From Bacteroidota bacterium (lineage in GTDB: Bacteria; Bacteroidota; Bacteroidia; Bacteroidales; FEN-979), in NCBI GenBank assembly GCA_026391835.1, contig JAPLDF010000075.1:124001-188000 (forward strand): a DNA stretch of 64,000 nt, read 5' to 3'. A program made the position numbers and the translations under genes. The notes beneath the pieces are model-generated. The model did no database searches. It was given only the letters and a program-made list of their open reading frames with translations, and was not told the origin of the DNA. Within the stretch, counting starts at the first letter, position 1. Every line of letters begins with the position of its first letter. Below, piece by piece: positions 1 to 64,000 of this stretch.

Positions 1-952
1 GTGTAATTATTGTCACTGCACCCAGCAGCAGAATCCTGGGTGGCATAACCATCTGGTATACTTTGTCAAGAAAATCAATGTTCAGGTGTGTAAAAAACTG
101 CACAACTCCATCCCAGGCAAACCGTTTGAAATATATGAATTGTGCGGCCAGCCATCTCCTTCGCTGGTTTTCGAAAACAGCTTTGTCCTGGACCTTTTCA
201 TCCAGTACTGCAGCATCGTCGAGGTATTCAATTTTAACCTGGTCGCGGAGCAATGTAAGTTCCAACTCCTTGTCAAAACCGCCGATCGCTTTAATTTCCG
301 ACATCCGCTTTTTGAACATATCGTATTGAAAACACATTCCTGAGCCGATCAGTCCCGAGGCAAGTCCGGCAACCCGATGCCCTTTGCGGAAAATGTGGTT
401 ATTGATCTCCTCACTGATTGAGTCGAGTACCGCCATGGAGTTGTTCATGTTTTTGGCCATCCGGTGGCCCTGAACGGCCGTAAAACCAGATTCGAAAGCC
501 TGGTTGATCTTTTCGAGGAAGTCGGGAGCCATGATATTGTCGGCATCCAGGACAACAGCCACCTGGTAGTCATCCCCGATGGCTTCCATTGCAGCATTTA
601 AGGACTTGGATTTGGTACTCTTTTCAAAAACAACCTCAACCACTTTTAAGGGAAGTTTTTTCAACTTCGCGATCGTTTCCGGTTTAAAGGAATCTGCAAT
701 AATTACAACATCATATGAATCAGATGGATAATTTTGATTAAGGGATGCTTCGGCTACTTCCAGGATAACAATGTCCTCTTTATATCCTGGAATTAATACC
801 GCCATTTTTCGCAGGACAGGAGCAGGATGAACTTTCCCATGGTAAGGGAAAATTCCTAAAAATGCAAAAAAGAGGAAGTAAACAGCAGCGATGCCAAGAT
901 AACCAAACAGAACTATCTCGATAACGTTAACCAGCAATTTGAAAATTTCCAT
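1..952 (-). CDS. Membrane-associated glycosyltransferase family 2, 3' end cut by the window edge
   Basis: The frame is open from an ATG at 952 to the left edge, so the C-terminus is missing. The protein starts with one hydrophobic helix (about residues 8-32), followed by a GT-A fold. It has a nucleotide-sugar DxD motif (VLDADN) and, further on, the QRRRW motif typical of processive or membrane GT2 enzymes. More hydrophobic sequence follows (MPPRILLLGAVTIIT) just before the edge. By family it transfers a sugar from an NDP-sugar to a growing polysaccharide or lipid-linked acceptor at the inner membrane. It is divergent from the acyltransferase at 1347 and lies at the outer flank of the exopolysaccharide locus. 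The family is clear; the acceptor and sugar cannot be read from the sequence. Confidence 0.85.
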   Translation of the reverse strand, partial: MEIFKLLVNVIEIVLFGYLGIAAVYFLFFAFLGIFPYHGKVHPAPVLRKMAVLIPGYKEDIVILEVAEASLNQNYPSDSYDVVIIADSFKPETIAKLKKLPLKVVEVVFEKSTKSKSLNAAMEAIGDDYQVAVVLDADNIMAPDFLEKINQAFESGFTAVQGHRMAKNMNNSMAVLDSISEEINNHIFRKGHRVAGLASGLIGSGMCFQYDMFKKRMSEIKAIGGFDKELELTLLRDQVKIEYLDDAAVLDEKVQDKAVFENQRRRWLAAQFIYFKRFAWDGVVQFFTHLNIDFLDKVYQMVMPPRILLLGAVTIIT

Positions 953-1346
953 GACAGGTATTATAAGTGCATTTTACGACAAAGGGAATTCAACTCCCCA
1001 AATAACTTTTTCACTATGTAAATTTAATAAATAAATCGTCATTTATAATTAAAATGCCAATTATCATAAACTATTCACTTATAATTATTTCATAGGCTTA
1101 TACCCGGTAAAATTTCGAATGTATTTGTGATATGTTCAGAATTGAATGATTCTTTAATAATTTTCATGGAGCCGAATAATATATTATGTAAGTTTGTTAG
1201 TGGAAAAGTTTGCTTTCCCAGATGTTTATGGCCTTCTTGAAGTTCATTATCACCGGGGAGATGTCTTTTACTTTTCGACTTCAGATAAGGTAAACTTTTT
1301 TTGATGAATACCGTTTTGTGCGTACCGGGTAATTTTAGAAATCAAT
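953..1346. other. Non-coding gap between divergent genes
   Basis: This AT-rich stretch of 394 bases separates the GT2 gene from the acyltransferase gene. I see no convincing ORF or RNA. A TAAGTTTG at 1189-1196 on the plus strand matches the Bacteroidota -7 box (TAnnTTTG), but no good TTTG lies about 20 bases upstream. It is a weak promoter candidate for the acyltransferase, with a leader of about 150 bases. Confidence 0.3.
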
Positions 1347-2570
1347 ATGGCAAATTCAGACGGCAAACAGAATCCCGGCAAAGTTTACTTCCCCGGGATG
1401 AACGGGATACGGTTTATTGCGGCATTTTCAGTTATCCTCCATCACATTGAACAAACAAAATTCTGGATAAACGATCCGGCACTGAACAACTATCCGAACA
1501 TCTGGCAATCGATGTTCTGTGATAATATTGGCCATAAGGGAAGGATCATCTTTTTTGTACTTTCCGGTTTTTTAATTACCTACCTTTTTCTTGCAGAGAT
1601 AAGAAAGACAGGCACATTGAACCTGCAAAAATTCCACACGCGCCGCGCCCTGAGGGTTTGGCCTGTTTATATATTGGTCGTGCTGTTTGCATTTATCGTC
1701 CTGCCCAGGTATACCAATATTCATTATTACAACGGTACCAGCTTCAACGACCAGTTGTACGATGGATACTGGCTTAAGTTTGGCATGGTCGTGTTTATGA
1801 TGGCGAACTTTGCCAGGTTTTTGTTCAACCCGGTGCTGGGGGTCACTCAATTGTGGTCTATTGCTGTTCAGGAGCAGTTTTATCTTGTATGGCCGTTCTT
1901 AACCCGTTTCTTCAAAAAATATTTCCTCAATTTTGTGGTAATATTCATTGTTTTTAAGGTCTCGATTGAAATATTGATGAAAATTTACCTTAAGAATTAT
2001 TCCTCTTTCCCAAGTGAAATAATCACATCAACAAGGCTCGTCACCATGATAAAATGGTGGGAAATCTTTGCTGTTGACCAGTTGGCAATTGGCGCACTAT
2101 GTGCCTACATTTTCATCAACAGGAAAGAGAAAATCCTCAGGTTGGTGTATAACCCTTTCCTTGTCGGGCTTGTTATTGTTGTTTATGTCTATCTGTTTTT
2201 CATCAAGGTTGACTTTTATGGTCATACATTCGTTGAAGGGATTATCGCAGCGGTACTGATGATGAATATTTCAACCAATCCCAAATGCCCCGTCAAACTG
2301 GAAAACAGGGTATTCAACTACCTTGGCAATATATCTTACGGGATCTATCTCTTCCATAATATTTGTATTATCAGTATTTTAAATGTGTTAATTTACTATA
2401 CGAACATCTCCGGGAATGTAGTCCTGTTTAACATAATCCTATACGCGGGATCGATGACAGCCACACTTGTTCTTTCTGGATTATCATATAAATATGTTGA
2501 AAATTATTTCCTCAAACAAAAAATGAAGTTTGAGGTGATAAAGAGTAGCAGAAACGAAGGAGCCGAATAG
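1347..2570 (+). CDS. Membrane acyltransferase family 3 (OafA/YrhL type)
   Basis: A 407-residue polytopic membrane protein with about ten hydrophobic segments. The N-terminus has the family pattern of Arg in the first helix followed by His in the same helix (RFIAAFSVILHHIEQ). A second conserved element follows (FFVLSGFLITYLF), then the W-S-I-A-V-Q-E-Q-F-Y-L-V-W-P segment typical of this family. Such enzymes move acetyl or other acyl groups from the cytoplasmic side onto surface sugars. Here it most likely acetylates the polysaccharide made by the neighbouring glycosyltransferases. It is followed after 37 bases by a GT2 gene on the same strand, so the two are probably co-transcribed. The substrate is inferred from context only. 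Confidence 0.88.
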   Translation: MANSDGKQNPGKVYFPGMNGIRFIAAFSVILHHIEQTKFWINDPALNNYPNIWQSMFCDNIGHKGRIIFFVLSGFLITYLFLAEIRKTGTLNLQKFHTRRALRVWPVYILVVLFAFIVLPRYTNIHYYNGTSFNDQLYDGYWLKFGMVVFMMANFARFLFNPVLGVTQLWSIAVQEQFYLVWPFLTRFFKKYFLNFVVIFIVFKVSIEILMKIYLKNYSSFPSEIITSTRLVTMIKWWEIFAVDQLAIGALCAYIFINRKEKILRLVYNPFLVGLVIVVYVYLFFIKVDFYGHTFVEGIIAAVLMMNISTNPKCPVKLENRVFNYLGNISYGIYLFHNICIISILNVLIYYTNISGNVVLFNIILYAGSMTATLVLSGLSYKYVENYFLKQKMKFEVIKSSRNEGAE

Positions 2571-2607
2571 AAGCAGCTGGGTTATAAACCTTAATCAGCA
2601 TTGAAAT

Positions 2608-3393
2608 ATGGGTGTAGAATCATTTTATTTTGAAGAAATATCTCTGTTGATCACACACTATAACAGGAGTGTGTCTCTTGAAAGGTTGCTTAAATCCTTT
2701 GAAGAGAGAAAGATACGGTTCAGGGAAATTGTTGTTTCCGATGACGGAAGCCAACCGGGACATATAAGTTACCTGGAAAAGCTGAAACCCCGCTTCGGGT
2801 TAACATTGGTCCTTGCTGAAAAAAATGGCGGACTGGCCAACAACATCAACAAAGGGCAACGGGCTGTCATCTCACCGTTTACCTTATACGTGCAGGAAGA
2901 TTTTATTCCCACCGAAAAGTTCGCCAGGAGTTTAACCGATGGGTTGAAACTGATCCGGGAAGATCCGGCAGTTGACCTCGTACGGTTCTATGCCTACCGG
3001 CAACACCCTTATTTGAAACCGGTCAGGGACGGTTTTTATGAAATGAGATTTCATTTCTGGCGGTTTGATACTTACCAGTTCAATTGTTACAGCGATCATC
3101 CTCATTTAAGAAGAAGCAGTTTTTTAACTAAATTCGGTGATTATACCGAAGGAATAAAATCTGACAGGGCTGAATTCAAAATGGTGATTTCCTTCCTGCA
3201 GCATAAGGGAAAAGCCTTGATACACAAAGACTTTCGGGAGATATTTATTCAGGAAAACAATGCAGCGGAACCGAGCCAGATATCCCGGAAAGAATTAAGA
3301 AAGCACTTGCAACTATCTGATTCCTTTATGATTTCGATAGCCAGGACTATCTACAGGAATATTAAATTCAGGCTGGACTACCTTTTTTTGTAA
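2608..3393 (+). CDS. Glycosyltransferase family 2 (soluble GT-A type)
   Basis: A 261-residue protein with an N-terminal GT-A fold: ISLLITHYNRS, then the nucleotide-binding VVSDDGS, then AEKNGGLANNINKG. A loosely matching acidic motif, YVQEDF, stands where the DxD metal-binding motif is expected. It has no transmembrane helix, so it is probably a peripheral cytoplasmic enzyme adding one sugar to a lipid-linked glycan. It lies between the acyltransferase gene (37 bases upstream) and a GT8 gene (13 bases downstream), which fits a three-gene transcript. The replacement of DxD by QED is mildly unusual, since many GT2 enzymes keep D-x-D or E-D-x there. Donor and acceptor are unknown. Confidence 0.85.
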   Translation: MGVESFYFEEISLLITHYNRSVSLERLLKSFEERKIRFREIVVSDDGSQPGHISYLEKLKPRFGLTLVLAEKNGGLANNINKGQRAVISPFTLYVQEDFIPTEKFARSLTDGLKLIREDPAVDLVRFYAYRQHPYLKPVRDGFYEMRFHFWRFDTYQFNCYSDHPHLRRSSFLTKFGDYTEGIKSDRAEFKMVISFLQHKGKALIHKDFREIFIQENNAAEPSQISRKELRKHLQLSDSFMISIARTIYRNIKFRLDYLFL

Positions 3394-3406
3394 ATTGGTT
3401 AATTAG

Positions 3407-4324
3407 ATGATCATGTCGAACGCAATCACGATTTTTACAGTATGTGACAACCATTTCACGGTTTTATTGGCAGCATTGATAAAATCGATCGAGGTCAACC
3501 ATCATTCTGATGAACATGTTAACCTGTATATTGTTGGAGACAAACTAACTCCGGCCAATAAGAAAAACCTAGAGAAGTGCGCTGAGTCCGAAAAATTCTC
3601 ATTTTTTTGGATTGAGATCAAAGACGTCATAAAGGATAAATCTTCCCTGCCTCTTGATGGTTCTTCATTCCCGTTAATCGTTTACATCCGGTTGTTTTTT
3701 CCGTTGTTCCTGCCGCCGGAAATTGATAAAGTGATCTATCTTGATGTGGATATGATCGTTAGAAAAGATATTTCGGTGTTGTGGCAAACTGATCTGGGCG
3801 ATAAAATTATTGCCGGGGTGCCGGACCGTTCCGAAAAGGTAAGTTGCTCGTGGGGAGGAATAGCCAATTATGCTGAACTGGGTATTGATCCTGATAGCAA
3901 ATATTTCAACAGTGGCCTTTTAATGATGAGCCGCAGGAAGTGGGTTGCGTCCAACATCACAGAAAAAATCATTGATTGCATTGCGGCAAATAAAAAATAT
4001 GCAAATTTCCCTGATCAGTATGGATTAAATGTTGTTTTCGCCAACCAGTGGATGGAACTGGACAGGCGCTGGAATTCATATTCTATGATTGAAACAGAGG
4101 ATCCGTATCTGATACATTTTATTGGGATTAAGCCCATTTTCACTTCCTATAGTTACGTAGAGAAATATAAAACAGAGTTTTACAGGTATCTGGAAATGAC
4201 GCCCTGGGCCGGATACAAGCCAATCGGCAACTATGTGCGCTTGTTAAAAAAGGTGCAGAACAAGGTGTTTAAAAAAGGCTATCGTCTTATATCTTCTGTA
4301 ACCCGGATACTCTCTTCAAAATAG
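3407..4324 (+). CDS. Glycosyltransferase family 8
   Basis: A 305-residue GT8 protein. The N-terminal ITIFTVCDNHF segment binds the nucleotide sugar. The strand IYLDVDMIV carries the DxD metal site, followed by the FNSGLLMM segment and a late HFIGIKP motif that matches the H-x-x-G-x-K-P signature of the family. Family members are retaining transferases, often for galactose or glucose, that act on lipopolysaccharide cores, capsules or glycogenin-like acceptors. Two in-frame ATGs (3407 and 3413) lie next to each other and neither has a clear ribosome binding site. It is the last gene of the plus-strand trio and meets the Wzy-like gene tail to tail, 33 bases apart. Confidence 0.88.
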   Translation: MIMSNAITIFTVCDNHFTVLLAALIKSIEVNHHSDEHVNLYIVGDKLTPANKKNLEKCAESEKFSFFWIEIKDVIKDKSSLPLDGSSFPLIVYIRLFFPLFLPPEIDKVIYLDVDMIVRKDISVLWQTDLGDKIIAGVPDRSEKVSCSWGGIANYAELGIDPDSKYFNSGLLMMSRRKWVASNITEKIIDCIAANKKYANFPDQYGLNVVFANQWMELDRRWNSYSMIETEDPYLIHFIGIKPIFTSYSYVEKYKTEFYRYLEMTPWAGYKPIGNYVRLLKKVQNKVFKKGYRLISSVTRILSSK

Positions 4325-4357
4325 GAATCCCGGACGCTTTTTAACCCGGACGATTCA

Positions 4358-5851
4358 TTATCTGCCCTGCCCCGGGTCCGGTAAAATAGCGGGTGTATGT
4401 ATAGGGCAAACCTCATCGTCAAATTTTTCCGGACTCATTACAAGGGCCATGGATGTATATATCAGCATGCTCGTTGGGATTTGACCCAGCACCGCATTGC
4501 CGTAAGATGCCACCATAATACCCAAAATTCCTGAAATTAAAGCCGTCATCGTATTTTTCACATCCGGATCCCTGATTTTAAACATGATCAGGTAGGATCC
4601 TTTCAGGATGATATAAAAAAGAATAAAAAGGTGCAGGACAAGTCCAACAACCCCCTGTTCGGCCCAGATCATCACATACCAGCTGTCGGTGGCAATATTT
4701 GCGAGAAATGTATTTGGAAGGTTCTTTTTTGCTTTTTTTCCTGCATGTCCAAGTCCGCCGCCAAAAGGCCGGCTTGCAAGGTACACAGAAAGTGTTTTTT
4801 GATTGGCCAGCCTTGTCTGAAGCGAAGCATCATTGGGGTCAAAAGCAGTCCGCATACGCCGGATCTGTTGATTATCCTGGCCTATCGTTGTATATTTGAA
4901 GAAAACGAAGACAATAGCCAGGAGGGCGATACCTGAAATAAGAACCATCTTATTCTTTTTCAGCACAAAATAGAGCATAAATCCAGCCAGGGGAACACTC
5001 ACTGCACCCCGGGTTCCCGAGAGGAACATGCCATAAATTCCCATCAGGCCTACAAAGATGAAAAAAAGTTTTCGCCGGATGTTTTTCTCACCAAGTGACA
5101 GGATAATAAACACCACCCCTGTGTAGGCCTGGTTCGCGCCAAACTGTCCTGCATCGCTGAGAAAGGAGAACACCCTTAGTTTCCCGAAAATGATGTGTGT
5201 CGAATAGGCTCCGGCATCAAGCCATGCTTTTTCCCACTGGTCAACGCCAACGGTTGCCTGTATGATCCCTTTGAATGTGGCTATTAATGAGAAAATCCCC
5301 CATACGTATAAAAATAAGTTTATCCTCCTGGTCGTGGTGATTAACAGCAATGTCAGTGTGACTACAAGAAACATATATACATTTACCCCCCGGAAACTGG
5401 CAAGCCATACCGCCATGTTCCTGATTTCAGGATTTGCAGCACTTAGCAGTCCATAGATGAGCCAGACAGCTGCCAGCAGGGTGACATCTTTTTTTGCAGG
5501 TTTCCAGTCAAACCCGGTGTAAAAGTTTTGGAAAAACAGCGCTATAAAACTGAGTACCAGCACCCCGTCAATGCTTATGCCAATCATTGGAAGGTCGGCA
5601 TAGCGCATCATTCCAAGGATGACAAAACCAAGACTGATGGCGGTGTATATGCCAAGAACCGGGTTTCGAAAAAGAATGTTAAAATAGAGAACCAGGAATG
5701 GTAGTACCAGTAAACCCAGTCCGCCAACCAGTCCGACTTTTCCGACAATCCACGCTGCAAATACCGATACTGCAAGCAGCGGGATGAAATATCCTGGTGA
5801 CCCAAGTTTTAAGGAGCCGGTATTACTTTCAAATGGATTCAGGTTCGACAA
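4358..5851 (-). CDS. O-antigen polymerase/ligase-like membrane protein (Wzy_C family)
   Basis: A 497-residue protein of about twelve hydrophobic segments, with a long periplasmic loop in the second half. The loop includes a conserved arginine in FLSGTRGAVSVP and is followed by PFGGGLGHAG, the usual layout of Wzy/WaaL-type polymerases and ligases. By family it joins repeat units, or transfers finished chains, on the periplasmic side of the inner membrane. The frame opens with TTG at 5851, preceded two codons upstream by a stop, and no ATG lies near the N-terminus, so a TTG start is likely. It is the last gene of the minus-strand export operon, 75 bases after the flippase gene. Confidence 0.82.
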   Translation of the reverse strand: MSNLNPFESNTGSLKLGSPGYFIPLLAVSVFAAWIVGKVGLVGGLGLLVLPFLVLYFNILFRNPVLGIYTAISLGFVILGMMRYADLPMIGISIDGVLVLSFIALFFQNFYTGFDWKPAKKDVTLLAAVWLIYGLLSAANPEIRNMAVWLASFRGVNVYMFLVVTLTLLLITTTRRINLFLYVWGIFSLIATFKGIIQATVGVDQWEKAWLDAGAYSTHIIFGKLRVFSFLSDAGQFGANQAYTGVVFIILSLGEKNIRRKLFFIFVGLMGIYGMFLSGTRGAVSVPLAGFMLYFVLKKNKMVLISGIALLAIVFVFFKYTTIGQDNQQIRRMRTAFDPNDASLQTRLANQKTLSVYLASRPFGGGLGHAGKKAKKNLPNTFLANIATDSWYVMIWAEQGVVGLVLHLFILFYIILKGSYLIMFKIRDPDVKNTMTALISGILGIMVASYGNAVLGQIPTSMLIYTSMALVMSPEKFDDEVCPIHTPAILPDPGQGR

Positions 5852-5926
5852 CTTCTATCTGCGTTACAAAATCTTTTTGCTCTGAAAATCTGTTAAACCA
5901 AACCTGGTTTGCAGTGATACAATGGT

Positions 5927-7294
5927 TCATATCCCCTGAAATTTTCTATTTCGCATCTTTTTATAGATATCCTTATAGAAACCCAGCCCTTCAGAAAATA
6001 CTTTACGGTAGTCCAGAACCAGTTCTTTACTCAGGTAATAATAACCTACCCATACACCAAGGGCCGTAAATAATACCGAGGCCAGGGCAATCATCGCCAG
6101 TGATTTGAAAATGAAAACAGCGATCAGGTCGCCGATCACATTGGCAACAACCATAACGATAACTTTCCATAAATTTAAATCCGGCCTGTTGATGCTGTCC
6201 AATCCGACGCCGGTCATCCGGTCGAGCGGCAGAAGAAGGCCATAAATGGAAAAAACTCTAACGATATTTGTTACACTTGCCCTCGTTGTGGGATCAGTTG
6301 CCATATATTTGCTGCCACCTAAGATCAGCACAAATATGTCGGCAAACAGGAACGTAACTACACTGATTATTATGAACAGGTAGGTCATGGCACCTGAATA
6401 TGAATAAAACAGGCCTTTTACTTCATCGACTTTGCCAAGGATGCTTGCTTTGGACAACTTCGGAAAAGCAGTTGCCGCAAAGCTGCGCAGAGGGATTTGC
6501 TGAAGTTCTGTCAATTTCAGCGGGATGCTGTATAAAGCTACAGCTGCTGTTCCCATCGGGCTCAGGCTGATGATGAGTGTGTCGGCAGTTCGAAGCAGGT
6601 TGGTGCCGATGATTGTAAATGTAGTGTACTTCCCAAAATGCAAAAGCAGTTTATTGGTTCTGACGGTCGCTTTGGTTATATACCTTAGTCCATCCCACCC
6701 TTTGAGCACACAAATGGCAGAAGTCAGCAGGTTGATTCCGAGTTGCACCCAAATCAACTGCATTAGCGACATTTTGAAAACCAGGTAGTTGAGCAATAAA
6801 AGCAGGAAGAAACCGCCACTGTTCACTGCTTTTATCCATAAGAGCGTGGAGAACTTTTGATCTGCCTGCATTACGACAACAGCAGTGTTGAATGGCAAGG
6901 TGAAAAAAGCCAATACCGGGTACCATGTGAAAAACAATTCGTAACCTGCATGCCTGATCGGCTCGCCAAATGCAAAATGACAGCTCCAGATTATAATAGC
7001 CAGGCCAATGGTTGCAATAAGTCCGATCAATCCGTTGGATCCGATAAACCTGAGCCGTTCATCTTTATCAACACCCGACAGGTATCTTACAATTGCCGTA
7101 TTCGTGATGCCGAAGCGGAACATGTCAATGAAGTTGCCGGTAGAAATATACAAAACCCACTGCCCGAATATTTCAATGGGGAAACTTCTTGTAAGTACTG
7201 CAAAACTTGCGATGCCAAAGAAAGCAATCGTAATATTACCAGATAATGATAAAAAATTGGCTTCCTTGATTATTTTCAGAACGGCACCTTTCAT
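5927..7294 (-). CDS. Polysaccharide flippase (Wzx/MATE-like, polysaccharide biosynthesis protein)
   Basis: A 455-residue protein with 12-14 hydrophobic helices, beginning with FLSLSGNITIAFFGIASFAVLTRSF in the manner of Wzx/RfbX exporters. The length is normal for the family. Such proteins flip lipid-linked oligosaccharide units across the inner membrane, after which a Wzy protein polymerises them. Its ATG at 7294 is 11 bases downstream of the end of the Wzc-like gene, and the Wzy-like gene follows, so flippase, polymerase and co-polymerase are in one transcript. The glycan cannot be told from the flippase. Confidence 0.85.
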   Translation of the reverse strand: MKGAVLKIIKEANFLSLSGNITIAFFGIASFAVLTRSFPIEIFGQWVLYISTGNFIDMFRFGITNTAIVRYLSGVDKDERLRFIGSNGLIGLIATIGLAIIIWSCHFAFGEPIRHAGYELFFTWYPVLAFFTLPFNTAVVVMQADQKFSTLLWIKAVNSGGFFLLLLLNYLVFKMSLMQLIWVQLGINLLTSAICVLKGWDGLRYITKATVRTNKLLLHFGKYTTFTIIGTNLLRTADTLIISLSPMGTAAVALYSIPLKLTELQQIPLRSFAATAFPKLSKASILGKVDEVKGLFYSYSGAMTYLFIIISVVTFLFADIFVLILGGSKYMATDPTTRASVTNIVRVFSIYGLLLPLDRMTGVGLDSINRPDLNLWKVIVMVVANVIGDLIAVFIFKSLAMIALASVLFTALGVWVGYYYLSKELVLDYRKVFSEGLGFYKDIYKKMRNRKFQGI

Positions 7295-7305
7295 GAACGG
7301 TTTTG

Positions 7306-9831
7306 CTAAGGATGATAACGGGTAAAAACCTGAAAACGGACCAGTTTTTTCAAAATTCTCCGGAACCGGCTGCGCCGTTTAGGCAAATCGCCCAGGACGG
7401 ATTCAATAACTTGTAATTCAACACCATTGAGCAGGAAGAGGGGGGCCGAGACAGAGAGTTTCATAAAACTATCCAATGCATTCTGGTCTGCCGGGGACCA
7501 AACGTGGTTGGCCCTGCATACCAGCAGAGCAATATCGGCAGATGGAACGAGATCCGGTGGATAAGGGTAATAGAGGATAGGGGGGAGTTCAATCAGCACA
7601 AAATCGGGTTTATGTGATAGTACAAAGTTGTTTTTAGAAAGTATTTCAGTATAACTGGCAGTGGAAAAAAAGTCGGTATCTGCACGGTAATAAAACAATT
7701 CCTCTGAAGTGAAATTCCCATCGGCCACATCCAGGAATGGGCTGTCGTAATCGACCCGGGTATCGCCATAACCGATCAACTCACTGAGGTATGAAATTTT
7801 ACCGCGCTTTTTGTGGTCTTTTGAAACTGAAGAAGGTGGTTGTGTTTCGGCATAGCCAATTTGGGAGACTTCGGTTTTATGCAGCGATTCGCGCGCATAA
7901 TTCATTACAAGCACTGTTTTTCCTTGTTTTTTCAACTTCAAGGCGAGATTTCTTGACATCACCGTTTTTCCTTCATTATCTAAAGTACTAAACATCAAGA
8001 TGGTCCTGGTCCCATTCCTGGACGGGTTATCCTTTGGATATAACCCAATATCCTGGATAATCATTTCAAGAAGGCGGTTTGCGATAAAAAGGAAATTGAG
8101 TGATCCTGTTTTCAGGTATATCTTGGGAAATACACCCACCGGAACCAAATTTAGAATTTTAGCCGCTTTCCTCGGATTTCTGAGTGTCTCATCAAAATAC
8201 TCCATGGCAAGAATGGTTGCCAGGACAATAATGAACCCAACCAGTGCGGCAACGATGATCAGCAGTTTACGCTTTGTTGGATTTGGTGACAACGGAAAGA
8301 ATGGCGGATCCACCGTTTTAATACTGGAAGAAAGCTCGGCATCCTGCATTTTTAATTTGGCAAGGTTCAATCCATGCAATAATTCAAGGAACTCCTGCTC
8401 CGCAACATTGATTTCGCGTTCGATGCGTTTAATGTTTGCGCCAGCAGGAGCGTAAATAGCATATTGTTTCTGGAAATCAATTATCCGGTCACCCAGCACC
8501 TCCAAACCCGCTTTTGTCTCTTCGTACTGGATTACATTTGTGAGCCAGTCATTCAGCAGAGTAGCTACCGGCAGTCCTTCTGTCGTATTGCCATAGTTGT
8601 ACAAGTTGCCAACCGAACCCCGCATCTCATCTTTGAGCTTATCTGCCCTGACCTTCAGCTGAACTAGTTCCTTTTCGTTGATGGAGTCTCCATATCCAAT
8701 GGTTTCTGCCATTGCAATTTTGGAATTAATGTCGCCCAGCTGGTTCCGTTTTTCAATGATCGAAGCGCTGGTGAGTTGGATTTGCTGCAGGTTGCCAAGC
8801 TTTTCTTCAATCCTTTTGATCGCAGCTTTTGCACCAGCCAGTTCGATGCGTTTGTTGTGATAATTGACATCAAGGTCTTCCTTCACGATGGCGACTGCTT
8901 TACTTTGCTCGTAATAGTTGATAATATTATGGTCCTCATTGAATTTCAAGAGTTTGTCTTCTCCAACCTTGAGCCTGGCAGCCGCCTGCTTTACCTGGAA
9001 TTCAAAATATTTCACCACTGCATCTGACCTGTTTTCCTTGATGTTTTTATAATTCTGAATGCAAACGTCAGTAAAAAGCACGAGTGTTTGCCTGCAAATC
9101 CCGGGATCATCAGAATCGTATTTTAATTTTACGAGGTCACTACTCCCGATTCGTTGCACGGTCACATTTGCAATTGCATTCAGCGAATAATGGGGATGGT
9201 TGAAATTGAGCAACTTATAAACAAAATTCGTGTCACTCTTTGCCATGTAATCTTTAAGGTTCTGAACGGTTTGTTCATAGGCTTCAGGATCGATTGACGG
9301 AGGTTGCAGTGAACTCGTTTTTGACGTGTCGAGATTACTGAAAGAAAAAGTCTCTTTTACGGCAAGTGAATCATTGGTGGTATCAGAGATGACTGTGCTT
9401 TTTTTATGATGGCTCTTGATTTCACTTTTTGCAGAGCCTGGATGACTGCTTTTTGCAATAAGTTTTTTGATATGGGCAGGCGTAATATTTCTGAGGCTGG
9501 CCAGGGATTGGTAAGAAATGTACTTTGGATCAGGTTTGGTAAGCATCAGGTGCTGGGCCAGTAACCGGATTGCAACTTCCTGCTGGGTCTCTCTTGACTT
9601 GATGACATTGATCAGGTTATCGAAGGCGGTATTATTGGCAAAAAAACTGAAGGACTTGTCCATTTCAACGCTTGAACCTGAGGCAATTCCAGTGTAGAGA
9701 ATGGTTTCGGAAGAAAACGTGTAATTGGGTTTCCTGGTAAAATAGATCACAAGCAGTGCCATCAATACGGGTATTAAGAGCAATAATACCAGGTGCTTTT
9801 TGAGCAGTCGCAATATTTCAATTATGTTCAT
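7306..9831 (-). CDS. Wzc/Wzz-like polysaccharide co-polymerase with a degenerate kinase domain
   Basis: An 841-residue protein. Transmembrane helices at about residues 12-32 and 522-542 flank a long periplasmic region rich in coiled coil (about 265-500), and a PNPTKRK segment precedes the second helix, as in Wzz proteins. The cytoplasmic part resembles a BY-type tyrosine kinase, but its motifs are eroded. The Walker A region reads STLDNEGKT (about 615-623). The Walker A' position reads VLVMNYAR, without the usual Asp. The Walker B position reads VLIELPP, with Glu for Asp. The C-terminal tyrosine cluster is absent (it ends VFTRYHP). It probably sets chain length as a scaffold rather than an active kinase. 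Its ATG overlaps the TolC-like gene by 14 bases and has a GGGAGG ribosome site. Confidence 0.82.
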   Translation of the reverse strand: MNIIEILRLLKKHLVLLLLIPVLMALLVIYFTRKPNYTFSSETILYTGIASGSSVEMDKSFSFFANNTAFDNLINVIKSRETQQEVAIRLLAQHLMLTKPDPKYISYQSLASLRNITPAHIKKLIAKSSHPGSAKSEIKSHHKKSTVISDTTNDSLAVKETFSFSNLDTSKTSSLQPPSIDPEAYEQTVQNLKDYMAKSDTNFVYKLLNFNHPHYSLNAIANVTVQRIGSSDLVKLKYDSDDPGICRQTLVLFTDVCIQNYKNIKENRSDAVVKYFEFQVKQAAARLKVGEDKLLKFNEDHNIINYYEQSKAVAIVKEDLDVNYHNKRIELAGAKAAIKRIEEKLGNLQQIQLTSASIIEKRNQLGDINSKIAMAETIGYGDSINEKELVQLKVRADKLKDEMRGSVGNLYNYGNTTEGLPVATLLNDWLTNVIQYEETKAGLEVLGDRIIDFQKQYAIYAPAGANIKRIEREINVAEQEFLELLHGLNLAKLKMQDAELSSSIKTVDPPFFPLSPNPTKRKLLIIVAALVGFIIVLATILAMEYFDETLRNPRKAAKILNLVPVGVFPKIYLKTGSLNFLFIANRLLEMIIQDIGLYPKDNPSRNGTRTILMFSTLDNEGKTVMSRNLALKLKKQGKTVLVMNYARESLHKTEVSQIGYAETQPPSSVSKDHKKRGKISYLSELIGYGDTRVDYDSPFLDVADGNFTSEELFYYRADTDFFSTASYTEILSKNNFVLSHKPDFVLIELPPILYYPYPPDLVPSADIALLVCRANHVWSPADQNALDSFMKLSVSAPLFLLNGVELQVIESVLGDLPKRRSRFRRILKKLVRFQVFTRYHP

Positions 9832-10582
9832 GACCCTCCCGTATGGTGTTGAGGATGTTAAATTTCATCCCTGTTGTTTCCTCCAACATCATGTATGCAT
9901 TTCTGAACTCCATGCGTGCGTTCTCAAAAGCAGCTTCGGAATCAAAAACAGTAGCAGACATATTTGTAAATTCAGTCAGAGGTATTACGCCATTCCTGAA
10001 CTCCTTTTCCACCATCTGCATATTGACTTTTACAGTTTCGGTTTTCGCTGCAGAGAGGATCATTAGCTTTTGTTTCAGGAGGAGGTCATTATACTCAATG
10101 ATGACAAGTTTTTTCAGTTGATTGACCTTTTCATCATAATCACTTCGGGCAATTTCAACTTCTGTTTTGAACATCCCGATCTGGTTTTTCCGGTCCACAA
10201 AGTCGTTGATTGCAAACTTTAAAGTACCTCCAACACCATACCTGAATTCACTTTTGTTTGTAGAGACTGCTAAATTGGTAATTTGATCAGTAGAGTAATT
10301 GGTAAAGGTACCATAACGTACATCCGCGGTCAGGCTGAGATTTTTGGTCCAGGAATTTGCATAGGCTTTCAGGGCTTTGCTGTTCACACCAACCGCAAGC
10401 TGGCTCGATTTTAATGCCGCATTATGGGCTATTGCTGAATCGATCAGCACCTCCAGGGGAGGGATCAAATTACTGATGTTGTCTTTTTCAAGGTCAAACC
10501 TTTTGACGGGCTGGCTTAACCCGATCGCAGTAATAACGAGGCAGTGACTGAAAATAAGGAATGCAGTGAACAGATGTCTCAT
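9818..10582 (-). CDS. Half-length TolC-family outer membrane protein in the polysaccharide operon
   Basis: A 254-residue protein from the ATG at 10582. It has a signal peptide (hydrophobic to about residue 24), then one outer-membrane-efflux repeat: a helical segment (PPLEVLIDSAIAHN), a beta-strand stretch with a YGVGGTLKFAI element, and two long helices (about 140-240). Typical TolC proteins have two such repeats in 400-500 residues, so this is a half-size form. The neighbouring genes contain no SLBB/Wza-type export protein, so this protein may be the outer-membrane partner of the Wzc-like protein. A TTG-initiated extension to 10591 is possible but overlaps the promoter-like TATCTTTG. It overlaps the Wzc-like gene by 14 bases. 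Confidence 0.75.
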   Translation of the reverse strand: MRHLFTAFLIFSHCLVITAIGLSQPVKRFDLEKDNISNLIPPLEVLIDSAIAHNAALKSSQLAVGVNSKALKAYANSWTKNLSLTADVRYGTFTNYSTDQITNLAVSTNKSEFRYGVGGTLKFAINDFVDRKNQIGMFKTEVEIARSDYDEKVNQLKKLVIIEYNDLLLKQKLMILSAAKTETVKVNMQMVEKEFRNGVIPLTEFTNMSATVFDSEAAFENARMEFRNAYMMLEETTGMKFNILNTIREGHEHN

Positions 10583-10588
10583 AACCCG

Positions 10589-10596
10589 CAAAGATA
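10589..10596 (-). promoter_or_regulatory. Bacteroidota -7 promoter box directly upstream of the TolC-like gene
   Basis: Read on the minus strand the site is TATCTTTG, a full match to TAnnTTTG. An ATTG (one mismatch to TTTG) lies 19 bases upstream at 10616-10619. Only six bases separate the box from the ATG at 10582, so a transcript from here would be leaderless or nearly so. Confidence 0.5.
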
Positions 10597-10708
10597 CTAA
10601 AATTCAAAGTTATAACAATTGAGTCTGACCCGGAATTCGGTTCCGGCAAATAGTCTCCTGATGCCTGATAATGAAGTGCTCATGGAATTTTGTTTTCCGT
10701 GGATTTGG

Positions 10709-11623
10709 TTAAAATGTTGGTTGTTCATGGATTTCCCTGGAAAACATATGGGTCATGTGCCAGCTAACCGCGTTTCTATAGGCCCTGAAATGGTCAAATG
10801 AACCCCTTAAAAGAAAGAGCAGGGCGTTCTTTGGCATGGCAATAAGCAACTGGTATAGAGCTGCGATCACAAAGGTAACACCGGAAATGTTGCGCCTCAG
10901 AAAAATCAGTCGTGAGCGGTTCATATAATAGGTTTTCAGGGGACTCAGTTTGCCGGTGGAAACGGATTCCTTGTGATAAACAAGTGAATTGTGCACATAC
11001 CACATCTGATATCCTGCACGCCTGATCCTGGCACCAAAGTCGTGTTCTTCATAATACAGGAAATAGCACTCAGCCATCAAACCTACTTTTTTGATAACCT
11101 TGATGGGAATCATCATTGCAGCTCCGTGGCAATAAGAGGTCAGTGCATCCTCTTCAAACTGTCCGGTATCCCTGACGCCTAAACCCAAACTCCGGTTACG
11201 GATAGTATATGGATTGAATTCTGTAATGCCTGAGAATTGAAGGGTGCCCGGCGTGTGGTAGTATTTGATTTTGGGGCTTACAGCACCAATGCGGGGGTTT
11301 GTTTCAAGTTTTAACACCATCGGCTCCAGGAACCCCGGATCAACTTCGGTATCATTGTTTAACAGTAAGATGTATTTGCCCGTTGCCAGCCTGATGCCCA
11401 AATTGTTGCCACCTGCAAATCCAAGGTTTTCCTTGCTGCGAAGCAGGGTAACTTCAGGATACTGCTCCTTTATGCAGGCAGGGTCATCATTTGGGGATGC
11501 ATTATCGACCACGATAATCTCAATATTCGGATAAGAAATTTTTCGCAGGGAGGCAAGTAACTGGCAAGTTACTTCCGGGTGATCATAATTAATAGAAATA
11601 ATTGATACGAGTGGAAAATCCAT
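10709..11623 (-). CDS. Glycosyltransferase family 2, rhamnosyltransferase (WbbL) type
   Basis: A 304-residue protein with the classic GT2 layout: VSIISINYDHPEVTCQLLASL at the N-terminus (sugar-nucleotide binding), VVDNASPND, then NLGFAGGNNLG, LLNNDTEVDPGF (the metal site in the N-N-D-T/D-x-D form) and a late YYEEHDFGARIRRAGY segment carrying the E-x-D pair. This layout is typical of dTDP-rhamnose transferases and related enzymes. There is one hydrophobic patch near the C-terminus (LYQLLIAMPKNALLFLL), which suggests membrane association. It follows the sugar transferase gene in the operon (94-base gap) and probably adds an early sugar after the priming step. Rhamnose as donor is a guess from family resemblance. 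Confidence 0.85.
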   Translation of the reverse strand: MDFPLVSIISINYDHPEVTCQLLASLRKISYPNIEIIVVDNASPNDDPACIKEQYPEVTLLRSKENLGFAGGNNLGIRLATGKYILLLNNDTEVDPGFLEPMVLKLETNPRIGAVSPKIKYYHTPGTLQFSGITEFNPYTIRNRSLGLGVRDTGQFEEDALTSYCHGAAMMIPIKVIKKVGLMAECYFLYYEEHDFGARIRRAGYQMWYVHNSLVYHKESVSTGKLSPLKTYYMNRSRLIFLRRNISGVTFVIAALYQLLIAMPKNALLFLLRGSFDHFRAYRNAVSWHMTHMFSREIHEQPTF

Positions 11624-11717
11624 AGGCGTTCATATGCAATATTACTGAATTACAATGCCAATGTGCTTATAAATTATCATGAACATTAAGGTCGGGTATC
11701 CAATGTTTTCAATTAGT

Positions 11718-13043
11718 TTATACTGAGTCCTTCTGAAATAAAGCACGGGCGGTTCTTAAAATAAGTTTTAAGTCGTACCAGAAGGAGTATTTTTTCCCAA
11801 TCATATGTTCGGTATAATATACTGTGTCAAGACGTTTTCGCTCCTCTTCAGACATATCTCCGCCGTTTCCCCTGAGTTCGACCTGCCAGAGACCTGTGAT
11901 GCCTGCCGGTGCCAGGCAGCGGATGGCAGAATCAGTGCCAGGCACGCTGTTGGTAAGGAGGCGTTCAACTTCATACAGGGGCAGGGGGCGGTTTCCAACG
12001 ATTGACATGTCGCCTTTAATAACATTGATGAGTTGAGGCAATTCATCAATACTGGTATTGCGAATGAACTTTCCAACCCTTGTCACACGCGGATCGTTGG
12101 ATATCTTGTTAAAAGTAGGCTTCGTTTTATTGATCTCTTTTAATTGCCGTCTGTATTCGTTTTCGCAAATCTCTGTGCCATAAATGTATAATTTCGGGGA
12201 ACATGATTCGCCCGGCGGAAACTTCGCACACTCAGGACATTGCCGGGTAAAATCGATGCCGGTTTGATGCTGTTTCACGGCATATTGGTTCTTTTCCCTG
12301 GACAGTTTTTCCAGTTCTTTGTCCGCACCGGTGCGCATGGAACGGAGTTTGTAAAAATCAAAGTCATGGCTGCGGCCGAATCTTTTGGACGTATAATAAA
12401 CTTTCCCTTTTGACTCAAGCCTGATCGCAATTATGACTATCAATAGGACAGGGGAGAGCAGCAGCAAAGCAGTTCCTGCCACAACGATATCAAAGATTCT
12501 TTTGGAACGGGGCATTTTGAATTGGATGTCCTCGGTAAAATGTGGTGGTTCAACCGGATACTTTTGGCGAAATGCATTTAAAAACCGGATCCGGCCGATG
12601 AGGTCCCTGGGAGATTCCAGTCCCGGAAGTTTATAATCACCGCTCTTTTTTTCAAAAAGAGGCAGCACGTAAAAATCATCGATTCTTTTATTAAATGCTT
12701 CGCGGATCAACTCGGCGGTGAATTCATGTGTTAACAGGATAAAAGCAACCGCGTTGAAGGTTGGATCATGCCGGAGTTTATCATGCAATTCAATTCCGGT
12801 ACCGCCCGAAAGATATTGTTCACTGATGATTGCATTTGGTTTCTCATTGGTTTTCAGATAAATTTCAGCGGCCTGAAGATTTCTGCATACAATAAGGTCA
12901 ATTTCTTCACTTAGAGCCAAATGATCGATGTCATCAGATGAAACTCCAATATAGAGAATTGATAATTTGTTTTCCATAATTGCAATATCTGTTTCTGAAT
13001 CAATACATTGTGATGATAAAAGGTTGTTTAACGATATTACCAT
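11718..13043 (-). CDS. Initiating sugar-phosphate transferase fused to a degenerate receiver domain, with a cysteine-rich insert
   Basis: A 441-residue two-part protein. Residues about 27-130 look like a CheY-type receiver, but the phospho-acceptor position has Glu (IISEQYLSGG) and the switch lysine is lost (DFYVLPLF). After a linker and one membrane helix (about 184-206) comes a polyprenyl-phosphate sugar transferase domain: YYTSKRFGRS, YKLRSMR, SIDELPQLINVIKGDMSIVG, and GITGLWQVELRG near the end. This domain primes polysaccharide synthesis by moving a sugar phosphate onto undecaprenyl phosphate. An insert at about 265-295 holds four cysteines (C269, C272, C281, C293) in the spacing of a metal-binding knuckle. 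The ATG overlaps the stop of the upstream regulator (ATGGTAA), so the two are translationally coupled. Confidence 0.85.
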   Translation of the reverse strand: MVISLNNLLSSQCIDSETDIAIMENKLSILYIGVSSDDIDHLALSEEIDLIVCRNLQAAEIYLKTNEKPNAIISEQYLSGGTGIELHDKLRHDPTFNAVAFILLTHEFTAELIREAFNKRIDDFYVLPLFEKKSGDYKLPGLESPRDLIGRIRFLNAFRQKYPVEPPHFTEDIQFKMPRSKRIFDIVVAGTALLLLSPVLLIVIIAIRLESKGKVYYTSKRFGRSHDFDFYKLRSMRTGADKELEKLSREKNQYAVKQHQTGIDFTRQCPECAKFPPGESCSPKLYIYGTEICENEYRRQLKEINKTKPTFNKISNDPRVTRVGKFIRNTSIDELPQLINVIKGDMSIVGNRPLPLYEVERLLTNSVPGTDSAIRCLAPAGITGLWQVELRGNGGDMSEEERKRLDTVYYTEHMIGKKYSFWYDLKLILRTARALFQKDSV

Positions 13044-13426
13044 TTTCGTGAATGGTGAACCGGATTAAGGTTTTTGTAGATCAATGCGTCCAATTCTTCA
13101 GGATTAAATGGTTTACACAGAAAGTCCTGGGCCCCGAGACGATAACACTTTACGCGTTCCTTGCTGTTTTCAACACTTGAAAGCATTATAACTGGCGTAT
13201 GTTTTGTATAACCGCGCTGACGAAAATTTTCAAGGAACAGGTACCCATCCATAAGCGGCATCTGAATATCGCAGATCACGAGATCCGGAAGATTTCCTTC
13301 CAGCCATTCAAGTGCTTCATTTCCATCTGTTTTTACAACGACTTCGTAATTTTTTGAAACAAGGAACCTGTCCAGGATCATTCGGATGGTTGGTTCATCA
13401 TCAATTACAAGAATTGTATTTTTCAT
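13037..13426 (-). CDS. Single-domain response regulator (CheY-like)
   Basis: A 129-residue receiver without an output domain. The acidic pair (VIDDEPT), the phospho-acceptor Asp at about residue 53 (VICDIQMP), the Ser/Thr switch (VIMLSS) and the lysine (LCKPF) are all present, so it should be phosphorylatable. It is the first gene of the exopolysaccharide operon and overlaps the sugar transferase gene by seven bases. Because the sugar transferase carries an inactive receiver fold of its own, the two may interact and so gate polysaccharide initiation; this is inference. No kinase gene is adjacent. Confidence 0.9.
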   Translation of the reverse strand: MKNTILVIDDEPTIRMILDRFLVSKNYEVVVKTDGNEALEWLEGNLPDLVICDIQMPLMDGYLFLENFRQRGYTKHTPVIMLSSVENSKERVKCYRLGAQDFLCKPFNPEELDALIYKNLNPVHHSRKW

Positions 13427-13650
13427 AGAACATGTTTTTTTACAATCGCCTAATAAGAATCGAATGCAATATACAGTAATTAGCTTAAAAGGTTACATAA
13501 GTATTAAGGAACAAAAATGCAATTTTTTTTTACGAAAATTTGTAAGGGTTCCGAAATTTCTATGAAAGGCAAATGCTGATTTTTATGTAGGTGTTTGCCC
13601 TACAAAACTATTGCGGAAGGTGTGAAGAGTAGGAGGTTGAAGTTACCTGG

Positions 13651-14733
13651 CTAAGTGTTTCTTTCTGAATGGTGTTTGGAGTCTCCCCACTCACCATATC
13701 CTATGGTGTCACCGGCCATATGGATGCGGGCCTCCAGGCAGCTTTTACACTCTTCGGCCTCTTCATCAAGGCATGGCTTGTTTTCGTAAAGCAGGTAATC
13801 CTGCCTGTATTTGACAGGCGTCAGGTTGGGCATGATCACGTTGGCCCCTACCATCAGGGCTTTTTCGCGTCCCTGCTGGTCGATGGTCTGCATGGCCGTG
13901 GTGGCTGCAATGTTGATGTTCTTCATCATGATCCTCAAAATGGCGACCATCTTCAATGACAGGTCGAACCGGGTTTTCAGCGGCAGCAACTGATCTTTGT
14001 ATTGGTAAAGCGGAGTATCCGCATGCTCAATGTAAGGGCCCATCCCGGCCATGTCGATGTCAAAATCCCTGAAAAAGAGAAGGTCGTCGGCAAGATCGGA
14101 AATGGTTTGAAAGGGCAGCCCGATCATTACACCGGTCCCCACCTGGTATCCTGCTTTCCGGAGGGTTTTCAGCGCATCAAGGCGTCGGTGGTAATCATGA
14201 CTCAGGTTATTCGGATGAAGTTTACTGTAAAGGGATGGGTTTGAAACCTCAATTCTCAGGAGATACCTGTGTGCCCCGGCTTCAAACCACCGGCGATAGG
14301 TTTCTTCGCTTTGCTCACCCAGCGAAAGGGTCACATGGATCCTGCCGTCTGTCTGCTGGTGTATTCTCCTCAGCAGGGATTCAATTTTAGTTACAAATGC
14401 TTTATTGGTTTGCTCTCCCGACTGAATCACAATGGAGGCATAATCATTCCTGTAGGCATAATCCACTGCCTCCAGTACCTCGGCATCCGTCATGCAGTAC
14501 CTGGCAAACCGGCTGTTTCCCGACCGGATGCCGCAGTAGTAGCAGTTTTTTTTGCAGTAATTCGAATATTCGATCAAGCCCCTGAAATAGACCTTTTTAC
14601 CCACAAAGGCCGCTTTCACCTCTTTGGCTTTTTCAAAAAGCATGAGGCGCTCTTTATCACTGGAATTGAGCAGGCAGATCAGATCTTCTTTAGAAAAGGA
14701 GGATTGTGCAAGGATTTGTTCAAAAGGAGCCAC
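13651..14733 (-). CDS. hydE: [FeFe]-hydrogenase H-cluster maturase HydE (radical SAM)
   Basis: A 360-residue protein starting at GTG 14733. The radical SAM cysteines are C60, C64 and C67 (CKKNCYYC), followed by GIRSGNSRFARY. The barrel resembles biotin synthase, and the C-terminus carries the second cluster motif of HydE, C321-x7-C329-x2-C332. HydE acts with HydF and HydG in the cytoplasm to build the di-iron subcluster of [FeFe] hydrogenase. Neither HydF, HydG nor the hydrogenase lies in this window, so this is an orphan locus. The neighbour at 14800 (ychF) is on the same strand but unrelated. Close relatives (BioB, PylB) are less likely because of the extra C-terminal cysteines and the overall pattern. 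Confidence 0.85.
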   Translation of the reverse strand: MAPFEQILAQSSFSKEDLICLLNSSDKERLMLFEKAKEVKAAFVGKKVYFRGLIEYSNYCKKNCYYCGIRSGNSRFARYCMTDAEVLEAVDYAYRNDYASIVIQSGEQTNKAFVTKIESLLRRIHQQTDGRIHVTLSLGEQSEETYRRWFEAGAHRYLLRIEVSNPSLYSKLHPNNLSHDYHRRLDALKTLRKAGYQVGTGVMIGLPFQTISDLADDLLFFRDFDIDMAGMGPYIEHADTPLYQYKDQLLPLKTRFDLSLKMVAILRIMMKNINIAATTAMQTIDQQGREKALMVGANVIMPNLTPVKYRQDYLLYENKPCLDEEAEECKSCLEARIHMAGDTIGYGEWGDSKHHSERNT

Positions 14734-14752
14734 GGGGTAAGGTTACAGAAGC

Positions 14753-14797
14753 GATAAGGATTTACGATTTAGGATTTACGATTTTCGATTTAGGAAA
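14753..14797. repeat. Short intergenic repeat with ATTTACGATTT core
   Basis: This gap holds back-to-back copies of a unit reading GATTTACGATTTAGGATTTA with variations, between hydE and ychF. The same core recurs inverted at 16258-16312 and 46190-46265, always in a gap and never within a gene. It may be a remnant of a small dispersed element. Confidence 0.55.
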
Positions 14798-14799
14798 GG

Positions 14800-15891
14800 T
14801 TAAACGTTGAAACGGATGTGTAAAATATCTCCGTCGCCGACAACATAATTCTTCCCTTCAATCATGAGTTTTCCATTTTCCTTGCAGGCGTGTTCCGAAC
14901 CGAGCCGCATGAAGTCATCGTATTTCATAACCTCGGCCCGGATAAATCCGCGTTCGAGGTCGCTGTGAATGACGCCGGCTGCCTGTGGCGCGGTCATCCC
15001 TTTTTTGATGGTCCAGGCCCGGATCTCCTTTGGTCCGGCTGTGAAAAAACACTGCAGGTCGATGAGATGAAAGGCAGAACGCACGAGCCTGTTAACCCCG
15101 GGTTCTGACAGTCCTGCATCTGAAAGGAAGGCCAGCCGGTCCTCCTCGCTTTCAAGTTCGGCTATTTCCGATTCCATTTTCGCAGCGATCACGAGCACCT
15201 CAGCACCCTGGCCTCTGACAGATTCAATAAATTTGTTTGAATAGTCATTCCCTTTTGTCGCAGAAGTATCGTCAACATTGCACACATACATTACCGGTTT
15301 ATCACTGAGCAGGAACATGTCCTCCATAAAACGCCGGTTATCGATGGAAATTGGCGCGGTTCGGGCAGACTCGAAAGATTCAAGATGCTCTTTGAGAACC
15401 TGCAGCACTTCCACCCCGTGCCTGGCATCCTTGTCACCGGCCTTGGCCAGCTTTTCCATCTTTACAATCTTCTTCTCAACCGACTCAAGGTCCTTGATCT
15501 GCAGCTCAAGGTCGACAATTTCCCTGTCGCGAACGGCGTTGATGGAGCCTTCGAGGTGAGGAAGCTGTGGATCGTCAAAACAACGGATCACATGGATCAG
15601 GGCATCCACGTTGCGGATATCTGAAAGGAATTTATTGCCCTCGGTCTGGCTTCCGCCTTTTGAAAGGCCGGGAATGTCGACCATTTCAATGGTGGTTTGT
15701 ATGACTTTGGCCGACTTGATGATATTATCGATGGCCTGGAGACGGGCATCAGGAACATTCATCACACCCAGGTTCGATTTTGTCCCTGAAAAAGCTGCCG
15801 CATGTGTTTCAGCCCGGTTGTTTGAAATACAGTTGAATAATGTTGTTTTTCCCGAACCGGACAGTCCGATGATTCCGCATTTTAATGGCAT
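14800..15891 (-). CDS. ychF: Ribosome-binding P-loop NTPase YchF (Obg family)
   Basis: A 363-residue protein of the usual YchF length. It has the P-loop GLSGSGKTTLF, switch and G3 motif VDIPGL, and the altered G4-like motif YVCNVDD in place of NKxD, which in this family gives ATP rather than GTP preference. A coiled-coil hairpin occupies about 125-200, and a TGS domain ends the protein (FTAGPKEIRAWTIKKGMTAPQAAG). It associates with ribosomes and has roles in stress and redox responses. The ATG at 15891 lies 22 bases after a good promoter box at 15913-15920. It is probably transcribed alone. Confidence 0.95.
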   Translation of the reverse strand: MPLKCGIIGLSGSGKTTLFNCISNNRAETHAAAFSGTKSNLGVMNVPDARLQAIDNIIKSAKVIQTTIEMVDIPGLSKGGSQTEGNKFLSDIRNVDALIHVIRCFDDPQLPHLEGSINAVRDREIVDLELQIKDLESVEKKIVKMEKLAKAGDKDARHGVEVLQVLKEHLESFESARTAPISIDNRRFMEDMFLLSDKPVMYVCNVDDTSATKGNDYSNKFIESVRGQGAEVLVIAAKMESEIAELESEEDRLAFLSDAGLSEPGVNRLVRSAFHLIDLQCFFTAGPKEIRAWTIKKGMTAPQAAGVIHSDLERGFIRAEVMKYDDFMRLGSEHACKENGKLMIEGKNYVVGDGDILHIRFNV

Positions 15892-15912
15892 ATGGATATT
15901 TTAGTGAGCCTG

Positions 15913-15920
15913 CAAAGTTA
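15913..15920 (-). promoter_or_regulatory. Promoter -7 box for ychF
   Basis: Read on the minus strand the site is TAACTTTG, a full match to TAnnTTTG, 22 bases before the ychF ATG. No clear TTTG lies at the -33 position. Confidence 0.5.
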
Positions 15921-15974
15921 TGAAATTAAAATGATCAACAGCCTTGGCGGGAGTCACTGGTGATGTTTGTAACG

Positions 15975-16175
15975 TCACTTTTTCTGACAGGAGATCCTGA
16001 GCAGGATCACCATGATGGCAAATAGCACGAAATATTCGCCAAAATAAAGATATGTACCATACTTTACGTTAAAAATCCGGGTATTTCCCAGCAAATACCC
16101 AAGAAAACCGCACCCGATCAGGTAAGCCGACCCGGTAGCAACCAGCCATGACGACCATTTCAGAAATGAATTCAT
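15975..16175 (-). CDS. Small membrane protein of unknown function
   Basis: A 66-residue product from the ATG at 16175. It has two hydrophobic helices, about residues 9-30 (SSWLVATGSAYLIGCGFLGYL) and 41-60 (TYLYFGEYFVLFAIMVILL), joined by a short polar loop and ending in a basic tail. A longer frame reaching 16259 is possible, but its extra 28 residues look like untranslated leader. I do not recognise a family. It stands alone between ychF and the rpsA promoter. Confidence 0.5.
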   Translation of the reverse strand: MNSFLKWSSWLVATGSAYLIGCGFLGYLLGNTRIFNVKYGTYLYFGEYFVLFAIMVILLRISCQKK

Positions 16176-16257
16176 AAGAAGTTGTTTTGGAAAAGTTCGC
16201 AATATACAAAAATAATAAAAATCACATTCCTTACCATGAAAGATGTCATTGCCTGCC

Positions 16258-16312
16258 AAAACTGTAAATCAAAAATCCTAAAACGTAAATCGTAAATCGT
16301 AAAATGTTTACG
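16258..16312. repeat. Second copy of the AATCGTAAAT-type intergenic repeat
   Basis: The gap contains AATCAAAAATCCTAAAACG followed by two copies of TAAATCG, the reverse complement of the unit at 14753-14797. It ends just upstream of the rpsA promoter. Confidence 0.55.
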
Positions 16313-16320
16313 CCCATCCA

Positions 16321-16352
16321 TTTGTCCTTTAAAATATTTCTTCCTATCTTTG
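16321..16352 (+). promoter_or_regulatory. Strong Bacteroidota promoter for rpsA, followed by a leader hairpin
   Basis: TTTG at 16321-16324 and TATCTTTG at 16345-16352 are separated by exactly 20 bases, the best match to the Bacteroidota housekeeping promoter in the window. A short inverted repeat (CCCCATTTTCAAGGGG, 16354-16370) follows at the expected transcript start. The leader to rpsA is about 105 bases. Confidence 0.75.
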
Positions 16353-16464
16353 CACCCCATTTTCAAGGGGTGAGAAATGGAAATCGTTCTTTATATAAAT
16401 CCCTACCAGTTAACCAAATGTTAAACCCGGCCAGTGCAATTGCACTGCCATAAAGCAAAAATGA

Positions 16465-18648
16465 ATGACTCCTGAAGAAACGAATGAGAACGTGGAGCAG
16501 AATGCTGAACCCATTGTTGAACAAATTGTGAATGCCGAAACCGAAGTTCCTGTTGTGGAAGAGGTTGAAGCGCCAGTAGCCGAGCCTGTAACTGAGCCGG
16601 TTGCAGAAATTGTTGCCGAACCTGTTGCAGAAATTGCTGCAGAGCCGGTTGCAGAAGCTGTTGCCGAACCGGAAGCAGTTGTTGCTGAACCTGTTGCTGA
16701 AGTTGTTGCAGAACCTGTTGCTGAAGTTGTTGCAGAACCTGTTGCTGCAGCGCCCGTAAGGTCGGCCAGGAAAACGCATGTGGCACCTGTTGCCCCTGCC
16801 GATTTTGACTGGGATGCCATCGGGAAAAAACACGAAATTTACACGAGTGAAGAACGTACCAAACTGGAAGATGTCTACGATCAAACCCTCCGGGCAATCC
16901 AGGATCATGAAGTGATCGAAGGTACAGTAGTTACCATGACCAACCGCGAAGTCATTGTCAATATTGGCTTTAAAAGCGATGGTGTGATTCAGATGAACGA
17001 ATTTCGCTACAATCCCGAACTGAAGATCGGTGATAAAGTTGAAGTTTACATCGAGAACCAGGAAGATACCAGCGGTCAGTTGCTGTTATCACACAAAAAA
17101 GCACGTATCCTGAAATCGTGGGAACGCATCAACGATGCCTACGAAAAACAGGAAATTATCAAGGGTTATGTGAAATCCCGTACCAAAGGTGGTTTGATTG
17201 TCGATATTTTCGGTATCGAAGCTTTCCTTCCGGGATCACAAATCGATGTAAAACCTATCCGCGATTACGACGTTTTTGTTGATAAAGTTATGGAATTCAA
17301 GGTTGTGAAGATCAACCATGAATACAAGAACGTGGTCGTTTCCCACAAAGCCCTTATCGAGGACGAACTTGAAGCCCAGAAAGCAGAGATTATCAAGAAG
17401 CTTGAAAAGGGACAGATTCTCGAAGGTACCGTTAAGAACATCACCAGTTATGGCGTATTTGTTGACCTTGGCGGTGTTGACGGCCTGGTCCACATCACCG
17501 ACCTCAGCTGGGGACGTATCAACCATCCTGAAGAGATCGTTAAACTTGATCAGAAAATCAAAGTCGTTATCCTTGATTTTGATGAAAACAAGAAGCGTAT
17601 TGCCCTTGGTCTTAAACAATTAACACCTCACCCATGGGATTCATTGAGCCAGGATCTTAAAATTGGCGATAAAGTGAAGGGTAAAGTTGTTGTCATCGCC
17701 GATTACGGTGCATTTGTCGAAATTACCACCGGCGTTGAAGGACTTATCCACGTTTCCGAAATGTCATGGTCACAGCATCTCCGCACTGCGCATGATTTCC
17801 TCAAGGTAGGTCAGGAAGTGGAAGCTGTTATCCTCACACTCGACCGCGAAGAGCGCAAGATGTCGATGGGTATCAAACAACTGATCCCGGATCCATGGAC
17901 GAACATCAGGGACAAATATCCCCTCCGTTCAAAACATACTGCCACTGTTCGCAACTTTACTAACTTCGGCATTTTTGTTGAACTGGAAGAAGGTGTTGAC
18001 GGCCTGATTCACATTTCCGACCTCAGCTGGTCGAAGAAGATCAAGCATCCTGCCGAATTCACCAAAATTGGTGAGAGCATTGAAGTGATGGTTCTTGATG
18101 TGGATGTCGAAAACCGCCGCCTCAGCCTGGGCCATAAACAACTCGAAGAAAATCCCTGGGATGTATTCGAAAATGTTTTCGCAGTCGGCTCAGTGCATCT
18201 TGGAACCATTGTCAGCTTGAATGACAAGGGCGCCATCATCGCCCTCCCGTATGGCGTAGAGGGTTTTGCACCACTCCGCCACCTTGGCAAGGAAGACAAC
18301 AGCATGGCACGTGAAGAAGAAGCCATGGATTTCAAGGTGATCGAATTTTCGAAAGAAAACAAGAAGATCATCCTGAGTCATAGCAAAATCCACCAGGATG
18401 TTGCCAATGTTGAGAAAAACAAAGATGCCAAAACAGGGCTGAAAAAGGAAAGCGATACCAAAAAGGCTGTTAAAAAACTCAAGGACAACCTCGAGAAAAC
18501 GACCCTTGGCGATATTGATGCCCTTGCAAACCTGAAAGCTGATATGGTGAAGGCCGAAAACCTCGCCCGTGATGCAAAGTATGCAAAAGGAGAAGAGGTG
18601 ACACCCGATGAAGAGGCCACCACCGAAGAACCGGTTGCAGAAGAATAA
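16465..18648 (+). CDS. rpsA: 30S ribosomal protein S1 with an acidic Pro/Ala/Val repeat N-terminus
   Basis: A 727-residue protein with six S1 RNA-binding domains at about residues 145-210, 230-295, 317-385, 402-472, 489-558 and 575-640. The third and later domains show the typical GVFVDL/GLVHITDLSW pattern. S1 brings mRNA to the ribosome. The first 100 residues are a repeat of PVAE(I/V)VAE-type units of low complexity, longer than usual for the family, and the DNA there (16580-16750) is correspondingly repetitive. A Lys/Glu-rich C-terminal tail of about 85 residues follows the last domain. The ATG at 16465 is preferred: the ATG four bases upstream reads only four codons before a stop. It is followed after three bases by rnz. 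Confidence 0.95.
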   Translation: MTPEETNENVEQNAEPIVEQIVNAETEVPVVEEVEAPVAEPVTEPVAEIVAEPVAEIAAEPVAEAVAEPEAVVAEPVAEVVAEPVAEVVAEPVAAAPVRSARKTHVAPVAPADFDWDAIGKKHEIYTSEERTKLEDVYDQTLRAIQDHEVIEGTVVTMTNREVIVNIGFKSDGVIQMNEFRYNPELKIGDKVEVYIENQEDTSGQLLLSHKKARILKSWERINDAYEKQEIIKGYVKSRTKGGLIVDIFGIEAFLPGSQIDVKPIRDYDVFVDKVMEFKVVKINHEYKNVVVSHKALIEDELEAQKAEIIKKLEKGQILEGTVKNITSYGVFVDLGGVDGLVHITDLSWGRINHPEEIVKLDQKIKVVILDFDENKKRIALGLKQLTPHPWDSLSQDLKIGDKVKGKVVVIADYGAFVEITTGVEGLIHVSEMSWSQHLRTAHDFLKVGQEVEAVILTLDREERKMSMGIKQLIPDPWTNIRDKYPLRSKHTATVRNFTNFGIFVELEEGVDGLIHISDLSWSKKIKHPAEFTKIGESIEVMVLDVDVENRRLSLGHKQLEENPWDVFENVFAVGSVHLGTIVSLNDKGAIIALPYGVEGFAPLRHLGKEDNSMAREEEAMDFKVIEFSKENKKIILSHSKIHQDVANVEKNKDAKTGLKKESDTKKAVKKLKDNLEKTTLGDIDALANLKADMVKAENLARDAKYAKGEEVTPDEEATTEEPVAEE

Positions 18649-18651
18649 CAC

Positions 18652-19440
18652 ATGAACTTCTCGTTGACAGTGCTGGGTAGCAATGCTGCCATCCCGGCTA
18701 ACAACAGAAACCTAAGCGCTCATTTGCTCAATGCAAATGAGCGCTTCTTTTTAATTGACTGCGGAGAAGGCACACAGTTCCAGCTTAGAAAGTACCATAT
18801 TTCATTTCAACGGATCAGGCATATATTCATCAGTCATTTGCATGGTGATCATTTTTTTGGGCTGATCGGCCTGCTTAATTCCATGCATTTGCTGGGGCGC
18901 AAAGAAGAACTGCACGTATACGCCCCTGCCATGCTGAATGAGATCATCAACATCCAGATGGAAGTATCCCAGACTACCTTGAACTACCCATTCATATTTC
19001 ACCCGCTGTGCATGGACCAGTTTGACCTGATCCTTGAACATGAGCGGATCTCCGTACACAGTTTCCCACTGTTGCACAGCATCCCTGCATGCGGTTTTGT
19101 GTTTCGTGAGAAAAACCCACCCAGGAAAGTTTCCGTAGCCAGGTCCTATGCTTATTGCAGCGATACACGCTATTCAGAAGCAATTATCCCGTATATCAGG
19201 GAGGTTGGACTCCTTTATCATGAAGCTACATTCATGCAGAACCTGGCAGCTGCTGCCGCAGAAAAGTTCCATTCAACGGCCATTGAAGCTGCAACCATTG
19301 CCTCCAAAGCACATGTGAAAAAGTTGCTTATTGGTCATTTTTCAGCCAGGTATGAGGATATCGGACCTTTGCTTGCCGAAGCCAGGTCTGTTTTTTCAGA
19401 ATCATATGCTGCCGGGGAGGGAATTATAGTTGACATCTGA
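18652..19440 (+). CDS. rnz: Ribonuclease Z
   Basis: A 262-residue metallo-beta-lactamase-fold protein. The zinc motif is SHLHGDHFFGL (HxHxDH). Other ligands fit the family: HSIPACGFVF, YCSDTRY (Asp), HEATF and a late GHFSARY (His). RNase Z cuts the 3' trailer of tRNA precursors. At 262 residues it is somewhat shorter than the typical 300-320. The ATG lies three bases after the rpsA stop, so the pair is co-transcribed from the rpsA promoter. Confidence 0.92.
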   Translation: MNFSLTVLGSNAAIPANNRNLSAHLLNANERFFLIDCGEGTQFQLRKYHISFQRIRHIFISHLHGDHFFGLIGLLNSMHLLGRKEELHVYAPAMLNEIINIQMEVSQTTLNYPFIFHPLCMDQFDLILEHERISVHSFPLLHSIPACGFVFREKNPPRKVSVARSYAYCSDTRYSEAIIPYIREVGLLYHEATFMQNLAAAAAEKFHSTAIEAATIASKAHVKKLLIGHFSARYEDIGPLLAEARSVFSESYAAGEGIIVDI

Positions 19441-19460
19441 CAGCTTTTCAGTTTTTTTTA

Positions 19461-19468
19461 TACTTTTG
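19461..19468 (+). promoter_or_regulatory. Promoter -7 box ahead of the cobalamin riboswitch
   Basis: TACTTTTG matches TAnnTTTG and lies about 40 bases before the riboswitch core. The -33 element is poor. A run of eight T at 19452-19459 just upstream may also end the rpsA-rnz transcript. Confidence 0.45.
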
Positions 19469-19499
19469 CAGTGAATTTGTTGCTGGTTCACTTTCTGAA

Positions 19500-19660
19500 T
19501 ATCTTCAGGCAGTGTGAAAAGGGAATCCGGTGAAAATCCGGAACTGTTCCCGCAGCTGTAAGCTCCAGAAAAGTTTTCGACCTCTTTTTGTCACTGTCCT
19601 GCTCCGGCAGGACGGGAAGACCTCGAATAACAGAGCAAGCCAGAAGACCTGCCATCAGCG
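19500..19660 (+). ncRNA. Cobalamin (vitamin B12) riboswitch
   Basis: The sequence carries the conserved cobalamin riboswitch blocks in order. GGGAATCCGGTGAAAATCCG at 19521-19540 leads into the AACTGTTCCCGC segment. A CTGTAA box follows at 19556-19561, a GGGAAGAC near 19614, and the B12 box GCCAGAAGACCTGCC at 19638-19652. GGCAG near 19508 can pair with CTGCC near 19649 to close stem P1. Binding of adenosyl- or another cobalamin normally lowers expression of the downstream gene. The gene controlled here is the BtuG-like lipoprotein at 19713, 53 bases downstream. Confidence 0.93.
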
Positions 19661-19712
19661 ATTTTCGTAGCTTTCGGGAGAAAAGCGAAGAACTTTAATC
19701 TAAAAACCAATC

Positions 19713-20792
19713 ATGACGACACGACTTAACATTTTTGCATGGGCATTGCTCATTACTACACTGATACCCGGATGTAAAAAAGATGATCCACCAGTCTATG
19801 TCCCTGCAGAACCATATGCAAATGGGGCATTTATATCGAATGAAGGAACCTATGGCCAGGCAAATGCTTCGGTAAGTTTTTACGATTTCGCAGGTGACAG
19901 CGTAAGAAATTCAATTTTTACAACCGTTAACAATCGTCCGCTCGGTCAATTGCTCCAGTCAACCTATGCCGTAAACGGGAAAGTATATATGGTATTGAAC
20001 CTTTCCGACACAGTCGTGGTGGCATCTGCCGGTGATTTCAAAGAAGCAGGTGTCTTTACCGGTCTCAGTTCGCCACGTTACATGACCTCATTCAACAACA
20101 AGGGCTATGTTACACAATGGGGGGGCAGTGGGGAGGTCAAGGTCATTGACCTGGGCACAAATGCCATTCTCAAATCAATCAGGGTAGGTACAGGCCCGGA
20201 ACAGGCGATTGTTGTCAATGGAAACATACTGGTATGCAATGGGGGAGCCTACGATGTTGATTCAACCATCTCAGTAATTGACCCTGTTAACGACTTGGTG
20301 GTTAAAACGATAACGGTAGGGGACAACCCCAAGGAAATGGTTGTTGATAAAAATAATGATATCTGGGTGATTTGTTACGGGTACATTAAATATGACGGAT
20401 CATTTAACATAATTCTCGAAACACCGTCAAAACTTGTGAAAGTGTCGGGCCAGTCCTATCAGAAAACTGCCGAGTACATAATTTCTGCGACACAGCACCC
20501 GCAGCATATCGATATCAGCAAAGATAAATCAACAATATATTATGGTGGCGGATTTGGTTATGCCGGGATCTACGCAATGAATATCACGGCGGCGGGAACC
20601 CCTTCTACCCCGTTGATCGATGGCAGTAAATATTTCTATGGATTCAACGTGAACCCTGCCAATGATGAAATATATGCGCTTGATGCCACTAATTTCACCA
20701 CCCCGGGAACACTCTTCAGGTATTCGAACCAGGGAAACCTGGTTAATCAATATACTGTTGGAATTGCGCCAAACGGAGTTCTGTTCAAATAA
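19713..20792 (+). CDS. BtuG-like surface lipoprotein, beta-propeller (YncE/DUF5074 type), cobalamin-regulated
   Basis: A 359-residue lipoprotein. The signal peptide ends in a lipobox, LIPGC, and the mature N-terminus reads CKKDDPP, with acidic residues of the kind that mark surface export in Bacteroidota. The rest is a repeated beta-propeller: blades with patterns such as VKVIDLGTNAILKSIRVGTGPEQ and ISVIDPVNDLVVKTITVGDNPKE, about seven in total. Bacteroides BtuG proteins have this architecture, sit on BtuB and bind B12 very tightly. The riboswitch immediately upstream supports a role in B12 capture. No btuB or other B12 transport gene is adjacent, so the partner is elsewhere or missing. Confidence 0.82.
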   Translation: MTTRLNIFAWALLITTLIPGCKKDDPPVYVPAEPYANGAFISNEGTYGQANASVSFYDFAGDSVRNSIFTTVNNRPLGQLLQSTYAVNGKVYMVLNLSDTVVVASAGDFKEAGVFTGLSSPRYMTSFNNKGYVTQWGGSGEVKVIDLGTNAILKSIRVGTGPEQAIVVNGNILVCNGGAYDVDSTISVIDPVNDLVVKTITVGDNPKEMVVDKNNDIWVICYGYIKYDGSFNIILETPSKLVKVSGQSYQKTAEYIISATQHPQHIDISKDKSTIYYGGGFGYAGIYAMNITAAGTPSTPLIDGSKYFYGFNVNPANDEIYALDATNFTTPGTLFRYSNQGNLVNQYTVGIAPNGVLFK

Positions 20793-20813
20793 CTGCGTGT
20801 TAACACAGTGAAA

Positions 20814-21575
20814 TTAGCCGGTTCTGCTTATTCTGTGCAGCGCCTCAAAATCAAGGATTTCCATCTCGTTGTCAGTAAGATGTATAATCTTGTCGTTTTG
20901 AAATTCACGCAGGATCTTTACTGAACTGTCTTTTGACATGCCCGATAATTCAGAAATATCCTGCCGCGAAAGATACATGGTGAATTTTGGTGATTCAAAG
21001 ATCTCTTCACTGAGGTAGATCAGTGTGTCGGCCATTCTTCCTGGCATTTGTTTCTGTGTCATGCAAAGAAGCCGGTTATATACAGAAAGGATACTTCTGC
21101 TGAAATCCTTCATGAATTCGTTTGAAAATATTTTGTTTGTGTCAATAATCTCTTTGAAAATTGCCACGTCAATGAAACATACCGTTGTGTCCGTCAGGGC
21201 AGTGACTGAAAAATGATGGCGCTGATCAAGATAAATCCCCGGCCCGCCAATAAAATTTGTCGGTTTGGCGATTCGGATAATGGCATTGCGGTGTTCAATT
21301 CCTTCGAGGTATAGCTTTGCAAGCCCTGAGTTCACCGAAATGACATGCGACATGTAAGTTCCCTGCTTTCGTATTGTTTCTCCCTTGTTGAAGTGTACCG
21401 TAATTTTATTTTTGTCAATGAGTTTCAGTTCGGCATCACTCAGGTAGCAGAAAAGAGGTGATTTAAACTCACACTCGGTGCAGTTTCTCAGAGGATTTTC
21501 GCAATTGCTTATCATAGGTTTGGAAAAATATTCCTCATGTTTTTTTATGTTCGGGCCAAAGGTAAAATTTTTCAC
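20814..21575 (-). CDS. Crp/Fnr-family regulator with an N-terminal four-cysteine motif
   Basis: A 253-residue protein: N-terminal extension, cyclic-nucleotide-binding-like beta barrel (about 50-160) and a C-terminal winged helix with the recognition segment LSRQDISELSGMSKDSSVKIL. The extension holds C25, C32, C35 and C43 (spacing x6, x2, x7), close to what Fnr proteins use to bind an oxygen-sensitive [4Fe-4S] cluster, although the order and spacing differ from E. coli Fnr. It is therefore a candidate oxygen or NO sensor. It meets the BtuG-like gene tail to tail and is divergent from the large adhesin gene at 21835. A role in controlling that gene is possible but unproven. Confidence 0.85.
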   Translation of the reverse strand: MKNFTFGPNIKKHEEYFSKPMISNCENPLRNCTECEFKSPLFCYLSDAELKLIDKNKITVHFNKGETIRKQGTYMSHVISVNSGLAKLYLEGIEHRNAIIRIAKPTNFIGGPGIYLDQRHHFSVTALTDTTVCFIDVAIFKEIIDTNKIFSNEFMKDFSRSILSVYNRLLCMTQKQMPGRMADTLIYLSEEIFESPKFTMYLSRQDISELSGMSKDSSVKILREFQNDKIIHLTDNEMEILDFEALHRISRTG

Positions 21576-21685
21576 ACGAAATATCCCTTGTTAAACACGA
21601 TTTATTTCCTCTGGTTGACGGAAAATTCATTGTGAAAATTGCAAATAATATTTTTTCATCATGTATTATTAAGACTAAATATACA

Positions 21686-21693
21686 TAAATTTG
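21686..21693 (+). promoter_or_regulatory. Candidate promoter -7 box for the large T9SS protein
   Basis: TAAATTTG matches TAnnTTTG, without a good -33 TTTG. The leader to the ATG at 21835 is about 135 bases and ends in a strong AGGAGG (21822-21827), a rare ribosome site for this group. Confidence 0.4.
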
Positions 21694-21834
21694 CAACAGA
21701 ACTTAAATTTAAATTAGCATTGCCAATACAACCACTTGGTATAATCAGGCTGGCCAAAGAAAAGATGCTATGCTGCTTTGAAACATTCTAACGATTTAAT
21801 TTGAACAACGACTTAGCAATCAGGAGGAAAAAAT

Positions 21835-24800
21835 ATGAAAAAAAATAGTACCAATTCAATAAATCCGGTTGATGGTGCAGGTGGCTCCAGCGGTTTGAGC
21901 CTATACCGGTTATCGTTATTAACCATCATCTTCATCTTCTCTTTTTTATCAATAAAATCGGTTGCCCAGGTTTGCTGTCCCGATTTTAAATTGCAGGATG
22001 CTGTTGAAATTTGCGCTTCTGACCAGGCGTGTGGTACCGGAGGTGCCGGTGGCCAGGGGCATGCCATGGTTGCCTGCAAATTAAGCGCTCATACTTATAC
22101 CGTATATCCGAATTCTGCACCATACACCTATACCTGGACTGTTACCGGAGGAACCCCTGCCGGCCCAACCACAGCCAATCCACTTACAATTTTGTGGGGA
22201 AGCGGTGCAACCGGTTATATAACCGTTGTGATCAATGGGGGAGGTTGTCACGATTCGATCACACAACAAATTTGTTTAATAGATGGTCCGCAGGCAAATT
22301 TCACTGCGGTACCCAATCCTGTGTGTACGGGTACCCCTGTACATTTTAACAACACTTCCTCCGGAGGAGGCAGCTATTTATGGGATTTCGGCGACGGAAC
22401 GACTTCCACGCTTGCAAATCCCCCTGATCATGTATTCCCCGGACCAGGATTCTATACGGTTCTGCTTACTGCTTATGACATGGGTGCTCCCAAAGCGGTG
22501 CCTGATCAGAGAACCCCCTGCGGCTGTACTGATACTATTTCACTGGTTATTCATGTCCTGAGCGGTGCCGGTCCCAGCATTGAAACAACATGTTGCTATG
22601 GAACCGTATGTCCCGGTGATACATCTTCCTTTTGTACCCCGGTGGTTTGTGGTACCTATAACTGGACAGTAACAAACGGGGTTATCATTTCCGGAGCAGG
22701 GACAAACTGTATTAAAATAAAATGGAATGCTGTTTATACAGTGCCACCCACCGTATCACTTGCCGTACCCGGATGTGGTGCAGCACCTTGTCCCGGCACT
22801 ACAACGCTGAACGTACCTGTTCTATATCCGAATCTCCCGATTTCAGGGCCGAATCCACTTTGTGTGGGCTCTGCCGGAACTTTTTTCATTACCTCCATGC
22901 CTGGGACCTACTACCAATGGACGACAACTGCACCAGCGGGATCATATACATTTAATGATGATGACAGGAACGTTGCCAATGTGAACATGACATTCAATGC
23001 TGCCGGAACATATACAATTCAATGCAATTACAACAATCCGCTGGCCGGTTGCAGCGGAACCAGCAGTTTTACGGTGAATGTCCTTCCCGTATATTCAATC
23101 TACGGATCTGACGCGGTATGCCAGTATTCAACAGATTTGTATTCCGGCAGTGGCCCGGCCACATGGACAGTTACCGGGCCTGGTGGAGTAGTTATCGCTC
23201 CAATTTTTGGCAACCCGACGAATATCACATTTAATGTGCCCGGTACATACACCATTAAGGCCACACCACCTCCGGGATTCTATTGCAACCTGGATGCCAT
23301 AAAGATCGTCAAGGTGGTTGCCATACCAATCCTTGGTCCGATCGTCGGCCCTAACCTGGTTTGTCCTGGCAAAAATTTAACCTATACCATTACTTCCAAC
23401 CTGGCGGGAAACCCCTTTACCTGGTCTGTTTTGCCTGCCGGAACAGGGACTGTTCAAACCCAGTTTGGAACCGACCGTTTTACATCGATCATTAAATTGA
23501 ACGGAATAGGTCCCTGGACCATCAGTGTAATCCAGCAGGTTGAGATCATTCCTGGCGTTTTTTGCACATCTTTACCGCAAACACTGCTTGTTAGCAAATA
23601 CGGGCCGCCTGCCATAACTCCTTCCGGCCCCCTCAATGTTTGTGTTGATGCGACTACTACCTTCACTGCAACAGGACCTTTGCCGATCCAATGGACTGTA
23701 ACTCCCCCGAACAGGGGATCGATCCTCAACGGGCAGGGAACCAATGGTGTGACGATCCGGTGGCATGGACCTCCGACTATTGCTACTGTAACAGCATCAC
23801 ATTGTGGTGGCAGCAATTCGGTCACGGTTAACATACTCAATCCTCCTGTAACACCGGTTATTACGGCAAATGGCCCCCTCACATATTGTTTGCCGAGTTT
23901 TCCTACGGCAACCTTCGCATTCAGTGTCCCGGCTGTTTATACATCTTATCAGTGGTATGGTCCCGGCTTGACACTCATCCCGGGCGCGACCAATCCATCA
24001 TACACGCCAGGACCCGCGGCGTTTAATCCACCTGTAGGTGGCTCATTTATCTATACAGTGGTTGTTTCAAACGGGATATGTACAGCAACTGCAAACGTTC
24101 AGGTATTAATCGGAACATGCGGGGTAGGCGGAGGTCCTCCACCGAACCCGATCAGTTGTGCCATTGACTTTACAATCAACCCGAACCCTGTTTGCGAAGG
24201 GCAGCCTGCCACGTTTACTGCAATACAGGTGTTGCCAAACATAACCGATCCTGGCTTCAGTTATCAGTGGGCCTTTGGTGATGGTTCCACTTCGTTCACA
24301 TCGCCGACACAACACACTTACCTCGCAGCCGGATCTTACAATGTTACGCTGACTGCCACACTTGGAACCTCTGTTGCTACCAAGGTTCACCAGATCATTG
24401 TCCGGCCTACACCAAACCCTGTCATAACAGCTTCTGATACAATGTACTGCCCCGGCGGTTTTGTGACACTGACTACGCTACCCGTGGTACCTGCTTATCC
24501 CTCATATCAATGGTATAAAAATGGTGCTTTAATAACAGGTGCGACCAGCAGCAGCTATAATGTATATCAATATGGTGATTACTATGTGGAAACATCAAAT
24601 ACCTTCGGATGTACAAACAAATCAAATTCCATATTCGTCTACGAAAAAGCTTTACCAACTGCAAGAATAACCGGGGAAGGCCTGGTTTGCTCATCTCCCG
24701 GGGGCACTGCTACTTTCAATTTGTCGTCATTTTATGATCCCAATTACACCTATTCATGGTCAAGTAATCCGGCCGGAGCAACATTCAGTCCCAATAACAG

Positions 24801-27648
24801 CAATGCCGCTTACTATACAACTGTCAACATCACCTTGCCAATGGCATTGCCATATAACGCAAGTTTCATTGTTAAGGTAACGGATATTACCACAGGATGC
24901 GACAACTACGATACACTTTGTATCTGGTTTTACGAGACACCACAGCTGGGTTTTGCTTTCTACAGCGGCTGTGAGGGGGCACCTGTAACATTGGCTCCCA
25001 CATTCCCGCCTGCGAATCCGGGGTTGTATCATTATCAGTGGAGCAATGGTAAAACAACCACTTCAATAACGGTAAAAAACGCCGGGACCTATAGTTTGAC
25101 AATTACCAATAAGCAAACAGGTTGCTCTGCCACAGCCATTGCGGCCATGATCCATCCGAAGCCTGACTTGAGTCTTTTCCCGCGTGGATGCGATACAATA
25201 TGCGATACAGCTACGTTCCACCTTTATATCCCGCTGCCGCTGAATGCACTTCCGCCTTTCAATACATACGCTGCTGCCTACCCGGTCATTAAATGGTTTG
25301 ACAATGGCAATTATGCCACTCCCATCGGGATCGGACAGAACCTGTTCTTCAATACTGCTGTGCTCGGGAATCACCAAATCTCTGTTGTCGTTGGAACGGT
25401 ATGGGGATGCACGGATACTGCCGGAGTATTTTGCCTGACCGTCAGAAATTGCCCTCCATTTACCGGATTGGATTTCGGTGATGCACCTGATAGCCAGTCA
25501 GCCGGGTTTAATTATCAAACCCTTCTTCCCAACGGGGCTCGTCATAACATAGTTCCGGGTATTTACCTTGGTACCAAGGTTGATCCTGAGCCCAACGGCC
25601 AGCCCAGCATTGGTGCCGATTGCGATGACAACGATTGTGTATATGCTTCTCTTGGTGATGATGAAGACGGTGTCAACATGCCGGCAGTTATCGAGATCGG
25701 CAGTACCATTAATATCAATGTAACTGCTTCGGTAGCCGGTTTCCTGGATTTGTGGATCGATTACAATATAAATGGAAACTGGACAGGTCCTGGTGAGCAT
25801 GTCTTTACCACCCTGCCAGTAGGCCCCGCGCTAAATGCACTTTCATTTGTTGTACCAGCAACTGCTACCATCGGACAATCTTATGCACGATTCAGGTTCC
25901 GCAGTACGGCCATCTCGGGAGCAATTAGTTTCAACGGTTTGGTAAATGATGGCGAAGTAGAGGACTACCCTGTTTATATCAATGATTGTTCAGAAGGCAA
26001 TGAACTTGACTTCGGCGATGCTCCTGACAGTCCGCTTGTCGGATACAACTACCCGACACTGCTCGCCAGCAATGGTGCACGTCATACCAAGTATACCAAT
26101 ATCCGTCTTGGTGCCCTGATTGATGCTGAAACCAATGGTCAGCCCAATATCACATCATTGGGTGATGACATGGCTATCAGTGATGATGAGGATGGAGTGC
26201 AGTTTGTCGGCCAGATGTATGTCGGAAGGCCTGCCAGCATCCAGGTAACTGCTTCGGTACCCGGTTACCTCAACGCATGGATGGATTATAACCAGGATGG
26301 TGACTGGGCAGATGCCGGTGAGCCGATTTTTACCAATCAGCCCCTGGTTGCCGGTGTCAACAATCTCACTTTCATGATCCCTGCCACTGCATCGCAGGGT
26401 AAGATCTATTCAAGGTTCAGATTCAATACCGTAGGAGGTTTGAATTACTATGGCCTTGCACTGAATGGTGAAGTGGAAGATTACAGGGTGCATGCCTGCC
26501 CTTACTGGTGGCCTGTACATACCAATTATAAGCACTACATCACCATTCCCCACGACCTTCCCAATCTTTATCCCGGTGATGTTATCGGGGTGTTTTACCA
26601 TGATGCAACAGGAGCGCTGGCATGTGGAGGCATATCCGAGTTCAATGGAGCAGACGATCAGATTATGATCGCCTATGGTGATAATCCTTCTACAACAGTC
26701 AAAGACGGTTTTGCCGTTGGCGAGCCTATAATCTGGAAACTATGTTCCATTGTCAAAGGTGATGCAAATCCGGTTGATGTCATTTATGATTTCACCTATC
26801 CCAACACGAATGGCCTGTTCGCCATAAATGGCATCTCAGCACTTACAGACATTGTAGGCCTGCATGTTACTGCAACAGCTACTCCTGCCTCTATATGCAG
26901 CGGGGATGCTGTTCAGCTCCATGCCGATGCCGGTGGTGCAAGTGGTATCTCATTTACCTGGACTTCGGTACCTGCAGGATTTGTTTCAGACGTGCAGAAT
27001 CCTGTTGCTAATCCGACGGTAAACACCTCATACCACGTTGATGCATTTGACGGGGTGTTCCATGCAACTGCAAACGTTCCTGTAACTGTTACCCAGGTAA
27101 ATCCGCTGGTTGAGGTATTGCCGCTCAACAACATTGGCATTCCTGCAGGTCAGAGCAATTGCTATAATGCGACGCTCACCATCACTGCAGGGGCAAATGG
27201 ACCGTTCATAGTTGAGAGTGGAGGATCTGCCTCCCTGATTGCAGGGCAAAAGATCAGGCTGCTCCCCGGTACCAAAGGGAACAGCGGATCATACGTACAT
27301 GCATATATCACAACAACCGGGGCATACTGTTGCAACACGACCCCGCCGGCTGCCGCCAGCATGGTCACTGAATCAACAGGGGCTGAGCTCATCGGCAGCA
27401 AACCATCCTTCAAAGTTTATCCCAACCCGACCACCGGCACGTTCACACTTGAACTTAAGGGTGTTGAGGAGACTTCCAAAGTTTCCGTTGAGATATACGG
27501 GATACTTGGTGACAGAATCCTGAAAAAGGAGATGACCGGGTTTAAGCAACAGGTATTTGACCTGTCAGGCAGACTGCACGGCATTTACCTGATCCGGGTG
27601 ATGAATGATGGAGGTGAAATGGGGATGACGAAGATCATCAAACAATAA
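21835..27648 (+). CDS. Giant secreted PKD/Ig-like protein with tandem GEVED domains and a T9SS type A sorting domain
   Basis: A 1937-residue secreted protein. The signal sequence has a long polar n-region and a hydrophobic core at about residues 22-44. The body is a string of Ig-like and PKD domains (for example YLWDFGDGTTS and YQWAFGDGSTS), rich in paired cysteines. Two GEVED domains follow at about 1210-1380 and 1390-1550; each starts LDFGDAPDS and ends NGEVEDY or NDGEVEDY. The protein ends with a T9SS type A sorting domain (VYPNPTTGTFTLEL, IYLIRVMNDG). The likely role is a surface adhesin or scaffold. The AGGAGG ribosome site seven bases before the ATG supports the start. No partner gene is adjacent. 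Confidence 0.88.
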   Translation: MKKNSTNSINPVDGAGGSSGLSLYRLSLLTIIFIFSFLSIKSVAQVCCPDFKLQDAVEICASDQACGTGGAGGQGHAMVACKLSAHTYTVYPNSAPYTYTWTVTGGTPAGPTTANPLTILWGSGATGYITVVINGGGCHDSITQQICLIDGPQANFTAVPNPVCTGTPVHFNNTSSGGGSYLWDFGDGTTSTLANPPDHVFPGPGFYTVLLTAYDMGAPKAVPDQRTPCGCTDTISLVIHVLSGAGPSIETTCCYGTVCPGDTSSFCTPVVCGTYNWTVTNGVIISGAGTNCIKIKWNAVYTVPPTVSLAVPGCGAAPCPGTTTLNVPVLYPNLPISGPNPLCVGSAGTFFITSMPGTYYQWTTTAPAGSYTFNDDDRNVANVNMTFNAAGTYTIQCNYNNPLAGCSGTSSFTVNVLPVYSIYGSDAVCQYSTDLYSGSGPATWTVTGPGGVVIAPIFGNPTNITFNVPGTYTIKATPPPGFYCNLDAIKIVKVVAIPILGPIVGPNLVCPGKNLTYTITSNLAGNPFTWSVLPAGTGTVQTQFGTDRFTSIIKLNGIGPWTISVIQQVEIIPGVFCTSLPQTLLVSKYGPPAITPSGPLNVCVDATTTFTATGPLPIQWTVTPPNRGSILNGQGTNGVTIRWHGPPTIATVTASHCGGSNSVTVNILNPPVTPVITANGPLTYCLPSFPTATFAFSVPAVYTSYQWYGPGLTLIPGATNPSYTPGPAAFNPPVGGSFIYTVVVSNGICTATANVQVLIGTCGVGGGPPPNPISCAIDFTINPNPVCEGQPATFTAIQVLPNITDPGFSYQWAFGDGSTSFTSPTQHTYLAAGSYNVTLTATLGTSVATKVHQIIVRPTPNPVITASDTMYCPGGFVTLTTLPVVPAYPSYQWYKNGALITGATSSSYNVYQYGDYYVETSNTFGCTNKSNSIFVYEKALPTARITGEGLVCSSPGGTATFNLSSFYDPNYTYSWSSNPAGATFSPNNSNAAYYTTVNITLPMALPYNASFIVKVTDITTGCDNYDTLCIWFYETPQLGFAFYSGCEGAPVTLAPTFPPANPGLYHYQWSNGKTTTSITVKNAGTYSLTITNKQTGCSATAIAAMIHPKPDLSLFPRGCDTICDTATFHLYIPLPLNALPPFNTYAAAYPVIKWFDNGNYATPIGIGQNLFFNTAVLGNHQISVVVGTVWGCTDTAGVFCLTVRNCPPFTGLDFGDAPDSQSAGFNYQTLLPNGARHNIVPGIYLGTKVDPEPNGQPSIGADCDDNDCVYASLGDDEDGVNMPAVIEIGSTININVTASVAGFLDLWIDYNINGNWTGPGEHVFTTLPVGPALNALSFVVPATATIGQSYARFRFRSTAISGAISFNGLVNDGEVEDYPVYINDCSEGNELDFGDAPDSPLVGYNYPTLLASNGARHTKYTNIRLGALIDAETNGQPNITSLGDDMAISDDEDGVQFVGQMYVGRPASIQVTASVPGYLNAWMDYNQDGDWADAGEPIFTNQPLVAGVNNLTFMIPATASQGKIYSRFRFNTVGGLNYYGLALNGEVEDYRVHACPYWWPVHTNYKHYITIPHDLPNLYPGDVIGVFYHDATGALACGGISEFNGADDQIMIAYGDNPSTTVKDGFAVGEPIIWKLCSIVKGDANPVDVIYDFTYPNTNGLFAINGISALTDIVGLHVTATATPASICSGDAVQLHADAGGASGISFTWTSVPAGFVSDVQNPVANPTVNTSYHVDAFDGVFHATANVPVTVTQVNPLVEVLPLNNIGIPAGQSNCYNATLTITAGANGPFIVESGGSASLIAGQKIRLLPGTKGNSGSYVHAYITTTGAYCCNTTPPAAASMVTESTGAELIGSKPSFKVYPNPTTGTFTLELKGVEETSKVSVEIYGILGDRILKKEMTGFKQQVFDLSGRLHGIYLIRVMNDGGEMGMTKIIKQ

Positions 27649-27677
27649 CCATCCTGCCGGCATTGCTTCCGGTAAAT

Positions 27678-27746
27678 AGCAACTTGTCAAAGATTGTTCA
27701 TCCTTCCGGAACTTCCGGGAGGATGAACAGTCGGCGGCAGGTTGCT
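27678..27746 (+). terminator. Long hairpin terminator after the giant T9SS gene
   Basis: A 16-bp stem (one G-T wobble) with a three-base loop occupies 27695-27729, enclosed by a weaker outer pairing (AGCAAC at 27678, GTTGCT at 27741). T-rich sequence follows (TTTCTTTTTAT). It lies between convergent genes. Confidence 0.65.
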
Positions 27747-27752
27747 TTCTTT

Positions 27753-28286
27753 TTATAAGATGCCGATACTTTCACGGCATTTCAGGCAAAAATGCCGGTC
27801 TTTTTGATCAATGTCTTCAACATAAGTGCTCGATCTCATGACACAGGTTGGCTGGTTGCAGTGAATTAAACCGAAAGTATGACCCAGTTCATGGATGACC
27901 TCCTTTGTGAAACGATCCAGCAGGAAACCATCATCCCCGATAATGCCATACCGGTCATTGCTTAAACGGTACAGTGAAGCGATTCCGGTGCGCCCGCCTA
28001 AGAATGCCTGCCCGAAAATGTAGGTTAAAATTGGAATAAAAAGATCTACATTGAATAAACCGAGCGTTTTACCGGCTTCGGGGATTTGTATCATGTCAAC
28101 ATACTTCAGCAGGCTGTTCCCATTGTATTGTCTCCGCCCGGCATCGTAAAATTCACTCAGGTCAATGTGACCTTCCTTAAGATTCAACCCGCAGTGAAAT
28201 TCACCTGCCACCGCATCAGCAATCTGCTCAAGAAATGTTTTCTCGAAATACCCAAAGGAAATCAAGGTGATGTTTTGCAGATTCAT
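27753..28286 (-). CDS. Archaemetzincin-type zinc metalloprotease
   Basis: A 177-residue protein with the full archaemetzincin signature: HELGHTFGLIHC (H132, E133, H136, H142), then C143, CVM at 148-150 and FCLKC (C167, C170). The first three His bind the catalytic zinc, Glu is the base, and the four Cys form a structural zinc site. The family is small (about 180 residues), and few functions are known. There is no signal peptide, so it is probably cytoplasmic. It begins seven bases after the sigma-54 regulator gene ends and is almost certainly in the same transcript as the two-component genes, an uncommon pairing. Confidence 0.9.
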   Translation of the reverse strand: MNLQNITLISFGYFEKTFLEQIADAVAGEFHCGLNLKEGHIDLSEFYDAGRRQYNGNSLLKYVDMIQIPEAGKTLGLFNVDLFIPILTYIFGQAFLGGRTGIASLYRLSNDRYGIIGDDGFLLDRFTKEVIHELGHTFGLIHCNQPTCVMRSSTYVEDIDQKDRHFCLKCRESIGIL

Positions 28287-28292
28287 TATGCA

Positions 28293-29639
28293 TTATTGTT
28301 GATCTGCAGGTTTTAAATCGTACTTCTTGATTTTATTGTACAGTGTCACCCTGTCCACTTTTAACGCTTTGGCGGTCCTGGAAATATTCCAGCTGTACTT
28401 GATGAGGATCTGGAGGATGAATGCTCTTTCAAAATCATCAAGGCTTTCGGCGGAGTTGCTTACCATTGTTTTTTCCAGCGGAAGGTCTTTCAGGCTTATT
28501 TTTTTTCCATCTCCGACTACTATGGCCCTTTCGATCATATTCTCAAGTTCCCTGATATTCCCTGGAAAATTAAACTCCTGCAAGCGCTTCAAAGCCGCCG
28601 AATCTATTCCAATCGGTGATTTGTTCATCGAAATGCAGTATTTTTTAATAAAATAGTCAACAAGCAAAGGGATGTCAGTTTTCCGTTCACGCAATGGCGG
28701 AATGTGAATGTTAACAACGTTCAGCCGGTAAAACAGGTCCTCCCTGAAAGTTCCTTTTTCAACCATGCCCTTCAGGTCTTTGTTGGTGGCGCAAATCACC
28801 CTGAAATCGGAACTGATTTCTTTATTTCCGCCAACCCGGATAAATGTTTTTGATTCAAGGACGCGCAACAGTTCAACCTGCATTTTATTCGAAATCGTGG
28901 CAATTTCATCCAGGAAGATCGAGCCGCTGTCGGCCATCTCAAAACGCCCTTTCCGGTTGTACATGGCGCCGGTAAAGGCACCTTTTTCATGTCCAAACAA
29001 CTCACTTTCAAGCAGGCTTTCGGTCAGGGCGCCACAGTGTACACTGACAAAAGGGAAAAATTTACGGGGAGAATTGGCGTGGATTGCCCGCGCGACAAGT
29101 TCTTTGCCTGTACCGCTTTCCCCTGTGATAATCACTGAGGAATTGGTTTGAGCTACGTTTTCAACCTCCTTAAGCACATTTCTCATGGCTTCACTGTTGC
29201 CGATCAGGTCTTCCACATTCTCAAGGGAGATAACCTGGGATTTTAAGGTTTCGTTCTCATCGGCCAGCGAAATCTGTTTTGTGGCATTCCGGATCAAATG
29301 TGTCAGATCGTCCGGATCGAAAGGTTTGGTAATATAATCAAACGCGCCGTCTTTCAGGGCCTTGACAGCAGTATCGACAGTCGCAAACGCAGTCATTACA
29401 ATGACAATCGAATCTTTCTTATGAGCTTTGATTCTCCTGAGCATTTCCAGCCCGTCCATTCCTGGCATTTTTATATCTGCCAGCACAATGTCAAATTGAT
29501 CGGATTCAAGAATGGTGAGGGCTTTCCTGGCGTTTTCTGCACATTCAACGCGATACCCGTCTTCAATGAACCAGCTGTACAGGGATTCCCTAACTGATTC
29601 TTCATCGTCAACGATTAATATTGAGATCTTTTTCGCCAT
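28293..29639 (-). CDS. Sigma-54-dependent response regulator (NtrC/AtoC type)
   Basis: A 448-residue, three-domain protein. The receiver (1-120) has VDDEES, the phospho-acceptor in VLADIKMPGMDG and the ITKPFDPDD lysine. The AAA+ domain (about 140-375) has the Walker A GESGTGKE, GAFTGA for contact with sigma-54, and an arginine finger region (LRERKTDIPLL). A Fis-type helix-turn-helix ends the protein (SRTAKALKVDRVTLYNKIKKY). It activates sigma-54 promoters when phosphorylated. The kinase gene lies 13 bases upstream (29653-31350). Likely targets are the neighbouring redox genes, where a sigma-54-like site occurs at 36272-36287. Confidence 0.95.
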   Translation of the reverse strand: MAKKISILIVDDEESVRESLYSWFIEDGYRVECAENARKALTILESDQFDIVLADIKMPGMDGLEMLRRIKAHKKDSIVIVMTAFATVDTAVKALKDGAFDYITKPFDPDDLTHLIRNATKQISLADENETLKSQVISLENVEDLIGNSEAMRNVLKEVENVAQTNSSVIITGESGTGKELVARAIHANSPRKFFPFVSVHCGALTESLLESELFGHEKGAFTGAMYNRKGRFEMADSGSIFLDEIATISNKMQVELLRVLESKTFIRVGGNKEISSDFRVICATNKDLKGMVEKGTFREDLFYRLNVVNIHIPPLRERKTDIPLLVDYFIKKYCISMNKSPIGIDSAALKRLQEFNFPGNIRELENMIERAIVVGDGKKISLKDLPLEKTMVSNSAESLDDFERAFILQILIKYSWNISRTAKALKVDRVTLYNKIKKYDLKPADQQ

Positions 29640-29652
29640 TATGGTTGCTCTT

Positions 29653-31350
29653 TTAATTTTTAATCAATGGTATTGTTACTGAAATGGTAGTTCCGTGTCC
29701 CAGCTCAGATTTTACCTGAATTTTACCCTTATGGTTTTGTATTATCCCGTGAACAATGGCAAGTCCCAGTCCAATGCCGCTGGCATCCTGCTTTGTTGAA
29801 AAGAAGGGCTCGAATATATGGGGAATGTCTTCCGCCGCAATCCCAAGCCCGTTATCCGAAATTTCAAAGTTGATCGTATCCTCGTCGGGATTTTTGGTTT
29901 TGATCGTAATTTCACCATTTTCCTTTGCCGCTTCTGTGGCATTTACAAGCATGGCCACACAAGCCTGTTTAATCTGGTTGGGGCTGCAACTGATCAAATC
30001 GGATTTTGCGGTAAAATCTGATAAGAAGGTGATGTTGGCGATGCGGATAGGATGCGACATCAAATCAAAGGTGTCCTGCAATATTTCATGCAGGTGCTTT
30101 TGTTCGAAATCATCATGATCCTTTCTTGAAAAATCGAGCAAACCTTTAACGATATCGCCACAACGCTTAGTTTCGTTTTCAATCATTTTCAAATGCTTCA
30201 GCATCGATTCCCGCTTGGAATCATTTAATTCAGGATTGCTTAATTGTTTGTAAAGCAGTTTTGTATAAATCAAAATGCCCGATAAGGGGTTGTTTATTTC
30301 ATGTGCTACAGAAGAAGATAATTTGCCCAGCGATGCCAGCCGCTCGACATGCATCAATTCATTCTGGGCTGCTCCCAGTTCTTCCGACTTCTTCTGGACT
30401 TTATACTCAAGCTGTTGGGACCAGTTTTCCAATTCGTCGGTTGCCGCCTGGAGGTTATCGAGCATATCATTGAATGCCCGGGACACCATCCTCATATCGT
30501 CGAGCTGGTTGGGCTTTAATTCAACCCGCGTGGTCTTATCCCCGTTTGCCACCGCTATGCTCACCTTTATCAGTGCGTTCAGCGGATCTTTGATTCTTTT
30601 CCTGGTGAAAAAAATCAAAACGGAGAAGAGAACCAATGTTGTAAAAGTAGCCAGAAGGAAAAATTCGATGGACGATTTTGCCAGGGCTGCATCGAGGTCT
30701 TCCAGGGGTATTTTGATAACAAGAGAACCCAGGAGGGTATCTGTTGCCTTATGTGCATGACAGGAACTGGTATAACACGATTTTTCATTCAGGATGGGAG
30801 TCCTGATCAACAGGTGCCTGCTGCTGTTGTCGTTCCTGATCATCTTGCAATCACTGTCGACATCAACGATTTTGTATGCTTTCTCTTTACCTGGAAACAT
30901 TGATCGGATGTTTACATGGCAGCTGATGCAATTGGGGTTACTGTGACTGTTGTTTGTGTCGGAAGCAACTGATGAGTATACCAGGTTATCTTCGCTGTCG
31001 TACATGTTCACCTCATCAATGCCCGGGAGCGTATTGATAACATCAAGGGTGTTCTGTAATGATCCTTTGTCGTTTTCAAGCATTGAATGATACAAGGCAC
31101 CTTCAACGATGGACCCGATATTGTTGCCGCTCTGGCGAATGACAGTGTTCAGGTATTGTTCATTTACTGACCTGAAGATCACGCTGAAGGATACGAACAA
31201 AAAAACAGATAAAATGGTGATAATCAACACCACCCTGCCATAAATCGACGACCGGAATTTAACATATTTTTTAAATATTGCCGTTCCTTTGTTGTTTTGA
31301 TGTTTATTCTTGAAAAGCATATCAGCAGAATGTAGTGCGTACAGGTTCAT
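29653..31350 (-). CDS. Membrane histidine kinase with a periplasmic c-type heme motif
   Basis: A 565-residue sensor kinase (an internal start at M11 is possible). Helices at about 38-60 and 229-248 enclose a periplasmic domain of about 170 residues. This domain contains a canonical heme-binding CISCH (141-145) and a second, unusual C192-x4-C197-H198 motif. HAMP (about 250-305), coiled coil, HisKA (SSVAHEINNPLSG) and HATPase (NGLGIAAEDIPHIFEPFF, GIGLGLAIV) follow. The kinase probably senses redox state or a small ligand through covalently bound heme and phosphorylates the adjacent sigma-54 regulator. Its tight coupling to the regulator and its place beside a membrane redox operon support this; the ligand is unknown. 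Confidence 0.9.
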   Translation of the reverse strand: MNLYALHSADMLFKNKHQNNKGTAIFKKYVKFRSSIYGRVVLIITILSVFLFVSFSVIFRSVNEQYLNTVIRQSGNNIGSIVEGALYHSMLENDKGSLQNTLDVINTLPGIDEVNMYDSEDNLVYSSVASDTNNSHSNPNCISCHVNIRSMFPGKEKAYKIVDVDSDCKMIRNDNSSRHLLIRTPILNEKSCYTSSCHAHKATDTLLGSLVIKIPLEDLDAALAKSSIEFFLLATFTTLVLFSVLIFFTRKRIKDPLNALIKVSIAVANGDKTTRVELKPNQLDDMRMVSRAFNDMLDNLQAATDELENWSQQLEYKVQKKSEELGAAQNELMHVERLASLGKLSSSVAHEINNPLSGILIYTKLLYKQLSNPELNDSKRESMLKHLKMIENETKRCGDIVKGLLDFSRKDHDDFEQKHLHEILQDTFDLMSHPIRIANITFLSDFTAKSDLISCSPNQIKQACVAMLVNATEAAKENGEITIKTKNPDEDTINFEISDNGLGIAAEDIPHIFEPFFSTKQDASGIGLGLAIVHGIIQNHKGKIQVKSELGHGTTISVTIPLIKN

Positions 31351-31498
31351 CTTTAACCGCGATGATCGTAAAGCTATTCATAAAGAATGCATTGGATGAA
31401 CGCATGAATTGTTCAGGTTGATGATCCAATTTAAACTGTGCAGTTGTACCTGCAAATTTTGCAAATGCTGCCAGTCAAAGCATATTTCATTGCAAAAT

Positions 31499-31531
31499 AC
31501 AAAAAAAACCGGTGAGGTGGCACCAGTTTTT
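31499..31531 (-). terminator. Rho-independent terminator between the redox operon and the two-component genes
   Basis: Read on the minus strand, a stem of AAAACTGGTG and CACCGGTTTT with a short loop ends in a run of eight T. It lies about 50 bases after the stop of the GcvH-like gene at 31582. It separates that operon from the kinase gene, which would then need its own promoter. Confidence 0.7.
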
Positions 31532-31581
31532 AAGAATCTTTTAAGTATTGGCAAAAACAACCTGGAAAGGTGTTCTTCCGC

Positions 31582-32319
31582 TCATACAGCAGGCGTTTGC
31601 AGCCGGTAAAGTGATAAAAATTCTTTCTGGAAATCCTTCCATATTTCTTCAGGAAGGGCAACCAGTGAATGATCACACAATTCACCTCCGTCCTGCAGGA
31701 TCACCATGGATGTTTCATGGGTGTAATTTCTCATGGTCACCGCCAGGAAATCTTTAAACCGTTCGAGTTCCTTTGCCGACCAGTTCGTTGCTTCTTCAGC
31801 AAAATAACAGGACTTTGCTTCTGCAAGCCAGTTCGATGGTTTGATCTTATAAATCCATCCCTTGCCGTAGGGATCTTCATTGAGTATCTCCGGACGCTCA
31901 TTCAACATGGAATTGGTATCCATAATTTTCCCGGAGACTGGAGAAAACAACTGCAACAATTTACCATCCTGGCAGATCTCCGTTAACAGATCGCCTTTGC
32001 TGATCATATCACCCGGTTTTTTCAGACTGCTGAATTTTACTTCACCGGTTATATGCAGTAACAGGTCATCCAATCCCACCTTGGCGGAGCCGGATTGTTC
32101 CATGAACATCCAGGTGTGATTCCTGCTGTAAAACAGTCCTTGCGGGATTCTCAGGATTTTGTCTGAGAGGACGCCCAGGGCTTTCTGAATCTGCCTGGAA
32201 ATTTTTACCTGTTTGTTCAATAATACCGCGAATGGGATCAGCATCGCCAGGAATGCAATGATGATAAGATATTCAACGCCTTTTGTGGCAAAAATATCAG
32301 AATAGCTAAATCCTTCCAT
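31582..32319 (-). CDS. Membrane-anchored GcvH-like (lipoyl-fold) protein with an extra C-terminal domain
   Basis: A 245-residue protein: one membrane helix (about 14-34), a short linker, a GcvH-type fold (about 60-165) and a C-terminal region of about 70 residues. The fold is clear from NHTWMFME, VGLDDLLLHITGEV, FSPVSGKI and EDPYGKGWIYKIK. At the lipoyl hairpin the usual E-S-V-K-A is replaced by C-Q-D-G-K, which puts the lysine one place off the normal position, so lipoylation is uncertain. The C-terminal region (LQDGGELCDHSL, PEEIWKDFQKEF) is shared with the protein at 34546. It is the last gene of the redox operon, 23 bases after the HybB-like gene. Confidence 0.8.
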   Translation of the reverse strand: MEGFSYSDIFATKGVEYLIIIAFLAMLIPFAVLLNKQVKISRQIQKALGVLSDKILRIPQGLFYSRNHTWMFMEQSGSAKVGLDDLLLHITGEVKFSSLKKPGDMISKGDLLTEICQDGKLLQLFSPVSGKIMDTNSMLNERPEILNEDPYGKGWIYKIKPSNWLAEAKSCYFAEEATNWSAKELERFKDFLAVTMRNYTHETSMVILQDGGELCDHSLVALPEEIWKDFQKEFLSLYRLQTPAV

Positions 32320-32342
32320 AATGTTGTTTTTTTTAAGTTAAT

Positions 32343-33569
32343 TTATTCAGGTTCATTTACCCAGGCGGGCGGGTCGCTCAATACAGGCATCCTGTTTATT
32401 ACCCACCTGAATATCCATATTTCAGTAAATATTACAGCCATCGTTACAACAAGTTCCATCCAGGATGGAACATACCTCACGGCCATATCCCATCTGAATC
32501 CGATAACAGTAACATTCAGCCTGTTCAGAATTACGCCAAGCATGGTGATGACCGCGGCAACTTTTATCATGGTGATGTTATTGGTCCGGTAACTTACGAA
32601 GTACAGGATCATCGGGAGCAGGACAAATCCAAGCATCTCAAGGAGGTACCACAACCCCATCGGCGTGCCCAGCAGGTTCCAGTGCTGGCCATGTATGAAG
32701 ACCAGCAACTGCAGAAAAAAGTAAGCAAACATGGCCCCGGCACAAATTTTAGATAATCCGTGGATGATGCCGTTCTGCGCCTTGTGATTTTTTTCGCTGA
32801 TCTGTTTAAAAAAAACCTTGTGGCTGATGGATCCTTCAAAAATGACCATGGAAAGCCCCGCGAAAATACTGGATACGAAAAACATGATCGGTATAAACTC
32901 TGAATACCACAGCGGATGGATCTTGTCTTTGGCCATGAGGTAGAGGGCGCCCAGCCCCGACTGGTGCAAGGTAGAGAGGGTGATCCCAAAAATAACTGCG
33001 GCAATTGTCATCCCTGAAAGGATTTTCCGGGCTTTCCGGGCTCCAAGCCATTCGGCTATTGCGGGCGAAAATTCAATCAATTCGGCTATCATGTACAACA
33101 AAAAGTGCCACGCCACCAAAAAGAGAACAGAACTTGTCCCGAAGCCATAACCGATAATCGGGTTGATCACATGCCAAGGTCGCCCGAGATCGAGCAGCAA
33201 TGCCCCGGCATAGAAAACATACGCGAGGAAGCCGTTTAACACAGTAACCCTCACAATAGAATGATACTTACGCATATTCAGGATGTACACCATAAAGGTG
33301 AGCACATAGGCGCCACCGGCAAATGCTACGCCCGTAACCACATCGAAGCCAATCCACAGCCCCCATGGTATTTCCTGCGTAAGATTGGTAATTGAACCGA
33401 TTCCTTTCCAGAAACGGATAACGATCAACCCCAATCCCAGTATCATTATTGGGATTGATATGAGGTTGAACGGGGTGAGGAATTTACCTTTTGGTTTCAG
33501 TTCGGTGACAAGAAACCTCCAGATGGATTTTCCATCCTGGCTGGTAGTGATCTGGTAGCTGTTATTCAT
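32343..33569 (-). CDS. HybB/NrfD-like integral membrane quinone-reactive subunit
   Basis: A 408-residue protein with about ten membrane helices, starting at the ATG 33569, which overlaps the stop of the upstream FeS gene (ATGAATAA). A longer frame to 33659 exists but lies inside that gene. Sequence such as STLHQSGLGALYLMAKDKIH and PLWYSEFIPIMFFVSSIFAG is typical of HybB, the membrane subunit of hydrogenase-2, within the NrfD/PsrC superfamily. It exchanges electrons with menaquinone and may translocate protons. It follows the HybA-like gene, as in hydrogenase-2 operons, but no hydrogenase large or small subunit is here. Confidence 0.88.
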   Translation of the reverse strand: MNNSYQITTSQDGKSIWRFLVTELKPKGKFLTPFNLISIPIMILGLGLIVIRFWKGIGSITNLTQEIPWGLWIGFDVVTGVAFAGGAYVLTFMVYILNMRKYHSIVRVTVLNGFLAYVFYAGALLLDLGRPWHVINPIIGYGFGTSSVLFLVAWHFLLYMIAELIEFSPAIAEWLGARKARKILSGMTIAAVIFGITLSTLHQSGLGALYLMAKDKIHPLWYSEFIPIMFFVSSIFAGLSMVIFEGSISHKVFFKQISEKNHKAQNGIIHGLSKICAGAMFAYFFLQLLVFIHGQHWNLLGTPMGLWYLLEMLGFVLLPMILYFVSYRTNNITMIKVAAVITMLGVILNRLNVTVIGFRWDMAVRYVPSWMELVVTMAVIFTEIWIFRWVINRMPVLSDPPAWVNEPE

Positions 33570-34428
33570 CTTCTTCCTCCCCGTTAAGTTGGTTGCCTTT
33601 GGTCGCCTGGTGTATTCCCAATAATAAGGCCGGTACAAGGACAAAGACCGTAGGAACACTGTAGAGGAATCCTTTTGTCAAAGCAGGATAGGACGATTGC
33701 TGCAAATTGGTGTTAAAACCCAGTTCGTTGAAGGGGACCGGCGAAAGGTAGAGCCATCCGGTTCCGCCGGCTTCATGCTCACCATAGATATGATCGATAT
33801 ATAAATCCTGTTTTTCATATATTCTCCTGCGCGCCTCCCTGATCAAATCTCTCCGCTTTCCATATAACAAAGCCTCATTCGGACAGTTGAACGCACATGC
33901 AGGACTTTCACCGGTTTTCAGCCGTTCGAAACACATGTCACATTTCTGAATTTTCGGGTTGGCACTGTGAAATTCAAATTTAGGGCTGTCAAACGGACAA
34001 GATACCATGCAATAGCGGCAACCCATGCATTTATCTCCGTCCCAGGTTACCGGTCCCATTTTTGTCTTGTGCATGGCCTGGGTCAGGCATGCGGCAACAC
34101 AGGCAGGCTCATTGCAGTGCATACACTGCCGCTTGCAGAACACTTCCCCTTTCGAAGTTTTATAGGTATTCACGACAGTGTTGCAGGATTCATCCGTTTT
34201 GCGGACCGTGGCGATCTTTTTGGTAGGCAATGGTTCCGGAAACCCATGTGCTTCAGCACAGTCGAATTCGCAGCCCCGGCAACCCTTGCAACGGGTTGCA
34301 TCGTATAGAATTCCGTAGAATTCTACAGTGTTTTTGCTGTCAGGAGAGGCAACCGAATTCTTGCCGATTGCCAGTGTCATTCCTGTTACCCCAAGCAGCT
34401 TAAAAAAGCCTCGTCGGTTTAAGCTCAT
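33562..34428 (-). CDS. HybA-like periplasmic [4Fe-4S] protein with Tat signal and C-terminal anchor
   Basis: A 288-residue protein. A twin-arginine signal (NRRGFFKLLG) is followed by four ferredoxin-type clusters: C47-KG-C50-RG-C53-EFD-C57, CKRQCMHCNEPAC, CMGCRYCMVSC and CDMC with a later CAFNC. A hydrophobic helix near residues 250-270 anchors the C-terminus. In hydrogenase-2 HybA carries electrons between the small subunit and HybB. Here it precedes the HybB-like gene, overlapping it by eight bases, so a HybAB pair is formed. The catalytic protein feeding it is not encoded nearby. The predicted site is the periplasm. Confidence 0.9.
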   Translation of the reverse strand: MSLNRRGFFKLLGVTGMTLAIGKNSVASPDSKNTVEFYGILYDATRCKGCRGCEFDCAEAHGFPEPLPTKKIATVRKTDESCNTVVNTYKTSKGEVFCKRQCMHCNEPACVAACLTQAMHKTKMGPVTWDGDKCMGCRYCMVSCPFDSPKFEFHSANPKIQKCDMCFERLKTGESPACAFNCPNEALLYGKRRDLIREARRRIYEKQDLYIDHIYGEHEAGGTGWLYLSPVPFNELGFNTNLQQSSYPALTKGFLYSVPTVFVLVPALLLGIHQATKGNQLNGEEEDE

Positions 34429-34545
34429 AATTCATCTTTTAAATGAAACAAACTTTTCGATTCAAGCTAACATGCTGCCCCTGTTCCTCGCTCCATGAAG
34501 CGGAAATAGTTCCTTCCGGTTCAGGGAAAGGTTAAGAGGGCTTAA

Positions 34546-36237
34546 TTATCTGGTGCCATCAATGAATTTTGTTTGAAAATCTTCCCATATTTCGGGGCCG
34601 AGATCGGCCAGGATGCAATCCTTCAATGATCCGCCATCCTGCAATGCAATATGAGCGTATTGAGGTGTATTGACCATTGTAACTGCAGCCAGGAAATCCT
34701 TAAGCCTCGAAAATTCATCCTTTAACCAGGTTTTGTATTTTTCGGCCATGGCCAGGAACTGTATTTCCCGCAACCAGTTGGTCGGCTCTATCATATACAC
34801 CCATCCGTCGGAATAGGGAGCTGCATTGAGCGCTGACAGGTTTGATATCAGTGATTTATTTTGGGCTGTTATTGTTCCCGAAACGGGTGCATAAATAATG
34901 AGTTGTTTCCCTTTCTGGATCAGTGTCAGTAACCGGTCACCTTTTTTAATTTTTTCACCGGCATTTTTCATTTCAATCCGTGTTAAAGGGCCGGTAACAT
35001 GTTGCAGAAATTCATCAATGCCAATTTTCACTGATCCGTCCTTTTCCATAAAAGCCCATGTATGGGTCTTGTCAAAATAGATCCCTTTGGGAATGTTCAT
35101 TGAATTTTCATCAAAAACGGCCGGATGGCTATAGGCAACATCCTTTGAAACCTTTTTGTTTTTCCTTAATTCACGTGACATCACATCCAGGATAAAACCG
35201 AGTAATCCGAAAGCAATCAAAACCAGGATCACAACCTTAAATATTGTGTAGGCGTCATTTTCAGGAGCAGTTGCCTGGATTACATTGCCATTTAATTTGT
35301 CAAGCTGTGTTTGCCTTTCGTTGTTTACGAGGTCACTGAACCCGTTAGTGCCCAGCAACTGCTGACCATCGGTAAGTACCCATTTGAGAAAAGCAACTTC
35401 ACTTTCATTTTCCGGCCTGGCGGAAGAAACCGAGTATATATTGACAGATAAGGCTTTTGGGTATTTACCAATCCAGATTCCACGGGTAAATTCCTGCAGA
35501 TTGCCATATATATCCTCCATGAAATCAATTTTCCCGTTACCGTTTTTATCAATTGGGATAAGCCTGATATCCTTAATAAGGGCCTGGTTATCATAGTCGA
35601 TGATATCAGCCAGCCTGCAAAAACCTACGGCATTCGGATCCTGTTGAATTGCGGCAATCATTTGTTCCCTGCTTCCTGACACAGTCCCATCGGAATGAAC
35701 CTGGCTGTGCAGAAAATTCCCGACGCCCGATTTTACGGAAGCATCATCTGTCATAAAGCAATGAAGTGGAATGTTTTGTCCGTTTCCCAGGAGTGTTCCC
35801 CATGACTGGTTTTCCGGGTTGTTAAAAATCCTTGTCAACCCTTCCTGGGTAATTCCTTTTCTGTTCAGTTCATCCAGAAACGGATTTTTCACATTCATTA
35901 CAGGTACAATTACATCACGTCCCAGGACCATGGTCCATTTTTGCTGGTTTTTCAGCCCGGTGAACGATTCATCAGAAACAAACCCGATCCCGGTAGTTGT
36001 GTTCAGCATCCCGGTGATGTTCTTATCAGTTGATTTTATCACATTTATTTTTATAGCAGGATTTATTTTACAGAATTCGCTTGCCCATTGCATTGTCAGA
36101 TTATACAAATCCGGTGAAGTTAAAACGTTTATGGACGCATCCTGTGAGGGGCTCTTCGCGGCTACTGCTGCCTTACTTGTTGGTATACTGCATATTAGCA
36201 GACAAATTCCGATGAATAATGAGATCCTGGTTTTCAT
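34546..36237 (-). CDS. Fusion of a PstS-like periplasmic binding domain, a membrane helix and a GcvH-like domain
   Basis: A 563-residue protein, start ATG 36237, with a signal peptide (hydrophobic at about 6-22). Residues about 35-310 resemble PstS-type substrate-binding proteins (INVLTSPDLYNLTMQWASEF, VGFCRLADI). They include an EF-hand-like calcium loop, DKNGNGKIDFME. A membrane helix (about 333-353) leads to a cytoplasmic GcvH-type fold (about 383-490: KTHTWAFMEKDGS, YAPVSGTI, DGWVYMIEPTNWL). The lipoyl hairpin has QKGK in place of E-S-V-K. The final 70 residues (ALQDGGSLKDCIL, GPEIWEDFQTKF) match the end of the protein at 31582. It heads the redox operon and is 117 bases upstream of the HybA-like gene. 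Confidence 0.82.
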   Translation of the reverse strand: MKTRISLFIGICLLICSIPTSKAAVAAKSPSQDASINVLTSPDLYNLTMQWASEFCKINPAIKINVIKSTDKNITGMLNTTTGIGFVSDESFTGLKNQQKWTMVLGRDVIVPVMNVKNPFLDELNRKGITQEGLTRIFNNPENQSWGTLLGNGQNIPLHCFMTDDASVKSGVGNFLHSQVHSDGTVSGSREQMIAAIQQDPNAVGFCRLADIIDYDNQALIKDIRLIPIDKNGNGKIDFMEDIYGNLQEFTRGIWIGKYPKALSVNIYSVSSARPENESEVAFLKWVLTDGQQLLGTNGFSDLVNNERQTQLDKLNGNVIQATAPENDAYTIFKVVILVLIAFGLLGFILDVMSRELRKNKKVSKDVAYSHPAVFDENSMNIPKGIYFDKTHTWAFMEKDGSVKIGIDEFLQHVTGPLTRIEMKNAGEKIKKGDRLLTLIQKGKQLIIYAPVSGTITAQNKSLISNLSALNAAPYSDGWVYMIEPTNWLREIQFLAMAEKYKTWLKDEFSRLKDFLAAVTMVNTPQYAHIALQDGGSLKDCILADLGPEIWEDFQTKFIDGTR

Positions 36238-36271
36238 AATGTTGTCTTTTAAATTGTGATGATACAGGACA

Positions 36272-36287
36272 TTCAATTATAATGCCA
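36272..36287 (-). promoter_or_regulatory. Candidate sigma-54 (-24/-12) promoter for the redox operon
   Basis: Read on the minus strand: TGGCAT, five bases, TTGAA. The GG at -24 and the spacing fit the sigma-54 consensus (TGGCAC, N5, TTGC), but the -12 element has GA instead of GC. It lies 35 bases before the ATG at 36237. The nearby sigma-54 activator gene makes the site plausible. Confidence 0.4.
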
Positions 36288-36432
36288 AAGAAGAATAGTG
36301 TATTTATGCCCTTGATAGTCAGATATATAACAGGATGGTATCTAATAAATAAACACAAGGTGGTGTTGAAATAATAAACACTATTGTGTGAGATGTCATA
36401 TAATAATCAGTCAAACAAGACATTACATGCTA

Positions 36433-36468
36433 TGTATATTTATTCAACACATGTTGAATAAATATACA
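36433..36468. repeat. Perfect 17-bp-arm palindrome between divergent genes
   Basis: The arms are 17 bases each, perfectly complementary, around a two-base centre (CA). The left arm begins TGTATATTTATTCAACA. It is too symmetrical and has too small a centre for a typical terminator, and it lies where an operator for the divergent genes would be expected: about 195 bases before one start and 235 before the other. Confidence 0.75.
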
Positions 36469-36703
36469 AATTAGGGGTTAAGATTGCTGCTGGTCCAATG
36501 GAAGTCCCCTTGGCAATAAAAAAAATCAGTTTTTATCAGCCACAATATTTTACTCTTTCCTGTTCAGCGGGCCATTAAAAATAATTGTTCCGATTGTGGA
36601 TAATCAATTATTATTTCGTAATTTTATATGTTTTTGTTATCGAAAATTGTAACAGGAAAACTCTTTGCAATTATCCCATTTGGGATCGATAAACCGGAGG
36701 GGA

Positions 36704-38434
36704 ATGAAAACAAAACCAACAGCTTGTAATATATTAATAGTAGACAACGAACAGGAGAACCTGATCCTGCTTTCCCGCATGCTCACACAATTGGGTCACA
36801 ACATTTTAGCGGTCAAGACCGGCAATGATGCCCTTTCCATTATCAATTCAGACTTGCCCGACCTCGTGTTGCTTGAGACCAACCTCCCTGATATAAGCGG
36901 CTATGATGTCTGCAAAACTTTGAAGACCATTCATAAATCAAGAGCCATTCCTGCCATATTCATCAGTGCGCTCAATGAAACAGCGGAAAAACTACAGGGA
37001 TTTGCTTCAGGCGCGGTTGATTATATTACCAAGCCATTTAAAACCGAAGAGGTTGTTGCCCGTGTTCAAACCCACCTGGAATTGAGCTGGCTGCGTTCCC
37101 AACTGGAAAGCCAGGCAAAAGAGTTGCAGATAAAAAACCTGCAACTTCAAATGGATTATGTTGATCTCAAGAACAGTGAAAAATCCCTGCATAGTCAGAC
37201 TGAGCGGTTAAGGAACCTCCACCGGATCGACCAGGCCATATTAATGGCGATCGAATCGCCGGAAGCGATCATTCAAACTGCCCTGAAACATATCAAGGGG
37301 TTGCTGCATTGCCAGCGCACCAGTGTCGGCTTGCTTGACCCGGACATGGCAAAAGTGCGTGTATTTGCTGCAGATGTAAGTTGTGAAACGGTTGTTCAGG
37401 TTGGAAGTGACCATTCTGCAGGAGTTTATGGAGATTTGAAAATTCTGCAGCAGGGTAATATGGAGATTGTGGAGAATGTGCTGCTGATGGCTCCACCTGC
37501 TGCAATAATTCAGTTCCTCCAGAGTGAAGGAATTCTGGCTTATATCAATGTTCCTCTCATTTCGGTAAAGGGATTGATCGGTGTGCTGAATGTTGGCTGG
37601 AATGAGCCGAAAACCATTTCTCCGGAAGAAATAGAGATTTCAGGAGAAGTTGGGGGGCAGATCACCATTGCCATCGAGCAGGCACGTTTGATGAACCAGA
37701 CTAAAAACTATGCAGCAGAACTTGAGCAAAGCGTTTCAGAACGTACTGCCCAGCTTCAGGCAGCCAACCAGGAACTTGAAGCGTTTTCGTTTTCGGTATC
37801 GCACGACCTTCATGCACCACTCAGGATTGTTCATGGATATACAAAAATTCTGCTTGAAGAGTATGCAGCTAATCTTGACAATGAGGGGAAAAAAGTATGC
37901 TCAGTCATCATGGAGCATTCGCTGAAAATGGAGCAGCTGATCGATGAACTGCTGTCATTTTCAAAGATCAGCCGTACGCACCTCAACCTGTCGCTGACCA
38001 ATATGAAACTGCTGGTGAATTCTGTTTATCTTGATTTAACAGATACCAAATCACAGGAAAGAATTACCCTTGAACTCGGCGAAATCCACGATGCACAGGC
38101 AGATGCTATCATGATTGGACAAGTTTGGGCCAACCTGCTTTCAAATGCTGTTAAATTCAGTTCCAAAAGGGAAAAAGCTGTGATATCCGTAAGCTCAATA
38201 AAGGGAAATGGCAAAAATATCTACTGTGTGAAAGATAACGGCGCTGGTTTCAATATGGAATATGCAGACAAACTGTTCGGGGTATTTCAACGCCTCCACA
38301 GCACGAATGAGTTTGAAGGTACCGGTGTCGGACTGGCAATTGTTCAGCGGATTGTTTATCGGCATGGCGGCGAGGTATGGGCTGAGGGTGAAGTTGATGG
38401 GGGAGCTGCATTTTACTTCTCCCTTCCGGCATAA
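36704..38434 (+). CDS. Hybrid protein: degenerate receiver, GAF domain and histidine kinase
   Basis: A 576-residue protein from the ATG at 36704, with GGAGG just upstream; the frame opens earlier only with TTG. The receiver (about 8-125) has VDNEQEN instead of VDDxxEN and Glu at the phospho-acceptor (LLETNLP), with the switch lysine kept (ITKPF). A coiled coil leads to a GAF domain (about 180-335: RTSVGLLDP, INVPLISVKGLIGVLNVGW). HisKA (SVSHDLHAPLRIVHGYTK) and HATPase (FQRLHSTNEFEGTGVGLAI) follow. It has no membrane helix. The catalytic end closely resembles the kinases at 55462 and 57860. It is divergent from the redox operon and may regulate or be regulated with it. Confidence 0.88.
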   Translation: MKTKPTACNILIVDNEQENLILLSRMLTQLGHNILAVKTGNDALSIINSDLPDLVLLETNLPDISGYDVCKTLKTIHKSRAIPAIFISALNETAEKLQGFASGAVDYITKPFKTEEVVARVQTHLELSWLRSQLESQAKELQIKNLQLQMDYVDLKNSEKSLHSQTERLRNLHRIDQAILMAIESPEAIIQTALKHIKGLLHCQRTSVGLLDPDMAKVRVFAADVSCETVVQVGSDHSAGVYGDLKILQQGNMEIVENVLLMAPPAAIIQFLQSEGILAYINVPLISVKGLIGVLNVGWNEPKTISPEEIEISGEVGGQITIAIEQARLMNQTKNYAAELEQSVSERTAQLQAANQELEAFSFSVSHDLHAPLRIVHGYTKILLEEYAANLDNEGKKVCSVIMEHSLKMEQLIDELLSFSKISRTHLNLSLTNMKLLVNSVYLDLTDTKSQERITLELGEIHDAQADAIMIGQVWANLLSNAVKFSSKREKAVISVSSIKGNGKNIYCVKDNGAGFNMEYADKLFGVFQRLHSTNEFEGTGVGLAIVQRIVYRHGGEVWAEGEVDGGAAFYFSLPA

Positions 38435-38485
38435 GCAGTGCACACTGTAATCACGTTGACAAAGGAAGACCGGGTAACAGCCGTA

Positions 38486-40876
38486 TTATTGAATTACAAG
38501 TTTCACAGAACCCGCAAACTTCTCACTGCGGACATGCAACACATAGATTCCGGGTGCAAGGGTTGAAATATCAATTTCATGTTCATCAGGAGGGTTGTAT
38601 GTTCCCGGGAAGCATTTGCCCAGGAACTTCCTGCCAACCATATCCATCAGGTCTATGGTCACCCGTTCGCCGGATTTCCGGATGAGCAGCCTGAATGTAC
38701 CGTGTGCGGGGTTGGGGTAAACTGCAAAAGTTGTATTCGGGGAGTGTTCATCGATGCCGACACAGTTATCGTAGGTGAAGACCAGGTTGATAGTTGCTGT
38801 ATTTTTACATCCATTCCCATTGATCACAACCACCGAGTAGGTCTGAACATCATACCCAATCCCGGTTGTTGCAGTGGTGAGGTACCGGTTGGTTGAACCG
38901 GTCGACCACTTGTAGACAGAACCCTGATTACCTGCGTCAAGTGTTACCGTGTCATAAATGCAGACCAGCGAGTCGGTCGGGCCGAGATTAATGTTTGGCA
39001 GCGGGTAAACAACCACATTCGTGCTGCCCGAAAGCTGGTTAAAGCCATCATTGACGACAAGATTATATGTTGTTGTTTCCGTGGGAATCACAGATGGATT
39101 TGCCGAGCCGGAAGTGAATCCTGCTGGAGTTGAACTCCATTGGTAGGTATAAGATCCTGAACCACCGCCCGACAAGGCAAAAAGTCGTGCTGTATCCCCC
39201 AGGCATACTGAGCCGGGTTGTGCAACAGGATTGACGGAAAGGGCCCCCCCTTCAACCGCAACAATCACCTGAGAAGGAGGACTCTGGCAGCCACTTAACA
39301 GATCAGTAACGGTGAGGATGTAAATAATGGTGTGGTCCATATTGCCGGTGGATGGCTCCGGAAGGGTTGATGTGAATCCGGGAGGGTTCGAGGTCCAGGA
39401 ATAAGCATAGGTGCCATATCCGCCACCGGCGGTTCCGTGTAAGGTGGTGCTGGTGCCATTGGCAATGGTAACATTACTCCCTGCATTGGCAACCGGTACC
39501 GGGTGAACCAGGACAATTGCAGAGTCAGATACCGAATGCGTGCATACATCAGTCACCCTCACCGTATATGTATTGTTCCCGACAGGAGGGGTAATAATGA
39601 CTGTACTATCATTCCCTGCAATATTCCACAGGTAGGTGAGGGGCATGATTCCCCCGGTGGTATTTGCTTTCAGTTCAATGCTGCCGCCAAAACACATGGC
39701 TGTGTCGGGGTTTGGTGCAATGGTCATAGGGGAGTAGTCCTCGATATAAACGGTATCCCGTTTGATGGTACCATCGCAGGAGATCTGGTTCAGCGTCAGG
39801 ATCACGGTCTTTTCACCTTCAGGAGTGGTGTCGGGTATGGGATGAATTACTACATTCACACTGTCTTCACCGGGAGGGAAGGTGACATAATCGTCGATAT
39901 GCGCATAGTCAAGGCCATTCACGGCAGTTCCGCCAATCGTATAATGGATGGAATAAGGATAACTGAGGGTGGCCATCAGCCTGAAATTAACCGCCACATC
40001 ATTGCATCCTTCAACCGCTTTGTTCCAAAGCTGGGGAATGGTGCTGTTATTGATCATATTCACGCCCGGACTGCTGAAACTGTTTTGTTCAAGAAATACG
40101 CCAGAGTCAAAGGCTTTATCAACTGCGTCTCCTATGGCCAGTTTTATATGATAGGTTGTACAGGGTTGTACCACGTACCATGCTGTATAAACATAGGTCA
40201 GCCCGTCATATTGAAAGTATTGCCCGCCTGCATTCGACCACCTGGATAATGTATTTGCGCAAATATTGTTGATGGTGACATAATTATTCAAAGAACCCGG
40301 CATCCTGGCAATATTTACGCTGTTATTGGAGAAAGTGCCAGTGATCCCCGGGCCACTCAGGAAAAAACCAAATGCATCGTTGAACTGGTTGCAATATTCA
40401 AAAAATTCCTCGGATCCAAATACATAGCGAAACCGTACCGTGTCAAATTGCGGAATAAAGTCAAATTCAATCACCGCCTTATCGGCCGTGTTGGAACCTG
40501 ATAATGTATTCAGGTCAGGATCTCCGGGGCCACCCACCTGCGAGCCTGCCCCGGGCAAACTGTTTGGACCAATGGCAATGCTTGCTTTTCCTGAAGTCAT
40601 GAGAATGCCGCCTGCCAGTCCCAGCTGGGTTTTGGCGATGCCTGCCGCAACGAACGTACCAACCTGGTCGGAGGTAATATTGTTGGAGGTTCCGTTAAAA
40701 GTGACATTGCTGACGGTAATTCCTGCACCAACCAGGTAGTTCTGGACCAGTTGCTGGGGTGTCATATTCATCGCGGAACCCTGGACAACTGTAAGCTGGG
40801 CATGTGCCTGGCCAGCCAACAACAGGTAAATCCCGCAAATGCAACATACCAGCCATATCCCTCCAATCTTACTCAT
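38486..40876 (-). CDS. Secreted choice-of-anchor L protein with Ig-like domains and T9SS sorting domain
   Basis: A 796-residue protein. A signal peptide (to about residue 26) is followed by a choice-of-anchor-L-type domain (about 30-270), recognisable from VQNYLVGAGITVSNVTF, VEFDFIPQFDTVRFRYVFGS-like text and FFEYCNQFNDAFGFFLSGPG. A Calx-beta-like segment (about 290-390, GEDSVNVVIHPIPD), Ig/PKD-like repeats (about 390-690) and a T9SS type A sorting domain (VYPNPAHGTFRL, ending FAGSVKLVIQ) complete it. It is a cell-surface or released structural protein. A -7 promoter box lies 31 bases upstream. It is convergent with the hybrid kinase. Confidence 0.88.
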   Translation of the reverse strand: MSKIGGIWLVCCICGIYLLLAGQAHAQLTVVQGSAMNMTPQQLVQNYLVGAGITVSNVTFNGTSNNITSDQVGTFVAAGIAKTQLGLAGGILMTSGKASIAIGPNSLPGAGSQVGGPGDPDLNTLSGSNTADKAVIEFDFIPQFDTVRFRYVFGSEEFFEYCNQFNDAFGFFLSGPGITGTFSNNSVNIARMPGSLNNYVTINNICANTLSRWSNAGGQYFQYDGLTYVYTAWYVVQPCTTYHIKLAIGDAVDKAFDSGVFLEQNSFSSPGVNMINNSTIPQLWNKAVEGCNDVAVNFRLMATLSYPYSIHYTIGGTAVNGLDYAHIDDYVTFPPGEDSVNVVIHPIPDTTPEGEKTVILTLNQISCDGTIKRDTVYIEDYSPMTIAPNPDTAMCFGGSIELKANTTGGIMPLTYLWNIAGNDSTVIITPPVGNNTYTVRVTDVCTHSVSDSAIVLVHPVPVANAGSNVTIANGTSTTLHGTAGGGYGTYAYSWTSNPPGFTSTLPEPSTGNMDHTIIYILTVTDLLSGCQSPPSQVIVAVEGGALSVNPVAQPGSVCLGDTARLFALSGGGSGSYTYQWSSTPAGFTSGSANPSVIPTETTTYNLVVNDGFNQLSGSTNVVVYPLPNINLGPTDSLVCIYDTVTLDAGNQGSVYKWSTGSTNRYLTTATTGIGYDVQTYSVVVINGNGCKNTATINLVFTYDNCVGIDEHSPNTTFAVYPNPAHGTFRLLIRKSGERVTIDLMDMVGRKFLGKCFPGTYNPPDEHEIDISTLAPGIYVLHVRSEKFAGSVKLVIQ

Positions 40877-40906
40877 ATCTGATTGAACGTATTAATCTTA
40901 CCCCGG

Positions 40907-40914
40907 CAAAGATA
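40907..40914 (-). promoter_or_regulatory. Promoter -7 box for the choice-of-anchor L gene
   Basis: Read on the minus strand the site is TATCTTTG, a full match to TAnnTTTG, about 30 bases before the ATG. There is no clear -33 TTTG. Confidence 0.5.
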
Positions 40915-40962
40915 ACGATAATCTCCAAGTTTTCTCCGTTTCGGTAATTCACTGTTTCGCTA

Positions 40963-43947
40963 TTAACGATCTAACAGGGCTCCATACAGTACCTCCACCG
41001 GATGCAAGGCTTTTTTTCCAGTTCCATCCATGATCTGGTGGCGACATGAGGTACCTGGCGCGGCTATGATAACCTCCGGCCCGGATTTCCTGATTTCAGG
41101 GAACAATACAAGTTCACCTACTTTCATCGATACTTCATAGTGCTCTTTTTCATACCCGAAAGAACCCGCCATGCCGCAGCAGCCCGATTTGATCTCCTCT
41201 ACCTTATAGTTAACGGGAATTGAAAGCATCTTTTTGGTGGGTTCCACGGATGCCAGCGCCTTTTGATGGCAATGGCCGTGAAGTTTGATAGTCCGTGGTG
41301 CTGAAGTAAACAACGGCGTGAGACTGGCAAACGGCTCCTTCGCGACAAACTCATCAAACAACAGCACATTCTTTGCCAGCTTCACTGCAGCATCTTTCAG
41401 TGAGGCGTCAACAAGTTCGGGATACTCATCACGAAACGTGAGAATGGCGGAGGGTTCAATGCCAACCAGCGGGGTATCACCGGTGATGATATCCGTCAAT
41501 TTCAATACATTCTTGTTGGCCAGCTTTTTAGCCTCCCTGATAAGACCCTTGGACAAGAAAGTGCGCCCGCTTTCCATATGATCGGGGATGATAACCTTGT
41601 ATCCCAATGCGTTGAGAAGTTTGATGGTTTTGATGCCTATCTCTACATCATTGAAATTCGAGAATTCGTCGGCAAACAGATAAACGGTCTTTTTGGACGG
41701 GACATTTCCCGGAGTGGACCTGCCGGTTGTACCGTCATGAAGGTTTTTTGCAGCCCATGCCCGCAATGTTGTGGAATAGAGTAGCGGAATATTTCGCTCC
41801 GGTGCAAATCCAAGGGTTTTTTTTGTGAAGCCGGAGAGGAATTTGTTTTTCTGGAAAAAATTGAAGAGGGCAGGGGCAATGCTTCCAAGTTGATTGATCC
41901 TGGTAATGTTTGCAATAAGACGCGACCGCAGCGGGATTCCGTTGGCATCGTACCAGTGCTGGAGAAATTCAGCCTTCAGTTTTGCGATATCCACGTTTGA
42001 CGGGCATTCCGATTTGCAAGCCTTGCAGGAAAGGCAAAGGTCCATTACTTCGTAGATTTCTTTGTGATCAAAGGGATTCTGTTTGGAAGAATTGGTAAGG
42101 AATTCCCTGAGGAGATTCGCCCTTGCCCTTGTAGTGGTATTTTCATCTTTGACAGCCATGTATGACGGGCACATATACCGCCCGGTGATCACCGTGTTGC
42201 GGCAGTCGCCTGACCCGTTGCATTGCTCCGCTGCCCTCAGGATGCCATGGCTGCCCGAAAAATCAAAAACCGTGGGAATGTCCCGCACGGGTTTTCCCGG
42301 TTCAAACCGAAGGCTGGTATTCATTTTGGGTGTATCAACGATCTTATTGGGGTTGAATATGTGGTTGGGATCCCACAGATCTTTGATTTGTCCGAACAAC
42401 GCGTAGTTCTTTTCCCCCAGCATCAGGGGGATAAATTCGCCGCGGAGGCGCCCATCGCCATGTTCTCCCGACAGGGATCCGTTGAATTTTTTGACCAGTT
42501 TCGCCGTTTCAAGCGCTACGGTATGAAAAAGCTCAACATCAGCAGGATCTTTGAGGTTCAGCACCGGCCGCAGATGCAACTCCCCGGAACCGACATGGGC
42601 ATAGTAAACGCAATCGAGCCCCAGACGTGCAAGCATCTGGTTAAATTCATCAATATAATCGGGAAGAACGGCAGGGGTTACAGCAGTGTCCTCGGTCACA
42701 GGAACAGGTTTCCGGTCGCCGGGATAGTTGGAAAGGACACCCAGCCCGGCCTTTCGCAGGTCCCATACTTTTTTCACATCAGGGGGAAACACGATCGGGA
42801 AGTGGTATCCCAGGCCAACTGAACGCATTTCTGTTTCAAGCCTTGAATAGATGTCCATAATCTCCTCCCGCGTATCACGGGCAAATTCGATGATCAGGAT
42901 GGCTCCAGGATCTCCCTCGATAAAAAACCGGTTCTGACGTTGCGTAATGTTGTCGCGGGTGCAATCCATGATCGCCTTATCCATCAATTCCACCGAACCC
43001 GGCTCATATTTCAGTGCCACAAGGTTGGCTTTGAGTGATTCTGAAATTGTATGGCAATGCACACAGATCAATGCTTTCTCTTTCGGGGGCAGTGGAACCA
43101 GGTTTAATTTGATTTCGGTCATGAAGGTTAATGTGCCCTCGGAACCGGCGATGAGTTTCGAAAAATTAAACGGGGAAACGGGGGTGCCAGAAGATGTGTG
43201 ACCGGTTGAAATGACGAATGGTTCCGTGCCCAGCAGCAGGTCAAGTGCATAGCCTGTATTTCTGCGGTGAATGGCAGGATCGGGGTATTCTTTCAATATG
43301 TTGTCACGGTTTTCTGTATCAGAGAGAATTTCATTGATCTGCCGGTAAATTTTATTTTCTAGGGTGTCGCCGGCAGTTTTATTATTGAATTCATCAACGG
43401 TCAGTTCGCTGAATTCCACGACGGAACCGTCGCTCAGGAATCCTTTCACCGAAATAACATGATCCCGGGTACTGCCATAAAGGATGGAATGAGCGCCGCA
43501 GGAGTTGTTGCCGACCATTCCACCCATCATGCAACGGCTTGATGTACTGGTTTCAGGGCCAAAGAAAAGCCCCTGTTTTTCGACTGTTTTATTCAGCTCA
43601 TCCAGAATTACGCCTGGTTCAACGCGTACCCAGTGCTCGTCGATATTCAACTCCAGTATGCGTGTCATGTAGCGGGAAATATCCACCACAAGGCCTGAAC
43701 CAACCACCTGCCCGGCGAGCGACGTACCTGCGGCCCGCGGGATCAGCGGGATGCTCATTGCATTGGCGAAGGTTATCAGTTTTTTGATATCACCGGCGTT
43801 TTTCGGTCGTGCAACACCCAGCGGCATCTCGCGGTATGCTGAAGCATCTGTTGCGTATAACAGCCGCTGCGCATCATCTGTGAAGATATCTCCTTCGAAA
43901 CCTGAACGCAGCTCGTCAATTTTATCCTGAAAAATTCTAAGATCCAT
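40963..43947 (-). CDS. FAD/[4Fe-4S] dehydrogenase, YdiJ-like (probable D-2-hydroxyglutarate dehydrogenase)
   Basis: A 994-residue fusion. The N-terminal PCMH-type FAD domain (about 20-270, PLIPRAAGTSLAGQVVGSG) is followed by the C-terminal FAD-linked oxidase cap (to about 530, SGEHGDGRLRGEF). Next come ferredoxin cysteines (CLSCKACKSECPSNVD, about 625-645) and a CCG domain (GHCHQKA, GCCGMAGSFGYEKEHYE). Family members oxidise D-2-hydroxyacids and pass electrons on through the Fe-S clusters. The length and domain order match E. coli YdiJ, about 1000 residues. Its ATG overlaps the stop of the hydrolase gene by one base (TAATG), in an operon with a 2-oxoadipate enzyme, which favours D-2-hydroxyglutarate over lactate or glycolate as substrate. 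Confidence 0.87.
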   Translation of the reverse strand: MDLRIFQDKIDELRSGFEGDIFTDDAQRLLYATDASAYREMPLGVARPKNAGDIKKLITFANAMSIPLIPRAAGTSLAGQVVGSGLVVDISRYMTRILELNIDEHWVRVEPGVILDELNKTVEKQGLFFGPETSTSSRCMMGGMVGNNSCGAHSILYGSTRDHVISVKGFLSDGSVVEFSELTVDEFNNKTAGDTLENKIYRQINEILSDTENRDNILKEYPDPAIHRRNTGYALDLLLGTEPFVISTGHTSSGTPVSPFNFSKLIAGSEGTLTFMTEIKLNLVPLPPKEKALICVHCHTISESLKANLVALKYEPGSVELMDKAIMDCTRDNITQRQNRFFIEGDPGAILIIEFARDTREEIMDIYSRLETEMRSVGLGYHFPIVFPPDVKKVWDLRKAGLGVLSNYPGDRKPVPVTEDTAVTPAVLPDYIDEFNQMLARLGLDCVYYAHVGSGELHLRPVLNLKDPADVELFHTVALETAKLVKKFNGSLSGEHGDGRLRGEFIPLMLGEKNYALFGQIKDLWDPNHIFNPNKIVDTPKMNTSLRFEPGKPVRDIPTVFDFSGSHGILRAAEQCNGSGDCRNTVITGRYMCPSYMAVKDENTTTRARANLLREFLTNSSKQNPFDHKEIYEVMDLCLSCKACKSECPSNVDIAKLKAEFLQHWYDANGIPLRSRLIANITRINQLGSIAPALFNFFQKNKFLSGFTKKTLGFAPERNIPLLYSTTLRAWAAKNLHDGTTGRSTPGNVPSKKTVYLFADEFSNFNDVEIGIKTIKLLNALGYKVIIPDHMESGRTFLSKGLIREAKKLANKNVLKLTDIITGDTPLVGIEPSAILTFRDEYPELVDASLKDAAVKLAKNVLLFDEFVAKEPFASLTPLFTSAPRTIKLHGHCHQKALASVEPTKKMLSIPVNYKVEEIKSGCCGMAGSFGYEKEHYEVSMKVGELVLFPEIRKSGPEVIIAAPGTSCRHQIMDGTGKKALHPVEVLYGALLDR

Positions 43948-45380
43948 TATTTCATTGTTTTCTGAAGGTCTTCCCAGGAAGGAGAACCCTTGAGGGACTG
44001 GAATTCCTGTTGACCAGTTAACCGCTGTTTATCGGCAAATCCTTTTTTAACTGCAATCCTGAGCTGGGCAATTGCTGCTTCATTTTCCGACCTGCGGGCA
44101 AGCAGGATTGCACGCAGGTAATTGGGTTCGGCATTGGAACTGTCGGCCATCTCGTATACTGCAATGGTCTTTATTGCTGCCTGTTCCTCCTGTTTTGCCA
44201 CAGCGCTGCTGGCATTCATATAACAAAACAGGCTCAGGAAAGCCATCAGTCTCCTGTCTTTCAGGGTATCTTCCGGGTTGATTCGCCTGCCTCTCGAATT
44301 TCCTGCTTTATATGGTCCCTCGTATTTTGAAATTTCTTTCTTCCACCATGCCAGGTCTTTTTCCTGCAAAGCCCTGATCAGTTCCTGTTTTTCTTCCTCT
44401 TCTTTTTTCAGGACGGTGTTGCGATATGCAACCTGGGATTGATAATCGGGCCTGCTTTCGAGGATTTGAAGTTCCTGTTTGTCCTTTTCCACAGATGACA
44501 GGCCCTCCATAAACGCAATCTTCTCCCTGCAAAGACAGGCAGCCGCAATCAGGTTGTCGTCGCTTTTTAATCCGGCCAGGCGGTTCCCGAGCACGGTCCC
44601 GGCTTCAGAAATGAAAACATCATCTTTTGCGAGGATGCCATCTTTCATTGCATTCAAACTTATCCAAATGAAACCATCTTCTGTTACCACGGCAGGAGGC
44701 CATGCGTGTTTCCCGGGAAAAGTTGTGATGAAGTGGCGAAAGCCCGCATTGGTTAATGGTTCTTCAAGGTTCTGCATTTCGCTCATGTTGAAATCAGCGG
44801 TTCCGACAATGCCAAAGTAGTCAAATATATAGCGGATCGGTTGTCCGCCGCCCCCAAATCCGGCACCGCACCCGATCACCCCTTTTACCGGCACCTGGTA
44901 CATTGCTGTCATGGCCGCGATTCTTGCCCCGCCCGAAAATCCAAGAAGGTATATGCGGTTGGTATCCACCGGATAAACAGTATGAACTTCATGCATCAGG
45001 GCGGTCACAATGTCGCTGACCTGCTCCTGTTGCAGCCCGTTCTTCGAGTCATTTGACCCGACCAGGATGAACCCGTATTTTTCGGCTAGGTTTTTATACA
45101 AAGTAACCGGCAGCAACCCGTCGCCGTGAGGATCGAAAGCCACAATGACCGGGTACAACAGGTTGCCGTTGCTGCCACTCCTTTTGTGCAGGGCTGTCGT
45201 GGAAGGAATAAACAATGCGTATGTTTTCCCCGGATCACCGGTACAAGCGATCTTTTCGTGAATCACCCCCTGTTCCGGTAAGGAGCGGGTACTGTTTCCC
45301 TGTCCCGAACTGCCATTTGAACAGGAGCAGGCCAGGATGAGGAGAGTACATCCGGCAAGCAATGTTAACAGACACCTCAC
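43947..45380 (-). CDS. Lipoprotein alpha/beta hydrolase
   Basis: A 477-residue lipoprotein starting at GTG 45380. The signal peptide ends in a lipobox (ILACSC). The domain at about 45-270 is an alpha/beta hydrolase: YPVIVAFDPHGDG, nucleophile elbow GFSGGAR (GxSxG) and a late GKHAWPP holding the probable catalytic His. The remaining 200 residues are helical with a coiled-coil-like middle (KKEEEEKQELIRALQEK) and a tail suggestive of tetratricopeptide-type repeats (EPNYLRAILLARRSENEAAIAQLRIA). It overlaps the DUF1338 gene by four bases (GTGA) and the dehydrogenase gene by one. An enzymatic link to lysine breakdown is not obvious. Confidence 0.78.
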   Translation of the reverse strand: MRCLLTLLAGCTLLILACSCSNGSSGQGNSTRSLPEQGVIHEKIACTGDPGKTYALFIPSTTALHKRSGSNGNLLYPVIVAFDPHGDGLLPVTLYKNLAEKYGFILVGSNDSKNGLQQEQVSDIVTALMHEVHTVYPVDTNRIYLLGFSGGARIAAMTAMYQVPVKGVIGCGAGFGGGGQPIRYIFDYFGIVGTADFNMSEMQNLEEPLTNAGFRHFITTFPGKHAWPPAVVTEDGFIWISLNAMKDGILAKDDVFISEAGTVLGNRLAGLKSDDNLIAAACLCREKIAFMEGLSSVEKDKQELQILESRPDYQSQVAYRNTVLKKEEEEKQELIRALQEKDLAWWKKEISKYEGPYKAGNSRGRRINPEDTLKDRRLMAFLSLFCYMNASSAVAKQEEQAAIKTIAVYEMADSSNAEPNYLRAILLARRSENEAAIAQLRIAVKKGFADKQRLTGQQEFQSLKGSPSWEDLQKTMK

Positions 45381-46183
45381 TTTTTGTAAAAATTCGTCGA
45401 TTCGAAGATCTTGTCAGCCGATTTGGCAATAAATCCGCTGTATAACTTTCCATCGTTGTCGGGGTACCGTTTTGCAAATTCATAATAGCAACCGGGAATC
45501 TCGTGACGACCTTCGGTGAAGTTGAATGCAACCATTCCTGCCCTGATGCTTGATTGTTCAAGCAACTCTTCGGGCGTTCCCTGGATCTCCCCGCCGGCAT
45601 CATTCAGCAGGAAGCCATGCGATTTCAGAAAGGTATTCACTTTCTGGATCGAGTCGAACTTCTTTAAGTTGTTGACACTGACAGTAAAATGGTTTGCACA
45701 AAAGCCATTCACGTAAAGCCAGGCAGCATATTCCGATTCGGTGCGCAACTTCTCATAGACTTCAAGTGATGGAATTCCAGACAAATTGCCTCCGAATATG
45801 AGGTCATCTGACCCAACCATGGCAGGAGGGATATGACTGATCCAATCGTTCACTGTTTCCTGCAGAAACGGGCTGAACTCCTCTGTGAGCAGTTCACTGA
45901 TGAAAACCCTGGGTGCCCCGGCGTCGGTTTGATGTTCAAAATGTTTTGCGTAAAGTTTTTTGGCTTCGAAATGGTAATCACCTTTGTATGCATACCCGTT
46001 TTCAAGGAATACCCGGGAAAGTTTATCGACGCCAATGGAAGGGCTCCTGAAGGTACGAAAGGCAATATGGTCATTTATAACAGTCTCTTTTTCAGCCAGA
46101 AAAAGATCGTAAACTTTTTTTGTTGAAGGATTCTGGCGGGTATAATCTGACCAGAGCAGGGTGAAGATATCGTTTTGGGTCAT
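45377..46183 (-). CDS. DUF1338/HglS-like 2-oxoadipate dioxygenase/decarboxylase
   Basis: A 268-residue protein from the ATG at 46183 (a TTG at 46195 is a weaker start). It shows the DUF1338 pattern: NDHIAFRTF near residue 38, NHFTVSVNNL in the middle and GCYYEFAKRYP near residue 238. The two His and the Glu fit the metal-binding triad of HglS. HglS uses Fe(II) and oxygen to turn 2-oxoadipate into D-2-hydroxyglutarate in bacterial lysine catabolism. It is the first gene of a three-gene operon with overlapping ends, and the last gene encodes a probable D-2-hydroxyglutarate dehydrogenase, the next step. It is shorter than the Pseudomonas enzyme (about 460 residues), as are many Bacteroidota members. 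Confidence 0.82.
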   Translation of the reverse strand: MTQNDIFTLLWSDYTRQNPSTKKVYDLFLAEKETVINDHIAFRTFRSPSIGVDKLSRVFLENGYAYKGDYHFEAKKLYAKHFEHQTDAGAPRVFISELLTEEFSPFLQETVNDWISHIPPAMVGSDDLIFGGNLSGIPSLEVYEKLRTESEYAAWLYVNGFCANHFTVSVNNLKKFDSIQKVNTFLKSHGFLLNDAGGEIQGTPEELLEQSSIRAGMVAFNFTEGRHEIPGCYYEFAKRYPDNDGKLYSGFIAKSADKIFESTNFYKK

Positions 46184-46189
46184 GATAAT

Positions 46190-46265
46190 TACCAATTAAA
46201 AATTAAAAATTACGATTTGCGAATGGATACGGAATACTGTTTTTACATTTTAAATCGTAAATAAC
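46190..46265. repeat. Third copy of the AT-rich intergenic repeat
   Basis: The gap between the DUF1338 gene and the CheY-like gene contains AATTAAAAATTAAAAATTACGATTTGCG and later TTTTAAATCGTAAATAA in opposite orientation. It shares the ATTTACGATTT core (or its complement) with the repeats at 14753 and 16258. Confidence 0.45.
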
Positions 46266-46270
46266 AGATC

Positions 46271-46702
46271 CTACAGGTATTCAGGAAAGTGATTTTGCAG
46301 GATATTGTCAATCATTTGCAGTGTCAATGGCTTGTATTGAAAACAACCACTTTCCAGCATCTTTTCTGCTTTTGTCTTATCAACAGGGTTTAAGGAAGTT
46401 GTAAGCATGATGAAAACGATCTTGCCCTGTTGGCCGGCTTCAAGTTTTTTGTACTCTTCAAGAAACTCCCATCCATCCATAATGGGCATATTGATATCAA
46501 GGAATATCAATTCAGGCTGTGAATATGAATTCTCAGGCTGTCCGCATGTCCCTTTTGTAGTAAGGAATTCAAGTGCTTCTTTCCCGTTCATTGCGATGGC
46601 TATGTTCTCGGTGATGCCTGATTTTTCAAGAACTCTTTTGTGAATAAAATTATCAGAGTCATTATCATCTACAAGCAATACACAGTTTAGTTTTCTTTTC
46701 AT
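46271..46702 (-). CDS. Stand-alone response regulator (CheY/Rcp1-like)
   Basis: A 143-residue receiver without output domain. It has the acidic residues VLLVDDNDSD, the phospho-acceptor in FLDINMPIMDGW, the switch MLTTS and the lysine FQYKPLT. The long loop between helix 3 and strand 3 (TKGTCGQPENSYSQPE) is typical of Rcp1-type regulators paired with phytochrome-like kinases. It starts six bases after the CHASE-domain kinase ends, so it is probably the phosphate acceptor of that kinase. It is the last gene of the signalling array. Confidence 0.92.
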   Translation of the reverse strand: MKRKLNCVLLVDDNDSDNFIHKRVLEKSGITENIAIAMNGKEALEFLTTKGTCGQPENSYSQPELIFLDINMPIMDGWEFLEEYKKLEAGQQGKIVFIMLTTSLNPVDKTKAEKMLESGCFQYKPLTLQMIDNILQNHFPEYL

Positions 46703-46708
46703 TTGAAT

Positions 46709-48946
46709 CTATTGTTTTGGTATTGTAAAAATAAAACTACTTCCTGAACCCGGGGTGGACTCTACCCAGATTTTCCCACTATGCAATTCTACTATTTTTT
46801 TGCATTGGGCCAGACCAACACCTATCCCTCCATATTCATTCCTGTTATGCATGCGCCTAAAGATAATGAAGATGTTTTCTTTATCTTTTTCTTCAATGCC
46901 TATGCCATTATCCGCTACTGTAAAGATAAATTCTTTTTCGTGACACTCGGCTGAAATTTTCACTTTCATGGCAACCTCTTTCCTGGTGAATTTGAGTGCG
47001 TTGATAATCAGGTTTCCGAATAATATTTTTAACTCGTTTTCAAAACCAAATACAACGGGGAGTTCCTGCGTTGTTATTTCTGTATGACTGGCTTTGATCA
47101 GAGCGGCCATTTCCAGGATAATTTCGTTAACAGTTTTATTGCAGTCAACCATTGTCATTACCTGCTCTTTTCCAAGCAGTGAATAGTCGAGCAAACCTTT
47201 TACCAATGACTTCATCCGCTCTGCCGCCCCGGAAATGAATTCAATGGATCTATTCCCAACATCATCCAGTTTCCCGGCATATTCTTCCTGAATAAGCTTG
47301 CTGAAGTTTGAGAGTGTAAGCAGCGGTTCCTGAAGATCATGGGAAGCGATGAAAGTAAACTGTTCGATTTCCTTGATGTGAAAGGCCAGTTCCCGGTTGG
47401 TGGTTTCAAGTTGACTGGTTCTTTCCTGAACGCGTTCTTCAAGGGTGTCGTTCAATTTACGTATCTCGTTCTCGGCATTTTTGCGATCGGTGATATCGAT
47501 AGATAATCCAATCACGCCCATTATGTTGCCGGCAATATCAATAAAAGGTATTTTAAACGTATTGACGTATTTAGTACCCTCGGTCGTTACCCAGGGTTCT
47601 TCGATATTCAATTTTGCCACACCTGAACGAATCACGGACAGGTCATCATGGTAGTATTTTTCCGCATCCTCTGCCGGGTAGATGTCTGTAAGGTTTTTCC
47701 CTTCCAGTTCTGCTTTCTCCTTTCCCTGTGCCTGTGCGAAATATTTATTCACATGAATGAAATTGTTGCTTTTATCCTTATAGAAAACCAATGCAGGAAT
47801 ATGGTCTAAAATGGATTCGAACTGAATTGACAACTGTTTGTACTTTTCATTGCTCTCTTTTACTTCAGCGGTAAGCAAATCCGCAATGTGTACCCTGTTT
47901 TTCAGTTTAGAGGTAGACAAGGTCAAACCGCCCAGGAGGAAACTAATGACAATACCGCCAATCAGCACCACAGTAAAATTGCCCTTATAATATTGAAAAC
48001 TACTTTCAGGACGGGAAAAACACAATGTCCATTTGCTGCCATTGAAATCAATGGGAGCAATGAGTGTTCTCTCCGGTGAAGCCTGGTTTTTCAGGTTGTC
48101 GTTGTGCTGACTGTCAAACAATAATGTATTTGCACAGATGGCAACGTTGTCATAAATCTGTAAATGGATCCTGTTATTGCCGGTAGAATCCCAACGGCCT
48201 AAAATGCCAACCATTAAATCATTCATCCGGTACGGACTATATACCCAGCCAGCAATGGCAGCACGACGTTCAGGTATTGTATTTAAAGGCATGTCATTTC
48301 GGTATACCGGGACATACATAAGGACACCTGACTGTACATTCTGGCCTGTTTCCTGAACCAGAATCACCTTTCCCGACAGTGATGCAACATCATAGTCGCG
48401 GGCATGTTCCATGGCTTTCCTGCGAATAGGTTCAGCATACATGTCATAACCAAAAGCCCGTAAATTGCGGCCTACAAAAGGTTCCAGGTAAATGATGGTG
48501 GTGTATACATCCCGGTTGCCTGCAGGCCATACAGTATAATCCGGAAATCCTTCCTTCATTATGTTCATGATATGTTCCTTTAACTTAGGTTTAGGAACAA
48601 TCAGTGAAAAGCCAACTCCCTGAATTCCCGGCAGGTTTTTTTCGATTTGTTCATGATCATGAAATTTTCTCCACTCATTTCGGGTTATTGTATCAGATGC
48701 TGCAAAAAATGATGAACCACTGCGTAAAAGTTGAGCATGTGTATGAAGGCGGCTGGATATTTTGGCAATTATTTCATTGCATACCAGCGCAAATTCAGAT
48801 GCGGCACGGGCTTCAGTGTTGTGTTCCGTTTTCCATGCGAAAGCTGCCGTAAGTATAAGTCCCAAAACCAGGACGAACAATGCCATCCTGGGTTTTCCTG
48901 AATGTAAAGTCATCCATAAGCGCTGAAATGTTGATTTCAAATTCAT
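46709..48946 (-). CDS. CHASE-PAS sensor histidine kinase
   Basis: A 745-residue membrane kinase. A helix at about 20-38 is followed by a periplasmic CHASE domain (about 70-290, FHDHEQIEKNLPGIQGVGFS and RKAMEHARDYDVASLSG), a second helix near 325-345 and a cytoplasmic PAS domain (about 370-485, NFIHVNKYFAQAQGKEKAELEG). HisKA (IASHDLQEPLLTLSNF) and HATPase (RMHNRNEYGGIGVGLAQCKK) end it. CHASE domains sense small extracellular ligands. Its catalytic end is closely similar to those of the kinases at 49053 and 51863. It is probably paired with the receiver at 46271. Confidence 0.92.
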   Translation of the reverse strand: MNLKSTFQRLWMTLHSGKPRMALFVLVLGLILTAAFAWKTEHNTEARAASEFALVCNEIIAKISSRLHTHAQLLRSGSSFFAASDTITRNEWRKFHDHEQIEKNLPGIQGVGFSLIVPKPKLKEHIMNIMKEGFPDYTVWPAGNRDVYTTIIYLEPFVGRNLRAFGYDMYAEPIRRKAMEHARDYDVASLSGKVILVQETGQNVQSGVLMYVPVYRNDMPLNTIPERRAAIAGWVYSPYRMNDLMVGILGRWDSTGNNRIHLQIYDNVAICANTLLFDSQHNDNLKNQASPERTLIAPIDFNGSKWTLCFSRPESSFQYYKGNFTVVLIGGIVISFLLGGLTLSTSKLKNRVHIADLLTAEVKESNEKYKQLSIQFESILDHIPALVFYKDKSNNFIHVNKYFAQAQGKEKAELEGKNLTDIYPAEDAEKYYHDDLSVIRSGVAKLNIEEPWVTTEGTKYVNTFKIPFIDIAGNIMGVIGLSIDITDRKNAENEIRKLNDTLEERVQERTSQLETTNRELAFHIKEIEQFTFIASHDLQEPLLTLSNFSKLIQEEYAGKLDDVGNRSIEFISGAAERMKSLVKGLLDYSLLGKEQVMTMVDCNKTVNEIILEMAALIKASHTEITTQELPVVFGFENELKILFGNLIINALKFTRKEVAMKVKISAECHEKEFIFTVADNGIGIEEKDKENIFIIFRRMHNRNEYGGIGVGLAQCKKIVELHSGKIWVESTPGSGSSFIFTIPKQ

Positions 48947-49052
48947 TGACTATATTGATGAGTTGTTAAATTTCAATATCTGAAAGAACCGGATTCCTGA
49001 TCATCCTGCTCCTGATAGCAGATGACTTCCGAGTATGAAATGGCCAAGCCGG

Positions 49053-51839
49053 TTACCCGCTAAATGGGATTGCAAACTTAATGGCTGTTCCAACCTCCCT
49101 GGCGGAATCCACCCAAATTTTCCCCCCATGCAATTCCACTATTTTCTTGCAATGTGCCAGGCCAATTCCGATCCCACTGTAATCATTCCTGTTATGCATC
49201 CTTTTGAACAGGATGAATACATTGTCCCTGTCTTTTTCTTCAATGCCGATACCATTGTCCTGAATTGTAAATGTCCATTCGCCCTTTTCCAGTAAGGCAG
49301 AAATTTTTATTTCCGGACTAACATCCTCTTTTCTGAATATTATAGAATTGATCAGCAAATGCCTGAACAGTAACTCCAGTTCTGCTTCATAGCCATTTAT
49401 AACAGGCAGGTTTTCTACTGTGATAGCGGCATGATTTTTTTGTATGACTTCAGACAGGCCGGTGATGACGTTAATGACAACTTTATTGCAGTCAACAACC
49501 GATGTTATACTCGTTTTACCCAGCAGGGAGTAGTCCAGCAAACCCTTTACCAGCATTCTCATACGGCTGGCCGAACTGGAAATAAACTCAATGGATTTAT
49601 TGCCGATTTCATCCAGTTTCCCGGCATACTCTTCGCGGATAAGGTCGGTGAAATTGCTTAATGTCAGCAGTGGTTCCTGCAGGTCATGAGAGGCGATGAA
49701 GGTAAACTGCTCTGTTTCCCTGAGGTGAAAGGCAAGTTCTTTGTTGGAAGCCTCCAGTTGCCTGGTGCGTTCAGCGACACGTTCTTCAAGGGTGGCATTC
49801 AGATTGCGGAGTTCTTCCTGGACCCGCTTTTGTTCGGTTACATCATGAACAATTGAATAGAGGCTTTTTCGACCGCCAAACTCAATCGGACTGGAATAAA
49901 CCTCAACATCACGGACTTCACCGGAGGCAAGAAGGTGGCGAAAATTGAAGTGGCTTTGCTGTTCAATGCTGGCATAAGTCATTTCTTCTTGAACCTGGTC
50001 GGCGGGGAGGGTGTTGATATCTTTGATATTCATTCTTTCGAGGCGGTCTGTCGAATAGCCATAGAAATTTGCAGCGGCCATGTTTGCGCTTAGAATGGCG
50101 CCATTTGTGGGGTCAATGATCAGTTTTACAGCGGTATTCTTGAAAAACATGTCACGGTACTGTTGCTCACGCGCGTCCAGTGCCTGTTCCGCATGTTTCC
50201 GCTCGGTTATGTCATGAACAACGGTGAACCGGTATTTCCTGTCCTGGATATAAATATTTTCCGCCGACAGGAGTACATGTTTGATTTCACCGTTCTTGGT
50301 TATTAAATCTGCTTCCGCATTTGAAATATTCCCCTGGCTGTCGGCATGCTGCATGATTGAAATTGTCGATTCAGGGTTTAAAATGCCCAGGTCCATGGCT
50401 GTTTTGCCAATTACTTCATCTTTATCAAATCCGAACAACGTATAGAAGGCTTCATTTACTTCTATATATGTATGGTTTTCCATATCACTCAGCCCACAGG
50501 CGGATGGATTGATATGGAATAATTTCGAAAATTTTTCTTCAGAGAGCCTGACCTGCGAAATGTCTTTGGTAACTCCGAAAATCACTGGTTTCCCATCCCA
50601 AAACCCATGGGATACCCTGGTATCGACCGGTATCTGAATACCTGATTTTGTTATAACCGGAACCGGGCATACTGAGGTTGCGCCATTCAATATTTCACCG
50701 ACAACTCTGCCTGCCTCTTCGCGTCGCTCGGGTGGATGAAGCATAAGAATTGACTGGCCGCAAAGCTCTTCACGTGTATATCCGAGCCGTTCAATGGTCT
50801 TGTTGTTGGTATGGATGATGTTTCCCTGTTCATCCAAAACAAAAAGAAAATCATTTATCGTGTTAAAAAAGGCTTCATAATTGAGTCGGGTTTGTGCCAG
50901 TAAATTCTCTTCCTGTTTGCGCTGGGTTATATCCATATATGTTCCGAGCACACCAATGACTTCCCCCGCAGAGTTCCGCATGGGGATCTTGCTCGTAAGA
51001 AGGGTAATGGTATTCCCTTCCGGCGTTGTCTGTGGTTCTTCAATGAGCAACCTGGGGCAGTTGCTTTCTATAACACTTTGGTCGTCAGCCCTGTACATAT
51101 CTGCCTGGTCACTCCATGAAATCATGTAGTCATCTTTCCCGATGATATCCTTCGGGTCGGCAAACCCGGCATCTTTGGCAAACATTGTGTTACAGCCCTG
51201 GAAAACAAGATTAACGTCCTTCCAGAACACCCTCACCGGTATGTTGTTAATAATGTATTCGGTGATCTTGTTTGATTTCTGCAACGCTTCCTCCGCCATT
51301 TTCCGATCGGTGATGTCAACAGCAGTGACAAGACATTGTTCCCCGTTTTCGGCAACAATGCCGGTTAGATGAACGACCAGGCGCCTGTCGCCGGGTTTAA
51401 TAAGGTCAACTTCGCATGATTCTTTGGTTTTACTATTGAAAGCCCGTCCAAGAAAAAGATTAAAGGTTTGAATTGTATCAGTGGAAAGAAAAGTTGCAAA
51501 CCTGCTGGTTTTCAGCCGCAGGCGTTCTTCTCCGAGCATTTGCGCCCCGCTGAGGTTCAGTTCAATTATTTTGCCTTCATGCGAAAGTAAAAAGTAACCC
51601 GAGGGTATAAAGTCGTACAATCCTGTATACTTGTTGTTGACTACTTCGGTCTGGGCCCATAAATGCCGAAGTTCTTCGTTCTGCAATTCAAGTTCTATCT
51701 GATGCAATTCAAGTTCGTGAATAAGGTCCCTGACTTCGCCGGCAGAAAGTCGCATATCAGCTTTAGAGGGCTTCTTGCTCAACAACTCTTCTGCCTTCTG
51801 GCGAAGAACATCGGCTGTTGACTGGATGTTGTTTTGCAT
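49053..51839 (-). CDS. Cytoplasmic five-PAS histidine kinase
   Basis: A 928-residue soluble protein. A coiled-coil N-terminus (LRQKAEELLSKKPSKADMR) is followed by five PAS domains spanning about 70-680, each ending in an ITDRK, ITQRK, ITERK or VTEQK type linker, then HisKA (IASHDLQEPLLTLSNF) and HATPase (FKRMHNRNDYSGIGIGLAH). It has no membrane helix, so the cue must be internal or arrive by diffusion. The number of PAS domains suggests integration of several cues. No receiver is fused. The gene lies 23 bases after the kinase at 51863 and 106 bases before the next one. Confidence 0.93.
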   Translation of the reverse strand: MQNNIQSTADVLRQKAEELLSKKPSKADMRLSAGEVRDLIHELELHQIELELQNEELRHLWAQTEVVNNKYTGLYDFIPSGYFLLSHEGKIIELNLSGAQMLGEERLRLKTSRFATFLSTDTIQTFNLFLGRAFNSKTKESCEVDLIKPGDRRLVVHLTGIVAENGEQCLVTAVDITDRKMAEEALQKSNKITEYIINNIPVRVFWKDVNLVFQGCNTMFAKDAGFADPKDIIGKDDYMISWSDQADMYRADDQSVIESNCPRLLIEEPQTTPEGNTITLLTSKIPMRNSAGEVIGVLGTYMDITQRKQEENLLAQTRLNYEAFFNTINDFLFVLDEQGNIIHTNNKTIERLGYTREELCGQSILMLHPPERREEAGRVVGEILNGATSVCPVPVITKSGIQIPVDTRVSHGFWDGKPVIFGVTKDISQVRLSEEKFSKLFHINPSACGLSDMENHTYIEVNEAFYTLFGFDKDEVIGKTAMDLGILNPESTISIMQHADSQGNISNAEADLITKNGEIKHVLLSAENIYIQDRKYRFTVVHDITERKHAEQALDAREQQYRDMFFKNTAVKLIIDPTNGAILSANMAAANFYGYSTDRLERMNIKDINTLPADQVQEEMTYASIEQQSHFNFRHLLASGEVRDVEVYSSPIEFGGRKSLYSIVHDVTEQKRVQEELRNLNATLEERVAERTRQLEASNKELAFHLRETEQFTFIASHDLQEPLLTLSNFTDLIREEYAGKLDEIGNKSIEFISSSASRMRMLVKGLLDYSLLGKTSITSVVDCNKVVINVITGLSEVIQKNHAAITVENLPVINGYEAELELLFRHLLINSIIFRKEDVSPEIKISALLEKGEWTFTIQDNGIGIEEKDRDNVFILFKRMHNRNDYSGIGIGLAHCKKIVELHGGKIWVDSAREVGTAIKFAIPFSG

Positions 51840-51862
51840 GATATGAAATGTTAATTACGCAT

Positions 51863-53440
51863 TCAATTCTGTTGGTCCGTTTGCATAGGGATTGTGAAAG
51901 TAAAAGTACTTCCTTCGCCGGGTGTGGATTCTACCCAGATTTTTCCCTTGTGCAGTTCCACGATTTTTTTACAATGGGCCAGCCCGATTCCGGTACCCCC
52001 GTATTCATTGCGATTATGCATTCGCTTGAAGATAACAAAAATCTTTTCCTTATCTTTTTCTTCGATGCCAATCCCATTGTCCCGGATCTTAAACAGCCAC
52101 TCTTTGTCCTGGTTTTCTGCCGAAATCCTGATTTCGGGCCGGTTCTCTGTTTTTTGAAATTTCAGCGCATTGACGATGAGGTGCCCGAACAACAATCTCA
52201 ATTCCGGTTCAAAACCAATAATCTTTGGCAGTTCCTCCTGCAGGATTATTTCGGCATTGGTTTTCTTAATGGAACCATCGAGGTCAGCAATTACTTCGGC
52301 AACAATTTTATTGCAATTAACGGTGGTGCGGTCAGTCAATTTCCCAAGCAGGGAATAGTCTAGCAATCCCTTTACAAGCATACTCATCCGATTGGACGAG
52401 CTGGAAATATGTTCAATATATTTATTCCCATCCTCGCCAAGTTTTCCGGCATATTCTTCCTGAATCAGGGCGGTAAAACTTGCGAGTGTGCGCAGCGGTT
52501 CCTGCAGGTCGTGGGATGCAATATAGGTAAACTGCTCAATTTCCCTGATATGAAATGCCAGTTCTTTATTGATGTTTTCAAGTTCGCGGGTACGCTCGGC
52601 AACCCGTTCTTCAAGGGTTTCATTGAGCTTCCGGATTTCATTTTCAGCCTCTTTGCGTTCGGTTATGTCGACGATAATGCCTCTCAACCCAACAGCAACG
52701 TTGTCTTTTAATATCGGGTTGGAATAAATCAATGCCTGGAAAGTCGAACCATCGTTTCTGACCATGGTATATTCATGATTATCAGATTGTTGTCCGGAAA
52801 GTCTGCGCCGTATGTTCTCTATCGCTCTTACCCTTTCATCGGGGGGGTAAAAGTTCAGCGTACTGACCCCAAGCATCACTGCATCCTCGGGATATCCGAA
52901 TGATGTATAGGCGTATTTGTTGACATAGGTCAGATTTCCGTTCATGTCTGTTTCAAAGACGATCTGCGGCAACATCCCTGCCATTTCCCTGAATTTTTCC
53001 TCGATCTCATGCAATGCTTCTTCAACCAGCCTGTGTTCGGTGATGTCGTTGATACTGGACAGGATACATGGCTCATTGTTGAGCAAAATAATTCTGGCCG
53101 ATAGTAAACCGGAAAAAATAGCTCCGTTCTTTTTCTGAAACTGGCATACATTTCCCTGAATATCAACACCTTTATGGAGCAGTAATTCTACCTGCTCACG
53201 TTCTTCAGGATCTGCCCAGATATTCAGTCCGACTGTTGAATCAGCCATGGCCTCTTCCCTGGTATAACCCGTTATTGATGAAAAGGCATCATTTATCTCT
53301 ATGAATTTCCCGTTTCTGACCATGGTGATGGTGATCGCCGAAGGTAATTCCCGGTATAAGGCCTTTAAAGAAGTATTCTCCTGCCGCAACTGCTGCAGCT
53401 CAATGATGAGCTCCTCCCTGGTTTTTTCCTGATCATTCAT
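51863..53440 (-). CDS. Cytoplasmic two-PAS histidine kinase
   Basis: A 525-residue soluble protein from ATG 53440 (an in-frame start at 53512 would add 24 residues that do not look like part of the domain set). A short coiled coil (REELIIELQQLRQENTSLK), two PAS domains (about 30-145 and 150-270, YTREEAMADSTVGLN and FGYPEDAVMLG), HisKA (IASHDLQEPLRTLASFTA) and HATPase (FKRMHNRNEYGGTGIGLAH) follow. The catalytic end is almost the same as those at 46709 and 49053. There is no membrane helix and no receiver. Confidence 0.9.
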   Translation of the reverse strand: MNDQEKTREELIIELQQLRQENTSLKALYRELPSAITITMVRNGKFIEINDAFSSITGYTREEAMADSTVGLNIWADPEEREQVELLLHKGVDIQGNVCQFQKKNGAIFSGLLSARIILLNNEPCILSSINDITEHRLVEEALHEIEEKFREMAGMLPQIVFETDMNGNLTYVNKYAYTSFGYPEDAVMLGVSTLNFYPPDERVRAIENIRRRLSGQQSDNHEYTMVRNDGSTFQALIYSNPILKDNVAVGLRGIIVDITERKEAENEIRKLNETLEERVAERTRELENINKELAFHIREIEQFTYIASHDLQEPLRTLASFTALIQEEYAGKLGEDGNKYIEHISSSSNRMSMLVKGLLDYSLLGKLTDRTTVNCNKIVAEVIADLDGSIKKTNAEIILQEELPKIIGFEPELRLLFGHLIVNALKFQKTENRPEIRISAENQDKEWLFKIRDNGIGIEEKDKEKIFVIFKRMHNRNEYGGTGIGLAHCKKIVELHKGKIWVESTPGEGSTFTFTIPMQTDQQN

Positions 53441-53558
53441 GATGCTGGTATTCAAAAACAAATTTTCTGCCTGGTTGGTTGAACTTAATGGAATAGGGTG
53501 ACCATGCGACAATGTGTTAAACTGGTTATGTAAAACGGTTATTTTTCGAAATTCATAT

Positions 53559-55445
53559 TCATATTGTATCTATTAACGGCACTGTAAACCTGAAGGTCGA
53601 ACCAACATCTTTTATGGATTCAACCCAGATCCGGCCGCCAAGCAATTCAATAAAACCCTTGGCAATCGAAAGGCCCAGCCCATTGCCTTCATGTGTCCTG
53701 TTTATATCAACTTCGTTTTGCATGAAAGGTTCATAAATTCGATTTTGAATTTCCATATTCATGCCAATACCTGTATCTGCAACAAAAAACTCCATAGCCT
53801 GATCCAGTTTCTCATAACCAAGGGTAACTGTTCCGTGATCGGTAAACTTAACGGCGTTGCCGACGAGATGGTTCAAAATTTTGCGCAGGATCTCATGATC
53901 CGAATTAATTTGCAAGTTATCAGGTTCGGATTCCCCTGGAAACACAAATGCCAGTTTTTTCTCCGCGCAGGCCTGTTGAAATTTCTGATGGATATCATTC
54001 ATAAGGACCCAGGGAGAAAATGAGCTTATTTTTAATTCCTGGTTCCCTGAAACGATCAGCGAGATATCCATGATGTTGTTGATGGTCATAATAAGCCGCT
54101 CGCTGCTGGCATTTACCATGGCCAGGAACTCCTCTTTCTGGTCTGGCGAGAGGGATGGATCGCTCAGCATGGGGCCAAACCCGAGAATGCCATGCAGCGG
54201 GGTAAGTATTTCGTGCGAGATGTTCCGGATAAAGGCGGTTTTAAGCCGGTCGCTTGCTTCAGCTTTTTCTTTTGCTTTCAGGAGCTCCTGCTCAAACCGT
54301 TTACGGTCGCTGATGTCTCTTGAAATACCAAAAGTACCTATGATCTTGCCATCCTGGTCGCGAAGCGGCAACTTTGTCGAGAGGGCCCATGTGTCGGGCC
54401 GGTCCGACCAGGTTTCCCTTTCTTCCTTGATCAATGGTTTCCCGGTGAGGATGATCTCCTGCTCATCGAGGAAAGCTGCCCGGGCATGCTCTTCGGTAAA
54501 AAAGTCGAAATCGGTTTTACCGATGGCTTCTGAAGAATCCTTCAGGCGGAAGGATTCGTTGTTTGACTTGCTTATCCTCATGAACCTGCTTTCAAGGTCT
54601 TTGAAATACAGGTGATCAGGGATGTTGTTCATCAGGGTTTGCATCAGGTACTGCTCTTTCAGCAGGGCTTCTTCATCATGCTTTCGCCGGGTAATATCAC
54701 TTAAAATTCCGCTTCCGCCAACAAATTTTTCACCTTCAAAAATGGCTTTTACCGAGACACGCACCCAGCACAGGTCGCCTGTCCTGGTAATGCACCTGTA
54801 TTCGTTGACAGTTTCAATGTCTTTACACAAATCCGAAAATTGGTCGCTGACAAATTTTTTATCACCCTCATTTACCACCCTGATGAAATTATCGCCAACC
54901 AGTTCTTCAGGCTTGTAACCCATGATCTTTTGAATCACCGGGCTTACATATTTAATTTGCCCCTGGCTGTCGAGCTCAAAAATCACATCACTGATATTTT
55001 CAACCAGGTTACGGTATCGCTCTTCACTGTCGCGCAGGGCAATATTGGAAGCAATCCTGTCCTGGCGCAACTCTGCCTCATAAAGCACCCTTTTAATGGC
55101 CGGTACAAGGCGTTCCGGTTTTGCTTTCAGTACATAATCAGTAGCCCCGTTGAGCAATGATTCGATCGCAGCATCCTCACCCATTTTACCGGTTACAAAA
55201 ATAAAAGGAATATGCTGGTAGTGCTGTTTTACAACGAGCAATGCATCCATCCCCGAAAAATCCGGAAGCTGGTAATCGGATAATATGACATCAATTTTCT
55301 CTTCCTTCAAAACCTTGAGGAATCCCGCTTCGTCATCGACAAAATGATAATTAACATCCTTGAAGCCTTTGGTAATTAAGGATTTAATCAATATTGCGTC
55401 TGATTCCTGATCCTCAAGATGAAGGATGTTGATCTTGCTTTCCAT
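53559..55445 (-). CDS. Receiver-PAS-PAS histidine kinase
   Basis: A 628-residue protein. The ATG at 55445 is chosen because the frame upstream of it lies inside the preceding kinase gene. The receiver (1-125) has LHLEDQESD, the phospho-acceptor in ILSDYQLPDFSG and a lysine in VLKAKPERL. Two PAS domains follow (about 150-265 and 275-390, the second with LYFKDLESRFMRIS). HisKA reads ISHEILTPLHGILGFGPM, the form common in hybrid kinases, unlike the SHDL form of the neighbours. HATPase ends it (DVDINRTHEGNGLGLSIAKG). It may receive phosphate from another kinase of the array and pass the signal on. Confidence 0.9.
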   Translation of the reverse strand: MESKINILHLEDQESDAILIKSLITKGFKDVNYHFVDDEAGFLKVLKEEKIDVILSDYQLPDFSGMDALLVVKQHYQHIPFIFVTGKMGEDAAIESLLNGATDYVLKAKPERLVPAIKRVLYEAELRQDRIASNIALRDSEERYRNLVENISDVIFELDSQGQIKYVSPVIQKIMGYKPEELVGDNFIRVVNEGDKKFVSDQFSDLCKDIETVNEYRCITRTGDLCWVRVSVKAIFEGEKFVGGSGILSDITRRKHDEEALLKEQYLMQTLMNNIPDHLYFKDLESRFMRISKSNNESFRLKDSSEAIGKTDFDFFTEEHARAAFLDEQEIILTGKPLIKEERETWSDRPDTWALSTKLPLRDQDGKIIGTFGISRDISDRKRFEQELLKAKEKAEASDRLKTAFIRNISHEILTPLHGILGFGPMLSDPSLSPDQKEEFLAMVNASSERLIMTINNIMDISLIVSGNQELKISSFSPWVLMNDIHQKFQQACAEKKLAFVFPGESEPDNLQINSDHEILRKILNHLVGNAVKFTDHGTVTLGYEKLDQAMEFFVADTGIGMNMEIQNRIYEPFMQNEVDINRTHEGNGLGLSIAKGFIELLGGRIWVESIKDVGSTFRFTVPLIDTI

Positions 55446-55461
55446 GTTTCTGAACTTCAAA

Positions 55462-57792
55462 TCATTTTGGTAAACTAAAGTAAAATGCCGCACCTTTATC
55501 CGTTTCGCCCTCTGCCCGGCAAGTGCCTCCGTGGCGCCTGACGATCCGGTTAACATTGGCCAACCCAATGCCGACTCCTTCGAAATCCCTCGATTTGTGC
55601 AGCCGCTGGAACATGCCGAAAAGTTTTTCAGCATATTTCATGTTAAACCCGGCCCCGTTATCTTTTACAAAAAAGGTTGTCTCCTCCTCAGTAGAGGTGC
55701 TGCCGATGTCAACAACCGCCTCACTCTTTTTTCCTGTATATTTTATTGCATTCGACAACAGGTTTGTCCATACCTGCCGAATCAGTTCTTCGTCGCCTTT
55801 TACGTCGGGAAGTGCTGCCACATTGAAAATGATGTTCCGGCCATGAATATCCGGCTCACAATATTTGAGAACCTGCTGAACCATTGCATTTGAACGAATT
55901 GTTGTTTTCCTGATCTCAGTTTGGCTTAGCCGGGAGAAGGAGAGAATGGCATCGATTAAAAGCGACATATTGGTTGCCGATCCTGAAATTTTATTCAGGT
56001 ATCCAAGTTCTTCATCGGTAAGTTCGGCTGATTTTTTTTCGAGGAACAGGTCAATGAACCCCTTGATATGTCTCAATGGTGCTTTTAAATCGTGTGAAAC
56101 GGAGTACGAAAAAGTCTCCAGTTCCTTGTTCGCCTCCTCAAGTTCGGTGGTTCTTTGTTTGACGCGATGGTCGAGTTCCTGGTTTAACTCAATAATCTCT
56201 TTTTCGGCCTTCTTGCGTTTAATGTTGGCAAGGGTCTGGGCCACGATAGATGCAACCGTGCTTGCAAATGACTCTTCATCAGTATGCCAGGTGCGCTTTT
56301 CGGCGGTGTGTTCGAAACATACCACCCCCTTCAGGTCTCCTTCTGCCTGAACAGCGGCATCAAGCATCGAAGCAATTCCATGTGGTACAAGGTACCCCTC
56401 GGTAAACTCACTGGTACGGGGGTCATTTTGTGCATCACTGGCATAAATTCTGCTTTCACCTTTGATGGCAGTAAAATAGCGGGGATAATCCGCATACTTG
56501 AGAATTGTTCCCGAACTGTGTTTTTTTGTTTTATTTTCAAACAGGGAGATACATTCCAAAACTGTTTTATCCTCCGAAAACAACCAGATACTTGCCCGTT
56601 CCACATTCAGAGCTGCTGCCACTTCCTCGGTAAGCCTATGGAAAGAAGTGGCCAGGTCGCCAAAGGAAATAACCTCATCTACGGCTATTCTTGCGATGGC
56701 ATTGCGCTGTTTACGCGCACGCTCCTGGCTTTGGACAAGGACTTCCCCGGCATGCAAGCGTTCTGCAATATTCTCGATGATACCTATGCCTCCCTGGATA
56801 TGTCCGCCTGTAACCCCCACCGGTGCAAAAAGTGCCCGCACAGATGAACGCTTATCTGCAGTAACTGAATGGTATTCACCTTCAAATAGCCCTTCGCCGC
56901 CATCCAGTGCCCTTTGAACTGAGGCAACCAGTTTTTTATCCGGCAGGTTGAGCATGTTTAAGCCGACAAGCTTTTCACGGGAGGACCCGATAATTTTTGC
57001 GAAATTGTCGTTACAGGCAACAATGACACCACTTTGATCATAGTACAGCAAACCTACAGGTGAATATTCAAACACCAACCGATATTTTTCTTCGCTCTCC
57101 CGCAACATTGCTTCTGCCTGGTTTCGTTCTGCAATTTCAAACTTAAGCAACTTGTTCTTGGTGCCTATTTTTAATAAAAAAATGAAAGCCAGCAGCAACA
57201 ATAAAAATAATACGCTTGATTGCATTACTTCTAGAAACAGCAACCCATCCCATGATTTAGAATTAAAATCCATGCCGAACACCGCAATGGTCTTTCCGGT
57301 ATTTGAGTCTTTTATCGGGATAAGGGCGCTTGTCCATGTACCCCACCGGTCAGGAACCCGGATAGTAATCAACTCTTTCCCATCCTTAAATGGCTGTTTG
57401 TCTTCAGCGTTTGCCTCTGTATATTCTTGTCCCGGAGGTGAATAATCTTTTGTATCTACCGGTTCCGAATCGGCGATAAAGTAAATTTTTCCGTTTTGTT
57501 CCGTATATATGTATGCAAATCTTGCTTTGCCATTGACCCGGATTATTGCTGCCAGTCTCTTTTTAAGAGCTTTGTACTGTGGCTTTTCAATATCCGTGGT
57601 CTTAGCCTCCAGCATTTTCAAATCCTCTACAGGTAATGTTGCCACAATGGACCTGGCAATTTGTGAAATGTTTTCAAATTGCTCATTTTCAATTCTTTTC
57701 CAAGTGTATCGGACAAATATCACGCCTAAAACAACAATTACCAGAAGAAGCAATTTCTCCGGTAGTGAGGTTTTGTTGAATGGATTCTCCAT
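55462..57792 (-). CDS. Membrane PAS-GAF histidine kinase
   Basis: A 776-residue kinase. Helices at about 12-28 and 188-208 enclose a periplasmic sensor of about 160 residues (ARFAYIYTEQNGKIYFIADS, of the Cache type). A PAS domain (about 225-350), a GAF domain (about 365-520, NVERASIWLFSEDKT and GVVCFEHTAEKRTWH), HisKA (SVSHDLKAPLRHIKGFIDLF) and HATPase (FQRLHKSRDFEGVGIGLAN) follow. The catalytic end is nearly the same as in the kinase at 57860. It is 16 bases upstream of the receiver-kinase gene, so the two may signal together. Confidence 0.92.
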   Translation of the reverse strand: MENPFNKTSLPEKLLLLVIVVLGVIFVRYTWKRIENEQFENISQIARSIVATLPVEDLKMLEAKTTDIEKPQYKALKKRLAAIIRVNGKARFAYIYTEQNGKIYFIADSEPVDTKDYSPPGQEYTEANAEDKQPFKDGKELITIRVPDRWGTWTSALIPIKDSNTGKTIAVFGMDFNSKSWDGLLFLEVMQSSVLFLLLLLAFIFLLKIGTKNKLLKFEIAERNQAEAMLRESEEKYRLVFEYSPVGLLYYDQSGVIVACNDNFAKIIGSSREKLVGLNMLNLPDKKLVASVQRALDGGEGLFEGEYHSVTADKRSSVRALFAPVGVTGGHIQGGIGIIENIAERLHAGEVLVQSQERARKQRNAIARIAVDEVISFGDLATSFHRLTEEVAAALNVERASIWLFSEDKTVLECISLFENKTKKHSSGTILKYADYPRYFTAIKGESRIYASDAQNDPRTSEFTEGYLVPHGIASMLDAAVQAEGDLKGVVCFEHTAEKRTWHTDEESFASTVASIVAQTLANIKRKKAEKEIIELNQELDHRVKQRTTELEEANKELETFSYSVSHDLKAPLRHIKGFIDLFLEKKSAELTDEELGYLNKISGSATNMSLLIDAILSFSRLSQTEIRKTTIRSNAMVQQVLKYCEPDIHGRNIIFNVAALPDVKGDEELIRQVWTNLLSNAIKYTGKKSEAVVDIGSTSTEEETTFFVKDNGAGFNMKYAEKLFGMFQRLHKSRDFEGVGIGLANVNRIVRRHGGTCRAEGETDKGAAFYFSLPK

Positions 57793-57859
57793 GTGTTTAG
57801 CGTGATATAGTTAAAGTACTGCAGGCATTCCTGTATTAATACCCTTTGAAAATTTGATA

Positions 57860-59935
57860 TCAGCCTGGCAGGCTAAAGTAAAAGGTTGCTCCCTGGTCAG
57901 GTTCCCCTTCGGCGTGGCAATGGCCGCCATGGCGACTGACGATCCGGTTGACATTTGCCAACCCGATCCCGATCCCATCGAAATCTCTTGATTTATGCAA
58001 CCGCTGGAACACACCAAATAATTTATCTGCATATTTCATGTTAAATCCCGCCCCATTATCTTTGACAAAGAAGGTGGTTTCGGTGTCTGTTGAGAAACAG
58101 CCGATATCAACGACCGCGTTCTGTTTTTTGCCGGTATATTTTATTGCATTGGAAATCAGGTTAGTCCACACCTGTCGTATCAGTTCTTCATCTCCTTTTA
58201 TCTCAGTAAGGGGTGCAACGTTAAATGTGATCTGCCTGTCGTGGATATCGGGCTCATAGAAACTGATGACCTGCTTGACCATTTCGGATGACCGGATTGT
58301 TGCTTTACGCAATTCGGCCTGGTTCAGACGTGAAAAAGAGAGTATTGCATCTATCAGCAGCGCCATGTTGTTAACCGAACCGGAAACTCTTTTCAGGTAA
58401 CCGAGCTCTTCTTCGGTGAGATCAGTCGATTTGTTTTCGAGAAACAAACCGATAAATCCGCTGATATGTCTCAATGGGGTTTTCAAATCGTGGGATACCG
58501 AGTAGGAAAAAGTCTCCAACTCCTTATTGGCAGCTTCAAGTTCGGCTGTTCTTTGCTTGACACGCCTGTCCAGTTCTTCATTTATATCAATGAGTTCTTT
58601 TTCAGCAATCTTACGGGCGGTAATATCATTTGTGACGCCAATAAGCGCGATAGGCTCACCGTAATCATCCCTTACAACGGATGAGGAGACAAAAACGGGA
58701 AATTCACTGCCGTCTTTCCTCCTGTTTAAAAGTTCCCCCTGCCATCCTCCATGCAAAGTTGCCGGAAGAATCTCCTCAACAATTGCAGGCGAATTGTCCG
58801 GGGAGCGCACCATACTGATCGATTTCCCCAGGAGTTCGTTTTCTTCATATTGGTACGTTTGCTGGAAAGCATTGTTGACAAATACAATTTTATCGGTCAT
58901 GTCGGTAATGCTCACACACTCGCTGATGCTCCTTATCGCATGTGCAAGCATCGAAATGGTTTTCTCGATATGTTTGCGGGTTGTAATGTCACGGATAATT
59001 AATTGCACCGCCGGTTTGTTTTCAAGTTTGATAGGCATTGCCTTTACTTCCACTTCAACAGAAGAACCATCGATCCGGATAAATTTTTCTTCATTGAGGG
59101 GCAGAACGGTTCCGTGGATCGCTGCCATTCTCATCCGTTCGGTCACCATGGCCCGGTAATCAGGGTGCACAAACTCAATAACAGGTTTCCCGATCAATTC
59201 TTCTGAACTTGAGGCTGCCATCAGGTGAAGACATTCTTTATTGATAAGCCTGACTTTTCCTTCAACATAAATTGCAATTGCATCGGGAGAATTTTCAACC
59301 AGGTCACGGTATTGTTCTTCGCTTTCGAGCAATGCTTCCACGACTTTCTCCCTTTCCTTGATTTGTTTTTTCAATTGCAAATTATCATAGGCATTTTCTG
59401 AGAGAATGTTAGCATATGCAAAAAGCATCGCGGCAACTTTGTTAAACCGCTTTGAAGACATGAATGGAACTTCGCCAAGTGCTTTCGCGAAATCTTCCCT
59501 TTTTGCACCGATGTCATCTGCATATTCAAGCATACCGGCGTCATCTGACTCCTCAATGCGTACCTGGCCGATCAGCCAGTTTCCAATATGCATACCGCCT
59601 ACGGTGATTGCTGCACCGGCATCCCATAATCCGCAACTCAGGCATTGTTGTACGACCGGGCCTTCTGAGCCCTGGCGGCCAAGCACAGCATCGGAAAGTT
59701 GACATTTTGCAAGTCCTTTTTCGGTCCGGCGGATGATATCGGCGCACAGCCGGCAAAAATTACTTGGTTTAGTAACCGGTGTCCCATCAGGATGGGTAAT
59801 GATGGAAGCAATACCGATTGCATCCGAAAATAAATCCTGCAAGCGTTGGATGTCATCAACGTTGAAAATGTCGCCAAACCTGACGGCCTGGCTGGCATCT
59901 TGAGTCGTATTTATCGAGTAGGGTTCAGTCTGCAT
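57860..59935 (-). CDS. PocR-PAS histidine kinase
   Basis: A 691-residue soluble protein. The N-terminal PocR-type sensory domain (about 18-180) has FCRLCADIIRRTEKGLAKC, QCLSCGLWDAGAAI and HIGNWLIGQVR. The cysteines are typical of this ligand-binding domain, named after the PocR propanediol regulator. Two PAS domains (about 205-440), HisKA (SVSHDLKTPLRHISGFIGLF) and HATPase (FQRLHKSRDFDGIGIGLAN) follow. It is the first gene of the array as transcribed, 67 bases before the Cache-type kinase. A -7 box (60043-60050) lies about 110 bases upstream. The sensed ligand is unknown. Confidence 0.92.
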   Translation of the reverse strand: MQTEPYSINTTQDASQAVRFGDIFNVDDIQRLQDLFSDAIGIASIITHPDGTPVTKPSNFCRLCADIIRRTEKGLAKCQLSDAVLGRQGSEGPVVQQCLSCGLWDAGAAITVGGMHIGNWLIGQVRIEESDDAGMLEYADDIGAKREDFAKALGEVPFMSSKRFNKVAAMLFAYANILSENAYDNLQLKKQIKEREKVVEALLESEEQYRDLVENSPDAIAIYVEGKVRLINKECLHLMAASSSEELIGKPVIEFVHPDYRAMVTERMRMAAIHGTVLPLNEEKFIRIDGSSVEVEVKAMPIKLENKPAVQLIIRDITTRKHIEKTISMLAHAIRSISECVSITDMTDKIVFVNNAFQQTYQYEENELLGKSISMVRSPDNSPAIVEEILPATLHGGWQGELLNRRKDGSEFPVFVSSSVVRDDYGEPIALIGVTNDITARKIAEKELIDINEELDRRVKQRTAELEAANKELETFSYSVSHDLKTPLRHISGFIGLFLENKSTDLTEEELGYLKRVSGSVNNMALLIDAILSFSRLNQAELRKATIRSSEMVKQVISFYEPDIHDRQITFNVAPLTEIKGDEELIRQVWTNLISNAIKYTGKKQNAVVDIGCFSTDTETTFFVKDNGAGFNMKYADKLFGVFQRLHKSRDFDGIGIGLANVNRIVSRHGGHCHAEGEPDQGATFYFSLPG

Positions 59936-60042
59936 TGGAAGTGTTTTTTCCTAAAATGTAGGGAAACTGCCGGGTGTCAATATCGCTGACAATTTTATCA
60001 CGGTTAAGATATTTAAAAACAATGAATTCTCTGCCATGATAG

Positions 60043-60050
60043 CAAAGTTA
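60043..60050 (-). promoter_or_regulatory. Promoter -7 box ahead of the kinase array
   Basis: Read on the minus strand the site is TAACTTTG, matching TAnnTTTG, 108 bases before the PocR-kinase ATG. No good -33 TTTG. Confidence 0.4.
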
Positions 60051-60318
60051 AAAGTAAATCTTTTCAGTTGACATAACTTAGGAAATTCTTGCTGAATTAT
60101 TTATCAGTATAATGAATACACTTTTTTTCCCGCTGATTTGCGCGGATTAATTTGCAAATTCAGGAAGGGATTACTGAAGAATTTGCTCGGTTTTTTTTAT
60201 GAGCTAAAGTATGATGTAATATGCATTATATCAGTGTCTTTCTGTGAAAAAAAACCGCGAAAATGTGCGAGAGTACCCCCGAAGGGGAATGTTGAGAGTT
60301 CCATCTCGCTAAAACTGC

Positions 60319-60326
60319 TAATTTTG
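60319..60326 (+). promoter_or_regulatory. Promoter -7 box for the epimerase-like gene
   Basis: TAATTTTG matches TAnnTTTG, 51 bases before the ATG at 60377. The same eight bases, followed by TA, recur at 61441 ahead of the acyl-CoA dehydrogenase gene. No clear -33. Confidence 0.4.
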
Positions 60327-60376
60327 TATTCTATAACAATGCCCTGGTATCTTTCTGAAGTGGCCAGGCCTTAAAA

Positions 60377-61312
60377 ATGAACTTTATGCAAACGATATTG
60401 GGTGCCGGAGGGGCAATAGGGTTGGAACTGGCTAAAGTACTCCCAAAATATACCGGTGAAATACGACTGGCAGGCAGGAATCCCCAAAAAGTAAATGCCA
60501 CGGATTCACTTTTCGTGGCTGATCTCAACAAACGCGATGAGGTGTTTGGAGCCGTAAAGGGTTCTGAAATTGTGTATCTTACTGCAGGGCTTGTGTACAA
60601 AACACGTGTGTGGCAGGAGCAATGGCCACCGATCATGCAACATGTCATCGATGCATGCATTGAATATGGAGCCAGGCTTGTGTTTTTCGACAACCTATAT
60701 TTGATAGGGGGTGACAATGTGAAACATATTACAGAAAATTCACCGATCAGTCCAACCAGCAAAAAAGGGGAAGTCAGGGCGAAACTCGACAGAATGCTCC
60801 TCGATAAAATAGCTGCAGGGAAGATACATGCCATCATCGCCCGTTCTGCCGACTTTTATGGAATAGGCGCCAACATGATGCTGATGGAGGTGGTTTATAA
60901 GAACCTGGCAAAAAATAAAAAAGCCCAATGGCTCTATACTGCAAAAACAAAACATTCATTTACTTATACTCCCGATGCCGGCCTGGCTACGGCCATGCTG
61001 GGCAACAGTCCGGATGCTTATGACCAGGTATGGAATCTGCCGACGGACCCTGATATTTTAACCGGCGAGGAGTGGATATCCCTTTTTGCAACAGAAATGG
61101 GTAAGAGCGATAAATATCAGCTGATGCCGGCCTGGATGGTTAAAGCGGTATCGCTGGTTGTACCTTTGTTTGCCGAACTCTACGAAATGCGCTACCAGTT
61201 TGATCGTGATTTTTTCCTGGACAGTACAAAATTTGAAAAGCACTTCAATTACACACCGACCACGTACCGGCAGGGAGTGAAGGCCATTGTTCGCCAGTTG
61301 CAGGGAATGTAG
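60377..61312 (+). CDS. NAD-dependent epimerase/dehydratase-like protein (atypical extended SDR)
   Basis: A 311-residue Rossmann protein. The nucleotide-binding turn is GAGGAIGLEL near the N-terminus. The usual YxxxK catalytic pair is not evident: the region expected to hold it reads VFFDNLYLIGGDNVK. The domain continues with FYGIGANMMLME and a substrate-binding part ending DSTKFEKHFNYTP, which is common in atypical SDRs of the NmrA or epimerase kind. An alternative start at 60386 drops three residues. The function is not known from sequence. It is followed, 187 bases later, by the acyl-CoA dehydrogenase gene on the same strand. Confidence 0.75.
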   Translation: MNFMQTILGAGGAIGLELAKVLPKYTGEIRLAGRNPQKVNATDSLFVADLNKRDEVFGAVKGSEIVYLTAGLVYKTRVWQEQWPPIMQHVIDACIEYGARLVFFDNLYLIGGDNVKHITENSPISPTSKKGEVRAKLDRMLLDKIAAGKIHAIIARSADFYGIGANMMLMEVVYKNLAKNKKAQWLYTAKTKHSFTYTPDAGLATAMLGNSPDAYDQVWNLPTDPDILTGEEWISLFATEMGKSDKYQLMPAWMVKAVSLVVPLFAELYEMRYQFDRDFFLDSTKFEKHFNYTPTTYRQGVKAIVRQLQGM

Positions 61313-61440
61313 GCTTTTTTAGCTTCCACAATACTCTCGCGGGCCTGCGCAGGAAAGTAAGCCGGTTTGTGTAAAAATATGGCAGAGGATTTCTGATATT
61401 GTCTGCTATTCCAAGGCGTGATTTGTTTAAAGAACTTTAG

Positions 61441-61448
61441 TAATTTTG
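61441..61448 (+). promoter_or_regulatory. Promoter -7 box for the acyl-CoA dehydrogenase gene
   Basis: TAATTTTG matches TAnnTTTG, 52 bases before the ATG at 61500. A TTTG at 61422-61425 is only 15 bases upstream, too close for the usual spacing. Confidence 0.4.
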
Positions 61449-61499
61449 TAATCTGGTTTAAATAAAAATAGAACGGGCAAAAAAAACCGTGGATAGGTT

Positions 61500-63044
61500 A
61501 TGATCAAAGGAAAGAAGCCATCGTTGAAACAATACATCCATCCGGAGGGAACAGGTGAACCGGTGCCATTCCGGGAGTTTCTTGAGGAGTTGAAGAACCG
61601 GATGCAGCATGTTTTCAGGAACCAGGAAGTCACTGACCGGTTGACCATGCCGCGCGGCATCCCGGCAGGTGTACTCAATGAAATAATGGCACTCAACCCG
61701 CTTTCGGTTTGCATTCCGGTTGATTTTGGCGGAAGGGGAGGCCATATCGATGAAATCCTTGCAATGCTCTCTGCTGCATCCTATGAATCCCTGGCACTTT
61801 CGCTTACACTTGGCATCAATTCAGGGTTATTTATCCAGCCGGTTGTAAAGTATGCACAGGAGGAGGTCAAAAAACCTATATTCAGCAGGTTTATGAACGG
61901 CCGGAACATGGGTGGGCTGATGATCACCGAACCCGATTTCGGAACCGATGCCCTGAGCATGCAAACAACATTTTCGAACCAGGGCGACCATTTCCACATC
62001 AGGGGTACAAAACACTGGGCCGGGCTTACCGGCGCTGCGAACTACTGGCTGCTCACCGCCCGTGAAATGGCTGCCAGCGGAGAGCTCAAAAGGGATATCG
62101 ATTTTTTTATCTGTGATACCTCGATGCCGGGGCAGCAAATTGTAGTCGAAGAACTTTTCGACAATCTTGGGCTTCACGAGATCCCATATGGGCGCAATCT
62201 CATAGATGTCCGAATTCCCGCGTCATATCGTCTTACACCAAAAACCACCGGCATCAAACTTCTGCTTGATTTGCTGCACAGGAGCAGGTTGCATTTCCCC
62301 GGAATGGCGCTCGGGTTTATTCAGCGCATGATGGATGAGGCCTTTGACCATTGCCGGCAAAGATGGGCAGGAGGGCAGAGCCTGATTTCGTATGACCAGG
62401 TACAGCAACGACTTGCAAGGCTCCAGGCATCTTTCACCATCGCATCGGCCATGTGTTCCTATAGCAGCCTTAAGGCCGGGCTTGAACATGACCTGTCTGC
62501 CAGTGGGATGGTCGCCAACTCAATGAAAAGCTTTGTGACCGACCTCATGCAGGAGGCTGCCCAGTCGCTGGTCCAGCTTACCGGGGCAAAAGCCTACAGG
62601 TTCAGCCATATCGGTGGCCGCGGGATCGTCGACAGCCGGCCTTTCCAGATATTTGAGGGGTCAAATGACATGCTGTACGCCCAGGTTGCCGAGGGCCTGG
62701 TTAAACGGATGAAAAAAGCCGGGGAGCGTAACCTCTATGGCTTTCTAAGGCATTACCGCCATACCGAACATGCGGCCAGGGAGTTGCTGGATATGCTCCA
62801 GTTTGACCTGCGTACCCAGTTGCCCCAGCGAAAACTTGTGGAACTGGGGAAAGTGATGAGCCGCATTGTTTCCATGGACATGGTGGTTGCACTGGCTTCA
62901 CGGGGCTTCAGGCAAGACCTCGTTGACAATGCCATCGTGGAGTTGCGGCACGAAATTGCGGGCTTGCTGGGGTTGTTTCACACGATGGAAACCCCGGCTA
63001 TCGTGGATGATTACATTGACAGGAGTTCCTGGTTCACTTTGTGA
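61500..63044 (+). CDS. Acyl-CoA dehydrogenase family protein
   Basis: A 514-residue flavoprotein, longer than the common 380-residue form. The N-terminal helical domain is followed by the beta domain with GGLMITEPDFGTDA (FAD contact), HIRGTKHWAGLTGAANYWL and a CoA-contact stretch. In the C-terminal domain SRPFQIFEGSNDMLYAQV holds the Glu (in FEGSND) expected to be the catalytic base. The first 60 residues and last 100 differ from classical enzymes and have no clear assignment. Family members oxidise acyl-CoA thioesters and pass electrons to ETF. The substrate is unknown. The gene is convergent with the beta-barrel protein gene. Confidence 0.85.
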   Translation: MIKGKKPSLKQYIHPEGTGEPVPFREFLEELKNRMQHVFRNQEVTDRLTMPRGIPAGVLNEIMALNPLSVCIPVDFGGRGGHIDEILAMLSAASYESLALSLTLGINSGLFIQPVVKYAQEEVKKPIFSRFMNGRNMGGLMITEPDFGTDALSMQTTFSNQGDHFHIRGTKHWAGLTGAANYWLLTAREMAASGELKRDIDFFICDTSMPGQQIVVEELFDNLGLHEIPYGRNLIDVRIPASYRLTPKTTGIKLLLDLLHRSRLHFPGMALGFIQRMMDEAFDHCRQRWAGGQSLISYDQVQQRLARLQASFTIASAMCSYSSLKAGLEHDLSASGMVANSMKSFVTDLMQEAAQSLVQLTGAKAYRFSHIGGRGIVDSRPFQIFEGSNDMLYAQVAEGLVKRMKKAGERNLYGFLRHYRHTEHAARELLDMLQFDLRTQLPQRKLVELGKVMSRIVSMDMVVALASRGFRQDLVDNAIVELRHEIAGLLGLFHTMETPAIVDDYIDRSSWFTL

Positions 63045-63093
63045 AAGAAAACCGCAGAGGGCCGCAGAGCATTTACGCAGAGGACCGCGGAGT
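63045..63093. repeat. CCGCAGAG-type low-complexity repeat
   Basis: Four imperfect copies of a (A)CCGCAGAG/GCGGAG unit occur in about 45 bases between convergent genes, just before the terminator. It does not encode protein. Weaker similar fragments occur near 60250. Confidence 0.5.
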
Positions 63094-63130
63094 AAAAAAA
63101 AAGGCCATCGAAAAGATGACCTTTTTTTTT
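63094..63130. terminator. Bidirectional terminator between convergent genes
   Basis: A stem with nine A-T pairs, then GG/CC, one mismatch and CATC/GATG, closes a GAAAA loop. It has a T-run on either strand, so it can serve both the acyl-CoA dehydrogenase gene and the beta-barrel gene. Confidence 0.85.
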
Positions 63131-63143
63131 GGTTGCGGGATAT

Positions 63144-63890
63144 TTATTTTGATCCGACCGGTAAAACATAATTGATTCCAAAATTGACGCCGCCGTATAT
63201 GTTGTGGGAGGCATGATAATCGTAATCAGGATTATTCAAAGGATTTTGCGTGTTTGAGTTATTGATATCCATCAGACCATAAGCCATGGTTAACCCGACA
63301 TTTACAAAGAGGTTGGATGCAACATGAATATCCACTCCCAGATCGAACCTGGCCATGATATCCAAAGAATTAAACCGGTCTGTGATTTTTTCTTCACCAA
63401 TTTTAACAGGTAGATTATCAACGGTCATATAATCATCGTAGGTTAAATCTTGTTTTAAATAAACCTGTGAGGCAGAGAGCAAAAGGTTAAACTGGGGACC
63501 TACCATCATATAGAATTTAGCAACTTCACCATTTGACTGGTATTTAAACAGCAGCGGAATTTGCAGATAATTAAGTTTAATATTCCTTGTGTATTCATAA
63601 TTTGTATCATTTATCATATGGGTGTCGGCATATTTTTGCCCTAATTTTGCAAATCCAATCTCCAGTTTAATTCCCACATGATTGTTAAAATCAAATCCAA
63701 CGTTCACATTGCCTGATCCTCCAAATGTAGGTTTGTAATCCATTTCAAAGTCGAGTCCGTAATTGTTCTGGTTGGTGATGACGGAGCTGAGCCCGGTCCC
63801 GGAGAGGCCAAAATAGAGTTGTTTTTGTGCCACCAGGGGGCCTGTAATAAATAACAATGCAATGATCAATGCGGATAACGATTTTTTCAT
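63144..63890 (-). CDS. Outer membrane beta-barrel protein (PorT-like, OMP_b-brl family)
   Basis: A 248-residue protein with a signal peptide (MKKSLSALIIALLFITGPLVAQ). The rest shows alternating beta-strands: LYFGLSGTGLSS, VNVGFDFNNHVGIKLEIGFA, LNYLQIPLLFKYQ and a closing GVNFGINYVLPVGSK. The pattern, including GIKLEIGFAKLGQKY and LQIPLLFKY, is common in small Bacteroidota outer-membrane barrels. No enzymatic role is implied. It is monocistronic, with a promoter at 63918-63951, and runs tail to tail with the acyl-CoA dehydrogenase gene. Confidence 0.85.
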   Translation of the reverse strand: MKKSLSALIIALLFITGPLVAQKQLYFGLSGTGLSSVITNQNNYGLDFEMDYKPTFGGSGNVNVGFDFNNHVGIKLEIGFAKLGQKYADTHMINDTNYEYTRNIKLNYLQIPLLFKYQSNGEVAKFYMMVGPQFNLLLSASQVYLKQDLTYDDYMTVDNLPVKIGEEKITDRFNSLDIMARFDLGVDIHVASNLFVNVGLTMAYGLMDINNSNTQNPLNNPDYDYHASHNIYGGVNFGINYVLPVGSK

Positions 63891-63917
63891 GTGAGTAAGG
63901 TTTTAAGTAATTTTTTG

Positions 63918-63951
63918 CAAACTTAGGAAAAAAAAGTATTAATCCGGCAAA
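63918..63951 (-). promoter_or_regulatory. Promoter for the beta-barrel gene
   Basis: Read on the minus strand: TTTG at 63951-63948, 22 bases, then TAAGTTTG at 63925-63918. Both elements match the Bacteroidota consensus, with slightly long spacing. The box is 28 bases before the ATG. Confidence 0.6.
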
Positions 63952-64000
63952 GAGAAAGGGGAATATAGCCCTTCCGATACAGGCATTCAGCGTGTTTGAC

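Follow-up and report, generated by a model that had tools for sequence, protein, structure and literature searches.

A conserved bacterial gene cluster suggestive of a new kind of membrane complex under redox control

Seven clustered genes in the window (the whole 64,000-nucleotide stretch of Bacteroidota DNA that was analysed) suggest a membrane complex under redox control for which no description was found. The cluster encodes a PstS-like/TM/GcvH fusion, HybA- and HybB-like proteins, a TM-anchored GcvH-fold protein (TM-GcvH), a kinase with heme motifs, a sigma-54 regulator, and an archaemetzincin. This gene order is found again in many genomes, and the arrangement is therefore not due to chance. 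In our judgement there is about an even chance that the whole represents an electron-transfer complex linked to quinone, with GcvH-fold adaptors on the cytoplasmic side and control by the heme kinase. The interpretation in the first-pass annotation stands with respect to gene co-occurrence, the lack of an adjoining hydrogenase, and the lack of an earlier description, and is weak in its proposed ligand sensor. It did not include the two-component system, the archaemetzincin, the lost lipoyl lysine, the receiver-GcvH variants described below, or the published precedent for HybA/HybB pairs that work without a NiFe hydrogenase.

Gene content and conservation

The first four genes, all on the minus strand, were found in the order originally annotated. 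The fusion gene (34546..36237) was identified from the ORF list and family profiles and encodes 563 residues from an ATG at 36237, the ORF tool having placed the start at a TTG (36276). It is followed by a HybA/HmcB-like 4Fe-4S protein (33562..34428; Fer4_11, 64.4 bits, cut-off 26.2) with a Tat-like N-terminus, MSLNRRGFFKLLG, and a C-terminal hydrophobic tail. The HybB/HmcC-like membrane subunit of the NrfD family (32343..33569, ATG at 33569; NrfD, 54.4 bits, cut-off 25.8) has 10 hydropathy peaks, and charge places its N-terminus inside; its ORF overlaps that of HybA by 8 bases. The fourth gene (31582..32319) encodes TM-GcvH. As the first-pass annotation noted, the operon contains no catalytic subunit, and it likewise encodes no enzyme or cytochrome with which HybA could exchange electrons. 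A terminator-like hairpin of 11 pairs (31504..31531, minus strand) lies between these genes and the other three of the cluster, which share their strand; hairpins of this type number 10 across the region, versus 9.3 in shuffles.

The association between the redox pair and GcvH-like genes is widespread. GcvH-like genes adjoin HybA/HybB in all 32 loci whose HybB is at least 75% identical, and each of the 21 named loci among these with enough flank carries two GcvH-like genes, the kinase, the regulator, and the archaemetzincin. When HybB identity is at least 50%, GcvH-like or receiver-GcvH genes are present in 54 of 60 loci. Neither type was found in the other six, namely L103 (a NiFe hydrogenase operon), L098 (which has a 16-heme gene), L108 (despite full flanks), and L090, L104, and L111 (cut downstream). 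Among GcvH-type loci of any identity with enough flank (n = 31), the kinase is present in 30, the regulator in 30, and the archaemetzincin in 27. Regions L039, L041, L050, and L051 have GcvH and HybA/HybB genes with neither kinase nor regulator nearby. In the reverse direction, HybA/HybB genes occur in 19 of 20 regions fetched for TM-GcvH matches, a set that leaves out match G062:C46; ORF picking missed true genes in L038 and L048. Related clusters are also present in MAGs from other phyla.

A second architecture was observed in which receiver-GcvH proteins lie beside HybA/HybB. All 16 fetched regions (a set leaving out matches G062:C5 and G176) have this arrangement together with a kinase, and 15 of the 16 encode a 13-heme protein. 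In a sister clade, HybA has no Tat signal in any of the 14 examined, and the HybB topology is retained.

Two-component system and promoter region

The membrane histidine kinase (29653..31350, minus strand; profiles and alignment) carries periplasmic CxxCH and Cx4CH motifs, for which two c-type hemes are predicted. Residues C141, C144, H145, C192, C197, H198, and H200 are invariant across 34 aligned kinases; the heme motifs are present in 34/34 and 16/16 kinases, and no other window ORF of at least 80 amino acids has more than one such motif. Comparison of its sensor domain with PDB sequences gave a single, insignificant match (E 0.73), and the 50 top-ranked structures in a fold search with the whole-kinase model were all kinases, the sensor part being modelled with low confidence. 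Sensor domains of class 40H chemotaxis receptors (PF21563) bind heme c. The receiver-type kinase of L053 matches this family weakly (17.1 bits, E 0.0068, below the cut-off of 27), whereas the sensor of the window's kinase does not, and the clusters' kinases differ from it in carrying two motifs, one of them Cx4CH.

The adjacent response regulator (28293..29639, minus strand) is of the NtrC/AtoC type, with a receiver, an AAA+ domain with GAFTGA, and an HTH_8 domain. Upstream of the operon, pattern scoring identified a sigma-54 promoter-like element, TGGCATTATAATTGAA (36272..36287, minus strand), and rpoN is present in the host genome. A proximal half-site, TCAACA (36364..36369, minus strand), lies 82 bases before the -24 element, and a perfect palindrome with 17-base arms (36433..36468, minus strand) contains the distal half-sites TTCAACA and TGTTGAA. 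Half-sites number 127 in 43 upstream regions, versus 13.4 in base shuffles; the complete TGTTGA-N5-TCAACA pair is present in 11 of the 43 and absent from the window. Of 38 GcvH-type regions, 29 have a sigma-54-like element scoring above the 95th percentile of shuffles, and the element is present in 16/20 further GcvH-first clusters versus 0/17 receiver-type Bacteroidota clusters; the half-sites, which resemble enhancer sites, likewise lie upstream of most GcvH-first clusters. Among receiver-type loci of the named set, two of five (L101 and L105) pass the sigma-54 score, at -172 and -422. A wider regulon was not found in the host genome, in which there are 6 sites versus 2 with the reversed-pattern control, and 3 promoter-like sites (one being that of the cluster's own operon) versus 1 in the control.

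On the favoured reading, the cluster would encode an electron-transfer complex that is akin to Hmc and Hyb and linked to menaquinone. We infer quinone chemistry from homology to HybB and HmcC: HybB would handle quinone in the membrane, and HybA would carry electrons on the periplasmic side. The two anchored GcvH-fold proteins at the cytoplasmic face would belong to the same physical complex as non-catalytic adaptor or regulatory subunits. The kinase, if its motifs bind heme, may read the periplasmic redox state and signal towards the complex. Control would be exerted in the window via the sigma-54 regulator, presumably binding at the half-sites and acting on the operon promoter, and in the sister architecture via receiver domains within the GcvH proteins. 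Points against this explanation are the missing operon partner for HybA, loci free of kinase and regulator, the Tat-less HybA of the sister clade, the six close loci free of GcvH, a promoter control that is not clean, and the missing complete half-site pair in the window.

A broader formulation, which we regard as less likely than not, is that these clusters encode signal-gated respiratory complexes of a new class, in which a heme-sensing two-component system acts directly on a quinone-linked membrane complex via non-lipoylated GcvH-fold subunits. One branch would use receiver-GcvH proteins and the other sigma-54 control, a carrier fold having become a signalling adaptor in several phyla. Receiver domains on proteins whose genes accompany a quinone module suggest that phosphorylation may regulate electron transfer directly, beyond its expression. 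Such ideas can be tested, given how frequent and uniform these clusters are, with a defined operon, promoter-like sites, and a kinase.

Alternatively, HybA/HybB could be the input of the sensor: electrons from quinol would pass via HybB and HybA to the kinase hemes, and the kinase would report on the menaquinone pool. This would explain the missing catalytic subunit, and it is consistent with an operon without enzyme or cytochrome, with the HybA export signal and the periplasmic location of the heme motifs, and with the lack of a convincing second regulator target in the host genome. However, no kinase gene adjoins some of the GcvH-HybA/HybB clusters, HybA of the sister clade is without an export signal, and the 13-heme protein of the receiver-GcvH regions could be the partner; we consider this alternative rather unlikely.

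The last gene of the cluster encodes an archaemetzincin (27753..28286, minus strand), which belongs to that family by its score (151.3 bits, NCBIfam cut-off 145) and zinc motif, HELGHTFGLIHC. It has no place in the proposed explanation, which counts against the latter.

PstS-like and GcvH-fold domains

The fusion protein has a periplasmic PstS-like domain, one TM helix, a cytoplasmic GcvH-fold domain, and a C-terminal "DGG" extension. Its structure model (mean pLDDT 79.8) contains PstS folds and a GcvH fold. The PstS-like part scores 20.2 bits with PBP_like_2, below the cut-off of 27. Three motifs that we take to lie around the PstS ligand site (SGAFALYP, AGGAGKG, and DAxGAA) are present in 9/9 stand-alone PstS and in 0/8 aligned fusions, so a phosphate sensor is unlikely and was rejected. 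A D-x-N-x-N-G loop is also present in 9/9 stand-alone PstS (and in 27/31 fusions by a looser pattern) and is thus no special feature of the fusion domain.

The first-pass annotation proposed that a periplasmic ligand is sensed, and the PstS-like domain could bind a ligand other than phosphate and gate the redox pair via the TM helix and GcvH domain. The layout is receptor-like, and of the 21 close clusters with sufficient flanking sequence, 18 have the fusion. However, the other three lack that domain, no PstS-GcvH fusion was called among loci titled with other phyla, and the domain is less conserved (mean column agreement in fusions of 0.47, versus 0.66), which together with the motif losses makes such gating improbable.

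The original assignment of two GcvH folds is borne out by the GCV_H profile (78.2 and 82.6 bits, cut-off 22.2), and for the fusion by its model (TM-score 0.91 against 3ab9, by target length); the TM-GcvH assignment comes from the profile. Compared with the glycine cleavage H protein, the fold is common (TM-score 0.91 to the E. coli protein), whereas the window proteins are TM-anchored, carry the DGG extension but no lipoyl lysine, and score 65 and 77 bits with the GcvH equivalog model, below its NCBIfam cut-off of 115.85. The canonical lipoyl position is G in both, as in 35/35 aligned rows of their group, and is K in 9 of 146 rows overall (counting those with a residue at the anchor position of the alignment). 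A lipoyl carrier at the canonical site was therefore rejected. A swinging arm modified instead on K444 of the fusion, one residue after that position, would fit its invariance in 31 aligned fusions and the K (34) or R (1) in the 35 rows of the wider group, yet the residue varies in other groups (R, L, A, Q, G, and others) and the lipoyl position itself is G, which leaves this alternative very improbable. A metabolic carrier fold may instead have been reused as an adaptor.

Relation to hydrogenases and other HybA/HybB modules

HybA and HybB were initially taken to serve NiFe hydrogenases normally. None is encoded in the operon, and HybA/HybB-like pairs without one have already been described (PMC10924467). 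Of 117 regions checked, 2 have a NiFe large subunit, and in one of these (L103) it is interleaved with HybA/HybB, so hydrogenase genes do not regularly adjoin the cluster in relatives. Nor does the host appear to have a hydrogenase short of this pair: its single NiFe hydrogenase, on another contig, has its own small subunit, putative cytochrome b, and maturation genes and thus is not missing HybA/HybB, and as a partner elsewhere in the genome it was rejected. A Paired_CXXCH search of the host genome for a multiheme partner gave one match. The least probable alternative is an ordinary orphan pair serving the hydrogenase or some other enzyme in trans, in which case the GcvH-fold proteins would matter little; the L103 hydrogenase operon does contain a close HybB relative (60% identity), but the host hydrogenase has a putative cytochrome b and the GcvH-fold linkage is near universal among close relatives.

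No paper describing this gene set, or HybA/HybB partnered with GcvH-fold proteins and two-component systems, was found in the largely open-access literature searched, in keeping with the earlier view that the composition is uncharacterised; GcvH and NrfD occur together in no paper of that literature, in which few subscription papers or bioRxiv preprints are covered. One of the nearest known systems is the Hmc complex (HmcABCDEF) of sulfate reducers. In NCBIfam, the HybA- and HybB-like proteins of the window score highest with HmcB (309 bits, cut-off 420) and HmcC (408 bits, cut-off 550), above HybA (219, cut-off 263) and HybB (245, cut-off 450), and regulators (rrf1/rrf2) accompany hmc as well (PMC10924467). 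In contrast, all four scores are below their cut-offs, while Hmc locus L114 passes those of HmcB and HmcC with 517 and 621 bits; the window also lacks HmcA, D, E, and F, with no large multiheme HmcA adjoining, and GcvH-fold genes are added.

Hydrogenase-2 has the same quinone module, with an exported and tail-anchored FeS protein, whereas the window's operon has no NiFe large or small subunit and its pair scores under the HybA and HybB cut-offs. The pair of the L103 hydrogenase operon is also under these cut-offs, and the score therefore does not separate the two kinds. Octaheme-cytochrome and FeFe-hydrogenase modules likewise have a tail-anchored FeS protein and HybB-like subunit without NiFe hydrogenase (PMC10924467). 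Those modules partner with a cytochrome or FeFe hydrogenase, whereas the window's pair is found with GcvH-fold proteins and a kinase. Use of the pair independently of a NiFe hydrogenase is already known, and its combination with GcvH-fold proteins and two-component systems appears to be new in the literature searched.

Gene content of the cluster and its GcvH-fold domains

Open reading frame calls bear out the four genes named in the first-pass annotation, all on the minus strand. In the product of the first (likely start ATG at 36237), a signal peptide and a PstS-like domain are followed by a single membrane helix and then a GcvH-fold domain. The second gene encodes an iron-sulfur protein of the HybA/HmcB type whose N-terminus is Tat-like; overlapping it by 8 bases is the third, for a HybB/HmcC-like protein of the NrfD family. 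The product of the fourth is a GcvH-fold protein anchored by a TM helix. Each assignment has support from Pfam and NCBIfam, weak in the case of the PstS part. On the same strand, 3' of these genes, are a histidine kinase, a sigma-54 response regulator and an archaemetzincin. In the window, a terminator-like hairpin lies between the four-gene and regulatory blocks, and thus there may be two transcripts; among relatives, 5 of 38 inter-block gaps had one according to a scan simpler than that applied to the window. A divergent receiver and kinase-like protein (36665-38434) adjoins the operon. Additionally, by our own reading, the window encodes large secreted proteins with the C-terminal sorting region typical of Bacteroidota (21835-27648 and 38486-40876) and a 994-residue protein in which an FAD-linked oxidase is joined to an iron-sulfur region (40963-43947). 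A genome search found no second HybB in the window's genome, and an ordinary GcvH is encoded separately on another contig (140.6 bits).

In a model of the first protein (mean pLDDT 79.8), the GcvH domain is predicted to have the fold of H protein (TM-score of 0.91 to 3ab9). The lipoyl lysine is replaced by glycine in both window proteins, and glycine occupies this position in 35/35 rows of the window's group; lysine is found in 9 of the 146 rows that span all groups, for which the hairpin is aligned with less certainty. A DGG motif lies in the C-terminal extension that the GcvH-fold proteins share, and the charges flanking the TM helix, as we read them, would place the GcvH domains on the cytoplasmic side. 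In a sister clade of related clusters (L034-L053), the second GcvH protein has a cysteine-rich N-terminus instead of a TM helix; HybA there has no Tat signal, with HybB topology unchanged. Members from L053 and L034 have weak, below-cut-off matches to the NqrA barrel-sandwich domain, which can serve only as a lead. The PstS-like domain is similar to PstS proteins of the phylum and shares their DxNxNG loop. SGAFALYP, AGGAGKG and DAxGAA, which we take to be phosphate-binding motifs, are common to nine stand-alone PstS proteins and missing from the eight fusions aligned.

Conservation and two architectures

Within the window's phylum (Bacteroidota, to judge from named relatives), the first protein was searched against 296 genomes, and matches beyond ordinary GcvH and PstS were of two kinds, TM-GcvH and receiver-GcvH proteins; regions of both kinds were chosen by GcvH match. 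The proposed grouping of these genes held up, as HybA and HybB adjoin TM-GcvH in 19 of 20 regions fetched, for most of which HybA adjacency had already been seen before the wider region was fetched. In the exception (L040, 8099-9675), two GcvH-like genes have no HybA, HybB or other gene between them, perhaps owing to a deletion or an assembly fault. The kinase was called in 14, the regulator in 13 and the archaemetzincin in 12 of the 20, which include one region (L037) too short to judge these three.

A HybB-alignment scan of a species-genome collection provided further loci, of which the best 80 of at least 584 were kept. Among these best 80, GcvH-like genes accompany HybB in all 32 loci of at least 75% identity (titled Bacteroidota and subgroups, one Chlorobiota and one 'uncultured bacterium'); two GcvH-like genes, kinase, regulator and archaemetzincin are present in all 21 of those with enough flank, and the PstS fusion in 18. 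Within the same 80, GcvH-like or receiver-GcvH genes occur in 54 of 60 loci at 50% identity or above and in 5 of 20 below it, where 14 are Hmc-like with a large cytochrome. Also among the 80 are GcvH-type loci titled Deltaproteobacteria, Syntrophaceae, Acidobacteria and Gemmatimonadales, and receiver-GcvH loci titled Calditrichota, Woeseiaceae, Thermoanaerobaculia and Vicinamibacteria, although such other-phylum titles belong to MAG contigs and misbinning is possible. In one locus (L061), the seven-gene cluster is preceded by a 4-heme-motif gene (1201) and followed by a 16-heme-motif gene (about 9817), which are possible redox partners.

Each of the 16 receiver-GcvH regions fetched contains HybA, HybB, a kinase and one or more receiver-GcvH genes; 15 have a 13-heme gene, and large multiheme genes come after several of the clusters. 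For instance, L140, L142, L148 and L150 have the order HybA-HybB-13-heme-kinase-receiver-GcvH, and then a series of genes bearing 19, 16, 4, and 12 to 14 heme motifs that looks like an electron conduit. The receiver-type kinase of L053 (12165-14033) has a zinc-ribbon-like stretch within its ATPase region (21.8 bits, below the cut-off of 25).

A rapidly built tree from 117 HybB rows, which carries long-branch warnings, places the window HybB in a 37-row clade (support 98) that consists of GcvH clusters only. Receiver-GcvH clusters fall at two positions in the tree, and the no-Tat clade forms a group of its own. Therefore, the accessory genes accompany more than one HybB lineage. The twin-arginine pattern is present in 68 of 75 HybA proteins from the best 80 of at least 584 loci, and most of the seven misses look like variants of it.

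Kinase motifs and upstream elements

All 34 kinases aligned carry invariant CxxCH and Cx4CH motifs, and both motifs are present in 16/16 receiver-type kinases. The sigma-54 promoter-like element TGGCATTATAATTGAA precedes the window operon, together with a proximal half-site and a perfect palindrome, and rpoN is present in the genome. With thresholds set at the shuffled 95th percentile, such an element scored at least 21.5 in 29 of 38 GcvH-type and 2 of 5 receiver-type regions (at -172 and -422) of a first set. In a second set, 16 of 20 GcvH-first clusters reached the threshold of 22.0, a few with the element distant from the start codon, as against 0 of 17 of the receiver type. Four GcvH-first loci without a local regulator (L039, L041, L050 and L051) still exceeded the threshold, and thus their regulator may be encoded elsewhere. 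TGTTGA/TCAACA half-sites number 127 in the 43 upstream regions of the first set, versus 13.4 in base-shuffled copies, and recur near -182/-171 and -93/-82 as measured from the -24 element. A complete pair, 11 bases apart, is present in 11 of the 43; none with this spacing was found in the window's upstream region.

Hydrogenase context and interpretation

The first-pass view that no NiFe hydrogenase is encoded with this HybA/HybB pair was sustained, as a NiFe large subunit is encoded in only two (L101 and L103) of 117 regions checked (80 from the HybB scan, the best of at least 584; 16 receiver-type; 20 others; and the window), and hydrogenase is thus not a regular neighbour. In L103, from an Acidobacteria MAG, close HybA/HybB relatives (HybB 60% identical) are flanked by NiFe large and small subunits in a hydrogenase operon (7898-13127). 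The window's genome has one NiFe hydrogenase; by our own reading, its neighbours are a small-subunit gene, a cytochrome-b-like gene and maturation genes.

A heme-motif kinase is encoded with GcvH-HybAB in both architectures, alongside a DNA-binding regulator in one; in the other, GcvH proteins themselves carry receiver domains. Most simply, the cluster would encode a quinone-linked electron-transfer complex controlled by a redox-sensing two-component system, in which the heme-motif kinase would be the redox sensor and the GcvH-fold proteins would serve as adaptors of the HybAB complex. Flow in reverse, with HybAB passing electrons to the kinase hemes, is a less likely arrangement of the same components. 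HybA/HybB-like pairs without a NiFe hydrogenase are already described in Hmc, an octaheme module and an FeFe-hydrogenase module (PMC10924467).
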